Shown: positions 1-41,433 of the stretch, piece after piece
Layout: the number at the start of each line of letters is the position of its first letter
How positions within the stretch are numbered: position 1 is the first letter of the stretch
IMG/VR virus record: IMGVR_UViG_3300048839_000432
Location: 1-41,433 of that record
Origin: a virus
Length of the DNA stretch: 41,433 nucleotides
Direction: 5' to 3' (one strand)
Notes under the pieces: generated by a model
Databases searched by the model: none
What the model was told of the DNA's origin: nothing
What the model saw: only the letters and a program-made list of their open reading frames with translations
Program-made: the position numbers and the translations under genes

Positions 1-217
1 CACACTCAAATCTATGCTGCCCGTCAATTATTTCATACTTTTCATTCACAATAATTACAGTAAATAAATAGTTTTCAGAAATTGATTTTTTCAACCGTGA
101 TAAATGAATGATGTTTTTGTTTCTGTTACCCTCAATCGGTTTGAATAGAAAGTAATCTGTTGTTGTGTGAACTTGGTTACTGTGCTTCACCATTGGTTCT
201 GTTTTAAAATTATTCAT
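1..217 (-). CDS. ParB-like nuclease-fold protein, N-terminal part (runs off left end)
   Basis: 72 codons are readable before the window edge. Residues 63-72 read IIDGQHRFEC, the signature of the ParB N-terminal/sulfiredoxin-like fold seen in ParB-related phage proteins. The start ATG (217) is 65 bp from the first attC-like site. The C-terminus is probably the partial CDS at the right end of the window (41174-41433): the reading frames are compatible across the join (1 + 2 leftover bases), and the cassette boxes on either side match each other. A direct join would look too short for this family, so some middle sequence is probably missing. The role is unknown; DNA binding or nuclease activity is only inferred from the fold. 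Confidence 0.75.
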   Translation of the reverse strand, partial: MNNFKTEPMVKHSNQVHTTTDYFLFKPIEGNRNKNIIHLSRLKKSISENYLFTVIIVNEKYEIIDGQHRFEC

Positions 218-281
218 TTGTTTTATATTGGGTTTTATAACTCCGCCCAGAAGTTTTGTTTTAATTAGAGAAAGGCACTAC

Positions 282-375
282 TGCTAACAGCGTATATAAG
301 AAATGGCACATAAACATTTGTGCTAAATTTCAACATCCTACAAGTGCCACTTCTCATATACGCAAAACGTTAGCA
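282..375 (+). other. attC-like site 1
   Basis: R'' box TGCTAAC (282-288) and R' box GTTAGCA (369-375) flank an imperfect inverted repeat. The left arm begins GCGTATAT after R'', and the right arm ends ATATACGC before AAAAC and R'; about 18 of 20 positions pair. A loop separates the arms. The layout matches integron attC sites; recombination activity is inferred. Confidence 0.7.
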
Positions 376-381
376 CCAATA

Positions 382-657
382 CTACGTTATCTTTTTCAAT
401 TCAGAAATCAGAAAATCAATAGCGTGTCTACCAACGTGATATTGCAATGATGGTGTTCCTCCGTAAGTTGGGATTAAAAACACTAAAATATCATCGTACA
501 TTCTGTATATTTCAGCAAATCCATAATCGCTTTCAGGGATGAAAACCATGTCGCAATCAACACCATTATCATCAATCTTTGTATTGTATGGCAAATCAAG
601 TATTGCTTGTTTTAATTTGTCATTATATAAATTTAGTTCAATTCTCATAATCCGCAC
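382..657 (-). CDS. Cassette protein of unknown function, 91 aa
   Basis: A single minus-strand gene fills the cassette between R' 369 and R'' 661. The product is a mixed alpha/beta, acidic small protein with a GGTPSLQYHV segment near residues 66-75 and an amphipathic C-terminal helix. An internal ATG at codon 4 (648) is an alternative start. No family is recognised. Its stop lies 12 bp inside the cassette start, as is usual for this array. Transcription must come from the right (minus strand), through attC-like site 2 or from a promoter within it. Confidence 0.75.
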   Translation of the reverse strand: MRIMRIELNLYNDKLKQAILDLPYNTKIDDNGVDCDMVFIPESDYGFAEIYRMYDDILVFLIPTYGGTPSLQYHVGRHAIDFLISELKKIT

Positions 658-660
658 TGG

Positions 661-756
661 TGCTAACAGCGTATATACAAGATACGCCTACAAGCATTTG
701 TTTATAATTTAAAATTTATCGTTTGGCGTACCTCGTATATACGCAAACCGTTATAT
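661..756 (+). other. attC-like site 2
   Basis: R'' TGCTAAC (661-667) and R' GTTATAT (750-756). The stem GCGTATATAC / GTATATACGC pairs perfectly over 10 bp, with a second helix ATACGCC / GGCGTA after short unpaired bases. The left arm resembles sites 1 and 4. Confidence 0.7.
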
Positions 757-762
757 GCAATG

Positions 763-1014
763 CTAATAATCCCAACTTGAACGAACATCAATATCTCTTG
801 TTACATCCATTACTTCATTATATCCAAGTTCATCTTTTATCTTTTGTGGTGTTCGTTCAAGAACAAAATCTATCTCATTCTCTAAAATAGACATACTTTC
901 AGTAAAATGATTTGCTATATCTTCTGCAATATCTCTTAGTTCACTCAATCTATCATATTTATCTTTGATAGATTTTGTATCCTTAATTCTTTTATTTAAT
1001 TCTTCTATATTCAT
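763..1014 (-). CDS. Cassette protein, coiled-coil, 83 aa
   Basis: The start is taken at ATG 1014 (protein begins MNIEELNKRI) rather than further upstream, because upstream codons run into the cassette boundary. The protein is strongly helical with heptad-like spacing of I/L over residues 4-60 and ends DVRSSWDY. No enzyme motif is visible. It is the only gene between R' 750 and the collapsed site at 1039-1061. Function unknown; a coiled-coil partner or inhibitor of a host protein is possible but unsupported. Confidence 0.7.
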   Translation of the reverse strand: MNIEELNKRIKDTKSIKDKYDRLSELRDIAEDIANHFTESMSILENEIDFVLERTPQKIKDELGYNEVMDVTRDIDVRSSWDY

Positions 1015-1038
1015 AATTTCAATTTTTAAATCCGCACT

Positions 1039-1061
1039 GCATATACACCAAACCGTTAGGC
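1039..1061 (+). other. Collapsed attC-like site 3
   Basis: Only the outer boxes remain. GCATATAC (1039-1046) is the expected cassette end for start 750 but lacks one A. It is followed directly by ACCAAACC and R' GTTAGGC (1055-1061). The hairpin body present in neighbouring sites is missing, consistent with an internal deletion. Confidence 0.55.
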
Positions 1062-1067
1062 ACAATA

Positions 1068-1265
1068 TTAATTCGCCTTACGAAACTGCTTCTCGTTCTT
1101 TTTCTTATTTTTATTTCTGGTTTCAATCTTCTTTTTAACATACTCCAATTCTGATTCCCAATAAGAAGCAGTTTTATCATCCCCCTTAGATTTTGCTTCT
1201 TTAACCAATTTAGGATATTCAATATCTCTTTTCTTTATCAAATTTTTAGTGTCTTGCATAATCAA
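1068..1265 (-). CDS. Cassette protein, lysine-rich, 65 aa
   Basis: Very basic and helical (many K/E/R residues, KNKKKNEKQ near the C-terminus), which suggests nucleic-acid or protein binding; no family is recognised. The start may be ATG 1265 or the third codon, ATG 1259. It is the only gene in the cassette from R' 1055 to R'' 1281, and its stop is 7 bp from the R' box. Confidence 0.65.
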   Translation of the reverse strand: MIMQDTKNLIKKRDIEYPKLVKEAKSKGDDKTASYWESELEYVKKKIETRNKNKKKNEKQFRKAN

Positions 1266-1274
1266 AAATACTGT

Positions 1275-1368
1275 GCCTAACAGCGTATATGTGCAATACG
1301 CTTCAAGCGGTTAGTAATAATTTAAAGTTTCGTTACTGCGTACTGCACATATACGCAAAACGTTATAG
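1275..1368 (+). other. attC-like site 4
   Basis: R'' GCCTAAC (1275-1281) and R' GTTATAG (1362-1368). The arms GCGTATATGTGCA and TGCACATATACGC pair perfectly over 13 bp, followed by TACGC / GCGTA after one mismatch. This is among the best-preserved hairpins of the set. Confidence 0.72.
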
Positions 1369-1398
1369 GTAATTGTTTTAAAAATTCCAACCGCACCG

Positions 1399-1650
1399 TT
1401 ATACAGTTATATCAATCGTTTTCAAATAATCGAAATACTCCTGTCTTGTTTGCATCATCCAAGCAGCATAAGCGTGTGCTGTTCTGCATAGTTCTTTTTT
1501 AATGTCTTGCATTTCTTCATCGGTTTTCTTTTCGCCAATCTCTCCCTTATTATCAAGTAGTGGTGATTTGGCTACTAATGCCTGTAATGCTGCTGCTGCG
1601 TAATTGTCGTAAATTGAATTTTCCATTTTGTTTTTAGTTTTTAATGCCAC
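1399..1650 (-). CDS. Cassette protein, 83 aa, alanine-rich helical
   Basis: Helical protein with an IYDNYAAAALQAL segment and a second helix with AHAYAAWMMQ. Similar Ala-rich small proteins are common hypothetical genes of Bacteroidetes phages, from memory only. The start is ATG 1650 or ATG 1626 (MENSIYDNY). The cassette ends (1362 and 1678) are complementary over 25 bp with a single mismatch at position 11. Function unknown. Confidence 0.75.
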   Translation of the reverse strand: MALKTKNKMENSIYDNYAAAALQALVAKSPLLDNKGEIGEKKTDEEMQDIKKELCRTAHAYAAWMMQTRQEYFDYLKTIDITV

Positions 1651-1671
1651 CCTAATTTTTAAAACAACTAC

Positions 1672-1765
1672 CTATAACATAGGGTTGGGCAAAATGCCGC
1701 AGGTAGTTTTGTGCTAATATTGAGGTTTTCGTTAGCGGCACTTCGCCAACCCTCGTCCGTTCCCA
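1672..1765 (+). other. attC-like site 5
   Basis: R'' CTATAAC (1672-1678); R' GTTCCCA (1759-1765) is atypical. The arms AGGGTTGGGC and GCCAACCCT pair with one extra base on the left arm, followed by TGCCGC / GCGGCA. It differs in sequence from sites 1-4 and marks the right end of this array segment. Confidence 0.62.
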
Positions 1766-1938
1766 AACTGCAACCCCATTGACTTCTGCAACTTTTCAGC
1801 AAAAATATTCCCGAAATATTTGTTGTTGTTTTGGCGAAAATTCCGCACCAAATTCAAACAGGCAGGGGCGAATATCACGTTCCCTCTACACGAATGAATG
1901 ATTGCACGTATGCGTTTGTAGTCTTGTTTAATTTTCAT
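1732..1938 (-). CDS. Hypothetical phage protein, 68 aa
   Basis: Last gene of a tightly overlapping minus-strand run (it overlaps the upstream gene by 4 bases at 1935-1938). It is basic, with a helical IRAIIHSC segment and LVRNFRQNN near the middle. Its last ~11 codons lie inside attC-like site 5, so the recombination site has supplied or replaced the C-terminus. No family recognised. Confidence 0.7.
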   Translation of the reverse strand: MKIKQDYKRIRAIIHSCRGNVIFAPACLNLVRNFRQNNNKYFGNIFAEKLQKSMGLQFGNGRGLAKCR

Positions 1939-2117
1939 AAAATCGGTTTTAGTTTAAGTCCTATTTCTGTTCGTAATTGTAGTTTGCCACCTTTATATTC
2001 CGGCAATTTCTTTCGTTTTTGTAACTCGTATTGCACAAGTCCGACATTGGTACTCCTGAACAACTGCCGTATCTGACCGCAGTAGATGAACGTCAATATG
2101 TAGGTTGTTGGTTTCAT
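1935..2117 (-). CDS. Hypothetical phage protein, 60 aa
   Basis: Coupled to both neighbours by 4-base overlaps (2114-2117 upstream, 1935-1938 downstream), which argues for a real translationally coupled operon. The basic protein begins MKPTTYILTFIYCGQIRQLF and contains VQYELQKRKKLPEYKGG. Function unknown. Confidence 0.65.
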   Translation of the reverse strand: MKPTTYILTFIYCGQIRQLFRSTNVGLVQYELQKRKKLPEYKGGKLQLRTEIGLKLKPIL

Positions 2118-2347
2118 TTAATTTTATAGTCGTCAAAATCGCAAACGGACCGAGCAAGAATATGACCTCTATCTTCATGTGCCTGTATCGCTGAATCCCA
2201 AGTATTGCCATGCTGCTCACGTTCTTTTTGTTTTGCTATTGCCATTGTAAATGTTAATGTTTCTAATAAATCGCCATCGTGTGCGAAATGGCTCTTTATA
2301 TTTTCGTAGAACCATTCTACCGCTGTTTGTTCTGCATTTGTACTCAT
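2114..2347 (-). CDS. Hypothetical phage protein, 77 aa
   Basis: The N-terminal part (QTAVEWFYENI, then AIAKQKEREQHG) is of a type often seen in small hypothetical proteins of Bacteroidetes phages, recognised by style and not by search. Acidic and helical. Overlaps the next gene by 4 bases and lies 3 bp after the gene that starts at 2575. Function unknown. Confidence 0.72.
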   Translation of the reverse strand: MSTNAEQTAVEWFYENIKSHFAHDGDLLETLTFTMAIAKQKEREQHGNTWDSAIQAHEDRGHILARSVCDFDDYKIK

Positions 2348-2350
2348 TGG

Positions 2351-2575
2351 TTATCTTTTTTTTCTTCTTTGTTTTGCCTTACGCTGCTGACCTCGATAGC
2401 TGTCTACCGTGTGTTTGTTTGGAAAATAAATAGGACTTGTTTGGTAAATCCTATTTTCGTCTATTATTTCGTACCGATTGCTGATAGGAATAGAATTGTC
2501 GAGTAATTCGTTTTTCTGCGTTTTTGCAATTGCTGCCATTGCCATCGTTGCTAATACTAAATTGTTTTTTTTCAT
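2351..2575 (-). CDS. Small protein with hydrophobic N-terminus and very basic tail, 74 aa
   Basis: Starts MKKNNLVLATMAMAAIAK, a signal-like hydrophobic stretch rich in A and M, and ends in a run of K/R/Q (KAKQRRKKR). The same architecture (Met/Ala-rich N-terminus, basic C-terminus) recurs in the gene at 4755-5009. The hydrophobic segment is short for a membrane anchor. Role unknown. Confidence 0.65.
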   Translation of the reverse strand: MKKNNLVLATMAMAAIAKTQKNELLDNSIPISNRYEIIDENRIYQTSPIYFPNKHTVDSYRGQQRKAKQRRKKR

Positions 2576-2592
2576 AGTTGGTTTTTTTTAAA

Positions 2593-2874
2593 TTATAAAT
2601 ACGTATGTGTGTATGTGAAGTTATCCCATTCCTTTTGCTCTGCTAGTTCTCGCTCATCTTCTTCATTTGCTGCTCGAAAGCAACCTGTAAGCAATCTGTC
2701 CTCTATGCTGCCGAAGATAGCATCTATCCAATCTTCAGACGGTTCTAGCCCGTCTACTCGCAACACCTCTACTTCATCGTTCTTGCGGTCGTAATCAACC
2801 TCTAGGTCGTAGCCGCAGCAACGCAACTGCAATCTGTAATTATCTTTCGTAAATTCGTCAATAGTGTGCTTCAT
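2593..2874 (-). CDS. Hypothetical acidic protein, 93 aa
   Basis: Highly acidic (EEDERELAEQKE near the C-terminus), with an RLQLRCCGYDLEVDYD strand-like segment at residues 14-29. Possibly a DNA mimic on charge alone, but that is speculation. It sits between genes of the same minus operon, 12 bp from the upstream gene. Confidence 0.7.
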   Translation of the reverse strand: MKHTIDEFTKDNYRLQLRCCGYDLEVDYDRKNDEVEVLRVDGLEPSEDWIDAIFGSIEDRLLTGCFRAANEEDERELAEQKEWDNFTYTHTYL

Positions 2875-2886
2875 GGCTATTTGTTT

Positions 2887-3276
2887 TTAGTTAATTTTAT
2901 TTTTTAATTTAAAGACCAAACAATCAGCCATATAAGTTACAATATCGTCTTCATTATTAAAAACCTTTTCGTCTTGCAACGCATTTTCTGAAAAATCGCC
3001 ATCTTCATCAATTCCCCAAGTGGTCGTGAATGTTTTGTCGGAATAGTCAAAATTAAATCCGTAGTCTAATTGAATTTCGTAGGCTAAAGACTTTTCTGTT
3101 TTAGCTTCGTGCGTAGCTAATCTAACGCCTAAGCAAGAATAAACATCGTTTAATTTTGAGTTGCTATAACACGCAACCAATAAATAGGCAGCTTCGCTTT
3201 TGTCTGATTTGCAAACATTAAAATCAAAATTCAGCTTACTTGCGGCTTTTTCTAAGATTTGCGTAAATACGTTCAT
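2887..3276 (-). CDS. Hypothetical protein, 129 aa
   Basis: Acidic alpha/beta protein with a C-terminal segment NEDDIVTYMADCLVFKL. It is first in a local operon: a host-type -7 box (TATATTTG on the minus strand) lies at 3308-3315, 32 bp upstream of ATG 3276. No motif recognised. Confidence 0.72.
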   Translation of the reverse strand: MNVFTQILEKAASKLNFDFNVCKSDKSEAAYLLVACYSNSKLNDVYSCLGVRLATHEAKTEKSLAYEIQLDYGFNFDYSDKTFTTTWGIDEDGDFSENALQDEKVFNNEDDIVTYMADCLVFKLKNKIN

Positions 3277-3307
3277 GGTTTTTAGTTATTTTTAAAGTTT
3301 CAATAGG

Positions 3308-3315
3308 CAAATATA
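3308..3315 (-). promoter_or_regulatory. Bacteroidetes-type -7 box
   Basis: Minus-strand TATATTTG fits TAnnTTTG. It lies upstream of the gene at 2887-3276 and could drive the run down to 1732. The -33 element is not clear. Confidence 0.5.
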
Positions 3316-3423
3316 CACATATTTATTTAATATTAAACAATATTATTAAATATTTATCTAAAATATATCTAACTGCTTGATATTCAAATAGAATAATTTT
3401 TGTTTTTGTTCATTTATTTAGTA

Positions 3424-3588
3424 TTATTTCAATAATTTATCCGCAAATTCAAGTGCATACACCACATCGAACTTACTTACCTTGCCAGTTACCCAATAGC
3501 TAACAATGTCATACGCTGCTACAATGGGGAATACTATTAATATAGCAATTATTGCAATTGGTAAGGTAATTATCCATTTAATGTCCAT
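3424..3588 (-). CDS. Small membrane protein, 54 aa
   Basis: The start is taken at ATG 3588 (MDIKWIITLPIAIIAILIVF), which leaves a short protein with one clear hydrophobic segment at residues 5-25 followed by a soluble tail. The longer upstream extension overlaps the RusA-like gene in another frame and is less likely. Role unknown; a small phage membrane protein. Confidence 0.6.
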   Translation of the reverse strand: MDIKWIITLPIAIIAILIVFPIVAAYDIVSYWVTGKVSKFDVVYALEFADKLLK

Positions 3589-3607
3589 TTTATTAGTATT
3601 TATTGTT

Positions 3608-3985
3608 TTATAATATTGTACCAAACGGCAATAATTCGATGTCGCAACAAACGTAACTCCTGTTTTTGTCAAGACCAAAAATGTCCTTAAAATTACCAAC
3701 GAACTTAACACTATCAATGGGCAGTATTTTAGCTTGGACCAACCCATCTAATACGAACTTCTTGGCAAAGGCAATATTATCATGGTCGATTTTGTTGTTC
3801 GGAGCAAACCACGTAAAGACAATATCGACCTTGTAGGCGATTTGTTCCCTAGTTTGGCTCATGGCGATTATCGCTACCCTATTCGTTGCTTTCTTCTTCA
3901 TTGCCGAAGCGATGTACTTGTTAGTGCGTTCGGCTGAAATATACTCGTTCAGCGTTGGTAGGGGGGTGTTTATGACTATTTTCAT
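3608..3985 (-). CDS. rusA: RusA-like Holliday junction resolvase, 125 aa
   Basis: Length and order fit the RusA family: an N-terminal strand then TLNEYISAERTNKYIASAMK (residues 11-30), then KIDHDN at 65-70 supplying paired acidic residues (D67, D69), then VLDGL and further acids near 80-91. RusA cuts Holliday junctions using clustered aspartates; in phages it resolves recombination or replication intermediates. It overlaps the upstream gene by 4 bases (3982-3985) and lies in the same operon as the NinB-like gene, forming a recombination unit. Confidence 0.82.
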   Translation of the reverse strand: MKIVINTPLPTLNEYISAERTNKYIASAMKKKATNRVAIIAMSQTREQIAYKVDIVFTWFAPNNKIDHDNIAFAKKFVLDGLVQAKILPIDSVKFVGNFKDIFGLDKNRSYVCCDIELLPFGTIL

Positions 3986-4260
3986 TTATCTTTTATTTGC
4001 CCATGAATTAATTTTCCGTTTTCATCTACTCTGTAAAATTGAAATAATTCATTTCCTATTGGTATTCTAGTAATTCCACCCGACAAAATGCAGCATTTAT
4101 CACTCATAGCGATTCTTTTTTCGGTCATAATTTTATAATAAAAATCGGGCTTATTGTAATAATCCAACCACATTGCATCAGAAACAATGATACCTTTTTC
4201 TATTTTATCTCCGTTATTAACTAATACTGTATCGCCTTGTTTGTATTTCGGGTTTTTCAT
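3982..4260 (-). CDS. Hypothetical protein, 92 aa
   Basis: Begins MKNPKYKQGDTVLV, a small beta-barrel-like start resembling phage proteins with a KOW/SH3-like fold, though this is only an impression. Coupled by a 4-base overlap to the RusA-like gene and separated by 4 bp from the NinB-like gene. Function unknown. Confidence 0.7.
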   Translation of the reverse strand: MKNPKYKQGDTVLVNNGDKIEKGIIVSDAMWLDYYNKPDFYYKIMTEKRIAMSDKCCILSGGITRIPIGNELFQFYRVDENGKLIHGQIKDK

Positions 4261-4264
4261 TTAT

Positions 4265-4702
4265 TTAAAATTTCATTTCTAATTCCTCATTCGGATATGG
4301 CAGTTGAATGTCGAACATCTCCGCTGCCCATTGTATAACATCTTCGATAAATGAGTTCAGTTCCGTTGTAGTCATCTCACTTGTTCCTTGTATTCGCTGC
4401 CCGATAACCTCGCCTGTGCTTTCATTTATAACGTCAATTAAAGCGAACTTAAACTTGCATAAATCCTTTACTTCTTGGGCTGTAAATTTATTACCGAGTT
4501 CGTTAAGTTCGTTGGCAAATATAGTAAATAGTAAATGGAGGTATCTGTTTTGCTGCCCTGTTCTTTTTTTCTTTTTTTTCTCGATTGACAAAACAATTTC
4601 TTTGCCCTCGAAAGACTTTATTGTATCTTCGATTAGCTTACGGTTGCGGCTAAGTCGCCCATTTTCTACCTTAGATATTATTTCAATTTTCATTATCTGC
4701 AA
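4265..4702 (-). CDS. ninB: NinB/Orf-like recombination protein, 145 aa
   Basis: The central RTGQQNRYLHLLF (about residues 47-59) followed by an acidic helix, KDLCKFKF and a C-terminal SFIEDVIQWAAE segment match the NinB (lambda Orf) family. NinB binds ssDNA and SSB and helps load the phage annealing protein. The start is ATG 4702 or ATG 4693 (MKIEIISK). It precedes the RusA-like gene, the usual company of NinB in lambdoid and Bacteroidetes phages. Confidence 0.82.
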   Translation of the reverse strand: MQIMKIEIISKVENGRLSRNRKLIEDTIKSFEGKEIVLSIEKKKKKRTGQQNRYLHLLFTIFANELNELGNKFTAQEVKDLCKFKFALIDVINESTGEVIGQRIQGTSEMTTTELNSFIEDVIQWAAEMFDIQLPYPNEELEMKF

Positions 4703-4731
4703 TTAATTGTTTGATATTCTGTTAGTTATTG

Positions 4732-4760
4732 GCGTTATGGCGGATAGCCGCTAGTTATAA
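4732..4760 (+). other. Decayed attC-like boundary
   Basis: R' GTTATAA (4754-4760) starts a cassette whose complementary end is at 5042-5051. Left of it only a short GGCGGATAGCC inverted segment and GGCGTTATGG remain, so the full hairpin is absent. Confidence 0.4.
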
Positions 4761-5009
4761 CCAATGCCGCTTCCGTGCCTTTTTATCGGCTGACTTTTGG
4801 TTTAAAGCCCACAAGCTATTTTCACCGTAAAAAAATTCGGTTAATCCTTGTGCTTTATATCTTTCAATTTCCGCTTTGGCTAATCTTACCTTGCGTTCTT
4901 CATCTGTTTCTTTGGGTTCTCTAAAATCAGGTGTCGTTCCTGAACTTCCTCCGTAGGCTAAAGCTGTCATCATTGCAGCCATTCCTATCATTGATTTCAT
5001 TTTACTCAT
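4755..5009 (-). CDS. Cassette protein with hydrophobic N-terminus, 84 aa
   Basis: Starts MSKMKSMIGMAAMMTALAYG, a Met/Ala-rich hydrophobic stretch. It continues with an acidic/basic helix (ETDEERKVRLAKAEIERY) and ends KKARKRHWL. Its stop TAA (4755-4757) lies inside the R' box itself. The architecture echoes the gene at 2351-2575. Function unknown. Confidence 0.7.
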   Translation of the reverse strand: MSKMKSMIGMAAMMTALAYGGSSGTTPDFREPKETDEERKVRLAKAEIERYKAQGLTEFFYGENSLWALNQKSADKKARKRHWL

Positions 5010-5044
5010 TTTTTTACTATTTTATTGTTAAACAATGGCACTGG

Positions 5045-5110
5045 TTATAACAGCACCTAAAACGCAAATGGCTGAAAAAGCCATCAGCGTTTAGCTGCAA
5101 AGCGTTATTT
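5045..5110 (+). other. attC-like site 6 (short form)
   Basis: R'' TTATAAC (5045-5051) and R' GTTATTT (5104-5110), 66 bp. After R'' comes AGCACCTAAAACGC, then GGCT / AGCC around a short loop, then GCGTTTAGCTGC. Nearly the same outer arms as site 12 (37436-37503). Confidence 0.68.
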
Positions 5111-5293
5111 CAATTCCAACGTCCAACCCTTGTTTACATATTTTTTTACCTTTTTTTTCATTAGTTTGCAACGCCAAAAATAGTTGTAAACCGTATATTG
5201 GTGGAACGGCAGTTGAACATCTTTGAACACCTGCGTCAAGCCCTTGTGCTGCGATACAACGCCAGTCGGGTCGGTTACTACAATCTTATACAT
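5105..5293 (-). CDS. Cassette protein, basic, 62 aa
   Basis: Begins MYKIVVTDPTGVVSQHKGL and ends KKYVNKGWTLELK; small, basic and possibly a beta/alpha nucleic-acid binder. The stop TAA lies inside R' box 5104-5110. It overlaps the HTH gene upstream by 8 bases, so the two form a pair in one cassette. Function unknown. Confidence 0.65.
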   Translation of the reverse strand: MYKIVVTDPTGVVSQHKGLTQVFKDVQLPFHQYTVYNYFWRCKLMKKKVKKYVNKGWTLELK

Positions 5294-5534
5294 TCATATA
5301 ATTATTTATGCGTTTACGTTGTGCTGCCGTGATAGTGGGCAGTGAATAGCGGAGGTAATGCGTTTTCGTTTTTTTGTTTTCCTGTGGAGTACGTAGGCAA
5401 CGGAATTGCAGGTCTTTCTCTAATTCTCCTATTCGAGTGTTTAATTTAACGGTATTAAACATCTTGACACCGTCTAAGGTAGTTAATGATTTACCTTTTA
5501 TCAAGGCTTTTAATATTTCTTTTTTCTTTGTCAT
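5286..5534 (-). CDS. Winged-helix/HTH DNA-binding protein, 82 aa
   Basis: The start is taken at ATG 5534 (MTKKKEILKALIKGKSLTTL). Residues 6-47 show helix (EILKALIKG), turn, helix (TTLDGVKMF) and helix (LNTRIGELEKDL), followed by a wing-like strand ending HYLRYSLP. This resembles the HTH_39-type domain of phage regulators in which the sequence reads ..LTxLDA..xF...RL..RI..L. Probable transcriptional regulator of early genes; the target is unknown. It shares a cassette with the 62-aa gene. Confidence 0.72.
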   Translation of the reverse strand: MTKKKEILKALIKGKSLTTLDGVKMFNTVKLNTRIGELEKDLQFRCLRTPQENKKTKTHYLRYSLPTITAAQRKRINNYMNV

Positions 5535-5562
5535 TTTATTTAATTTTATCTGCACGTTAATT

Positions 5563-5610
5563 TTGAAGCGTGATTTCAAGGCTACGCTTCTTAGCCTCAA
5601 ACTGTTATAA
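5563..5610 (+). other. Decayed attC-like site
   Basis: R' GTTATAA (5604-5610) is preceded by a GAAGCG...CGCTTC inverted repeat and GGCT / AGCC, but no R'' matching start 5104 is present. Probably a degenerate site. Confidence 0.4.
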
Positions 5611-5616
5611 GCCATT

Positions 5617-5757
5617 TTAATACAGGTTTCTGTAATCTTCAATCCATGCACGTTTACCACATTTTCTACATTCAATAGTTCTTATCTGTGTATCGCAATC
5701 CCATTTTTCGTGGTTGCATCGGTGTTGTTTATACCACAATAAAAAACGGCTTATCAC
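5617..5757 (-). CDS. Zinc-ribbon mini-protein, 46 aa, GTG start
   Basis: Reads from GTG 5757, whose bases overlap the upstream stop as GTGA. It contains a C/H cluster: RCNHEKWDC near residues 13-21, then ECRKCGKRAW at 29-38, giving a plausible four-ligand zinc site. The whole gene fits between cassette start 5604 and the matching end GGCTTATCAC (5748-5757). No ATG is available, so the GTGA coupling decides the start. Function unknown; zinc ribbons in small phage proteins often bind nucleic acid. Confidence 0.6.
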   Translation of the reverse strand: MISRFLLWYKQHRCNHEKWDCDTQIRTIECRKCGKRAWIEDYRNLY

Positions 5758-5942
5758 AGTTTAGATGTATCAAGAGTACAAGACTTTCCACTACCTCTTA
5801 TTTTCCCTGACAAATATGATTTATCATTGTAACACCATCCGTGCCCCCAAGACGCTTCATACCTAAAATAAACACATTTCTCACAATTACTACTGCTAAC
5901 AGCACACATCTCAATGTTTTCGTTTTCTTTTTTCTTTGTCAT
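5754..5942 (-). CDS. Cysteine-rich small protein, 62 aa
   Basis: The start is taken at ATG 5942, because ATG 5957 would overlap the -7 box at 5955-5962. Cysteines: MCAVSSSNCEKCVYF then GWCYND and GKSC, a probable zinc site. The segment encoding CAVSS contains CTGCTAACAGCAC on the plus strand, an R''-like remnant, so the N-terminus may once have come from an attC-like site as in the right array. It is the first gene of the leftward transcript. Confidence 0.65.
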   Translation of the reverse strand: MTKKKENENIEMCAVSSSNCEKCVYFRYEASWGHGWCYNDKSYLSGKIRGSGKSCTLDTSKL

Positions 5943-5954
5943 AAGTTTTTTTTG

Positions 5955-5962
5955 CAAATATA
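5955..5962 (-). promoter_or_regulatory. Leftward host-type promoter -7 box
   Basis: Minus-strand TATATTTG. The predicted start would leave only a few leader nucleotides before ATG 5942. It is the main candidate for driving the leftward operon from 5942. Confidence 0.6.
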
Positions 5963-6022
5963 AATATTAAATTCAAATATTAATTTATTTTATGAAAAAT
6001 TTTTTATGAATTGATTTTTTTG

Positions 6023-6030
6023 TATTTTTG
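6023..6030 (+). promoter_or_regulatory. Rightward host-type promoter -7 box
   Basis: TATTTTTG fits TAnnTTTG and lies 23 bp before ATG 6054. With the leftward box at 5955 it makes this the divergence point of the genome. Confidence 0.55.
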
Positions 6031-6053
6031 CGGTAAACTAAAAACAAAACGAA

Positions 6054-6317
6054 ATGACCGATTTAGAAATTTTTGACAAATGGCACAAAACCACAATCGC
6101 CCAATATTCTATCACAGAGAATTGGCAAGTAGGTGCAATAATTGAATTTGCTAAATATTACCATACACAGAAATTGAAGTCGTACAATGAAGCCCCTGAA
6201 TGTCCTAAATGCGGTGCAGACGATACCAAACAAAGTTGTATAGGAAAATGGGACGATGGTAAAGAATATAGGTGTGATGATTGTGGTAATGAATTTGAAT
6301 TCAATCATTTCGCCTAA
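6054..6317 (+). CDS. Zinc-ribbon protein, 87 aa
   Basis: The C-terminal half carries CPKCGADDTKQSC and YRCDDCGNEFEF (about residues 50-83), a two-knuckle zinc ribbon like those in transcription-associated or transposase-end zinc ribbons. The N-terminal half is helical (DLEIFDKWHKTT). It is the first rightward gene, with its own promoter, and is followed by a gene-free stretch of 686 bp. An early regulatory role is possible; not proven. Confidence 0.75.
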   Translation: MTDLEIFDKWHKTTIAQYSITENWQVGAIIEFAKYYHTQKLKSYNEAPECPKCGADDTKQSCIGKWDDGKEYRCDDCGNEFEFNHFA

Positions 6318-6395
6318 CGTACCGATGCTTTATTTAGTTTTAAAATTGCTCACAACTTTAAATATTCCAAAAAAAACATTTAATAAAAAAAATTG

Positions 6396-6403
6396 TATAT
6401 TTG
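6396..6403 (+). promoter_or_regulatory. Promoter of a predicted small RNA
   Basis: TATATTTG, a perfect TAnnTTTG box with no ORF start nearby. The predicted start is near 6410 and a strong terminator ends at 6482. Confidence 0.6.
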
Positions 6404-6409
6404 CATCGA

Positions 6410-6482
6410 GGCGTTTTGTTGTGAAGAACACCACTCTTAACAAGAGAACTTTAAAGGCTGTTTATTCAGCCTTTAATTTTTT
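6410..6482 (+). ncRNA. Predicted small RNA of about 73 nt
   Basis: It is bounded by a perfect -7 box (6396-6403) and an intrinsic terminator (6451-6482). Inside is a small hairpin CTCTT-AAC-AAGAG. No convincing coding frame occupies it: the one plus-strand frame crossing it starts inside the zinc-ribbon gene and has AT-biased composition. The start is approximate. Confidence 0.6.
6451..6482 (+). terminator. Intrinsic terminator
   Basis: Perfect 10-bp stem TTAAAGGCTG / CAGCCTTTAA with a 6-nt loop and a T6 tail. Confidence 0.85.
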
Positions 6483-6801
6483 AAAGAACTTTATATAATA
6501 CTTGTAATATCTGTTTTATTTATTCCATATATATAACCTTTTCCAATCAAATGTTTTTTCTCTTTGTGTCTGTTTTTTATAACACATTGTGTTTTAGCGA
6601 ATTAGCGTAAATAGTACACATTTATAGTTTTCCTATACTCTCTCTCTATATTTTTTTTGGGGAAAATTAAAAAAAAATTTTTTTTTCAAAAAATAGAAAA
6701 AAAGTGTACTTTCGTACTATTGTGCGTTATTCTACTTAAAATCAAGTAGTTATAAGAGTATCAATTTTTTTATAAAATTATCAATTCGTACTGGAGTGTT
6801 G

Positions 6802-6848
6802 CGTATTATATTTTTTTTATCTTTTTTTATCTTCGTATTATATTTTTT
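6802..6848. repeat. 15-bp direct repeat in AT-rich tract
   Basis: CGTATTATATTTTTT at 6802-6816 and again at 6834-6848, 32 bp apart start to start. Candidate iterons or unwinding element. Confidence 0.6.
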
Positions 6849-6857
6849 GGTATTATT

Positions 6858-6996
6858 GCCAAAAATATTGTAACAGCCGAAAGATTTTTAAAATCCTCCC
6901 CTGACTACTTTATTCTTCCGCTAATGAACTGGCTGTTTTTTTTAGCATAAAGAAGAAATAAGGGAAAGGGGGACTTTTTTAACAGCCAAAAATATT
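6858..6996 (+). promoter_or_regulatory. Switch-like leader before the primase-helicase gene
   Basis: AACAGCC occurs at 6872-6878 and 6981-6987, with its complement GGCTGTT at 6931-6937 followed by a T run. The middle segment can pair with either copy. A pyrimidine stretch (6895-6919) can also pair with the purine stretch 6950-6973. The outer 12-mer GCCAAAAATATT is directly repeated at 6858 and 6985. The layout resembles an attenuator or antiterminator; the ligand or trigger is unknown. Confidence 0.45.
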
Positions 6997-7003
6997 AGTA
7001 CTT

Positions 7004-9400
7004 ATGGAAGTAACGCTTTTTAAAAACATCTTCGACAAAGAGACCGCCTATATTGTCGATGTAACTAAGGTTTTCGAGAGAATTAGAAATTCTAAACATA
7101 TCGAAATAATAAAAAAAATTAGATTTTTAAAACATAAACAAGATGGTGGACAGGAAATTCAAAGCCTAAAAAAACAACTACCTGTTATCTGTTTTAGCGG
7201 CACGTTCAACCGTAGAACATCTGCTAATATTATTAGTCATTCAGGACTTATTTGCCTCGACTTCGACCACTTTGAGAATGAAGAAATATTAAAGGATAAT
7301 AGAGAAAAATTAATTGCCGATAAATATACGTTCGCTTGTTTTTTATCGCCAAGCGGTGATGGATTGAAGTGTGTTGTGAAAATTCCCCCAGAGAGAGATA
7401 ATCATAAAAAATATTTTGAGGCTTTAGAAAAATATTATAACAATAAATACTTCGATATTAGTGGCAGCGACATTGTTCGTGCGTGTTTCGAGAGTTTCGA
7501 CCCTGACATATTCATCAATGAAAATAGCGAGACATTTACCGAAATAATTATTGAAGAGGTTGCCGAGCTTGGTACTAACGTGCCGAGAGTTGCAGTCAAT
7601 TCGCAGAATAGAATTATTGAGAATTTATTAAAATGGTTTAATTCTAAATACAGAGTTGCAAGTGGTGTTCGTAATAACAATTTGTTCAAGTTGGCAATAG
7701 CGTTTAACGATTTTGGTGTACAAAAAATCGAAGCAGAAAATGTGCTGAACTACTACCTAGAAAAGGGTTTCGACAAGAAAGAACTTGAAGCGATATTAAA
7801 TTCTGCATATCGTAATACTGCTAATTTCGGCACTAAATTTTTTGAAGATACTTTGCTAAAAGACAAGCTGCAAAAGGCTGTAAGGAGTGGCAAAAGTATT
7901 AAAGAAATAAAAAAAGATTTCAAAGAATTTAACGAAGAAGATATTACTACTGCCTTATCAGATGTTCGGGAAACTCTTGCTATTACTGACTTTTGGAACT
8001 ATGATAAGAACGGTAAAATTTCCTTGTCGCACCACAATTTCAAATTTTTTCTTGAAGAAAGAAATTTTTTTAAATTCTACCCACAGGCTAGTGGCTCTTA
8101 CATTTTCGTTAAGGTAGAGCAAAATCTAATTGACGATATTTTTGTTCCGCAAATAAAAGATTTCACGCTCAAATATCTCGAAGGTCGCACAGATATTGGC
8201 TATGCACCATTCGACTTTATGGCTAACAACACGAAGTATTTTAAAGAAGATTATCTTTCTTTTTTAAAAACAACGGAGGTAGCGTTGATGGAAGATACGC
8301 TCGATACTTGCTATTTATATTTCAAGAATTCAGCTGTAAAAATTACTAAAAACAACGTAGAAAAAATTAGCTACATTGACCTTGATGGCTATATTTGGAA
8401 GAAACACGTTATTGATAGAAACTACGAAGAAGATGACGATGTAGAAAGTGTTTTTCAAAAATTCATCTATTTAATTTCAGGAGAAAATCAGGAAAGATTT
8501 TTATCTTTAGTTAGTGTTATAGGCTATCTACTACACTCGCACAAAACTCCGGCTAACAATAAAGCGATAATATTAAACGATGAAACGATAAGTGAGAACC
8601 CCAACGGAGGCAGCGGCAAGGGGTTGTTTTGGAACGCAATATCGCACATGAAAAAAGTAAGCAGTATTGATGGAAAGCAGTTTGATTTTAACAAAAGTTT
8701 TCCATACCAAACGGTAAGCCCTGACACACAGATTTTGGTATTTGATGACGTTCAAAAAAACTTTTCGTTTGAAAATTTGTTCTCTTTAATTACAGAAGGA
8801 ATTACAATTGAAAAGAAAAATAAAGATGCTATTAAAATTCCTGTTAGTGCAAGTCCTAAGATAGTTATAACAACTAACTACACTATTAAAGGGGTTGGCG
8901 GAAGTTTCGAGCGAAGAAAATTCGAGGTAGAACTTAGCAGCTACTTCGGAGCACACCGCACACCGCTAGACGTTTTCGGACATCTATTGTTTGATGAATG
9001 GAATGATATTGAGTGGCGGAGGTTTGATAATTTCATGATTTATTGCGTAAAATATTACCTCGCACATGGGCTTGTTTCTCAAGAATATCAGAATTTAGAA
9101 ATCAGAAAATTCATAAATGAAACATCTTTTGAGTTCAACGAATGGTGCGAAGACGGAAATCTGCCAGTAAATTCACGACTTTCAAAAGCGGAGAAATATC
9201 AAGAATTCATTGAGGCTTATCCCGACTATAAAAAATATTTATCACAAAAACGATTTACAAAATTCATAGAATATTATGGAAAATACAAATCGTATATTAT
9301 CACACAAGGCAACAGCAACGGCATAAGATGGGTGCAAATTAATACTAATAATAAAACCGAAAATGATAACATTACGGCAGTACCAGAGGGAGATTTCTAG
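7004..9400 (+). CDS. Primase-helicase with BT4734/VirE-N-like N-terminal domain, 798 aa
   Basis: The N-terminal region (about 1-180) has GLICLDFDHF (81-90) and SPSGDGLKCVVKI (115-127), hallmarks of the BT4734-like/VirE-N domain related to archaeo-eukaryotic primases. A helical linker follows (about 205-285). The C-terminal SF3-type helicase has Walker A GGSGKG (535-540) and Walker B ILVFDD (about 577-582). It would initiate replication by unwinding and priming. It begins after a structured 5' region and overlaps the downstream helicase gene by 38 bp. No Shine-Dalgarno sequence is present, as is normal for Bacteroidetes. Confidence 0.88.
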   Translation: MEVTLFKNIFDKETAYIVDVTKVFERIRNSKHIEIIKKIRFLKHKQDGGQEIQSLKKQLPVICFSGTFNRRTSANIISHSGLICLDFDHFENEEILKDNREKLIADKYTFACFLSPSGDGLKCVVKIPPERDNHKKYFEALEKYYNNKYFDISGSDIVRACFESFDPDIFINENSETFTEIIIEEVAELGTNVPRVAVNSQNRIIENLLKWFNSKYRVASGVRNNNLFKLAIAFNDFGVQKIEAENVLNYYLEKGFDKKELEAILNSAYRNTANFGTKFFEDTLLKDKLQKAVRSGKSIKEIKKDFKEFNEEDITTALSDVRETLAITDFWNYDKNGKISLSHHNFKFFLEERNFFKFYPQASGSYIFVKVEQNLIDDIFVPQIKDFTLKYLEGRTDIGYAPFDFMANNTKYFKEDYLSFLKTTEVALMEDTLDTCYLYFKNSAVKITKNNVEKISYIDLDGYIWKKHVIDRNYEEDDDVESVFQKFIYLISGENQERFLSLVSVIGYLLHSHKTPANNKAIILNDETISENPNGGSGKGLFWNAISHMKKVSSIDGKQFDFNKSFPYQTVSPDTQILVFDDVQKNFSFENLFSLITEGITIEKKNKDAIKIPVSASPKIVITTNYTIKGVGGSFERRKFEVELSSYFGAHRTPLDVFGHLLFDEWNDIEWRRFDNFMIYCVKYYLAHGLVSQEYQNLEIRKFINETSFEFNEWCEDGNLPVNSRLSKAEKYQEFIEAYPDYKKYLSQKRFTKFIEYYGKYKSYIITQGNSNGIRWVQINTNNKTENDNITAVPEGDF

Positions 9401-10664
9401 TAGAGGTTTAGAAATTCTCAAACAATATTCATTGCTATATTTAGCGATGGAAGTTCGTACAGGCAAAACCTTTACAGCCCTTGATATTGCTAATAATTTC
9501 GGAGCGACAAATGTTTTATTTGTTACGAAAAAAAAAGCAATAAAAGGAATAGAGAACGATTATAACGCCTTTAACCCTACGTTCAAAATGAACATTATAA
9601 ACTACGAACAATTACACAAAGAAACTAATGTTTACGACTTGCTAATTATTGATGAAGCCCATTGTTTAGGGGCGTTTCCAAAGCCATCAAAGAGAGTTAA
9701 GGAATTATTAAAGTTATCTAAAAACAAACCGATAATATATTTAAGCGGCACGCCAACGCCCGAAAGTTGGTCCCAAATATTCCATCAACTTTTCATTAGC
9801 AGCTTTTCGCCTTTTTGCATTTACAAAACTTTCTATAAATGGGCGTACACATTTGTTGATATTGGCAGAGTTTATAGGGCTTACGGAGTGCAAGCGAACG
9901 ACTATAAGAACGCACGAATAGAAAAGGTTAAAGAAGAAATAAAACATATTATGATAACACACACACAAGCAGAAAGTGGTTTTGAAAGCACTGTAAACGA
10001 AAATATTTTAACAGTAAAAATGAAGCAATACACCTACGCATGGTGTGAGAAATTGCGAAAAGACCGTATAATAATTGGGAAGAAAGAAACAATCTTAGCG
10101 GATAGCCCCACGAAGTTATTATCGAAATTACACCAACTATACAGCGGAACGGTTATTTTTGAAAGTGGAGAAAGTTCTGTTACCGATAACTCGAAAGCAT
10201 TGTTCGTGCAGCAAAAATTCAAAGACAAAATTATTGGCATTTTTTATAAATTCCAAAAAGAATACGATATGTTAAAGGAAGTTTTTGGCGATAATATCAC
10301 GAATGACCTAAACGAATTTCTTAGCGAAGATTGTAATAAAAATATTGCACTACAAATAGTATCAGGAAGGGAAGGAATATCACTCGCAAAGGCGGACTAT
10401 CTTGTGTATATTAATATCGACTTTTCTGCTCAAAGTTACTGGCAGAGCAGAGATAGGCTCACAACTATAAACAGGAAAAACAATACCGTCTATTGGATTT
10501 TTGCGGAAAACGGAATTGAGTTTGATATTTATAATGTAGTGAAAAATAAGAAAAAATACACCACTAAACACTTTGAAGAAAATGAAAGAAAGAGACTTGC
10601 AAAAAAAATTAATAAAGCAACTGGAGAACAGCGGCTACTATGTTTTGAAGCTGATAATGACTAA
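9363..10664 (+). CDS. SF2 (SNF2-like) DNA helicase, 433 aa
   Basis: Motif I MEVRTGKT (29-36), motif II DEAH (97-100), motif III SGTPTP (128-133) and a motif VI-like QSRDR (361-365), where family members normally have QxxxRxxR. Such short SNF2-like helicases are common in phage replication modules. It overlaps both neighbours: 38 bp with the primase and 83 bp with the VRR-NUC gene. It probably remodels forks or recombination intermediates together with the VRR-NUC nuclease. Confidence 0.88.
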   Translation: MITLRQYQREISSRGLEILKQYSLLYLAMEVRTGKTFTALDIANNFGATNVLFVTKKKAIKGIENDYNAFNPTFKMNIINYEQLHKETNVYDLLIIDEAHCLGAFPKPSKRVKELLKLSKNKPIIYLSGTPTPESWSQIFHQLFISSFSPFCIYKTFYKWAYTFVDIGRVYRAYGVQANDYKNARIEKVKEEIKHIMITHTQAESGFESTVNENILTVKMKQYTYAWCEKLRKDRIIIGKKETILADSPTKLLSKLHQLYSGTVIFESGESSVTDNSKALFVQQKFKDKIIGIFYKFQKEYDMLKEVFGDNITNDLNEFLSEDCNKNIALQIVSGREGISLAKADYLVYINIDFSAQSYWQSRDRLTTINRKNNTVYWIFAENGIEFDIYNVVKNKKKYTTKHFEENERKRLAKKINKATGEQRLLCFEADND

Positions 10665-10827
10665 TAAGCCAGGCATACCGGACCTGCTATGCCTCAAAGC
10701 CGGAGAACCCCCACTATTCATCGAAGTCAAGGCGCATAACGGTAGATTGTCAGCGTTGCAGAATTTCCGCTCCAAAGAATTAATTGAACGTGGTTTTGAT
10801 GTGTGGCTAGAAGCGGCAGAAAAATAA
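10582..10827 (+). CDS. VRR-NUC domain nuclease, 81 aa
   Basis: A minimal stand-alone VRR-NUC protein: GIPD (31-34), EVK (48-50) and LSALQ (56-60) give the PD-(D/E)XK-type catalytic set. ATG 10582 is preferred over the in-frame TTG at 10573. Phage VRR-NUC proteins cut branched DNA. The gene lies 83 bp inside the end of the helicase gene in another frame, which suggests co-expression. Confidence 0.88.
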   Translation: MKERDLQKKLIKQLENSGYYVLKLIMTNKPGIPDLLCLKAGEPPLFIEVKAHNGRLSALQNFRSKELIERGFDVWLEAAEK

Positions 10828-10852
10828 ATATTTTTTATTTAAAAATTATTGC

Positions 10853-10860
10853 TACATTTG
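10853..10860 (+). promoter_or_regulatory. Host-type -7 box
   Basis: TACATTTG, 22 bp upstream of ATG 10883. Candidate promoter for the small membrane protein and the terminase genes. Confidence 0.55.
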
Positions 10861-10882
10861 CACAAACTAAATTAAAATAACT

Positions 10883-11032
10883 ATGGGAACATTAATAGCA
10901 CTTATAGTATTCGCTGGTATAGCAATAGGCGTACTCGCTTTATTTCGTAATCTTATACTTTGGTATTTTAAAATTGATGAGCAAATAAAAATACTCAAAA
11001 AAATCGAGGAAAATACAAGAAAAACAACATAA
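10883..11032 (+). CDS. Small single-pass membrane protein, 49 aa
   Basis: Reads MGTLIALIVFAGIAIGVLAL then a cytoplasmic-type basic helix (KIDEQIKILKKIEENTRKTT). One transmembrane segment spans about residues 3-20. It lies between the replication module and the terminase, behind a host-type promoter. Role unknown; possibilities include superinfection exclusion or lysis accessory, without direct evidence. Confidence 0.72.
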   Translation: MGTLIALIVFAGIAIGVLALFRNLILWYFKIDEQIKILKKIEENTRKTT

Positions 11033-11056
11033 CTATAATAGTTTTAAGTAGTTACA

Positions 11057-11362
11057 ATGGCAGCACCTAAAAATCATCAAAAATGGGGAGGCAGACAAAA
11101 GGGCGTGTCAAACAAAGATACAACCACTATACGCAAGTTCTTAGCCCACGTTACCGATAATAATAGAGAAAGGTTTGAACAAGAACTTTCTTTGCTTGGA
11201 GGTAAAGATTACGTAACAGCATTCCTACAATTACTCGAATATTCAACGCCAAAATTAGCGAGAGTTGAATATACGGACGACACAGATACAAAAGTAAATA
11301 TTGACTTCTCTAAATATTCAAAAGAAGAACTTGAACAGCTTAGAAGTTTACTCGATAAGTAA
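11057..11362 (+). CDS. Probable small terminase subunit, 101 aa
   Basis: The N-terminus has the basic WGGRQKGVSNKDTTTIRKFL pattern (residues 10-29), like the DUF5681/terminase-small 'GGRPKG..NK' signature. The rest is helical with a C-terminal EELEQLRSLLDK. Position directly upstream of and overlapping terL supports a packaging role: recognising the packaging site and regulating TerL. Confidence 0.72.
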   Translation: MAAPKNHQKWGGRQKGVSNKDTTTIRKFLAHVTDNNRERFEQELSLLGGKDYVTAFLQLLEYSTPKLARVEYTDDTDTKVNIDFSKYSKEELEQLRSLLDK

Positions 11363-12743
11363 AGACAAGGTAGAAGCGGAACTATGCAGACGTAGTTTCT
11401 ACTTCTTCTCTAAGGAAGCGTTCAAACAGTTGCATAACGGTAAAGAGATTGACACTAATTGGCATATAGAATTTATATGTGATAAGCTGCAAGAACTAGC
11501 AGAGAATTTAATAAAAGGCAACAAAAGAAATAAGCATTTAATTATTAATGTACCACCACGAACATTAAAGAGTGAACTAACAAATGTGTTCTTTAGCATT
11601 TGGTTATGGGTGCGAAAACCCGATATTCAATTTGTTTCAAGTTCCTATTCTCATGGATTGAGCCTTAAACTTTCTTTGGCGGCAAGAAGAATAATAGAGA
11701 GCGATTGGTTTATAAAATTATTTCCCGATATTCAATTAACGAAAGATGAAAACACAAAGTCAGTATTCAGCAATACACAAGGAGGTTTAAGATATACAAC
11801 CTCCACAGGCGGCACAATTACAGGAATGGGTGGGGACGTTATAGTAATTGATGACCCCCAAAACCCACAGTTAGCAAGGAGTGAAGTAGAGCGAACAAAC
11901 GCTAATTTATTTTTTGATGAAACATTAAGAAGTAGATTGAATGACCCCGAGAAAGGCATATTCATTATAATAATGCAGAGGTTACACGAAAAGGATTTAA
12001 CAGGGCATTTAATTTCTTTAGAGCCTGATAAGTGGGAGCATATAAACCTACCAGCAGAAAAGACAAATAGTATAACACCACAAGAACTTGCACTAAATTA
12101 TACAAATGGTTTATTATTTGAAAAACGATTAAATAAAGAAGTATTACAGGGCTTACGTATAGGATTAGGTAGTTATGGGTATAGCGGTCAATACTTGCAG
12201 ATGCCAAGCCCAGCGGAGGGTGGAATAATAAAAAAACATTGGTTTGAGATAGTAGAAGAAAAGAAATTAGTGTTCGATATGTTTGTAGATACTGCTTATA
12301 CGTCTAAGCAGAGCAACGACCCTACAAGCATACTTATAGGAACTAAAGAAGGAAATTTCTTTTACGTAAAAAATATTATTAGAGTGTGGCAAGAATTCCC
12401 TGAATTAATAAAAACAATTAAAGAAAACGCACAAAAATATTCAATAAAAAAAATATACATCGAGCCAAAAGCAAGTGGTAAAAGTATTGTACAGCAACTT
12501 AAAAAAGAAACGATGTTGAATGTAATAGAAGCCCCACCGCCTGACAAAGATAAGGTAAGCAGGGTAAATGCAGTAGCACCTATAATAGAGAGTGGTAGAG
12601 TGAAATTAATTGATGGAATATACATAACAGACTTCTTAGACGAATGTGCCACATTTCCCAACGGGCAACATGATGACCAAATAGATACATTGACAATGCT
12701 ACTAAGCAATAATAACAAATCATTCCTAAACCAATACGTATGA
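11301..12743 (+). CDS. terL: Terminase large subunit
   Basis: The ATPase part has the Walker A variant VPPRTLKS (84-91) and Walker B IVIDDP (181-186). The RNase H-like nuclease part has FVDTAYT (about 328-334) and the C-terminal HDDQIDTL acidic cluster. It pumps DNA into the prohead and cuts the concatemer. No ATG is available before the first conserved region, so the start is TTG 11301 or TTG 11331, inside terS. The final ATGA couples it to the next gene (12740). Confidence 0.93.
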   Translation: MTSLNIQKKNLNSLEVYSISKDKVEAELCRRSFYFFSKEAFKQLHNGKEIDTNWHIEFICDKLQELAENLIKGNKRNKHLIINVPPRTLKSELTNVFFSIWLWVRKPDIQFVSSSYSHGLSLKLSLAARRIIESDWFIKLFPDIQLTKDENTKSVFSNTQGGLRYTTSTGGTITGMGGDVIVIDDPQNPQLARSEVERTNANLFFDETLRSRLNDPEKGIFIIIMQRLHEKDLTGHLISLEPDKWEHINLPAEKTNSITPQELALNYTNGLLFEKRLNKEVLQGLRIGLGSYGYSGQYLQMPSPAEGGIIKKHWFEIVEEKKLVFDMFVDTAYTSKQSNDPTSILIGTKEGNFFYVKNIIRVWQEFPELIKTIKENAQKYSIKKIYIEPKASGKSIVQQLKKETMLNVIEAPPPDKDKVSRVNAVAPIIESGRVKLIDGIYITDFLDECATFPNGQHDDQIDTLTMLLSNNNKSFLNQYV

Positions 12744-13213
12744 CTACCGAAGAACTTAAAATGAAAATAGAATTGTTTGAAGAAAAAAAAGACCGAACAG
12801 TTCTTAAAGAATTACTCGATGCTTACAACTCGAACAGTAGAACTAAATACAAAGAGAGTGAGGTGTATGGCTGTTCATCATGCAGAGAAACAATTTTAAA
12901 CGCACTAAAGAAAGCGGTGGGGCTACCTTATGGGCGTTGGATTGCCGACCGCAAAACAAAGCAACAACGCTTCGCTATTTGTAGCGGTTGCCCCGAACTG
13001 ACAAACGGAATTATTAGAAGTTGCGGCACGTTTGGAATGGCAAAGTTTGAGTTTTATACAGGAGGTAAGAACTCAAAAAAAACATTTAAAGAAGTTCTGT
13101 TTATTGAGGCAGAAAAACATCGCAAACAAAACTTAAAGCAGCTTACTTGTGGTTGTTCAATAACATTAAAAATTCAAGGTATAAACGAAAAATGCCCCCA
13201 ACAAAAATGGTAA
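12740..13213 (+). CDS. Cysteine-rich phage protein of unknown function, 157 aa
   Basis: Contains YGCSSCRETI (about 43-52), CSGCPELTNGIIRSCG (about 81-96) and a C-terminal CGCSITLKIQG...C, enough cysteines for two zinc sites. The spacing resembles small zinc-binding phage proteins found near the packaging genes. It is coupled to terL by a 4-base ATGA overlap and to the chaperone gene by ATGGTAA. Perhaps a packaging or head accessory; no family named. Confidence 0.75.
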   Translation: MTTEELKMKIELFEEKKDRTVLKELLDAYNSNSRTKYKESEVYGCSSCRETILNALKKAVGLPYGRWIADRKTKQQRFAICSGCPELTNGIIRSCGTFGMAKFEFYTGGKNSKKTFKEVLFIEAEKHRKQNLKQLTCGCSITLKIQGINEKCPQQKW

Positions 13214-13767
13214 TAGAAATAAATAATAAAAAATATAAATTCCCCGAAACACTTGCAGACTTTACTTTTGAGCAATATGAGAAAGTGTTAAAAGCAAAGA
13301 GTGATGTGGAGGCGTTATGCTCGGTTGCAGGGCTCCCGATTGATGAAATACGCAAACTAAAAAAGAAACAAGTAGATGAATTGTTTATTGCACTTGAAAG
13401 CGTTGTAAAACAACTTGCAGACATTCCAAAAATTCAAATACCGAAGAAGATAGGAAAGTATAAAATGCCTACTGATTTCGATACAATAGAATACGGAATG
13501 TACGAAAGTGTTACCCACTACCTAAAACAAATATCAGACTATACCGCAGCAAGTCCGTATGTTTGTGCGGTGCTTAGTGGAGCAGAAACAAGCGAAGAAA
13601 CAGAGAAAAGAGTAATATATTTTAAGCAACAAAAATTCATTGATATTTATACTTACACCGCTTTTTTTTTGACTTCCGACAAACACTTGTCGCAAGATTT
13701 CCAAAAGTATTTGAAAACTCTAACAGCAAGTATTCCGCAGCCTTATCAGGTGCAGGGTACGACATAA
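13207..13767 (+). CDS. Probable tail-assembly chaperone, short form (186 aa)
   Basis: ATG 13207 overlaps the previous stop as ATGGTAA. Mostly helical, with the early TFEQYEKVLKAKSDVEALCS typical of siphovirus gpG-type chaperones. It carries a T9 run at 13662-13670 and terminates at 13765-13767 just as the next small gene starts (TAATG). See the entry for the frameshifted form. Tail chaperones coat the tape measure protein during tail assembly. Confidence 0.65.
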   Translation: MVIEINNKKYKFPETLADFTFEQYEKVLKAKSDVEALCSVAGLPIDEIRKLKKKQVDELFIALESVVKQLADIPKIQIPKKIGKYKMPTDFDTIEYGMYESVTHYLKQISDYTAASPYVCAVLSGAETSEETEKRVIYFKQQKFIDIYTYTAFFLTSDKHLSQDFQKYLKTLTASIPQPYQVQGTT

Positions 13768-13955
13768 TGAGTAATGAGTTGGGTGGTTATCTTAGCGTAT
13801 TTAATCTCGCAAAGGACATACAACATATTGCAGCTATCTACGGACGTAAAGACAAGGTAACTGACTATAATGTTATTGAAATATTTATGTACTTAAATTG
13901 CAAGAATTGGAACGATGCAATAGTTAGTGGAGCGAATGAGATTTACTCTAAATAA
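13207..13955 (+). CDS. Probable tail-assembly chaperone, -1 frameshift fusion (249 aa)
   Basis: join(13207..13671, 13671..13955). The -1 frame is open through the overlap (begins DFRQTLVARFPKVFENSNS) and runs into the small gene whose own ATG is at 13767, ending SGANEIYSK. This is the lambda G/GT arrangement: the short form and the fusion, with the T-like part binding the tail tube. A T-count sequencing error would also produce the appearance of a fusion, in which case only the long form exists. Confidence 0.6.
13665..13671 (+). promoter_or_regulatory. Slippery heptamer TTTTTTG for -1 frameshift
   Basis: In frame as T TTT TTG, inside a run of nine T. After slipping -1 the reading continues from GAC 13671 with no stop to 13955. 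It fits the X XXY YYZ rule. Confidence 0.65.
13767..13955 (+). CDS. Small ORF, normally the C-terminal part of the frameshift product, 62 aa
   Basis: It has its own ATG overlapping the stop of the upstream gene (TAATG), so separate translation by coupling is possible. Sequence such as VFNLAKDIQHIAAIYG is helical. It is in the same frame as the -1 extension, so it is best read as the T part of the chaperone. Confidence 0.6.
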   Translation: MSNELGGYLSVFNLAKDIQHIAAIYGRKDKVTDYNVIEIFMYLNCKNWNDAIVSGANEIYSK

Positions 13956-13969
13956 TTATTTCAAAAAGT

Positions 13970-14004
13970 GAAACACTTTTATTAAAATACAATAGTAAAA
14001 TTGC
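13970..14004 (+). promoter_or_regulatory. Phage late promoter copy 1
   Basis: GAAACAC (13970-13976), exactly 19 nt, TAAAATTGC (13996-14004), then 6 nt to ATG 14011. Same architecture as copies 2 and 3. Confidence 0.75.
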
Positions 14005-14010
14005 TGTTGT

Positions 14011-14496
14011 ATGTTAGAGCCTCTTATACTTGCCTTTCAAGAAATTTCTCTTAGCCACAAAGCGGTTGAGCGATTTTATCATGGCTTAGAGAATGAAGAA
14101 AATCCCGACTATGAGCAGAAATATCCTGCGGTAATAATGTTACCTGCTTCTATCAATCATTCGTTTGTCAACGGTCAACTAAACATTACCTACAACTGCA
14201 TATTCCAAGTATTAGACATACTGCCCGAAGATAGAAGTACAACGGATATTCGAGAGGGATTAGTAAAAACAAGCGATATATGGAAAGATATTATTTCACG
14301 CTTTATTATTGAATATAAGGGCGAAGAAAAAACAATTAATAGTAAGCTGTATCAAATGAATTTTGAAGTTGAAAACAGCACAGCAAATGCACTTGTAGAT
14401 TACCAAACATATAATAAGATTGGTTACGAGATTACGCAGCCATTTACGATAAGTATTAACGCAAACTATTGTTTAACTGAACAACTTTTTAGCTAA
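14011..14496 (+). CDS. Probable tail completion/neck protein, 161 aa
   Basis: First gene after late promoter copy 1. Mixed alpha/beta, with a helical start (MLEPLILAFQEISLSH) and beta-rich end; size and position next to a gp10-like gene fit a tail terminator or neck protein. No family is certain. It ends in TAATG overlapping the next gene. The predicted transcript starts at or near the ATG. Confidence 0.65.
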   Translation: MLEPLILAFQEISLSHKAVERFYHGLENEENPDYEQKYPAVIMLPASINHSFVNGQLNITYNCIFQVLDILPEDRSTTDIREGLVKTSDIWKDIISRFIIEYKGEEKTINSKLYQMNFEVENSTANALVDYQTYNKIGYEITQPFTISINANYCLTEQLFS

Positions 14497-14972
14497 TGAA
14501 TAATACTTTAGATACCTTAAAGAATGTATTGCAGAGCAAAGGCGAAGTAATGGTATCGGCTATTCAAAAAGATTTAGACCACAAAAAAAGCAATACCACA
14601 AGTACGCTAAGCAAGTCGCTAAGATTTGTAACTTCTATTGGTAGTACGTCAGTAACAGGCACGTTATACGCGGAGGATTATTTTGTGTTTGTGAATGAAG
14701 GTCGTGGACCGGGCAAGATGCCACCACATGACCCCGACAAAGGCATTACTCCGATATTAGATTGGGTAAGAGCAAAACCAGTATCATATACCGATATTTC
14801 AGAAAGCAGTTTAGTTTATCTTATTCGCAGAAAGATAGGAAAAGAAGGAACAAAAGGAACTAAAGTATTTACAACCAACACAAATATTTTTGCGAATAGC
14901 ATAAATAAAGACGTTTCAGCACATCTTATGAAAGGCTTTAAAAACGATATTAAAGAACAAATAAAAAAATAA
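14496..14972 (+). CDS. HK97 gp10-like head-tail joining protein, 158 aa
   Basis: Helical N-terminus, then beta-rich middle with TGTLYAEDYFVFVNEGRGPG (about 54-73) and a PPHDP loop, typical of HK97-gp10-like proteins at the head-tail junction. Coupled to the gene before it by TAATG. C-terminal basic helix DIKEQIKK. Confidence 0.68.
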   Translation: MNNTLDTLKNVLQSKGEVMVSAIQKDLDHKKSNTTSTLSKSLRFVTSIGSTSVTGTLYAEDYFVFVNEGRGPGKMPPHDPDKGITPILDWVRAKPVSYTDISESSLVYLIRRKIGKEGTKGTKVFTTNTNIFANSINKDVSAHLMKGFKNDIKEQIKK

Positions 14973-14995
14973 ATAACAATTAAAAAAACACAATC

Positions 14996-15442
14996 ATGGG
15001 AGTAGTAGTAAATCATTCAATCCAAACACAATTAGTAGATGCAGACAGCAATACTAACTACGATGTTCAATACACATTTACCGATAGCGTTACCAACGCT
15101 GATGCACTTACACAAAAGATGTTGCTAACTACAACAGGCGTAACGATATTTACTATTGGTGCGAGAGCCGCAGGAGCACAATACACGAACTTTAAAAACA
15201 TTGTAATTAAAAATCTTTCGACTACTGAAAGTGCTTTGATAAACTTTGTTGATACTGGTGCATTTGTTATTGGGTATGTTATACCTCCGGGTAAGGTTAT
15301 GTGCTTACCAGCACCAGTAATATACGCTAATGCAGGTGGTAGTACTTCATTTAGTGCCGCAGGTTACACAAGCATTGATACCATTCAAGGCGGTGCGAGT
15401 GGCGATTGCTTAGTGGAAGTTTCAATTATTGCAAGTCGCTAA
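14996..15442 (+). CDS. Virion structural protein, beta-rich, 148 aa
   Basis: Ser/Thr/Ala/Gly-rich beta protein with VIYANAGGSTSFSAAGYTS near residues 107-125, typical of decoration or tail-associated proteins. No catalytic motif. It is in the late operon, 23 bp after the gp10-like gene. Exact role unknown. Confidence 0.65.
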   Translation: MGVVVNHSIQTQLVDADSNTNYDVQYTFTDSVTNADALTQKMLLTTTGVTIFTIGARAAGAQYTNFKNIVIKNLSTTESALINFVDTGAFVIGYVIPPGKVMCLPAPVIYANAGGSTSFSAAGYTSIDTIQGGASGDCLVEVSIIASR

Positions 15443-15445
15443 TGT

Positions 15446-17008
15446 ATGCCAGTAGATACAGGAGAACCTACTGCACCAGTAGAGGGGTTGACAAACACGC
15501 CAACACCACCGACTAATGTAAATATAGGATTGCCGAACTTCTTACAAGTTCCTATCTACACCGATGTATTAGCGGTGTATAACCCTATTGTTTATCATTT
15601 ATCGCAGCCTGTTTACCCTTATGACGGAACACTAAAGACTGTAACGTATATGAGGGTGGTAAACCAAAACGAAACAGGCTACTATGGGTTGGGAGGCAAC
15701 GAGGTTTATATCGAATTGTCGGCAGCACTTAATTTCCCTGCAAAAAATAGTAAATTAAATTTTACAACAGGAACTCTTTACAAAGGACTTTACAGAATTA
15801 AAGTAACAGTAAGTCCTTCTAAATTCATTATTGATACAGCATTTATAGGAAGCGAAACAGGAAATTTAGTTGGTAAATATTTAGAGAATTTCAAAGTACT
15901 TACAAAAATAGTCAAAGGAACAGATGAGCATACGATGTACGCTTACCCTGATGAAGCTAATAAATTCTACTTCGATATTGCTCCTTATTGCTCAACTCTT
16001 TTAACGCACAAATTATTAGATGCAGTACCCACAGCGTTATTAACGAGAGATGAAAATAACATTGGGCTATTCGTAATTACCCACGCATGGCAATACATAG
16101 ACTATGATGGTAATGGATTGCAGTATAGAAAGGAAAGCAGCTTTGGAAGTTTACATTCTATTCACGCAGTAAACACTCATTTGCAATACGTGGTAAGTGA
16201 GCAGTTGCAAATAACGGACTCAACACTTACGCTCAATGATTATGTTGCAGTTTACAATAGTGCGTTCCCTGCGAAATTCTTAACCTTTTCGCCACGAACA
16301 ATAAATATAAGCGAAGATGAAAGCTACCAACTTTCATTCTATAAAGCAGCGTTTCCAACGGCTGTAAATTGGGTAGTGCAAGTTGATTATTATGACAGCG
16401 ATGGAGTGTACATATCCAACGAAACAGAAACGCTACCATACAGCAACGATAAGCAGTTGTGGGTAATAAGTTGCGGTATGAGTTATCTTACCGTACCAGC
16501 AAACTGTTCTTATTACAATGTGTACATTGAAACGGAAACAGAACCTGCAAAACCAATGATTACAGAAACATTTAGGTTTAATGTTAAGGATAAATGTGGG
16601 GATAGTGTTCGCGTACTTTGGCAAAACAAGATGTTAGGTATTGACGGATTTACTTTCAATGGTAAGATTTCACGCAACGAAAAAACAAGCAGAAAAGAAA
16701 GTAAAAGGCGAATGAACTATCTTAGGACAATCGGAGAGAAAGAATGGAACACCTACTCAATAAATACTAGTGTTGAATATACTATAAATTCAGGATTGGT
16801 AAATAGAGTAACAAGGGAATGGCTAAGAGAGATATTATCTTCAACTAATCTTTGGTGGGAAATAAATAGCGAAGATGGCGAAGTATTAAGATTGCCGATA
16901 AGAATAACGAGCGATAATTTTAGCAGCATTGACACAAATGATGAAGCGATACACAATATTGTCTATACGTTCAGTATGTCTTATGATGAGATAAACAGAA
17001 ATGGTTGA
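15446..17008 (+). CDS. Minor tail (distal tail/baseplate-like) protein, 520 aa
   Basis: Proline- and threonine-rich N-terminus (about 1-30) followed by long beta-rich domains. It overlaps the next gene by 8 bp, and the pair sits directly upstream of the tape measure gene. Size and place fit a Dit- or baseplate-type protein; the family is not identified from sequence alone. Confidence 0.65.
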   Translation: MPVDTGEPTAPVEGLTNTPTPPTNVNIGLPNFLQVPIYTDVLAVYNPIVYHLSQPVYPYDGTLKTVTYMRVVNQNETGYYGLGGNEVYIELSAALNFPAKNSKLNFTTGTLYKGLYRIKVTVSPSKFIIDTAFIGSETGNLVGKYLENFKVLTKIVKGTDEHTMYAYPDEANKFYFDIAPYCSTLLTHKLLDAVPTALLTRDENNIGLFVITHAWQYIDYDGNGLQYRKESSFGSLHSIHAVNTHLQYVVSEQLQITDSTLTLNDYVAVYNSAFPAKFLTFSPRTINISEDESYQLSFYKAAFPTAVNWVVQVDYYDSDGVYISNETETLPYSNDKQLWVISCGMSYLTVPANCSYYNVYIETETEPAKPMITETFRFNVKDKCGDSVRVLWQNKMLGIDGFTFNGKISRNEKTSRKESKRRMNYLRTIGEKEWNTYSINTSVEYTINSGLVNRVTREWLREILSSTNLWWEINSEDGEVLRLPIRITSDNFSSIDTNDEAIHNIVYTFSMSYDEINRNG

Positions 17009-19076
17009 GTTAATTTTAAATAAAAATTATGTTGAATTACAACCGCAGGAGTTAGGAATTAGAATAACAAAAGCGGTCAACGATATTAGCAACCCAAGCC
17101 GTAGGCAAGGGAGTTACAGCAACACCATTACCATTCCTAAAACAAAAAACAACGATAAAATATTTCAGCATATCTATAACTTGCAATCCGTTTCAGATAT
17201 TGTAAATAAAAAAAACGAGGCGATACTAAAGAATAACGGAACGGTTGTAATGAAAGGCTTTTTAAAGGTTGAAAAGATTTACACCGATGGGTACGAATGT
17301 ACTGTTTATGCAGATAATGCAGATTGGTTTGCGAAGTTAGAAAACATAGAACTGAAAGATTGTATTAACGATAATTTTCCATATTCAGCTAATAATATAT
17401 TCGACAGTTGGAACAAAAACAGCAACACCGCTAACATCTTTTTTCCATATTTACAAATCAATGGCAGCCTAGAAGAAAGTATGTTGATTAAAAATTGGAT
17501 TCCTTTTTTTTATGTTCGATATTTGTTAAAGTCAATCTTCGGAACGATAGGTTATATGCTTAACGATACTTTTTTTAACAAGCCTATAATCTCTGAACTT
17601 GCATTGTCAGGAAGTCAAGAAAAATTAAAAGCTCCAACAGCATGGAAGAACTTGCACGTTGCAACAGCAACAGGAATAGGGCAGCACACATACACATATC
17701 CAAGTCCAGGAGTGTACACTACATTGCCGTTTATTAATCCGTATTTTTATCAGATTACAAACGCAAATATTGATTGGACGTTTGGAGGTAACAATGATTA
17801 TTACTACCCCCAAGAAACAGGAAAATACAAAGCAACAGTGTACACGCAGGTAGAACACGATGTGAATATCGGAGTACAAACAAACAATTACAGACTTGAT
17901 GAAACTTTAAACGTAGTAGTAGGTAGCACGTTATTGAACGAGAAAATCGCTACGGCAGAACAAATAATTTATAAAAGTTATCCGGGCGTTCAAACACCGT
18001 CCGATATTCTATACACCAAGTTTACTGTATCGTTTGAATTTGAAGCTACGCAAGGCGATGCACTCGCATTTTACATTGAAAGAAATATTAGAAGCACAGA
18101 AGATAATTCAAGCGATATACATATCTGTAACATGACACTAATTGATTGTGTTATTACTATAACGCCATTAGACGTTGAGTTACCATTTGGCGAGTTGTTG
18201 CCACTTAAAGAAGCAGCACCAGACATTAAGCCAAAAGATTTTATTTCTTCTTTAGCAAACACATTTAATTTAGTGATGGAAGAAAAGGACGGAGAGGTAT
18301 TAATGTTGCCTCAAGATGAATATTATCTAAGTCCACAAGATGCGGAGGATTGGACGGACAAAGTAAGCGTTGATGAAGATTATACTATTACACCGCTTTC
18401 AACAATGTTTGGCAAAAACTTTTTATTCAAACATAAACAAGCGGATTTAGGTTCATGGAACAGCACCTCAGCAATAAAAGAAAAATTAGAGTTCATAAAA
18501 TATTATGGGGATAACGTAGAATTTAACCCCAACGAAAACGCAACCGAAGATACAACCATTGCACAAACAAATTTCTACACACCGAAAACTACTTTATACA
18601 ATGAAGTGCAAAACGGTTTTCAATGGGCTTTAGAAAACACAAATATAAAAAGAAACTTCGGTAGCTACTACCCTTACTTAGTTTTCAAAGGACTTGTAAA
18701 AGAAGGAGCAATACAATACAAGCAGAACGTCAACGGTAGTGCGATAAATAGGTTTTCTTACCTCCATGTTTTCACAAGCAAAAACCAACAGAGTGATGGT
18801 AGTTTATTATTTGCGAATAAATCAGATTACGGCTTCGGCTACATAGTAGCAGGGCTTACGGAGTTGTATTATTCCAACACGCTAAGAAGAATGAAAGAGG
18901 GTAGTATGATTGAATGTAGCGTGAAATTAAACGATAGCGATATTGAAGCGTTATCATTTCGCAAACCAAAAATTATTCAAACGCCACAAGGGAAAATATT
19001 AGTGATATTAAATAAGGTCAAGGAATATGAGGTGGGCGAAAATCAATTAACGAAATGTGAATTTATAACATATTAA
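17001..19076 (+). CDS. Minor tail (tail-associated/baseplate) protein, 691 aa
   Basis: Begins MVELILNKNYVELQPQELGI and carries the SNTITIPKTKNNDKIF segment near residues 41-56, a pattern of baseplate-type proteins in Bacteroidetes siphoviruses (recalled, not searched). Beta-rich throughout. Adjacent to the tape measure gene (3-bp gap). Probably a receptor-proximal tail component. Confidence 0.65.
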   Translation: MVELILNKNYVELQPQELGIRITKAVNDISNPSRRQGSYSNTITIPKTKNNDKIFQHIYNLQSVSDIVNKKNEAILKNNGTVVMKGFLKVEKIYTDGYECTVYADNADWFAKLENIELKDCINDNFPYSANNIFDSWNKNSNTANIFFPYLQINGSLEESMLIKNWIPFFYVRYLLKSIFGTIGYMLNDTFFNKPIISELALSGSQEKLKAPTAWKNLHVATATGIGQHTYTYPSPGVYTTLPFINPYFYQITNANIDWTFGGNNDYYYPQETGKYKATVYTQVEHDVNIGVQTNNYRLDETLNVVVGSTLLNEKIATAEQIIYKSYPGVQTPSDILYTKFTVSFEFEATQGDALAFYIERNIRSTEDNSSDIHICNMTLIDCVITITPLDVELPFGELLPLKEAAPDIKPKDFISSLANTFNLVMEEKDGEVLMLPQDEYYLSPQDAEDWTDKVSVDEDYTITPLSTMFGKNFLFKHKQADLGSWNSTSAIKEKLEFIKYYGDNVEFNPNENATEDTTIAQTNFYTPKTTLYNEVQNGFQWALENTNIKRNFGSYYPYLVFKGLVKEGAIQYKQNVNGSAINRFSYLHVFTSKNQQSDGSLLFANKSDYGFGYIVAGLTELYYSNTLRRMKEGSMIECSVKLNDSDIEALSFRKPKIIQTPQGKILVILNKVKEYEVGENQLTKCEFITY

Positions 19077-19079
19077 GTC

Positions 19080-21512
19080 ATGGCAGAAACAGTCGCATTT
19101 AAGATAATATTAGAAACAGAAGCAGCTAAGAAAGCAGCCAACGAACTTACTCATGCCTTAGAACGAGATAAGGAAGCATTGAAGCAAGTGCGTAAAGAGG
19201 CGAAAGAAAACGGAACGGTAACGCATGAGATGGCAGCACGTATGCGAGAGTTGCAAACGTCTATACGTGGAAGCAGTACGCAGTTAAGAGAGTACCATAA
19301 CAATCTTTCGGGAGCAACAGCAAGTGGCATGAGGTTTAGAGATAAGATGGGAGCAGCGTTTGGCGATGGGCTGAAAAGCATGGCATTGAATTTTGTTGGA
19401 GTAACGGCAGTAATCGGTGGGTTAGTAGCAGCGTTCAAAGGAGCAGCAAAAACGATAATAGAGTTTGAAAAAAGCATTGCAGAATTATCATCTATTACAG
19501 GAGCAACAGGAAAAGATTTAGATATACTAAAACAAAAAGTTCTTGAAGTATCACGAAGCACGAGCAAGTCAGCGAATGAAGTAGCAACTGCATTTAAGTT
19601 AATCGGTAGTGCGAAACCTGAACTATTAGCCAATGCCGATGCTTTAGCACAAGTATCAGAACAGGCTATAATATTAAGTAAGGCAAGTGGATTAGATTTA
19701 GCGGTAGCTTCCGAAGCGTTAGCAAAGGCAATGAACCAATACGGAGCAGGTGCGGAAGATGCTGCAATGTTTACGGATATTCTTGCAACTTCGCAACAAA
19801 AAGGAACAGCACCAATTGAAAAGTTAAGCGAAAGTTTAAAAAATGTAGGTAGTGTTGCTAAAGCTAGTGGCATAAGTTTTGAAACGACAAATGCTTTATT
19901 GCAGGGCTTAGCGAAAGGCGGCTTAGATGGAGCAGAGGCAGGGACTAAACTAAGAACAATTTTATTAAGATTAGCGAAAACAGGTAGAGATGATTTGAAC
20001 CCTGCAACGCAAAACTTCAACGATATATTGAACGTGCTTAGCACAGAGGTAACAGATGTTACTAAAGCACAGAACTTATTTGGCGAAGAAGCAGCCGCAG
20101 CAGCATTGACGTTGATAGACCAAAGAGAGCAGGTAGAAAAGTTAAACGGAGCGTTGTACGAGCAAGGCAACGCATTAAAACAAGCGGAAACGAATTATGA
20201 TACTATTGCAGGGAAATGGGAAAAGGTTGGAGTGGCTTGGGATAATTTTATTTTAAGTTTTGAAGATGGTAGCAATGTTTTGTCAGGTGGGGTTAAAAGT
20301 TTTTTAGACGGCATAGAAAATATTATTAGTGGGTTAACTAATCTTCTTGACTTTTCGGGCATGGCAAGTGAAAGTCTAGCAAAGTTTGGTAACGATTATT
20401 TAATGGCATTAACAGGCATTGATTTAGGAGTTAAAGGAGTAGATGAAAGCATTAAGAAAGTTACGCAATCATTTAGCAAGTTAACAGATGACCAACTGCG
20501 GAGCGAATCAACACGCAAAGCGGTAATTAAAGCATACATTGATTTAGGCATGACTGCCGAAGAAGCGGCAAAGAAATACGTTGGTTTGTTAAAGTCAAAA
20601 AAAGAAATAACGCCAGTAGAAGAAAAAGAAGTTGAAGCGATAAATAAAAACACCGATGCCACAAAAAAGAATACCGAAGCGAAAAGAGAAAAGTACGAAT
20701 TAGAAAAAATTATTGCAAAAGATTTAATTGTAAACTTTGAAACTGAAACAGTTTTAGAAAACAATAAGCTGGACGAAGAAATAAGACGTAAGGAAGAACT
20801 AGATGCAGCCAACGAAGTATCGTATGCTAAGAACGCACAGTTAGCCCAAGCAGCGTTTGAGCAATTTAAGAAAAACGAAGAAGAAAAGAAATTACTGCAA
20901 GAAGCAAATATACAAAACGCAATAGCAACTACTGCTAGTCTTGGCGACCTCGCTAACAGCTTTGCAATGCTATCAAAGGCAGGTAGTGAAACACAACGAA
21001 AGTTCGTCATTGCAAGTGTATCGTTGAACCAAGCGGCAGCATTATCAAACGCCATCGTAAGTGCCACAAGCCCCACAAACCCTGCCAACTTGCTAACAGG
21101 TGGAATTGCTTCAATACCTACTTACATCGGTTTAGCAGCACAGATAATAGCATCTTTCGCTCAAATAAAATCATTAATTGGAAATAAGTCAGGCTTTGCA
21201 GAGGGCGGTTATACAGGCGACGGTGGCAAGTACGAACCAGCAGGGGTAGTGCATCGAGGGGAGTATGTAGTACCTAAACATATAACCCACAATCCTGTCT
21301 ATCAGCCAATAATTAGCACACTTGAAAATGCACGTATGCGAGGTTATGCAGGTGGGGGAATGGTAAACACTAGACCGCAGATAGACCAGTCGATAATTCA
21401 GGCAAAACTTTTTGCAGATGAAATAAAAAATATGCGTATATTTACAAGCGTTACAGACATTCAAAGCGGTATAGCAAGAAGAAACAATATAGTAAATACT
21501 TCAAATTTATGA
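19080..21512 (+). CDS. Tape measure protein, 810 aa
   Basis: N-terminal coiled-coil (about 10-75), hydrophobic stretch GLKSMALNFVGVTAVIGGLV (about 96-115), then the TP901-type tape-measure core (SANEVATAFKLIGSAKPE, LLQGLAKGGLDGAEAGTKLR), a lysine/glutamate-rich helical middle, a hydrophobic SIPTYIGLAAQIIASFAQIK segment and the FAEGGYTGDGGKYEPAGVVH tail typical of phage tape measures. Length implies a siphovirus tail of roughly 120 nm by the usual 0.15 nm per residue rule. It ends ATGA, coupled to the small HTH gene. Confidence 0.93.
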   Translation: MAETVAFKIILETEAAKKAANELTHALERDKEALKQVRKEAKENGTVTHEMAARMRELQTSIRGSSTQLREYHNNLSGATASGMRFRDKMGAAFGDGLKSMALNFVGVTAVIGGLVAAFKGAAKTIIEFEKSIAELSSITGATGKDLDILKQKVLEVSRSTSKSANEVATAFKLIGSAKPELLANADALAQVSEQAIILSKASGLDLAVASEALAKAMNQYGAGAEDAAMFTDILATSQQKGTAPIEKLSESLKNVGSVAKASGISFETTNALLQGLAKGGLDGAEAGTKLRTILLRLAKTGRDDLNPATQNFNDILNVLSTEVTDVTKAQNLFGEEAAAAALTLIDQREQVEKLNGALYEQGNALKQAETNYDTIAGKWEKVGVAWDNFILSFEDGSNVLSGGVKSFLDGIENIISGLTNLLDFSGMASESLAKFGNDYLMALTGIDLGVKGVDESIKKVTQSFSKLTDDQLRSESTRKAVIKAYIDLGMTAEEAAKKYVGLLKSKKEITPVEEKEVEAINKNTDATKKNTEAKREKYELEKIIAKDLIVNFETETVLENNKLDEEIRRKEELDAANEVSYAKNAQLAQAAFEQFKKNEEEKKLLQEANIQNAIATTASLGDLANSFAMLSKAGSETQRKFVIASVSLNQAAALSNAIVSATSPTNPANLLTGGIASIPTYIGLAAQIIASFAQIKSLIGNKSGFAEGGYTGDGGKYEPAGVVHRGEYVVPKHITHNPVYQPIISTLENARMRGYAGGGMVNTRPQIDQSIIQAKLFADEIKNMRIFTSVTDIQSGIARRNNIVNTSNL

Positions 21513-21748
21513 AAAGTTTTTTAGATGAATTTGCAGAAATAGTAAGCGGTAAGAATACCAACGAAATGGTAAATATTCTTAAATGTTCCTTACCGCACAG
21601 AGAAAAACAAAAGATAGTTATTAGAGAAAAATTCAAACAAGAATATCGTAATAGCAATAGAAGTGAGCGTGATGTTATTCTTGATTTAGCAGCAGAGTTT
21701 AACATCGGACAAACTACCGTTTGGCGAATAGTGAAAAGCTGCAAGTAA
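21509..21748 (+). CDS. Small helix-turn-helix protein, 79 aa
   Basis: The C-terminal part RSERDVILDLAAEFNIGQTT (about 54-73) then VWRIVKSCK is a clear HTH (recognition helix TVWRIVKS). Such domains appear in transposase-like and regulator proteins. It overlaps the tape measure stop by 4 bases and lies 16 bp before late promoter copy 2, so it is a candidate late regulator; this is inference from position. Confidence 0.72.
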   Translation: MKSFLDEFAEIVSGKNTNEMVNILKCSLPHREKQKIVIREKFKQEYRNSNRSERDVILDLAAEFNIGQTTVWRIVKSCK

Positions 21749-21764
21749 AATAATTCCAATTTTT

Positions 21765-21799
21765 GAAACACTTAATTTTTTAATGTAGCTTAAAATTGC
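21765..21799 (+). promoter_or_regulatory. Phage late promoter copy 2
   Basis: GAAACAC (21765-21771), 19 nt, TAAAATTGC (21791-21799), then only 3 nt to ATG 21803. A leaderless transcript is predicted. Confidence 0.75.
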
Positions 21800-21802
21800 T
21801 AC

Positions 21803-22831
21803 ATGAAAAATATTGAGATAAGAAACCAAACTGAAAACACAGTAGATATTTATGTGTTGGGAGTTATTGGCGAAACATTCTCAGCATCTGAATTTATTTA
21901 TCAGATGAATTACTTTAAAGATTACTCAATTAATATTCATATTTTTTCTCCAGGTGGATTAGCCTTTGAAGCACTTGCTGTTTACGACTTCGTGAAAGGG
22001 CAAGGAATAAAAGGAACAGTTTACATTTACGGATTGGCCGGAAGTGCAGCAACAATTATAAGTTCTGCATTTGACAAAGTTTTGATTGGCGAAAATTCTA
22101 AATTCTTTATACACCATGCTTACGGCGGCAGCGACAAAGGACTTGCAGATGTTAACGAAACTATTGTAAATATTTATAAAAACAAAACAGGCTTACGAAA
22201 AGACACTATCATTAAGTTGATGAAAGCAGGAGATGACGGAGATTTTATGAACGCAGCTAAAGCGAAAGAATTAGGCTTTGTAAACGGAATCTTCAAAGAA
22301 GATAGCATCAACAACGAGTTTGAAGATGCTTATAATATTGCAGCAAATTTTGATATTAATAACTACAAAAATAAATATATGGAAAACGAAACATTTTTAG
22401 ACAAAATTCTAAATCGTATCAACGATGGTTTTGTAACTAAATCAGCACACGAAGAATTATCAAACGAATTTAACGCTTTGAAAGAAGAACAAAAAAAGTT
22501 TGATGATGAGAAAAAAGATTTTGAAAACACAATAGTAAACTTAACAGAAACTATTGCTACAAAAGAAAATGAAGCACAAGAAATTCAAAACAATCTTACT
22601 ACTGCAAACGCTACTATTGAAGCAATGAAAGCAGAGAAGCAAGTACAAGTTGATATTGTAAAAGAAAAAGAAATAGAGATTGAAAACTTGAAAGCAGAGA
22701 TTGAAGAACTTAAAAAAGAGCCTGTAAGTACAACCGTAACAGCGACTGCTACGAATAGCACCGCAACTGCTACGCCTGTATTTTCAAGTGCTAGAGAAGA
22801 AAAAAGAAAATTCCTTTTAGGAAACAAATAA
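21803..22831 (+). CDS. ClpP-like prohead protease fused to scaffold, 342 aa
   Basis: The protease part (1-190) has FSPGGLAFEAL (48-58), the nucleophile in YGLAGSAATI (S81) and FIHHAYGG (102-109, catalytic His), as in ClpP/S14 phage proteases. Residues 193-305 form a long charged coiled coil (scaffold), and the C-terminus is a Thr/Ala-rich tail. An in-frame ATG at 22379 (residue 193, MENETFLDKI) could give a separate scaffold protein. It cleaves scaffold during capsid maturation. Confidence 0.9.
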   Translation: MKNIEIRNQTENTVDIYVLGVIGETFSASEFIYQMNYFKDYSINIHIFSPGGLAFEALAVYDFVKGQGIKGTVYIYGLAGSAATIISSAFDKVLIGENSKFFIHHAYGGSDKGLADVNETIVNIYKNKTGLRKDTIIKLMKAGDDGDFMNAAKAKELGFVNGIFKEDSINNEFEDAYNIAANFDINNYKNKYMENETFLDKILNRINDGFVTKSAHEELSNEFNALKEEQKKFDDEKKDFENTIVNLTETIATKENEAQEIQNNLTTANATIEAMKAEKQVQVDIVKEKEIEIENLKAEIEELKKEPVSTTVTATATNSTATATPVFSSAREEKRKFLLGNK

Positions 22832-22863
22832 AAAAAGTATAAACAATTTAAAAAAAAATAAAG

Positions 22864-23826
22864 ATGGCAACATTTGATTTAGGTGCACTTAGTGCATACA
22901 CAAAAGAAAACGCAGGGGAATTATTAGACAAGTCTTTCCTATCCCTTGACACAGTAGCAGTAGCTAATATGTTAGAAGGACAGAAATACAAAGCAAAATT
23001 CCCAATGTGGACAGATGACGATTACGATGTATTACAAGCAGGTAATACTTGTACTCCAACATCTAAGGGCGAGTTCGCAATTGGGCAGTACGATGTAGAA
23101 GTTGTTCCTGTAAGATTGTTTAAGGACTTTTGTACAAAAGAATTACGAACATACTTCACTAATCAGTACTTACCATTAGGTGCGATGAATGAAAAAGAAA
23201 ACCTACCACAAGGATTAGGTATCGTGCAACACGCATTGAAGAAATGGACTGAAAGTATTGAAGTAGCTTTACATCATGGCGAAGCAGGTGGTGCTAGTAC
23301 TATCTCGTCTTTAAATTTATTTGACGGTTATATTACTCGTATAAACGATTTAATTACCGCGACTACTATTCCTTCGGCACAAGTAACATCTGCTATCATA
23401 ACGCAAACTAACGCTGTAAGCACATACAACACAGCAGTAGATACACTACCTGCTAAAGTTTACGCACAGGCGATTGCAGGTGCTAACTGGATATGTATAT
23501 GCGACCCTGCGGTGGCAATGGCATATAGCAGAAACATTATGCTTACTTACGGAGCAAACAGCGAGTATGCAAGATTAAGCCAAAATGTTATCATGGGTAC
23601 AAACATTAGATTTGTTCCAGTAGCAGGTTTAATAGGCACAGGACGTTCATTCATATTGAACAAAGATACTTTTTGGATTGCAACGGACTTAGAAAAAGAT
23701 TGGGCTAACATCGAAGTAACTCAAGGAACAGGCAGCGAAAAAGATTTAATTTTTGTTGATTGTGAAATTAAAGTTGGCACATTCATTCAAAACCCTGAAT
23801 ACGTACTACCAGTAGGACGTTGGTAA
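22864..23826 (+). CDS. Major capsid protein, 320 aa
   Basis: It directly follows the protease-scaffold gene and is followed by a terminator. Its order and size (320 aa) fit an HK97-fold capsid. The segment LYFDVA-like strands at TFDLGALSAYTKENAGELL and the end QNPEYVLPVGRW are of the type seen in Bacteroidetes capsids. No delta-domain is visible beyond the fused scaffold upstream. Confidence 0.82.
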   Translation: MATFDLGALSAYTKENAGELLDKSFLSLDTVAVANMLEGQKYKAKFPMWTDDDYDVLQAGNTCTPTSKGEFAIGQYDVEVVPVRLFKDFCTKELRTYFTNQYLPLGAMNEKENLPQGLGIVQHALKKWTESIEVALHHGEAGGASTISSLNLFDGYITRINDLITATTIPSAQVTSAIITQTNAVSTYNTAVDTLPAKVYAQAIAGANWICICDPAVAMAYSRNIMLTYGANSEYARLSQNVIMGTNIRFVPVAGLIGTGRSFILNKDTFWIATDLEKDWANIEVTQGTGSEKDLIFVDCEIKVGTFIQNPEYVLPVGRW

Positions 23827-23862
23827 TAAAAGATTTTTTTAGTTCTCGCTTAGTTTTTAGTT

Positions 23863-23894
23863 AAAAAGAGTAGGGTGTAAAAGCCCTACTTTTT
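23863..23894 (+). terminator. Intrinsic terminator after the capsid gene
   Basis: Stem GTAGGG / CCCTAC (23870-23875 and 23884-23889) with a short loop and T5 tail, flanked by A5. It lies between the capsid and tail-tube genes and may give the capsid a transcript of its own. Confidence 0.8.
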
Positions 23895-23950
23895 GAAAAA
23901 AGAGAAAAAAAATAAACAATAAAAAATAACAAAATTAAAAAAAAAATATT

Positions 23951-24502
23951 ATGGCAAGTTGCATCATAACATCAGGAATTATAAAGCCATCGTGTGCCGA
24001 CAAGTTCGGAGTACCTGGCGTACAATCTTCAAAAATCTACATTGCAAACTTCGACCAAGTGGCATTTACCGAAACTACTCCCGGATTAATTGATGGTATC
24101 AGTTTCGACTTCTCTTATAGTGGAATGTACGTTATGGAGTTGCACGACAATACTATCAACTTCACAGAGGAATTAGTATCAGGAGAAACCGCAGGAAGCT
24201 ATTACAACCAAACATTCTTAGGACGTACTATTAATACTTCAAATGATACTCGTAGTACCGTAGAAGATTTGATAGACGTTCCCGTAATTGTACTTTACAA
24301 AACAAAAAAAGGACAATGGTGGGTAGTAGGAGAAAGTGGAGGCGTGAAGCTAACAGGCGACACTACTACGGACGGAGCAAAGACAGGCGATGAAACAGGA
24401 ACGCTACTAACATTTACAGGAGTGAACAACGGAAAGCGTAAGCAGTTCTACAACACCTCAGATGCTAATACCGATGCGTTGGTTGAAGGTTATGTACTTT
24501 AA
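23951..24502 (+). CDS. Probable major tail tube protein, 183 aa
   Basis: Begins MASCIITSGIIKPSCADKFG, with beta-rich body ending ALVEGYVL. Position after the capsid and the GISFDFSYSG / GVNNGKRKQFYN segments fit the tail-tube type of Bacteroidetes siphoviruses. The Ig-like tail is absent. It would form the stacked hexamer rings of the tail tube around the tape measure. Confidence 0.68.
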   Translation: MASCIITSGIIKPSCADKFGVPGVQSSKIYIANFDQVAFTETTPGLIDGISFDFSYSGMYVMELHDNTINFTEELVSGETAGSYYNQTFLGRTINTSNDTRSTVEDLIDVPVIVLYKTKKGQWWVVGESGGVKLTGDTTTDGAKTGDETGTLLTFTGVNNGKRKQFYNTSDANTDALVEGYVL

Positions 24503-24515
24503 TAAAAACTAAACT

Positions 24516-24731
24516 ATGAACGAGAAAGAAACTAAAAAAAACAAATTCATCATTGAAGAAGAACAAGCTGAAAAGCCTATGCCTAAAGAAAAGGTAAAGC
24601 GTTATCGGTTTAAGAATGGAGTAGCAAAAATGACTTATAAAGGAAGTGTTATCGAAGCGATACACCTAACCGAAAATGTTGTAAAATTGTACGCAAAAAC
24701 TCCAATCGGTTTCTTCATTGAAGAATATTAA
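24516..24731 (+). CDS. Hypothetical late protein, 71 aa
   Basis: Charged N-terminus (MNEKETKKNKFIIEEEQAEK) and a beta-like C-terminus ending FIEEY. It lies 13 bp after the tail tube gene, and its end overlaps the TTG start of the next gene by 14 bp. Perhaps a tail-accessory or head fibre anchor; unknown. Confidence 0.65.
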   Translation: MNEKETKKNKFIIEEEQAEKPMPKEKVKRYRFKNGVAKMTYKGSVIEAIHLTENVVKLYAKTPIGFFIEEY

Positions 24732-25401
24732 AATCTACCAAATCTACTTCGATAAGAAGCAGAGATTAGATACATATTTTAGCCCTGTTTTCAATCCATT
24801 GCGGAATGATGACAGGGCTAAATATTTGGAAACAGATATTATCGCAGGGCTTATAGAACAAGGCAAACACAAGGAAGCGGATTACTTCGGAGTAGTGAGT
24901 TATAAGTTCAAAGATAAGACAGGACTAAGAGGCAATGATATTGATTTTTACATCAACAAAAACGAAGCCGATATTTATTCTTTCTTCGGGCATACCAAAG
25001 CACAATATCAAGAATGGAAGCACGTAAATTTATGGGAGAGGGATAAGGTTTGGCATCCGTTACTCTATGATATTGGAGTAAAACTATTCGATAAATTAGG
25101 GCATGACATCAGGACGTTATCAATGCCAGTTATCTATTACAACTATTGGATTGCGAAATCAGAAATTGTAGAAGAATTTTACAATGAAATTTTGAAGCCC
25201 TCAATAGAAATAATGGAAACAGAATTAGCAGAAATGTGTATGCAAGATAGTATGTATCCTTATGCTAAGAGAGTTGATTTAGAAAGAGTAAAACAAATGT
25301 TTGGAGTGCCTTATTTTACTTACCACCCGTTTGTTTGTGAGCGTTTATTTCCTACATTTGTGGCACTAAAAAATAAGTATAAACTATTAAATATAAGATG
25401 A
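24718..25401 (+). CDS. Glycosyltransferase-like protein, 227 aa
   Basis: First gene of a five-gene sugar-related run. A TTG start at 24718 is used because no ATG precedes the conserved part. Contains YQIYFDKKQRLDTYFSPVF and a C-terminal segment FVCERLFPTF. It looks like a capsular/glycan-associated hypothetical. Assigned by neighbourhood with two clear glycosyltransferases; the fold is unproven. Confidence 0.5.
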   Translation: MKNIKIYQIYFDKKQRLDTYFSPVFNPLRNDDRAKYLETDIIAGLIEQGKHKEADYFGVVSYKFKDKTGLRGNDIDFYINKNEADIYSFFGHTKAQYQEWKHVNLWERDKVWHPLLYDIGVKLFDKLGHDIRTLSMPVIYYNYWIAKSEIVEEFYNEILKPSIEIMETELAEMCMQDSMYPYAKRVDLERVKQMFGVPYFTYHPFVCERLFPTFVALKNKYKLLNIR

Positions 25402-26117
25402 GATTTTTCATTGTAGTAACAGGCTATAATTGTGCTAACAAAGTTCAAGAATGTTGGCAAAGTTTAATCGGTCAAACGTATGATAATTGGACGGCATGGT
25501 TTATTGATGACGGCAGCACAGACGGTACAGCGATTGAGATAAATAAATTAACTCACGTAAATAAAATTCTTTGCCAAGAAAATTTAGGAGCAGCAAAAAG
25601 GCGTTATGACGTAATACACGAACACGCTAAAGATACTGATATTATAGTGTTGTTAGGCATGGACGATAAATTAAGATTAGATGCGTTGGAGGTTGTAAAG
25701 AAACATTACGATAATGGTAAGAGTATGACGTATGGCAATTGGGTTAATCAAAACGGAGTAGGATTGCCAGTAGATTTTAGTTTAGAGTTTGAAGAAATAA
25801 TACACGAACATAGAAGTTACAGAAAAGTAAAATATAGAAGTACAGCATTAAACACGATGTATGCGTGGATATTTAAGAGAATAAAAAAAGAAGATTTTAT
25901 TTATAAAAGTAGTTGGATTAAAGCAACTACTGAAAGCCCGACAATGTTCGCAGCCTTAGAGATGTGCGGAAAGGAAAAGATAGGAATAGTTTACGAGCCG
26001 ATTTATATCTATTATCAAGGCAGAGAAGATAATGCTCGAAATAGATTTGGAGCAAACTATCAAACAGAAATTTATAACCATGTAATTAATCTACCTAAAT
26101 ATTATGCGTGTTCTTAA
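25398..26117 (+). CDS. Family 2 (GT-A) glycosyltransferase, 239 aa
   Basis: The N-terminus (MRFFIVVTGYNCANKVQECW) and WFIDDGSTDGTA (34-45) are the nucleotide-sugar site of GT2 enzymes. A DD pair in LLGMDDKL (about 84-91) fits the metal-binding position. It likely transfers a sugar to a virion or host component. Overlaps its neighbours by 4 and 14 bp in one operon. Confidence 0.88.
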   Translation: MRFFIVVTGYNCANKVQECWQSLIGQTYDNWTAWFIDDGSTDGTAIEINKLTHVNKILCQENLGAAKRRYDVIHEHAKDTDIIVLLGMDDKLRLDALEVVKKHYDNGKSMTYGNWVNQNGVGLPVDFSLEFEEIIHEHRSYRKVKYRSTALNTMYAWIFKRIKKEDFIYKSSWIKATTESPTMFAALEMCGKEKIGIVYEPIYIYYQGREDNARNRFGANYQTEIYNHVINLPKYYACS

Positions 26118-27000
26118 CTTATGCAGCCATGACTACGCTAACTTTTCGCATGATAACGCAAATGCGTTGCGTAGTGTAGGCGTTGATTGTATTGATATAA
26201 AAGGCTTTCCACATGAATTTAACTATGAAACAGAAAGCACTATTTACGGATTCGATTTGTTGAATGAGGAATTTAAAAAGGCAGATGTGATACAGCTAAT
26301 GCACTCCGATTTAAACTTAGCACGTTATATTTCACAAAACAAAAGACGTTCACAAAAGTATTGCGTATGGCATACAGGAACAGCGTACAGGCAGCAGCCT
26401 GACAGATATAATAGGTTGTTCAATGCGATGTGCGATAAAGTGTTTATTGCGTTGGGCGAGTTTGCAAACATGGGAGCGAAGAACGCTCAATATTTAGTAG
26501 GGGCAATAGATACAGAAAGAATACAAGCAGACATAAATGGAAGCAAAGTAATAGGACATTACCCAAGTAACATTGATAATAAAGGAACGGTAATGGTAGG
26601 TAGGTTAGTACGTCAATGCGGTTATGGGCTTGACTTAAAAACAGAAAAGGTAAGTTATAAAGAACAGTTAAAACGATATGATAATTGCGGAATTTATATC
26701 GAAATGTTTAATTTAAAACAACGATTACAGCCTTACGGCAGTTGGGGTATTACGGCACTTGAAGCAGCGTGTAAAGGGCGTGTAATAATAACAAATCAAA
26801 ATAATAATGAGTATTCAAAAGTTTATGGAAATACGGAGTTATTGATTTGTAATAATGAAAAAGAATTTAAAGAAAGGTTGCAGGGCGTTATGAATATTGA
26901 CATTAAAGAAAAGCAGATTGCAACAAGGAAATGGGTAGAAGAAAACCACAGCTATAAAGCCGCAGGAGAAAGACTAAAAAATATACTACATGGACTATAA
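26104..27000 (+). CDS. GT-B (family 4-like) glycosyltransferase, 298 aa
   Basis: An N-terminal Rossmann-like half (MRVLNLCSHDYANFSHDNAN), then a C-terminal half with PYGSWGITALEAACKGRVII (210-229), the E-containing donor-binding motif of GT4-like enzymes. Shorter than typical GT4 enzymes (~370 aa), as in many phage versions. Overlaps the methyltransferase gene by 11 bp. Confidence 0.82.
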   Translation: MRVLNLCSHDYANFSHDNANALRSVGVDCIDIKGFPHEFNYETESTIYGFDLLNEEFKKADVIQLMHSDLNLARYISQNKRRSQKYCVWHTGTAYRQQPDRYNRLFNAMCDKVFIALGEFANMGAKNAQYLVGAIDTERIQADINGSKVIGHYPSNIDNKGTVMVGRLVRQCGYGLDLKTEKVSYKEQLKRYDNCGIYIEMFNLKQRLQPYGSWGITALEAACKGRVIITNQNNNEYSKVYGNTELLICNNEKEFKERLQGVMNIDIKEKQIATRKWVEENHSYKAAGERLKNILHGL

Positions 27001-27526
27001 AGAAAAATTAAAAGATTTCAACAGCACCGAAAAATATAAAGAAGAAATGCAATTTATTTGCGATTTACTGGAGTTAAACGACAACGATAGCGTGTTGGAT
27101 TACGGTTGTGGCATTGGTACGCTATGCGAGAAGATACAAGGGTATGGAGTGAGTTGTGTAGGTTATGATAAGACAAGATTTGTAGATGAAGAAAAAACAT
27201 ATTTCGTTGACAATTTAGAAAAATATTATTTCTCAAAAGTAATATTCATGCACTCTTTAGCACACATCGAAAATCCTGTTTTAGTTTTATCGGAACTAAA
27301 AAAACGAGTGTTTGAAAACATTATCGTAGTAACTCCGAACAAAGATTGGTTGGAATTAAATAGCAACCCTAACTATATTCCAGACCCTACCGTTGTTGAA
27401 CATTTTACTTTATATTCTCTTACGACATTGTTTTTAAAATGCGGTTTTAAAATAAATCAGGTAGGGCAATTTGGAAAACAAACGGCAAACCAAAACGAAA
27501 GACTATTTATAAAAGTAAGCGTATGA
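26990..27526 (+). CDS. Class I SAM-dependent methyltransferase, 178 aa
   Basis: Motif I VLDYGCGIGTLCEKI (35-49), then VSCVGYDKTRF for the second strand and ILVFMHSL-type hydrophobic strand (KVIFMHSLAHIENPV). The short length and neighbours suggest methylation of a sugar (capping) on a glycan. It lies between two sugar genes with 4-base overlap to the next. Confidence 0.85.
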   Translation: MDYKEKLKDFNSTEKYKEEMQFICDLLELNDNDSVLDYGCGIGTLCEKIQGYGVSCVGYDKTRFVDEEKTYFVDNLEKYYFSKVIFMHSLAHIENPVLVLSELKKRVFENIIVVTPNKDWLELNSNPNYIPDPTVVEHFTLYSLTTLFLKCGFKINQVGQFGKQTANQNERLFIKVSV

Positions 27527-28260
27527 AATTAGCAGCTATCTACACCTTATGGGATTACGGAATGTTAGAGCAATCTTACAAGCATATACGACCGTATGTT
27601 GATGGAGTAATATTTTCGCATCAACACTACTCAAATCATTACAAAGAGTGCAACGAGGTACGCCCACAATTAGAGGGCGATTGGATTAACTATGTGCCGA
27701 ATGGAGTATGGAACGCAAAGAGAAACGAAAGAATAAAATATTTACAAGCCATTGATTATGCACGTAGCAAGGGCTACACGCATTTTATTTTAATGGCACA
27801 CGACCATTTTTATAAGGCAGAAGAAATTGAATTTGCTAAAAAATTAGTAATAGAAAAGGGATATAAAAATACTGCAACACGAATGTTTACTTATTACAAA
27901 TATCCTACATGGCAAGTAACGCCTATTGAAGATTATTATATGCCATTCATTACCGAGATAACACCACAGATTACTATAAGGCATGGCATCTATCCAGTTT
28001 ACGTTGACCCTGCTTGTTGCTTCTTTCCGAGCAATAATTTTTATGAGTTCAAACAAGAAGAAGTAATGCTACACCATTACAGCATGGTAAGGAAAGACAT
28101 ACGTAAGAAGTTTGAAAATGCGGCAAGTAAAATAAATTGGATTGGCAAGATTGATAGCTTGGTTGAAGAACATGACAATTATCATATCGAAGAAAAAAAA
28201 GACTTACAATATTTTACAAACAGAACAGTAATTGAGGTATATAATTATTTCAATATTTGA
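27523..28260 (+). CDS. Glycosyltransferase-like protein, 245 aa
   Basis: Starts MKLAAIYTLWDYGMLEQSY, resembling sugar-processing proteins in which a DxD-type motif follows; here the comparable segment is FILMAHDHFYKAEE (about 88-101). Ends just before late promoter copy 3. Assigned by similarity of layout to GT-A 'glycosyltransferase family 92/2-like' proteins; moderate certainty only. Confidence 0.6.
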   Translation: MKLAAIYTLWDYGMLEQSYKHIRPYVDGVIFSHQHYSNHYKECNEVRPQLEGDWINYVPNGVWNAKRNERIKYLQAIDYARSKGYTHFILMAHDHFYKAEEIEFAKKLVIEKGYKNTATRMFTYYKYPTWQVTPIEDYYMPFITEITPQITIRHGIYPVYVDPACCFFPSNNFYEFKQEEVMLHHYSMVRKDIRKKFENAASKINWIGKIDSLVEEHDNYHIEEKKDLQYFTNRTVIEVYNYFNI

Positions 28261-28293
28261 AACACAAAAATAAAAGAGTTTAATTAAAATTGC
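28259..28293 (+). promoter_or_regulatory. Phage late promoter copy 3
   Basis: GAAACAC (28259-28265; its first two bases are the end of the previous stop codon), 19 nt, TAAAATTGC (28285-28293), then 6 nt to ATG 28300. Confidence 0.75.
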
Positions 28294-28299
28294 CTTTGT

Positions 28300-29583
28300 A
28301 TGGAAAAGCTAAAAGAACCAAGCGTTATCATTCTGAAGTTAGACGAACTAAAGACTAATGATGCAAAGGAAATTACCAAGCGTAATACTCCTTATGTTTA
28401 CTTTGGCGAGGATAATTTATATCCGCAATACTTAGTTGAGTTGTACGATAGCGTAGCGGTGCATTGCTCGATGTTACAGATATTCCGTAGGTTTTTAATT
28501 GGCGATGCGTACAATATTGAGGGTAACGAAGCGGCAACGGAAAACTTTTTTAACGAAGTTGGAAACGGACTTTCAAATATTATATCAGACCTTGCCACAT
28601 CATATACGTTTTTCGATAATTCTTATGTGAACGTAGTACCAAGCAGAGGCGGTGGCATTGGCAGAATAGCGGTATTAGATGGTAGTTCAGTACGCACAGG
28701 ACAAATAAACGACTTTGCAACAGGAGTAGAAAATTATTATTGGAGTTTAGATTGGCGAAAATCCACAGGGCGTAAGAACTTTTCAATGCCTGAATTTAGA
28801 ATTTACGAACCTAAAGAAGTTCCTGCGTTTAACCCTAACAAGCCGCTAAGAGGAAGTAAGAACGGTTATATTTGGGAAAATAAGCTATTCCAAAAACCAA
28901 CACAAATATACTACACTACACCACGTTATAATGGTGCGGTAAACGATTTAGAGAAAGCTGCGAGAGTTTCTAACTTGATGAAAAACATGATTAAAAACGG
29001 AATGGCAGGTAACACACACATTCACGTTTACGAGGATTTATCGGACATTGACAAACAGGAAAGAGTTTTAGAAGGGTTGAAGAAAAGATTTGCAGGGGAT
29101 AGCAATGCAGGGGAGATAGTATTGACATGGAGTACAGGGGCAGACGGAAAGCCCGAAGTGAATAACTTACCTACTAACAATTCGCATGAGATGTTTGATT
29201 TCATGGCAAGAAATATAAACGAAAACTTAATTACAGCAAATCAAATACCACCTTTCTTAGCGAACATACAAGTAAAGGTAGGCTTAGCCGACAGCGGAAA
29301 AGCGATACGAGAAAGTTTAGAGTATTTCCAAAATATTACCATACTTCCTTACCAAAAAAAGATAGAAAATATCTTAAATACTTTGTTGGAGTTGAACGGA
29401 ATTAAAAGCAAAATAAGTTTAGTTGAAAGCACCCCTTTCAGCTTCCTGTCAAGCGATGACATGATGAAACACTCAATGACAGTAAGGGAATATAGAGAGA
29501 GGATATTGCAGTTAGAAGAAGATTTTAAGGTAGAGGATTTAATGATTAACGCTACAAAAACAGCAACCGATGGCACTAATTAG
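28300..29583 (+). CDS. Portal protein, 427 aa
   Basis: The N-terminal TPYVYFGEDNLYPQYLVELY (29-48), a mid segment with beta-strands, and the C-terminal crown with IPPFLANIQVKVGLADSGKA are typical of portal proteins of Bacteroidetes phages. It is the first gene after late promoter copy 3 and overlaps the DUF6712-like gene by 14 bp. It forms the dodecameric DNA gate at the capsid vertex. Confidence 0.85.
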   Translation: MEKLKEPSVIILKLDELKTNDAKEITKRNTPYVYFGEDNLYPQYLVELYDSVAVHCSMLQIFRRFLIGDAYNIEGNEAATENFFNEVGNGLSNIISDLATSYTFFDNSYVNVVPSRGGGIGRIAVLDGSSVRTGQINDFATGVENYYWSLDWRKSTGRKNFSMPEFRIYEPKEVPAFNPNKPLRGSKNGYIWENKLFQKPTQIYYTTPRYNGAVNDLEKAARVSNLMKNMIKNGMAGNTHIHVYEDLSDIDKQERVLEGLKKRFAGDSNAGEIVLTWSTGADGKPEVNNLPTNNSHEMFDFMARNINENLITANQIPPFLANIQVKVGLADSGKAIRESLEYFQNITILPYQKKIENILNTLLELNGIKSKISLVESTPFSFLSSDDMMKHSMTVREYRERILQLEEDFKVEDLMINATKTATDGTN

Positions 29584-30061
29584 CGAACAAGAAATAAAAG
29601 ATTTTACGGATTTAAACAACAACGTAAACGCTAAAAGATTTTCGCAATACATTGATATTGCAGAGAAGAGAGATATACGTTCTTTAATTTCAAAACCTCT
29701 CTATGACCGATTAATACAGGGAGTTGAAGATAACGACCTTACAACTGATGAAGATAATTTGATTGAAAAAATTAAACCAGCGTTGGCATGGTGGGTATTA
29801 TATAGAGCCTTACCAGCGTTACATTCGCAGATTACACCAACAGGAATACAAACAAAAACAAGCAATGATGGCGAGGCGGTAGATAGTAAGATATTAGATA
29901 TAAGAATGAAGAACGCATTAGCACAAGCAGAATTTTACAGCGAAGAAATGCGATGTTGGTTAGTAGAGAATTACGCTTTATTCCCTGAATTTATGCAGAG
30001 CGATTGTTGCGACTTAAACAAAAAAACAAACGGCTACGGTAAAAGTGGTATCGTTTTTTAA
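29570..30061 (+). CDS. DUF6712-like head-tail connector, 163 aa
   Basis: Begins MALISEQEIKDFTDLNNNVN; this type follows the portal gene in Bacteroidetes phages (DUF6712). The helical PALAWWVLYRALPALHSQI segment is characteristic. It probably sits between portal and tail as an adaptor. The start lies in the end of the portal gene. Confidence 0.75.
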   Translation: MALISEQEIKDFTDLNNNVNAKRFSQYIDIAEKRDIRSLISKPLYDRLIQGVEDNDLTTDEDNLIEKIKPALAWWVLYRALPALHSQITPTGIQTKTSNDGEAVDSKILDIRMKNALAQAEFYSEEMRCWLVENYALFPEFMQSDCCDLNKKTNGYGKSGIVF

Positions 30062-30071
30062 ATAAAAAATT

Positions 30072-30830
30072 ATGAGCCAAATAATAAATTTAGCAGAAAA
30101 AATAAAAGTAGTAAGGGATAAAGATAACGTGCTATTATACGACAAAGATAGCGTTTCGGTATTTGGTATTGATGGTAAATTAGTAATAACGGAGAGAAGC
30201 CTTGCAGTACCAAAAACAACATTAGAGGCGTTACCATTCACAATGATAACACAGCCACGCTACGACACGCTTTCGGAACTTGTAGAAGAAATACAAAACT
30301 ATTTAGATAACGAAAGTTCAACATCTGTTACAGAAATTCCTTTATCAATACAACTTTCTACCAACGGAGATGGCACAGGAACTATAAATGCAAATGGAAA
30401 TTATGCGGCATCGCCTGCGACATTCTACTATCAACCAGAGGCAGGAGAGGTAATAGATGTACATTCTATTCAATATTACATTCAAGATAATAGCACTTTT
30501 CCGATAGATGGTTATGGTGCTATTGCAGCAGGTGGGGTAACGAATGGATATGATATTGCAATAGTTTTAAATGGTGTTACGTATAAAGTAAACGACAGCA
30601 TTAAAGTAACAACCAATGGAGATTTATTTCGGTTAGCCGCTTACTCATTGTATTCAGAAGGAACCGGAGCAGGGGCACATTGCTTATTAATATCAGACAG
30701 TAAGATACAAGAAAGATTTGGCAGAATAATCCTGAAAGGCGATAACGAAGATAAAATTACCATTACATTAAACGATAATTTCTCTACTTTAGTAAAACAT
30801 CATTTTCGAGTAACAGGACATTATTTGTAA
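30072..30830 (+). CDS. Virion/tail fibre-associated protein, 252 aa
   Basis: N-terminal basic helical part, then Gly/Asn/Thr-rich beta sequence (GDGTGTINANGNYAASPATF about 99-118). It ends TAATG on the next gene. Most likely a fibre or neck appendage; no family recognised. Confidence 0.62.
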   Translation: MSQIINLAEKIKVVRDKDNVLLYDKDSVSVFGIDGKLVITERSLAVPKTTLEALPFTMITQPRYDTLSELVEEIQNYLDNESSTSVTEIPLSIQLSTNGDGTGTINANGNYAASPATFYYQPEAGEVIDVHSIQYYIQDNSTFPIDGYGAIAAGGVTNGYDIAIVLNGVTYKVNDSIKVTTNGDLFRLAAYSLYSEGTGAGAHCLLISDSKIQERFGRIILKGDNEDKITITLNDNFSTLVKHHFRVTGHYL

Positions 30831-31882
30831 TGATAAACATAAACCAAGATACCAGCAACGAACTTGTTTTTTATGTAAACAAAACAGAAACTTATTTTCT
30901 TTTAAAATTTATAAAAGAAGATACAGGAGCGATTAAACGCTGCATTTGTACTGACAGTTCAACACAAATAGGAGCAATAATATTAACGCTTGTAGAAGTA
31001 GGAACAGGGGCAGAGGATATTCTCAATGGCGAAGTAGCGTTGGGAGTTGGCGGTTGGGATTTGTATTTATATGAACAAAGCAGTGCAACAAATATTGATG
31101 AAAATTTAGCAGAATATTTACACCATGAAGACTGCTATGTTTATGGAGATATCGCAGAAAGCAAATCGCCAAAATGTAAACCTGTTACTATTGTTGACGG
31201 ACTTAGTATAGTAAGCAAGAACGCAGGAGAGGCATACACTTGTAGTAGTGGCGTATGTGCCGATGCTACTGTAAATGTAAACGGAAATCTATTTGATACG
31301 GTAGCAAGTGGTGGCACGTTAGAAGTGCCAGTTGAATACGAAAATGGTACACCAGTAGGAACTATTGCAGGTGGAGTAGTAGAGATTCCAAACCCTGTAA
31401 CTTGTGCCGATGCAACAGCGGTGCTTAAAGATACCGCATTAAATACAATTAGCACAACCAATATAGCGAGTGGTGCGAGTGCTGACATTACAGCACCCGA
31501 TGCAACAGCAGTAATTAAAGATACAGCTGGAAACACATTAAAAACCGAAGCTATCCTAAGCGGAGCGAGTGAAGATATTACTATTAACGATGCAAATATT
31601 TCAATTAATGCAACACCTTTTACAACTGTATTAGCCGAAGGTACAGCAAACATTCCAGTCAAGAACACCGCAGCGGATAACGTAGGCAGCGATAATACAG
31701 GCGTTTGGGAAGTTGCCGATGCAACGATTGAAAATAGCGATGCAAGTTATTCCACAACAGTAAAAGCAGAGGGAACGAAAGTTTTACCCGATACAGATTA
31801 CGAGGTGTATGTTAATGGAATACTAAACACTTCTTTTTCTTTGGCAACACTAAAAACTGAAACGATAACAATAACACTATAA
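30830..31882 (+). CDS. Repeat-rich tail fibre/adhesin, 350 aa
   Basis: An N-terminal domain of about 115 residues precedes repeats of ~25-35 residues, each with a xDATxxxKDT or DANIS core followed by GxxxxxxV (e.g. CADATAVLKDT, PDATAVIKDT, NDANISINA). DNA repeats match: the codons of GATGCAACAGC recur. Such beta-repeat shafts are usual for host-recognition fibres of Bacteroidetes phages. Coupled to the previous gene by TAATG. Confidence 0.75.
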   Translation: MININQDTSNELVFYVNKTETYFLLKFIKEDTGAIKRCICTDSSTQIGAIILTLVEVGTGAEDILNGEVALGVGGWDLYLYEQSSATNIDENLAEYLHHEDCYVYGDIAESKSPKCKPVTIVDGLSIVSKNAGEAYTCSSGVCADATVNVNGNLFDTVASGGTLEVPVEYENGTPVGTIAGGVVEIPNPVTCADATAVLKDTALNTISTTNIASGASADITAPDATAVIKDTAGNTLKTEAILSGASEDITINDANISINATPFTTVLAEGTANIPVKNTAADNVGSDNTGVWEVADATIENSDASYSTTVKAEGTKVLPDTDYEVYVNGILNTSFSLATLKTETITITL

Positions 31883-31885
31883 GAC

Positions 31886-32386
31886 ATGGCTGTAACGATA
31901 AATGTAAACAACAAAGATAAAACGGTAGTTTGTACCGCAACGGCTACCGCAGCACATACAGGAACTACCGCTGAAACGTACATTTGGGGAGCAGAGGTTG
32001 CCGCAGGAACATATACCACAGGCGACAGAATGATGTTTGAATTGTTCGCTTCGGCAGTAGGAACAGCAGGGGTAAAAACGATAAAAATATATTTTAATAC
32101 AACTAATGATATAAGTGGAACGCCAGTACAGGTTGCGACATATTTCACAAATCAACTTAGCTACTCGATAGCACGGGCGAACTTTATTGACAGCACTACC
32201 TCAATGAAAGGTTTTCACTTATCGACAACCAATGTCCCGTCATGGTGGGCATCGAATAGTGCCTTATTCGGCACATTTGCTATTGATTTTACGGTAACGC
32301 AGTATATCGTGGTATCAGTACAGTTGGCAAGTGCTGCTGATAGCTTCACTTTGCAAGGGTTCTATTTAGAAAGAAGGAGGGTATAA
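31886..32386 (+). CDS. Beta-rich structural/tail protein, 166 aa
   Basis: Starts MAVTINVNNKDKTVVCTATA; Ala/Thr-rich beta-sandwich style with a C-terminal basic stretch LERRRV. Follows the fibre gene after 3 bp, so probably a fibre tip, chaperone or appendage protein. Confidence 0.62.
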   Translation: MAVTINVNNKDKTVVCTATATAAHTGTTAETYIWGAEVAAGTYTTGDRMMFELFASAVGTAGVKTIKIYFNTTNDISGTPVQVATYFTNQLSYSIARANFIDSTTSMKGFHLSTTNVPSWWASNSALFGTFAIDFTVTQYIVVSVQLASAADSFTLQGFYLERRRV

Positions 32387-32388
32387 AG

Positions 32389-32589
32389 ATGAAACACAAC
32401 ATTGAAGCACTCATAACGAAGTCGGGATTGTTGCTCGGAAGTATTACAGCTACAATGACTTTGGCAAGTATTGATTTGATATTAGCTATTGCGTTAAAGT
32501 CAATTAGTATAGTATCGTTTCTAATAGTTATTGGAATAAATCTCGAACAATTTATCGAAAAAATAAAGAAGTTATGCAAAAGAAAATAA
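32389..32589 (+). CDS. Holin-like membrane protein, 66 aa
   Basis: Two hydrophobic segments (about 11-32, LLLGSITATMTL... and 35-50, SISIVSFLIVIGINL) and a basic C-terminus (KIKKLCKRK). It is directly upstream of a second membrane protein and the endolysin, the usual place of a class II holin. It would open the inner membrane to release the endolysin. Confidence 0.72.
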   Translation: MKHNIEALITKSGLLLGSITATMTLASIDLILAIALKSISIVSFLIVIGINLEQFIEKIKKLCKRK

Positions 32590-32813
32590 AAGAATATTAC
32601 ACTAAGCCAACTGATAAGAAGTGGAGAAAGATTGGCGATGCTCTACTTGCTTGTGCTGCATTAATAGGTGGTGGAGGATTAATTGCCTTTGATGAATTAC
32701 GATTAGTATTTACCGATTTAGAACTGAAAATTATTATCGGAATAGTGATAGTAATTGGTATTGCAGGGAAATTTCTAACTAACTTTTTTGGAGAGAAAAA
32801 ACATGACGTATAA
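32574..32813 (+). CDS. Second holin/antiholin-like membrane protein, 79 aa
   Basis: Charged N-terminus then two membrane segments (GDALLACAALIGGGGLIAF about 22-40 and IIIGIVIVIGIAGKFL about 53-68). Overlaps the previous gene by 16 bp and the endolysin gene by 11 bp. Holin or antiholin partner. Confidence 0.7.
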   Translation: MQKKIKEYYTKPTDKKWRKIGDALLACAALIGGGGLIAFDELRLVFTDLELKIIIGIVIVIGIAGKFLTNFFGEKKHDV

Positions 32814-33234
32814 ATTTAAACACCCGAACTTTGTCGGAAAAGAATTAGAATACTGCTTACCGTTTAACGATTACCTTATAAAGATAGGACATATCGCCAA
32901 AGAGTTAGGAATAAAGATATACGTTACAAGTTCGTTAAGAACCCCTGAAACAACGCTAATAGGAACTATTGTAGAGCCAAGTAAAATGAGCAATCATTGG
33001 GTTGGTTGTGCGTTTGATTGTAACTTATACGATGATAAAGGAAAATTTCACAACTCAAAATTAATGGAAAATCCAAAAGGAGTTATCAAAGAATTTATTG
33101 AAAGGCTAAAAGCAATAGGAGTAAGGTGGGGTGGGGATTTCAAGAAGAAAGACGTAGTGCATTTCGATATTCCGTTGAACATAAAAAATAAAGCTGAATG
33201 GCAAAAAATATTTAACGAATTAAATAATGATTGA
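32803..33234 (+). CDS. M15-type peptidase endolysin, 143 aa
   Basis: ATG 32803 is used (MTYKFKHPNF). Residues 63-72 read SNHWVGCAFD, the SxHxxGxAxD zinc motif (H65, D72), and VHFD at 119-122 supplies the second His. This is the D-Ala-D-Ala carboxypeptidase/L-Ala-D-Glu peptidase (VanY, M15) fold that cuts peptidoglycan stem peptides. No signal sequence, so it depends on the holins. Confidence 0.9.
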   Translation: MTYKFKHPNFVGKELEYCLPFNDYLIKIGHIAKELGIKIYVTSSLRTPETTLIGTIVEPSKMSNHWVGCAFDCNLYDDKGKFHNSKLMENPKGVIKEFIERLKAIGVRWGGDFKKKDVVHFDIPLNIKNKAEWQKIFNELNND

Positions 33235-33664
33235 TTTTTATTCTCCGAGAAATAAGTCCGATGTGCCGCTATTACTACTCTTTTTGCTATTACTGTTTAT
33301 CGTTTTACTTTCTTCGTGTTCGGCAAATTGGCACATCAAACAAGCGATAAAAAAAGACCCTTCGATATTGCAGCGTGATACGGTAACAGTTCGTGATACG
33401 TTAGTACGCCAAACAATAAGCACTGATACGCTAATTGTAAGTAAAGTGAGTGATACTATTACCATCGAAAAAGACCGCCTTAGAATAAAGATATTGCGGT
33501 CATTTGATACATTAAGAGTAGATGGTGTATGTATAGGCGATACTATTTATTTTGAAAAGAAAATCCCAATAGAAAAAATCGTTTACAAACCCAAGCAATG
33601 GTATGAGCGATATTGGTGGGTATTGTTGTTGATTATCGGAGCTGCGATTTATTTTAAACGCTAA
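33227..33664 (+). CDS. Unimolecular spanin (u-spanin), 145 aa
   Basis: N-terminal hydrophobic run ends in lipobox LSSC (28-31, C31 lipidated), a periplasmic Thr/Asp/Ile-rich stretch (about 55-110), and a C-terminal transmembrane segment YWWVLLLIIGAAIYF (about 129-143). A lipoprotein joined to an inner-membrane anchor in one chain is the u-spanin layout that fuses the two membranes in the last lysis step. Overlaps the endolysin gene by 8 bp. Confidence 0.82.
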   Translation: MIDFYSPRNKSDVPLLLLFLLLLFIVLLSSCSANWHIKQAIKKDPSILQRDTVTVRDTLVRQTISTDTLIVSKVSDTITIEKDRLRIKILRSFDTLRVDGVCIGDTIYFEKKIPIEKIVYKPKQWYERYWWVLLLIIGAAIYFKR

Positions 33665-33852
33665 AACGGACAATAATCTTTTGAATTATAATATGTTTCT
33701 TTTTCAATTAATTTCTTCAAATCTTTGGTTATTTTCTCTCGAAAAGCTGCACGAATAAAACTATGAGGTTTTATTTTTATTTTTTTTAGTTCATTAAATA
33801 ATTCCAAATCTTTATCCGAAAATCGAATAGTTACTACTTTTGTTAATGCCAT
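33661..33852 (-). CDS. Ribbon-helix-helix (CopG-like) regulator, 63 aa
   Basis: Begins MALTKVVTIRFSDKDLELF with the strand VVTIRF then helices to about residue 45, the RHH shape. Convergent with the spanin gene (they meet at 33661-33664). It has its own host-type -7 box at 33885-33892, 33 bp upstream. Probably a repressor; no target found. Confidence 0.72.
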   Translation of the reverse strand: MALTKVVTIRFSDKDLELFNELKKIKIKPHSFIRAAFREKITKDLKKLIEKETYYNSKDYCPF

Positions 33853-33884
33853 AACAATAAGTGTTTTATATTAATTTTGTAATA

Positions 33885-33892
33885 CAAAAATA
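33885..33892 (-). promoter_or_regulatory. Host-type -7 box for the RHH gene
   Basis: Minus-strand TATTTTTG, upstream of ATG 33852. Confidence 0.5.
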
Positions 33893-33925
33893 GCGGATAT
33901 ACAGTAGTTATCGGCAAATGCTACA

Positions 33926-34099
33926 TTACTGCTCCGTGTTAAAATTTTCGTTAGCAGTTTTTATTTTTTGCCCACGCTCTTTAATTAACTTACGAACTTC
34001 AGTTTCGCATAAGTTTTTACGAGAACGACCTTCTTCCTTAGCAATAGCATCAAGAATATCAGTTTCGGTCTTATCCAAGTGTATTTCTATTCTTACCAT
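33926..34099 (-). CDS. Ribbon-helix-helix protein, 57 aa
   Basis: Reads MVRIEIHLDKTETDILDAIA then KEEGRSRKNLCETEVRKLI, a strand followed by two helices: a plain RHH fold. It starts inside the stop of the 115-aa gene upstream (ATGGTAA), so the two form a coupled pair in the first cassette of the right array. A tandem 11-bp repeat that could be its operator lies upstream of the pair (34474-34495). Possibly an autoregulator or antitoxin-type partner. Confidence 0.78.
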   Translation of the reverse strand: MVRIEIHLDKTETDILDAIAKEEGRSRKNLCETEVRKLIKERGQKIKTANENFNTEQ

Positions 34100-34440
34100 T
34101 GCTTTTTGTTATTTGGTTGTCTTTCGGTTCTATCAATTTGCATTTCAGAAACTTCTACAACTTTATCCGTTGGCTTCAAGTTTGCTATCTGAATGTTCCA
34201 AAGTTTGCCTGTTACTACGCATTTACATTCTGCTTTAGTTCTGTTGATTTTTACAATCTCAAACTCTTTGCAATGAACATTTGTAGAAGTTCCTACATAT
34301 TCAGCAATCATTCCTTTTGAAAGCGTTTCTTTGTTTACAAAAGCAATAGTTTGTTTTTTAAGTTTCAAAACTTCAACAAGTCTTGTGTTTAAATCTCTCA
34401 ATTCCTCGATTGATAAATTCATTAATTCTGCGTTTGTCAT
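34093..34440 (-). CDS. Cassette protein, 115 aa, partner of the RHH gene
   Basis: Helical start (MTNAELMNLSIEELRDLNTR) and a later beta/basic part (KTIAFVNKETLSKGMIAEYV and CKCVVTGKLWNIQIANLK). The second half looks like a small beta-barrel. Translationally coupled with the RHH gene. A toxin-antitoxin or regulator pair is one reading, but no toxin motif is seen. Function unknown. Confidence 0.7.
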   Translation of the reverse strand: MTNAELMNLSIEELRDLNTRLVEVLKLKKQTIAFVNKETLSKGMIAEYVGTSTNVHCKEFEIVKINRTKAECKCVVTGKLWNIQIANLKPTDKVVEVSEMQIDRTERQPNNKKQW

Positions 34441-34473
34441 TTTACTTTGTTTTTAAGTGTTACAAATAAATAT

Positions 34474-34495
34474 ACGACAAAGTTACGATAAAGTT
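34474..34495. promoter_or_regulatory. Tandem operator-like repeat
   Basis: ACGACAAAGTT and ACGATAAAGTT are directly repeated back to back, 34 bp upstream of the first cassette genes and next to a weak -7-like TTTATTTG (34463-34470, minus). Tandem direct sites are what RHH dimers bind. Confidence 0.45.
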
Positions 34496-34597
34496 TCGTA
34501 TTTCCAAAACTTTTTTGAATTATTTTCATTCCCGCCCTAAAAATAAAAACTGCTTTCGTGCTTCGTATTGAAATTCTGGTGATTAAACCGCATCAGC

Positions 34598-34729
34598 CGA
34601 TAACAGCATATTGGAGCAATAGGTGGGTTAAGTGGTAAATTGAACGGTTGTGCGTCTAATGAAGTGTATCGGTAATTTTAAGTTTCTTGTTCCAAATCCC
34701 CTACTGCTCCAATATGCAACCCGTTATAA
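34598..34729 (+). other. attC-like site 7
   Basis: R'' CGATAAC (34598-34604) pairs with cassette start 33907 (GTTATCGGC); R' GTTATAA (34723-34729). The stem GCATATTGGAGCA / TGCTCCAATATGC pairs over 13 bp, followed by TAGG / CCTA after a mismatch, with a ~90-bp loop. Confidence 0.72.
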
Positions 34730-34738
34730 AACAGTTTG

Positions 34739-34978
34739 CTAAGATTCTGCATTACCACCACAATATCCGCATTTATCACCACCTTTGTAGTGATGAGCAA
34801 AAGTTTCGCTTGAACAATCGCAAACCGATTTTATAACATCGTGTATGCGTAATTGCTGTTCCAACCACATAACATAATCATCGCTATAATAAGTATAACC
34901 ACGAGTATCATTCACCCTGTAAATAGCTTTTTCGCCTTTACTTTCTTTGTGCTTTATAAATTCTTTTATGTATTCCAT
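34739..34978 (-). CDS. Cassette protein with C-terminal zinc cluster, 79 aa
   Basis: N-terminal helical segment (MEYIKEFIKHKESKGEKAIY) and a C-terminal metal-site-like cluster: CDCSSETFAHHYKGGDKCGY then CGG (C/H ligands). The short, minus-strand gene fills the cassette from R' 34723 to the decayed site before 35021. Function unknown. Confidence 0.7.
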   Translation of the reverse strand: MEYIKEFIKHKESKGEKAIYRVNDTRGYTYYSDDYVMWLEQQLRIHDVIKSVCDCSSETFAHHYKGGDKCGYCGGNAES

Positions 34979-34987
34979 ATTTTTAGT

Positions 34988-35027
34988 TTTAAATTACGCA
35001 ACTACGCATACACGAAAAACGTTATAG
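34988..35027 (+). other. Decayed attC-like site 8
   Basis: R' GTTATAG (35021-35027) follows TACGCAACTACGCATACACG, a remnant resembling a site 1-type right arm. The R'' expected for start 34723 is missing. Confidence 0.45.
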
Positions 35028-35249
35028 GTAATTTGCCATAACATCCTGCGTTATTTGTAACATACCGTCTTTAAATATGCCTTTGCCTAAATAGTTATCT
35101 AATTCATCATAGCAGTTTCCTTCTAAATCCATTTTCACTTTTGTAATTCTGTTTGGTATTTGAACATCCGAACATTTTAAGTCGGGCAAACTACCTATAA
35201 CAGCACATTGGCTATATGCCTTTTCTTTTTTCAATTTAGTTTTTTTCAT
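35022..35249 (-). CDS. Cassette protein with attC-encoded N-terminus, 75 aa
   Basis: ATG 35249 lies inside the hairpin of attC-like site 9. The first ~20 residues (MKKTKLKKEKAYSQCAVIGS) come from the site, with CAV encoded by the R'' box. The rest (QIPNRITKVKMDLEGNCYDE) is unique cargo. The stop TAA lies in R' box 35021-35027. Acidic small protein with no known fold. Confidence 0.65.
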   Translation of the reverse strand: MKKTKLKKEKAYSQCAVIGSLPDLKCSDVQIPNRITKVKMDLEGNCYDELDNYLGKGIFKDGMLQITQDVMANYL

Positions 35250-35317
35250 AATTATTGTTTTTAGTGTTTCAAATTATCTTTTCGTTAGGCACATCGCCAA
35301 TCTGCAAACCGTTAGGC
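35195..35317 (+). other. attC-like site 9
   Basis: R'' CTATAAC (35195-35201) is complementary to the cassette start at 35021; R' GTTAGGC (35311-35317). Arms GCACATTGGC / GCCAATCTGC pair with one offset. The loop includes the ATG of the 75-aa gene. A second GTTAGGC lies at 35284-35290. Confidence 0.68.
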
Positions 35318-35323
35318 GTAATA

Positions 35324-35611
35324 TTAAAACTCATCCCGAAGAACCTTTTGAGTGATAACATGACCAACTACTTGGTATATGTGCCCTAACTTGCAATATA
35401 TATCATCGTCTTTGATATTTTCGTGGTTAATCAACCTTACAACTTCTTCGCTGTAAACTCTGTCTTTTGTGTGTCTTGTACTTGTTTCTTTCAAAACTAA
35501 ACGTAGTTGGTCATTTGTGTAATCATCTAATAACACCTGAGCAATACTACGCCTAACAGCACCTATACCCAATTGGGCAGATTCTTGATTATTTAAATTT
35601 TCGTGTTCCAT
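35324..35611 (-). CDS. Cassette protein with attC-encoded N-terminus, 95 aa
   Basis: ATG 35611 is in the loop of site 10. The leader MEHENLNNQESAQLGIGAVR shows the recurrent 'L.N.E.(S/A)Q...GAV' pattern (compare MDNLNDKLSNEEQSQ at 38582). Unique part: helical, with a DDIYCKLGHIYQVVGHVI segment. It is the only gene between cassette start 35311 and R'' 35557. No function assigned. Confidence 0.68.
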   Translation of the reverse strand: MEHENLNNQESAQLGIGAVRRSIAQVLLDDYTNDQLRLVLKETSTRHTKDRVYSEEVVRLINHENIKDDDIYCKLGHIYQVVGHVITQKVLRDEF

Positions 35612-35683
35612 TGTTACTTTATTTTAAGTTGATAATTTTGTGTTTCAAATTGCCCAACTGGGCATAGCTGCGACACGTTATGC
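35551..35683 (+). other. attC-like site 10
   Basis: R'' GCCTAAC (35551-35557) complements the cassette start at 35311 (14/15 with A/C at position 11); R' GTTATGC (35677-35683). Arms around AGCACCTATACCCAATTGGG and CCCAACTGGGCATAGCTGC pair imperfectly. Start codon 35611 lies in the loop. Confidence 0.72.
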
Positions 35684-35689
35684 AACAGC

Positions 35690-36346
35690 TTAAAGAAGTC
35701 TCTGCAAGTTCGATTTGTTGTGAATAATAGTGAACTTTTGCAACTCCGAAACCAATTGTAAAACCTTTTCTTTTGTTGGTTCAGGTAGGTTGTTTCGTCC
35801 GCTATCAGCTCCGATATTCACTTGTTCAGGATTGCACTGTTTAAGCAAATCAACCATTGTGTTTAAATCAAAATCTAAAATCGGTTCAATGGTTACAAAT
35901 GTTTCAAATCCACAATCCGAAAGCATTTTCATATATTTTGCACGTTCGTAAGGTTTTGGGCTGTTTGCCATTATTTCGCTGTAAAACCTATCGCTTTCTA
36001 TTGTTGTGCAAATAACAGATTTAGGCAATTTAAAACTTAGTATTCGTTTTGGGTTCTTAGTCTGAAATAGGTATTTGTTATCAAACTTTTGGCAATATTC
36101 CAAAGTCTTATTTATCCATTCATCAGGTATGTTTTCGGCAAACATATCACAACTCGAACCAACGAAAATAAAATTTCCAGTTCCTAAATCTGTTTTCAAT
36201 TCTTTAGCATCAAAACGAACCTTATTGAGTTTGCCCCATCGCTTCATGTAGCAGTAAGAACAATCATGGTAGCATTCGCCTTTAATCGTGTTCCAAGTGT
36301 GAGTTATAAACTCATACATATTTCCTTTACTCAAATTTAATCCCAT
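35690..36346 (-). CDS. Radical SAM, DUF5131-like (phage Gp37/Gp68-like) protein, 218 aa
   Basis: ATG 36346 (MGLNLSKGNMYEF) is preferred; a longer in-frame ATG at 36415 would begin inside attC-like site 11. Cysteines C25, C29 and C32 (CYHDCSYCY) form the CX3CX2C cluster for a 4Fe-4S/SAM radical centre. The family (DUF5131) is common on phages and mobile elements; its substrate is unknown. It is the only gene of its cassette, and its ends differ from the A/C-at-11 rule. Confidence 0.8.
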   Translation of the reverse strand: MGLNLSKGNMYEFITHTWNTIKGECYHDCSYCYMKRWGKLNKVRFDAKELKTDLGTGNFIFVGSSCDMFAENIPDEWINKTLEYCQKFDNKYLFQTKNPKRILSFKLPKSVICTTIESDRFYSEIMANSPKPYERAKYMKMLSDCGFETFVTIEPILDFDLNTMVDLLKQCNPEQVNIGADSGRNNLPEPTKEKVLQLVSELQKFTIIHNKSNLQRLL

Positions 36347-36384
36347 ATAGTTGTATTTTAATAATTTAACAATAAAAGCCGATT

Positions 36385-36514
36385 GCATAACACACGGTAT
36401 AAAACAGTTGGGCATCCATGGTTATTTGAGCATTTCAGCCCGTTTCAAACGTTATGGTAATTTGACAGGTCAGAGCATCGCAGCCCAACCGATTTCATGC
36501 CGTCATCGTTATGT
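36385..36514 (+). other. attC-like site 11
   Basis: R'' GCATAAC (36385-36391), complement of the start at 35677; R' GTTATGT (36508-36514). Arms with ACGGTAT...GTTGGGC and GCCCAAC...ATGCCGT pair with internal mismatches over ~20 positions. Confidence 0.7.
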
Positions 36515-36518
36515 GCAA

Positions 36519-36578
36519 GTTTAAAAAAGAAAAAAGCCACCGCTCTAAAAAAATAAATTAAATTTTTCATTTTAAAAT
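36519..36578 (+). repeat. Left copy of long inverted repeat around the MT-A70 cassette
   Basis: GTTTAAAAAAGAAAAAAG (36519-36536) and a 32-bp AT-rich stretch (36547-36578) are repeated in inverted orientation at 37374-37430. The second stretch is a perfect 32-bp match and includes the start codon of the methyltransferase on the right side. Confidence 0.7.
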
Positions 36579-36590
36579 AAAGAGGTTGCG

Positions 36591-36812
36591 TTACTCAACT
36601 ATTCTATCTTGCCTTTCACCGTAAACACGAAACCACCCCGAACCATTTTCGGAAACAAGCACCGCAGTATGTCCAGCGTATGTGCTTCCATCAGCGTAAG
36701 TAATGGATGGTGTTATTTCTTCTTTTACTTTGCCAATTTTAAAACGCATCATTATGGTATCGTCAATGTTCAGCATTTCAAAAGTTTTCCCAATTAATTT
36801 TTCTTTTTCCAT
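36591..36812 (-). CDS. Cassette protein, 73 aa, downstream of the methyltransferase
   Basis: ATG 36812 (MEKEKLIGKTFEMLN) is chosen because upstream codons run into the methyltransferase end. Small beta protein with YADGSTYAGHTAVLVSENGS near residues 38-58. It lies 11 bp after the methyltransferase stop in the same cassette, so is likely co-expressed; unknown function. Confidence 0.68.
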   Translation of the reverse strand: MEKEKLIGKTFEMLNIDDTIMMRFKIGKVKEEITPSITYADGSTYAGHTAVLVSENGSGWFRVYGERQDRIVE

Positions 36813-36823
36813 TTTGTAGTTAT

Positions 36824-37375
36824 TTAGATTGTTATTGAATTTTCTACTTCGTTCCCCCAAACACTCCACCCTTTTCTTTCACGCCTTGCAAACATTTCTA
36901 ATCTTGGTTCAGCACTTACGGTTTCAATCATATCTTGGAAAAATTCGGGCTTCGTGCTGTGGCTGTTGTGCGGTCTTTTTGTAAGCCACCAAGTGCTGTC
37001 AATCCTTTTCACTTTTGGCATCTTGCCCTTTCTTCCCAGTATCAGAAACTCGTTTGTAGGGCAATATACTCCGCCTTGCCCAAGCCCTCTCGGTGTCTTG
37101 CACCAAATCAATGTTTGGCAATATTTGAAACCCCACGCTTTCAACACTTCAAAAGCATCGGGCAAATATTTCTGTGTAGCCCATAAATAAAGTTCGCAGT
37201 TTTCATCAGCAAGTTTATTCACAGGCAATGCCTTTATTTCTTCAACGGTCATCGTTTGGTAAGGCATATCATACACCTTTGAGTTTGGTCTGCTCAGCGG
37301 ATTTGCTTTGCCCCATTTCCCGTATTGCCAAGCTGGGTCTGCAACTATTGTTTTATATTTTATCTCTGAAATCAT
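36824..37375 (-). CDS. MT-A70-family adenine methyltransferase, 183 aa
   Basis: Motif IV DPAW (13-16, family DPPW) in KTIVADPAWQYGKWG. The C-terminal half RIDSTWWLTKRPHNSHSTKP, then PRLEMFARRERKGWSVWGNE, matches MT-A70-like N6-adenine methyltransferases. Phage versions methylate DNA and protect it from restriction. A 183-aa length is normal for the phage form. The start codon lies at the edge of a 32-bp inverted repeat (37374-37405) whose other copy follows the second gene (36547-36578). Confidence 0.88.
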   Translation of the reverse strand: MISEIKYKTIVADPAWQYGKWGKANPLSRPNSKVYDMPYQTMTVEEIKALPVNKLADENCELYLWATQKYLPDAFEVLKAWGFKYCQTLIWCKTPRGLGQGGVYCPTNEFLILGRKGKMPKVKRIDSTWWLTKRPHNSHSTKPEFFQDMIETVSAEPRLEMFARRERKGWSVWGNEVENSITI

Positions 37376-37430
37376 TTTAAAATGAAAAATTTAATTTATT
37401 TTTTTCCTCCCCTTTTTTTCTTTTTTAAAC
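37374..37430 (-). repeat. Right copy of long inverted repeat around the MT-A70 cassette
   Basis: Inverted copy of 36519-36578: 37374-37405 is identical over 32 bp, and the outer A-rich stretch follows with one T more. In the cassette circle the two copies become neighbours and would extend the hairpin. Confidence 0.7.
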
Positions 37431-37435
37431 CAGAC

Positions 37436-37503
37436 ACATAACAGCACCTAAATCGCAAATTTTGTGAAAAACAAAATCAGCGTTTAGCTGCAAAACGTTA
37501 GCG
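37436..37503 (+). other. attC-like site 12 (short form)
   Basis: R'' ACATAAC (37436-37442) complements the start at 36508; R' GTTAGCG (37497-37503). Inside, CACCTAAATCGC and GCGTTTAGCTGC pair with an ATTTTGT / ACAAAAT inner helix. It has the same outer arms as site 6. Confidence 0.72.
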
Positions 37504-37719
37504 GCAAATTTTGGACAGCTCCACATATTTGAGTGTTTTATTTATTGCATCTACTACATCCATCGTATTTCTATATTCAACAGGGTCAATCATGAAAGCG
37601 GCTGTGTTAAATAAAACGGTTCGTTCATCTTCTAACCATTTCAATAAATCTGCCGCTAACATGGGGTTAGCAAAAGCTGGCTGTGCTTCGTTTGAAAGTT
37701 CCGTTTTAATTTTTGTCAT
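37498..37719 (-). CDS. Cassette protein with attC-encoded N-terminus, 73 aa
   Basis: ATG 37719 lies in the loop of site 13. The leader MTKIKTELSNEAQPAFANPM shares the SNE..QP element with the gene at 38582. It continues with helical LLKWLEDERTVLFNTAAFM. The stop TAA is in R' box 37497-37503. Unknown function. Confidence 0.65.
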   Translation of the reverse strand: MTKIKTELSNEAQPAFANPMLAADLLKWLEDERTVLFNTAAFMIDPVEYRNTMDVVDAINKTLKYVELSKICR

Positions 37720-37778
37720 TTGTTCTTCGATTTAAGTTTAGTGGAAGCCAGCCTTCGCAAAGCCCCGATACGTTAGTG
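37654..37778 (+). other. attC-like site 13
   Basis: R'' CGCTAAC (37654-37660) complements the start at 37497; R' GTTAGTG (37772-37778). Arms with ATGGGG...GCTGGCT and AGCCAGC...CCCCGAT pair. ATG 37719 is in the loop. Confidence 0.7.
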
Positions 37779-37828
37779 GCAACCGTAGGACACCCACAAT
37801 CGAGCATCCTACGAACCACAATCAACTT

Positions 37829-38047
37829 TTAAGCAGTTGCCGCTTTTACAGCCCACATTGCAGCTTCTTCGTATGAAGTTTGAGCCAATGAAGCTAAACG
37901 ACCATCCTTTGCTTTCAATTCTTCGCATAGGTTGATAAGTTCAGCAGATTTTTGCTTAATTAAAGCAACTGTGTCTGTTTGCGATGGGTTAAAGGATGTT
38001 CTTACCCTTTGTTCACCGACTGTCTGTGTTTGTTTGTCTTCTGACAT
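37829..38047 (-). CDS. acb2: Acb2/Tad1-hairpin-like anti-CBASS protein, 72 aa
   Basis: The motif VRTSFNPSQTDTVALIKQKS (15-34), with SFNPS as the FNPS core, and the C-terminal EEAAMWAVKAAT (60-71) match the Acb2/Tad1 hairpin domain. Such proteins form compact hexamers of two-helix hairpins that sequester cyclic di- and trinucleotides and so block CBASS immunity signalling. The N-terminal 12 residues are extra and polar. It is the only gene in its cassette (37772-38112), with ATG 59 bp from R''. Confidence rests on motif order, not a search. Confidence 0.82.
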   Translation of the reverse strand: MSEDKQTQTVGEQRVRTSFNPSQTDTVALIKQKSAELINLCEELKAKDGRLASLAQTSYEEAAMWAVKAATA

Positions 38048-38105
38048 AATTTAATTGTGGATTTTACAAAGCCCGTCCAAGGCATTATCGTGAGAAAACG
38101 GCAGC

Positions 38106-38205
38106 CACTAACACGGGTTTTGTGCAAGTTTTGCCATTAACATTTGTACTAAAAATTGAACTTTCTGCAAGGCAAAACCTGACACAAAGCCAGAAAACGT
38201 TAGCA
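38106..38205 (+). other. attC-like site 14
   Basis: R'' CACTAAC (38106-38112), complement of the start at 37772; R' GTTAGCA (38199-38205). Arms with ACGGGTTTTGTGC...TTTTGCC and GGCAAAA...CACAAAGCC pair over ~19 positions. Confidence 0.72.
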
Positions 38206-38211
38206 GAAAGG

Positions 38212-38424
38212 CTAAAAGACAAACGGCTTACCATCAATTTTAGCTTCACCGACACAAATATTGCAATCGCTTAATTCCAAATTGCAAAGCGGATTAGCTA
38301 TTCTTATATCGCTTCTTGCACCAAATTTATATTCTAACCACTCGACAATATCTACATCATCAGGATTGCCGTTAAAATATTCTGGAAGTTCAATTTTTAC
38401 ATCTTTTAAATTTAGTTTTGCCAT
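38212..38424 (-). CDS. Cassette protein, 70 aa
   Basis: MAKLNLKDVKIELPEYFNGN then DDVDIVEWLEYKFGARSDI and a C-terminal CNLELSDCNICVGEAKIDG. Mixed alpha/beta, acidic. The start at 38424 is outside attC-like site 15. It is the sole gene of its cassette. Function unknown. Confidence 0.7.
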   Translation of the reverse strand: MAKLNLKDVKIELPEYFNGNPDDVDIVEWLEYKFGARSDIRIANPLCNLELSDCNICVGEAKIDGKPFVF

Positions 38425-38453
38425 TGTTTTAAAGTTTGTGAGAAAAGCCCTTC

Positions 38454-38587
38454 TGCTAACACACGTTTGGCAAAATGGCGGGGTTCTCGGTTAATATTAA
38501 GTTTTCGTTTTCAATTCAAGTTTGATGCAAGGCTGACAGATTTCGTTTCCAAAGCCCGCCACTTCGCCAAGCGTGGAAACGTTATGC
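38454..38587 (+). other. attC-like site 15
   Basis: R'' TGCTAAC (38454-38460), complement of the start at 38199 (14/15); R' GTTATGC (38581-38587). Arms with TTTGGC, TGGCGGG and CCCGCCA, GCCAA pair, with a long loop between. Confidence 0.7.
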
Positions 38588-38833
38588 CCCATTGCCTTTA
38601 CGTTCCAACTTTAACATTTCAATCTTTTTGTCAATGCTATCTGTTAGCTCGTTTCGGCAATATAAATCGAAGCATAATCCAGCAATTTGTTCTTCCGTCA
38701 AGCATCGCAAAGCATTGATTAAAAGAAACGACCACATTTCTCCAGTGAATGGTTGCAACGATGGCATAACAGCACCTAAACAAGATGGCTGGCTTTGTTC
38801 TTCGTTTGAAAGTTTGTCGTTTAAATTATCCAT
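38582..38833 (-). CDS. Cassette protein with attC-encoded N-terminus, 83 aa
   Basis: ATG 38833 lies in the middle of site 16. The leader MDNLNDKLSNEEQSQPSCLG runs into GAVMPS, encoded by the R'' box, then helical cargo EMWSFLLINALRCLTEEQIA. The stop falls in the cassette start 38581. Unknown function; helical, perhaps a host-protein binder. Confidence 0.65.
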   Translation of the reverse strand: MDNLNDKLSNEEQSQPSCLGAVMPSLQPFTGEMWSFLLINALRCLTEEQIAGLCFDLYCRNELTDSIDKKIEMLKLERKGNGA

Positions 38834-38896
38834 TGTTCTTCGTATTAAGTTTCGAGGTATTAATCAGCCACCTCGTTTAGCCGCAAAACGTTACCC
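38764..38896 (+). other. attC-like site 16 (last site of the array)
   Basis: R'' GCATAAC (38764-38770) and R' GTTACCC (38890-38896). Arms AGCACCTAAACAAGATGGCTGG and CAGCCACCTCGTTTAGCCGC pair imperfectly. The stop codon of the next gene (38891-38893) falls in R'. No matching end exists to its right, so the array ends here. Confidence 0.7.
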
Positions 38897-39208
38897 AAAA
38901 TCCCTCCCGACTTCTTCTAAATACAACCAATATTCCTTTTCACTTTCGCTAAGCTCATCAAACGTGCATGGCATAAAAGAGCCGCATTTCATCTCATCAA
39001 CTTTTAGTTCTTCTTCCGTGTAGCGTGTTCGATACATTAGTAGTGGATAGTCTTTTTCGGGCTTGTTTGTTGCTTGTACGTAGAACCGCAACAGCGTAGC
39101 ATATTGAACGGTGGTAATTTTATGAGCTTCGAGAATGTCAGCACGTTGCCACCCTGCCATTATCTTACCCTTAATTGCCATTGCTATATTCAACATTTCC
39201 GCTTTCAT
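38891..39208 (-). CDS. Hypothetical protein, 105 aa
   Basis: Last gene of the leftward operon before the array. Helical throughout, with a basic N-terminal half (MKAEMLNIAMAIKGKIMAGW, KTITTVQYATLLRF) and an acidic C-terminus (DELSESEKEYWLYLEEVGRD). The N-terminal part could be an HTH-like bundle. Its stop is formed within R' box 38890. Overlaps the upstream gene by 4 bases. Confidence 0.68.
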   Translation of the reverse strand: MKAEMLNIAMAIKGKIMAGWQRADILEAHKITTVQYATLLRFYVQATNKPEKDYPLLMYRTRYTEEELKVDEMKCGSFMPCTFDELSESEKEYWLYLEEVGRDFG

Positions 39209-39357
39209 AAAACAAGTTTTTTAGATTTAACATAAACCACCTCATGCTGCTGCTTATTCTTACAATATTTACCGCAATTAATTACAAGTTGTACATCGCT
39301 TTTTTCCGGTAAATTAATGTTGCAAACAAGCAACAGTATTAAGGCTGTTAGTTTCAT
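39205..39357 (-). CDS. Small secreted/membrane protein, 50 aa
   Basis: Reads MKLTALILLLVCNINLPEKS with a short hydrophobic start (signal-like or anchor) followed by a basic tail (GKYCKNKQQ, KSKKLVL). It ends ATGA in the next gene and begins immediately after the stop of the 57-aa gene (39358). Function unknown. Confidence 0.68.
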   Translation of the reverse strand: MKLTALILLLVCNINLPEKSDVQLVINCGKYCKNKQQHEVVYVKSKKLVL

Positions 39358-39531
39358 TTAATTAAATTTCACGTTCAACACATAGTTAAGAGCAATGCAC
39401 GAAGTTTCCATTTTTATCTTAAAATCAATATCGCTTTTTCGCATCTCGTTAATCTCTTTGTTTTGTTTTTCTATTGACTTTTCAAGTGCATCTAAGCGTT
39501 TCTCAAAGTCTATCCAGTCTATAATATTCAT
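39358..39531 (-). CDS. Small coiled-coil protein, 57 aa
   Basis: Reads MNIIDWIDFEKRLDALEKSI then EKQNKEINEMRKSDIDFKIK: a single long charged coiled coil. It lies 2 bp downstream of the nuclease gene, so is probably translated with it. Perhaps a partner subunit of the nuclease; inference only. Confidence 0.7.
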   Translation of the reverse strand: MNIIDWIDFEKRLDALEKSIEKQNKEINEMRKSDIDFKIKMETSCIALNYVLNVKFN

Positions 39532-39533
39532 GG

Positions 39534-40472
39534 CTAATTTAATTTAGTTAAAATTTCTTCAAGTGTTTTTGTTTCTAATTTAGGGGCTTCGCCAACTTTC
39601 GTTTGCCCTGTAAACGCTACCGTTTCATTGCTCCAATTCACATACGAACTCTTACTATCATTCTTGCAAAGTTGCAATCTTGTAAGTGCCGAACTTAAAA
39701 ATAAATCTTCGGTTTGCGGACTCAAAAATTCGAGTTCATAAGTCGGTACGCCTTTCTTCAACGACCAATCTTTCGGGCGAATAATCCCTGTAATATCCGC
39801 TTGGCAATCGGGATAGGTATTATTCCACAAATATCTTTCCATTGCCACTTGCTCTCTTTGGTGGTCGCTAATCTGCGAACTTGTCTTAATGTTTAATGTG
39901 GCAATCTTGCCATTCTTCAACTTGCAAACAACGTCAACAGGAGTAGCAATCTGCAAAACATCGCTCTTACACATACTCTCAACTGCGAATAGTTCCTCCA
40001 CCTCATCGTATAAGAACTGCAAAATACTTGCAGCGGACTTGCAATATTCAAACACTTGGGCTTGTAGCACATTTTCGTTTATGGCTATCTTATTTTTTTG
40101 TGCCGAACTAATAAAATAATTCTCCGCATATTCCTTTTCCTTTTCCCAATCCAAATACCCTTGTTCCCATGCCCTCACAAGCACTTCATGTACTATTGTT
40201 CCAAAGTCTGCCATAGTATTAAGATAGGCTTCTTGGCGTTCAATTGAGCCTAATTCATTTATCATTTTATTACGCCAACCGTCCAACCGCTTATTATCTA
40301 TATTTCCTTTGAACGTAGCAGCATTTAAAGCACCTGTCAACCCCGAATAAGCACCGAAAGGATTAAACGCAACGTACAGCCTTTTTGACCCGTAGTTTAT
40401 ACGAGTCATTGTAATAGTTTTTATTCGAGAACTCTTAAATAAATTCTCGATTATTTCTTCTTTCGCAATCAT
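39534..40472 (-). CDS. PD-(D/E)XK-type nuclease, 312 aa
   Basis: N-terminal half helical with FGTIVHEVLVRA (90-101, His as in RecB/Cas4-like nucleases). The core VESMCKS (164-170), PVDVV (178-182, D180) and LNIKTSSQ (193-200), then HQREQVAMERYLW, resembles RecB/lambda-exonuclease-like nucleases. The D/E-X-K position reads N-I-K here, an unusual replacement. It likely processes DNA ends for recombination. It overlaps the upstream gene by 4 bases. Confidence 0.75.
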   Translation of the reverse strand: MIAKEEIIENLFKSSRIKTITMTRINYGSKRLYVAFNPFGAYSGLTGALNAATFKGNIDNKRLDGWRNKMINELGSIERQEAYLNTMADFGTIVHEVLVRAWEQGYLDWEKEKEYAENYFISSAQKNKIAINENVLQAQVFEYCKSAASILQFLYDEVEELFAVESMCKSDVLQIATPVDVVCKLKNGKIATLNIKTSSQISDHQREQVAMERYLWNNTYPDCQADITGIIRPKDWSLKKGVPTYELEFLSPQTEDLFLSSALTRLQLCKNDSKSSYVNWSNETVAFTGQTKVGEAPKLETKTLEEILTKLN

Positions 40473-40774
40473 ATACCGCCCCCTTCGAGATTGTCAAGTC
40501 TTTCATGTAGAACTTTCACAGCGTTTTCCAACGCTAATAAACGAGCATCTTTCTCATTTATGAACTTGAATTTTTGGTATGTTTTACCGTTAAACTCTTC
40601 TGAATACAATTCAATACCTGTTGCCACATCTGTCAACTTCTCATACCTTGCAATGTCATCTTTATTCAAGAATCCGTTATGCCATTGTCCGTTTATCTTT
40701 AGCCCTGCGGTGTAATACGGTTTACCGTTTTTGCCTGTCTTTTCTTCGATTTTTCCTTTACTTTCGATTTTCAT
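40469..40774 (-). CDS. Possible single-stranded-DNA-binding-like protein, 101 aa
   Basis: Beta-rich N-terminus (KIESKGKIEEKTGKNGKPYY, LKINGQWHNGF) followed by a helical coiled-coil C-terminus (ALENAVKVLHERLDNLEGGGI). It sits next to a recombination nuclease, where phages often have SSB or an annealing-partner protein. The OB fold is a guess. Upstream gene 22 bp away. Confidence 0.5.
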   Translation of the reverse strand: MKIESKGKIEEKTGKNGKPYYTAGLKINGQWHNGFLNKDDIARYEKLTDVATGIELYSEEFNGKTYQKFKFINEKDARLLALENAVKVLHERLDNLEGGGI

Positions 40775-40795
40775 AATTTTAGTTTTTAGTTTTAG

Positions 40796-40999
40796 TTAAA
40801 TTTTTTTGTTTGTTATACTTTTTTTTAGCCCAAACAGAATGACGAAGTCTTCATCATCCATTAGCTCAATAGCATCGTTTGCTATCTTTATAGATAGGTC
40901 GATTAAATCTTGGTTGTTTGTTTGTAAATCGTTTAATGTTGCCAACTTTCTAACATTAGTTAGCGTCGTTGGCTTGATTGAAATAATGTTTCCTGCCAT
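40796..40999 (-). CDS. Small acidic protein, 67 aa
   Basis: First gene of the nuclease operon, with a host-type -7 box 23 bp upstream (41022-41029). The protein starts MAGNIISIKPTTLTNVRKLA and has the acidic stretch ELMDDEDFVILF (about 45-56). Function unknown. Confidence 0.68.
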   Translation of the reverse strand: MAGNIISIKPTTLTNVRKLATLNDLQTNNQDLIDLSIKIANDAIELMDDEDFVILFGLKKSITNKKI

Positions 41000-41021
41000 A
41001 ATTTTTAGTTTTTAGTTTTGA

Positions 41022-41029
41022 CAAATTTA
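41022..41029 (-). promoter_or_regulatory. Host-type promoter of the nuclease operon
   Basis: Minus-strand TAAATTTG (TAnnTTTG), 22 bp before ATG 40999, with a TTG at about the -33 position (41053-41055). Confidence 0.55.
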
Positions 41030-41099
41030 GTAATTATTATTTAATTATTACACAATTATTATAATTTATTTTTATTCGTTTGTGTTTCAAGTGGTTGCG

Positions 41100-41166
41100 G
41101 TGGTGTGTCGGTTAGCAACTAGTTAGCAGTAATGCCAGCCGACCCACAAGCCGACTGACATACCAC
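41100..41166. repeat. Large stem-loop with cassette start box
   Basis: GTGGTGTGTC (41100-41109) pairs with GACATACCAC (41157-41166). Between them lie two GTTAGCA boxes (41111 and 41122), one of which (41122) is the start of the cassette whose end is at 282-288. Just right of it is the stop of the ParB-like C-terminal fragment. It could be an attI-like or attC-like boundary. Confidence 0.45.
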
Positions 41167-41173
41167 AATAATT

Positions 41174-41433
41174 TTAGTATCTAAGATTAACCTTTTCACG
41201 TCTGCGATAGTTGTAAATTTCTTCAATCAAAGAAACATACTGCTTACTGTCGTTACAGTCGGTTAATGCTGAAGGTTGGTTTTTTACTTTTTGCAAAAAT
41301 TCCGTAAATTCAAATTGTGGTTTATCAAATAAGTAAAGCATAGCATAAACAAATGCCCTTCTTTTAAAACCATCGTAAATATCTTTAAATAGCCAAATTT
41401 TTTCTGCTCTATGTTCAGCTTCTTCAAGATGAG
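41174..41433 (-). CDS. ParB-like protein, C-terminal part (runs off right end)
   Basis: Ends QYVSLIEEIYNYRRREKVNL then RY, the C-terminal style of ParB-like proteins of Bacteroidetes phages. The first visible codon starts after 2 leftover bases, compatible in frame with the N-terminal part at the left edge (1-217). The two are probably one gene interrupted by the window ends, with some middle residues lost. Confidence 0.65.
   Translation of the reverse strand, partial: HLEEAEHRAEKIWLFKDIYDGFKRRAFVYAMLYLFDKPQFEFTEFLQKVKNQPSALTDCNDSKQYVSLIEEIYNYRRREKVNLRY

Follow-up and report, generated by a model that had tools for sequence, protein, structure and literature searches.

Three repeated late-promoter candidates with near-leaderless geometry in a presumed Bacteroidota phage, and the repeated boxes that its relatives carry at these junctions

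Late gene blocks and three copies of a bipartite motif

The window, which is the whole stretch of 41,433 nucleotides analyzed here, is an IMG/VR virus record, and the host of the virus appears to be a member of the Bacteroidota. Its two ends (2-217 and 41174-41431, minus strand) seemingly carry one ParB-like gene, with a DGQHR motif at the left end, which suggests that the genome is circularly permuted and, apart from a small gap, nearly complete; a few hundred bases within this gene are probably missing from the record. Based on PHROG matches, the late genes form three blocks:

14011..21748 (+), late block 1: tail genes including the tape measure (19080-21512), with a helix-turn-helix (HTH) ORF as the last gene
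21803..28260 (+), late block 2: head maturation protease, capsid (22864-23826), phrog_19091 protein, followed by a cluster of glycosyltransferase/methyltransferase-like genes
28300..33664 (+), late block 3: portal, virion proteins and probably lysis genes (the lysis part as read from the sequence only)

The glycosyltransferase- and methyltransferase-like genes (24718-28260, plus strand) lie in the head block between capsid and portal, and are not part of the gene order of the relatives that we examined. Elsewhere in the window, a gene immediately 3' of the terminase gene (12740-13213, plus strand) encodes a cysteine-rich protein with weak similarity to DUF6171. In the region 6396-6482 (plus strand), a strong intrinsic terminator (10-bp stem and T run) stands no more than ~50 nt 3' of a host-type consensus -7 box (TATATTTG), with no ORF between them; this region is a candidate small RNA of ~75 nt, for which a search against Rfam gave no family match. 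In addition, intergenic elements with strong folding and the pattern [CA]TAACG...TGTTA[GT] stand on the minus strand between small early genes (at about 373-284, 754-663, 1366-1277, 5108-5047, and 37501-37438). These resemble integron attC sites, and the early region may be built of cassette-like genes.

Each late block is preceded by one copy of the bipartite motif GAAACAC-N19-TAAAATTGC. This motif has exactly three exact matches in the window, all on the plus strand (13970-14004, 21765-21799, and 28259-28293), and none in 100 dinucleotide shuffles of the window, which confirms the original prediction of three copies with identical spacing, starting at 13970, 21765, and 28259 only. The same prediction had assigned a late block to each copy, and the PHROG matches agree, with the tape measure in block 1, the protease at 21803, and the portal at 28300. 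The -7 boxes are placed as follows:

13996..14004 (+), promoter 1 -7 box TAAAATTGC: predicted start 14008, ATG at 14011, predicted leader ~3 nt
21791..21799 (+), promoter 2 -7 box TAAAATTGC: predicted start 21803, which is the A of the ATG, predicted leader 0
28285..28293 (+), promoter 3 -7 box TAAAATTGC: predicted start 28297, ATG at 28300, predicted leader ~3 nt

Box and ATG are separated by 6, 3, and 6 nt in copies 1, 2, and 3, respectively, within the 3-6 nt that had been proposed. In every copy, the TAA within the box forms an in-frame stop ahead of the ATG, with no start codon in between, and the next in-frame start lies 42, 17, and 47 codons further on. Given this stop and the lack of a near alternative start, transcription would begin at the ATG or immediately 5' of it, provided that the box works as an ordinary promoter element. 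A fourth TAAAATTGC at 6341 was rejected as a promoter copy, as it has neither the operator described below nor a near ATG. On the minus strand, GAAACAC (as TTGAAACAC) occurs 5' of three early genes (41088, 35646, and 35270), with TTTGAAACAC at 35640 and 35264, in each case without the dyad or the box; counted with one mismatch, TTTGAAACAC shows no excess over chance in the window.

Primary-sigma promoters of Bacteroidota have the elements TTTG (-33) and TAHHTTTG (-7); in F. johnsoniae, the -7 element ends 4-5 nt 5' of the start site with its T at -12, the -33 element is weakly conserved, and 87% of the predicted leaders are longer than 10 nt (PMC6847099). When start sites are placed by this F. 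johnsoniae spacing (PMC6847099), the predicted starts are 14008, 21803, and 28297, with predicted leaders of 3, 0, and 3 nt. The geometry thus agrees with the leaderless transcripts originally proposed, for which near-leaderless is the more exact term, and near-leaderless transcription of the late genes is likely. The -7 box was also correctly described as close to the host consensus, since TAAAATTG departs from TAHHTTTG by a single mismatch, at -8. TTTG is absent near -33 in all three copies, where ACAC stands at that place. The same genome has seven consensus TAHHTTTG boxes shortly 5' of early or middle genes, with predicted leaders of 11-33 nt. Another feature of note for the late genes is the box of the terminase operon:

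10853..10860 (+), host-consensus -7 box TACATTTG: 5' of the terminase operon, predicted leader 19 nt

A conserved dyad block and a candidate activator

The sequence shared by the three copies extends further 5' than the core motif of the original prediction, which itself was exact: in the 20 nt 5' of GAAACAC, 11 of 20 columns are also invariant, a level seen in none of 20,000 triples drawn at random from AT-rich segments of the window (mean 2.3). The block common to the three copies reads A.AAT.ATT.CAA....TGAAACAC, spans 25 bp (-56 to -32), and includes a dyad with 5-bp arms:

13952..13976 (+), promoter 1 operator block A.AAT.ATT.CAA....TGAAACAC: dyad TTTCA-N5-TGAAA at 13959-13973, centre -42
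21747..21771 (+), promoter 2 operator block: dyad TTCCA-N5-TGAAA at 21754-21768, centre -42
28241..28265 (+), promoter 3 operator block: dyad TTTCA-N5-TGAAA at 28248-28262, centre -42

The dyad in copy 2 thus has one mismatch (TTCCA). Its centre has the same offset in all three copies, and the value of -42 depends on the predicted start sites. GAAACAC had been proposed to replace the -33 element of the host; this is correct but incomplete, since GAAACAC also contributes one arm of the dyad in the operator, whose centre lies at -42. When a profile is built from any two of the copies, the third scores 27-34 bits and anything else in the window 17 bits or less. Between the two conserved parts, the spacer has 1 invariant column of 19, which argues against a recent duplication. 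The operator of copy 3 overlaps the last codons and the stop codon of the preceding gene (27523-28260). The dyad is known from one genotype, as the second carrier of the motif (a contig described below) is 100% identical.

The best candidate for an activator that would bind this dyad is encoded at the end of block 1:

21509..21748 (+), 79-aa HTH protein: putative activator

This protein matches phrog_836, annotated as "late transcriptional activator" (E = 7e-4), over its HTH part only, and has no match to PF08765 (Mor family) at E ≤ 10. Its structural model is helical (pLDDT 74), and a fold search of the PDB with this model gave no significant match. The position of the ORF downstream of promoter 1 counts against an activator role. 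The gap 13955-14011 is filled by promoter 1, so that read-through from the terminase operon (10853) could prime the HTH ORF. It is doubtful that this particular protein is the activator, even as the best candidate.

Repeated boxes and a sigma-like protein in related phages

To identify relatives, the terminase proved to be the wrong guide and capsid plus portal the better one, since the closest phages by terminase (59-60%; L050-L053) do not carry the motif and have little else in common with the window. Among more than 470 capsid relatives in IMG/VR, identity does not exceed 29%, with the exception of a 21.9-kb contig that is 100% identical to the window over all stretches compared; this contig is the only other carrier of the motif that we found. 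A scan of IMG/VR for the exact motif returned 45 stretches, and those outside the identical contig were rejected, as they lie inside open frames or are otherwise chance-like.

Several relatives keep the gene order tail, tape measure, protease, capsid, phrog_19091 protein, portal, and have repeated boxes of their own at these junctions. L130, L133, and L135 each carry TGACACA-N14-ATATTTAT three times, 5' of the protease, the scaffold, and the portal block. In the Mucilaginibacter pedocola TBZ30 prophage (L300; the same sequence stands in the IMG/VR record behind L168), AACA[GC]-N13-ATACTTA occurs five times, preceding the tape measure, a tail gene, and the protease, scaffold, and portal-block genes. 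In Nonlabens phage P12024S, AAAACA-N16-CGTTAATA is found at six genes, some with one or two changes, and ends ~4 nt before the ATG. G010 and G002 have TGGCA- and GCACAA-type variants of the box. Across unique upstream sequences, a [TC]AT[AT]TA box that starts 11-14 nt 5' of the ATG is present at 62 of 63 portal-block genes and 54 of 65 protease genes (mean of 2.5 per set after shuffling), counts that are not independent since the upstream sequences are related to each other; at scaffold genes it is present in just 4 of 53. Bipartite words are shared among the late gaps at 42 of 87 loci, compared with 10 of 87 after shuffling.

The original prediction had been staked on the presence of the motif at the same places in related phages. 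Its letters are absent there and the function seems to be kept, in the form of the relatives' own repeated boxes with fixed spacing. We interpret this as turnover of the letters with conservation of the position and of the closeness to the ATG. The upstream block is a different matter: in the 20 nt 5' of the first element, the number of invariant columns is 0 in the M. pedocola prophage, 0 in P12024S, and 2 in G013, all of which have a sigma or sigma-like gene, vs. 11 in the window. The GAAACAC 7-mer is also found in two late promoters of the M. pedocola prophage; since the spacing differs there (AACAC-N13), the match may be a coincidence.

P12024S encodes a protein with a Sigma70_r2 domain (PF04542, E = 1.4e-5) adjoining a VRR-NUC gene, and G010 encodes a 162-aa protein at the matching place, beside its own VRR-NUC-like gene. 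A profile built from four proteins (A3) detects relatives of the latter protein in 22 of the 23 genomes of the group that were tested, and in none of three phages outside it. The structural model of the 162-aa protein (pLDDT 82, pTM 0.45) retrieves nearly only sigma factors at the top of a PDB search, with a best E-value of only ~0.01; its region 4 superposes on region 4 of E. coli sigmaE (1.5 Å, TM 0.77), and 17 viral models match it at E ≤ 0.001, some of which are named sigma factors. This sigma-like protein is widespread in the large phage group and almost escapes detection with Pfam (best match Sigma70_r4_2, E = 0.018). Examples are encoded at:

L303, 5435-5923 (-): sigma-like protein
L302, 1633-2136 (-): sigma-like protein
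L306, 2410-2913 (+): sigma-like protein
L222, 15374-15877 (+): sigma-like protein

Within the window, no match was obtained to PF04542, PF08281, or A3, and a sigma identity for any window ORF is unsupported at the profile level by these or by profile s4. PF04542 does find the P12024S sigma, which is missed by s4 (made from the same four proteins as A3), so the sensitivity of these searches is limited and the window may still encode a very divergent sigma.

Proposed mechanism, alternatives and known systems

Position, exact repetition, and the presence of different repeated boxes at the junctions of the relatives support the interpretation of the three sites as late promoters, and we consider this very probable. 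How they are read is a matter of more moderate expectation; we lean toward activator-dependent promoters read by host RNA polymerase with its primary sigma factor, with the relatives using a phage sigma factor instead. According to this model, a dimeric phage activator would bind the dyad operator and take over the -33 contact, and would recruit host RNA polymerase with the primary sigma, like Mor at the Mu Pm promoter. The predicted start sites, 0-3 nt 5' of the ATG, would make the tail, head, and portal mRNAs near-leaderless. The first HTH protein could come from transcripts that read through from the terminase operon, and positive feedback would then act as the late switch. In related phages, promoters at the same junctions are probably read by a phage sigma factor, in which case the phage of the window would have changed its control factor.

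It is also possible, although rather unlikely in our estimation, that the sites are recognized directly by an alternative (ECF-like) sigma factor of phage or host origin, with GAAAC as -35 and TAAAATTGC as -10 elements, as in the relatives. The sigma-like protein encoded by 22 of the 23 relatives with promoters at the same junctions, its fold matches mostly to sigma factors (best E ~0.01; region 4 TM 0.77), the Sigma70_r2 protein of P12024S, and the two GAAACAC-containing late promoters of the M. pedocola prophage are all consistent with this explanation. However, the four profiles (PF04542, PF08281, A3, and s4) found no such factor in the window, the -7 box is host-like, the 19-nt spacing contrasts with the AACA[GC]-N13, TGACACA-N14, and AAAACA-N16 arrangements of the relatives, and the dyad block 5' of GAAACAC is missing from their promoters.

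An improbable explanation is that the host primary sigma uses the sites as weak constitutive promoters, and that GAAACAC reflects no more than a sequence preference or belongs to a repressor operator. In its favour, the -7 box is one base from the host consensus, the -33 element is weakly conserved in F. johnsoniae (PMC6847099), and the dyad could serve as a repressor site; but the mismatch in the -7 box affects a nearly invariant base (-8), timing control is expected for late genes, and the sites combine at least 26 invariant bases and a fixed spacing with a dyad at the position of a class II activator. Finally, exact repetition at three sites only might reflect repeated binding sites (e.g., for packaging, replication, or segregation) or recent duplications rather than promoters. 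This is very improbable, given the nearly unconserved spacer (1 of 19 columns), the location of all copies 3-6 nt 5' of late ATGs, and the functional counterparts at the same junctions of the relatives.

The system of promoters and sigma-like proteins in the relatives gives the finding its wider value. Promoter maps are now available for one phage and for a group that counts hundreds of members in metagenomes, and we found no description of late promoters in Bacteroidota siphophages in the open-licence literature. Bacteroidota ribosomes work without Shine-Dalgarno pairing, and efficient translation of near-leaderless phage mRNAs by these ribosomes becomes testable. The sigma-fold gene provides a test object, and the cultured lysogen M. 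pedocola TBZ30 is available for such work. Tentatively, and short of an even expectation, we propose that a large group of uncultivated Bacteroidota phages makes near-leaderless late head and portal mRNAs through a sigma-like factor, and that the phage of the window swapped this sigma for a Mor-like activator with promoter positions and geometry kept. If so, the phage would offer a natural example in which control of the late genes passed from a sigma factor to an activator at unchanged promoter positions.

Among known systems, phage Mu offers a parallel: its activator Mor occupies a pair of 5-bp inverted repeats, centred at -43.5, and substitutes for the -35 contact (PMC4390567). Like the window sites, Mu Mor/C promoters have a recognizable -10-type box and no -35-type element (Pm data: PMC4390567), and their inverted repeats near -43.5 compare with the window dyad at -42 in all three copies, as positioned from predicted starts. 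The window differs in its Bacteroidota-type host elements (-33/-7), its near-leaderless geometry, and a candidate activator with no PF08765 match; because of this last point, we do not file the sites as Mor-family, despite the agreement in the other two features. Compared with Bacteroidota primary-sigma promoters, the window sites have a -7 box with 5 of 6 key bases and a compatible N19 spacing, and differ in the absence of TTTG at -33, in the change of T to A at -8, and in a predicted leader of 0-3 nt; with these departures in both elements, they are not canonical host promoters.

Late promoters that depend on phage sigma factors (phiEco32 and 7-11; PMC4331800) are, like those of the window, short, repeated, phage-specific, and located before structural operons, and the sigma-like relatives of the window phage have late blocks at the same gene junctions. 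Unlike them, the window has no detected sigma gene, a longer spacing, and an extra dyad block, so its sites are not a demonstrated sigma-type late promoter. P12024S shares with the window the repeated boxes near the ATG and a portal homologue, and differs from it in encoding a Sigma70_r2 protein and in the letters and spacing of its boxes.
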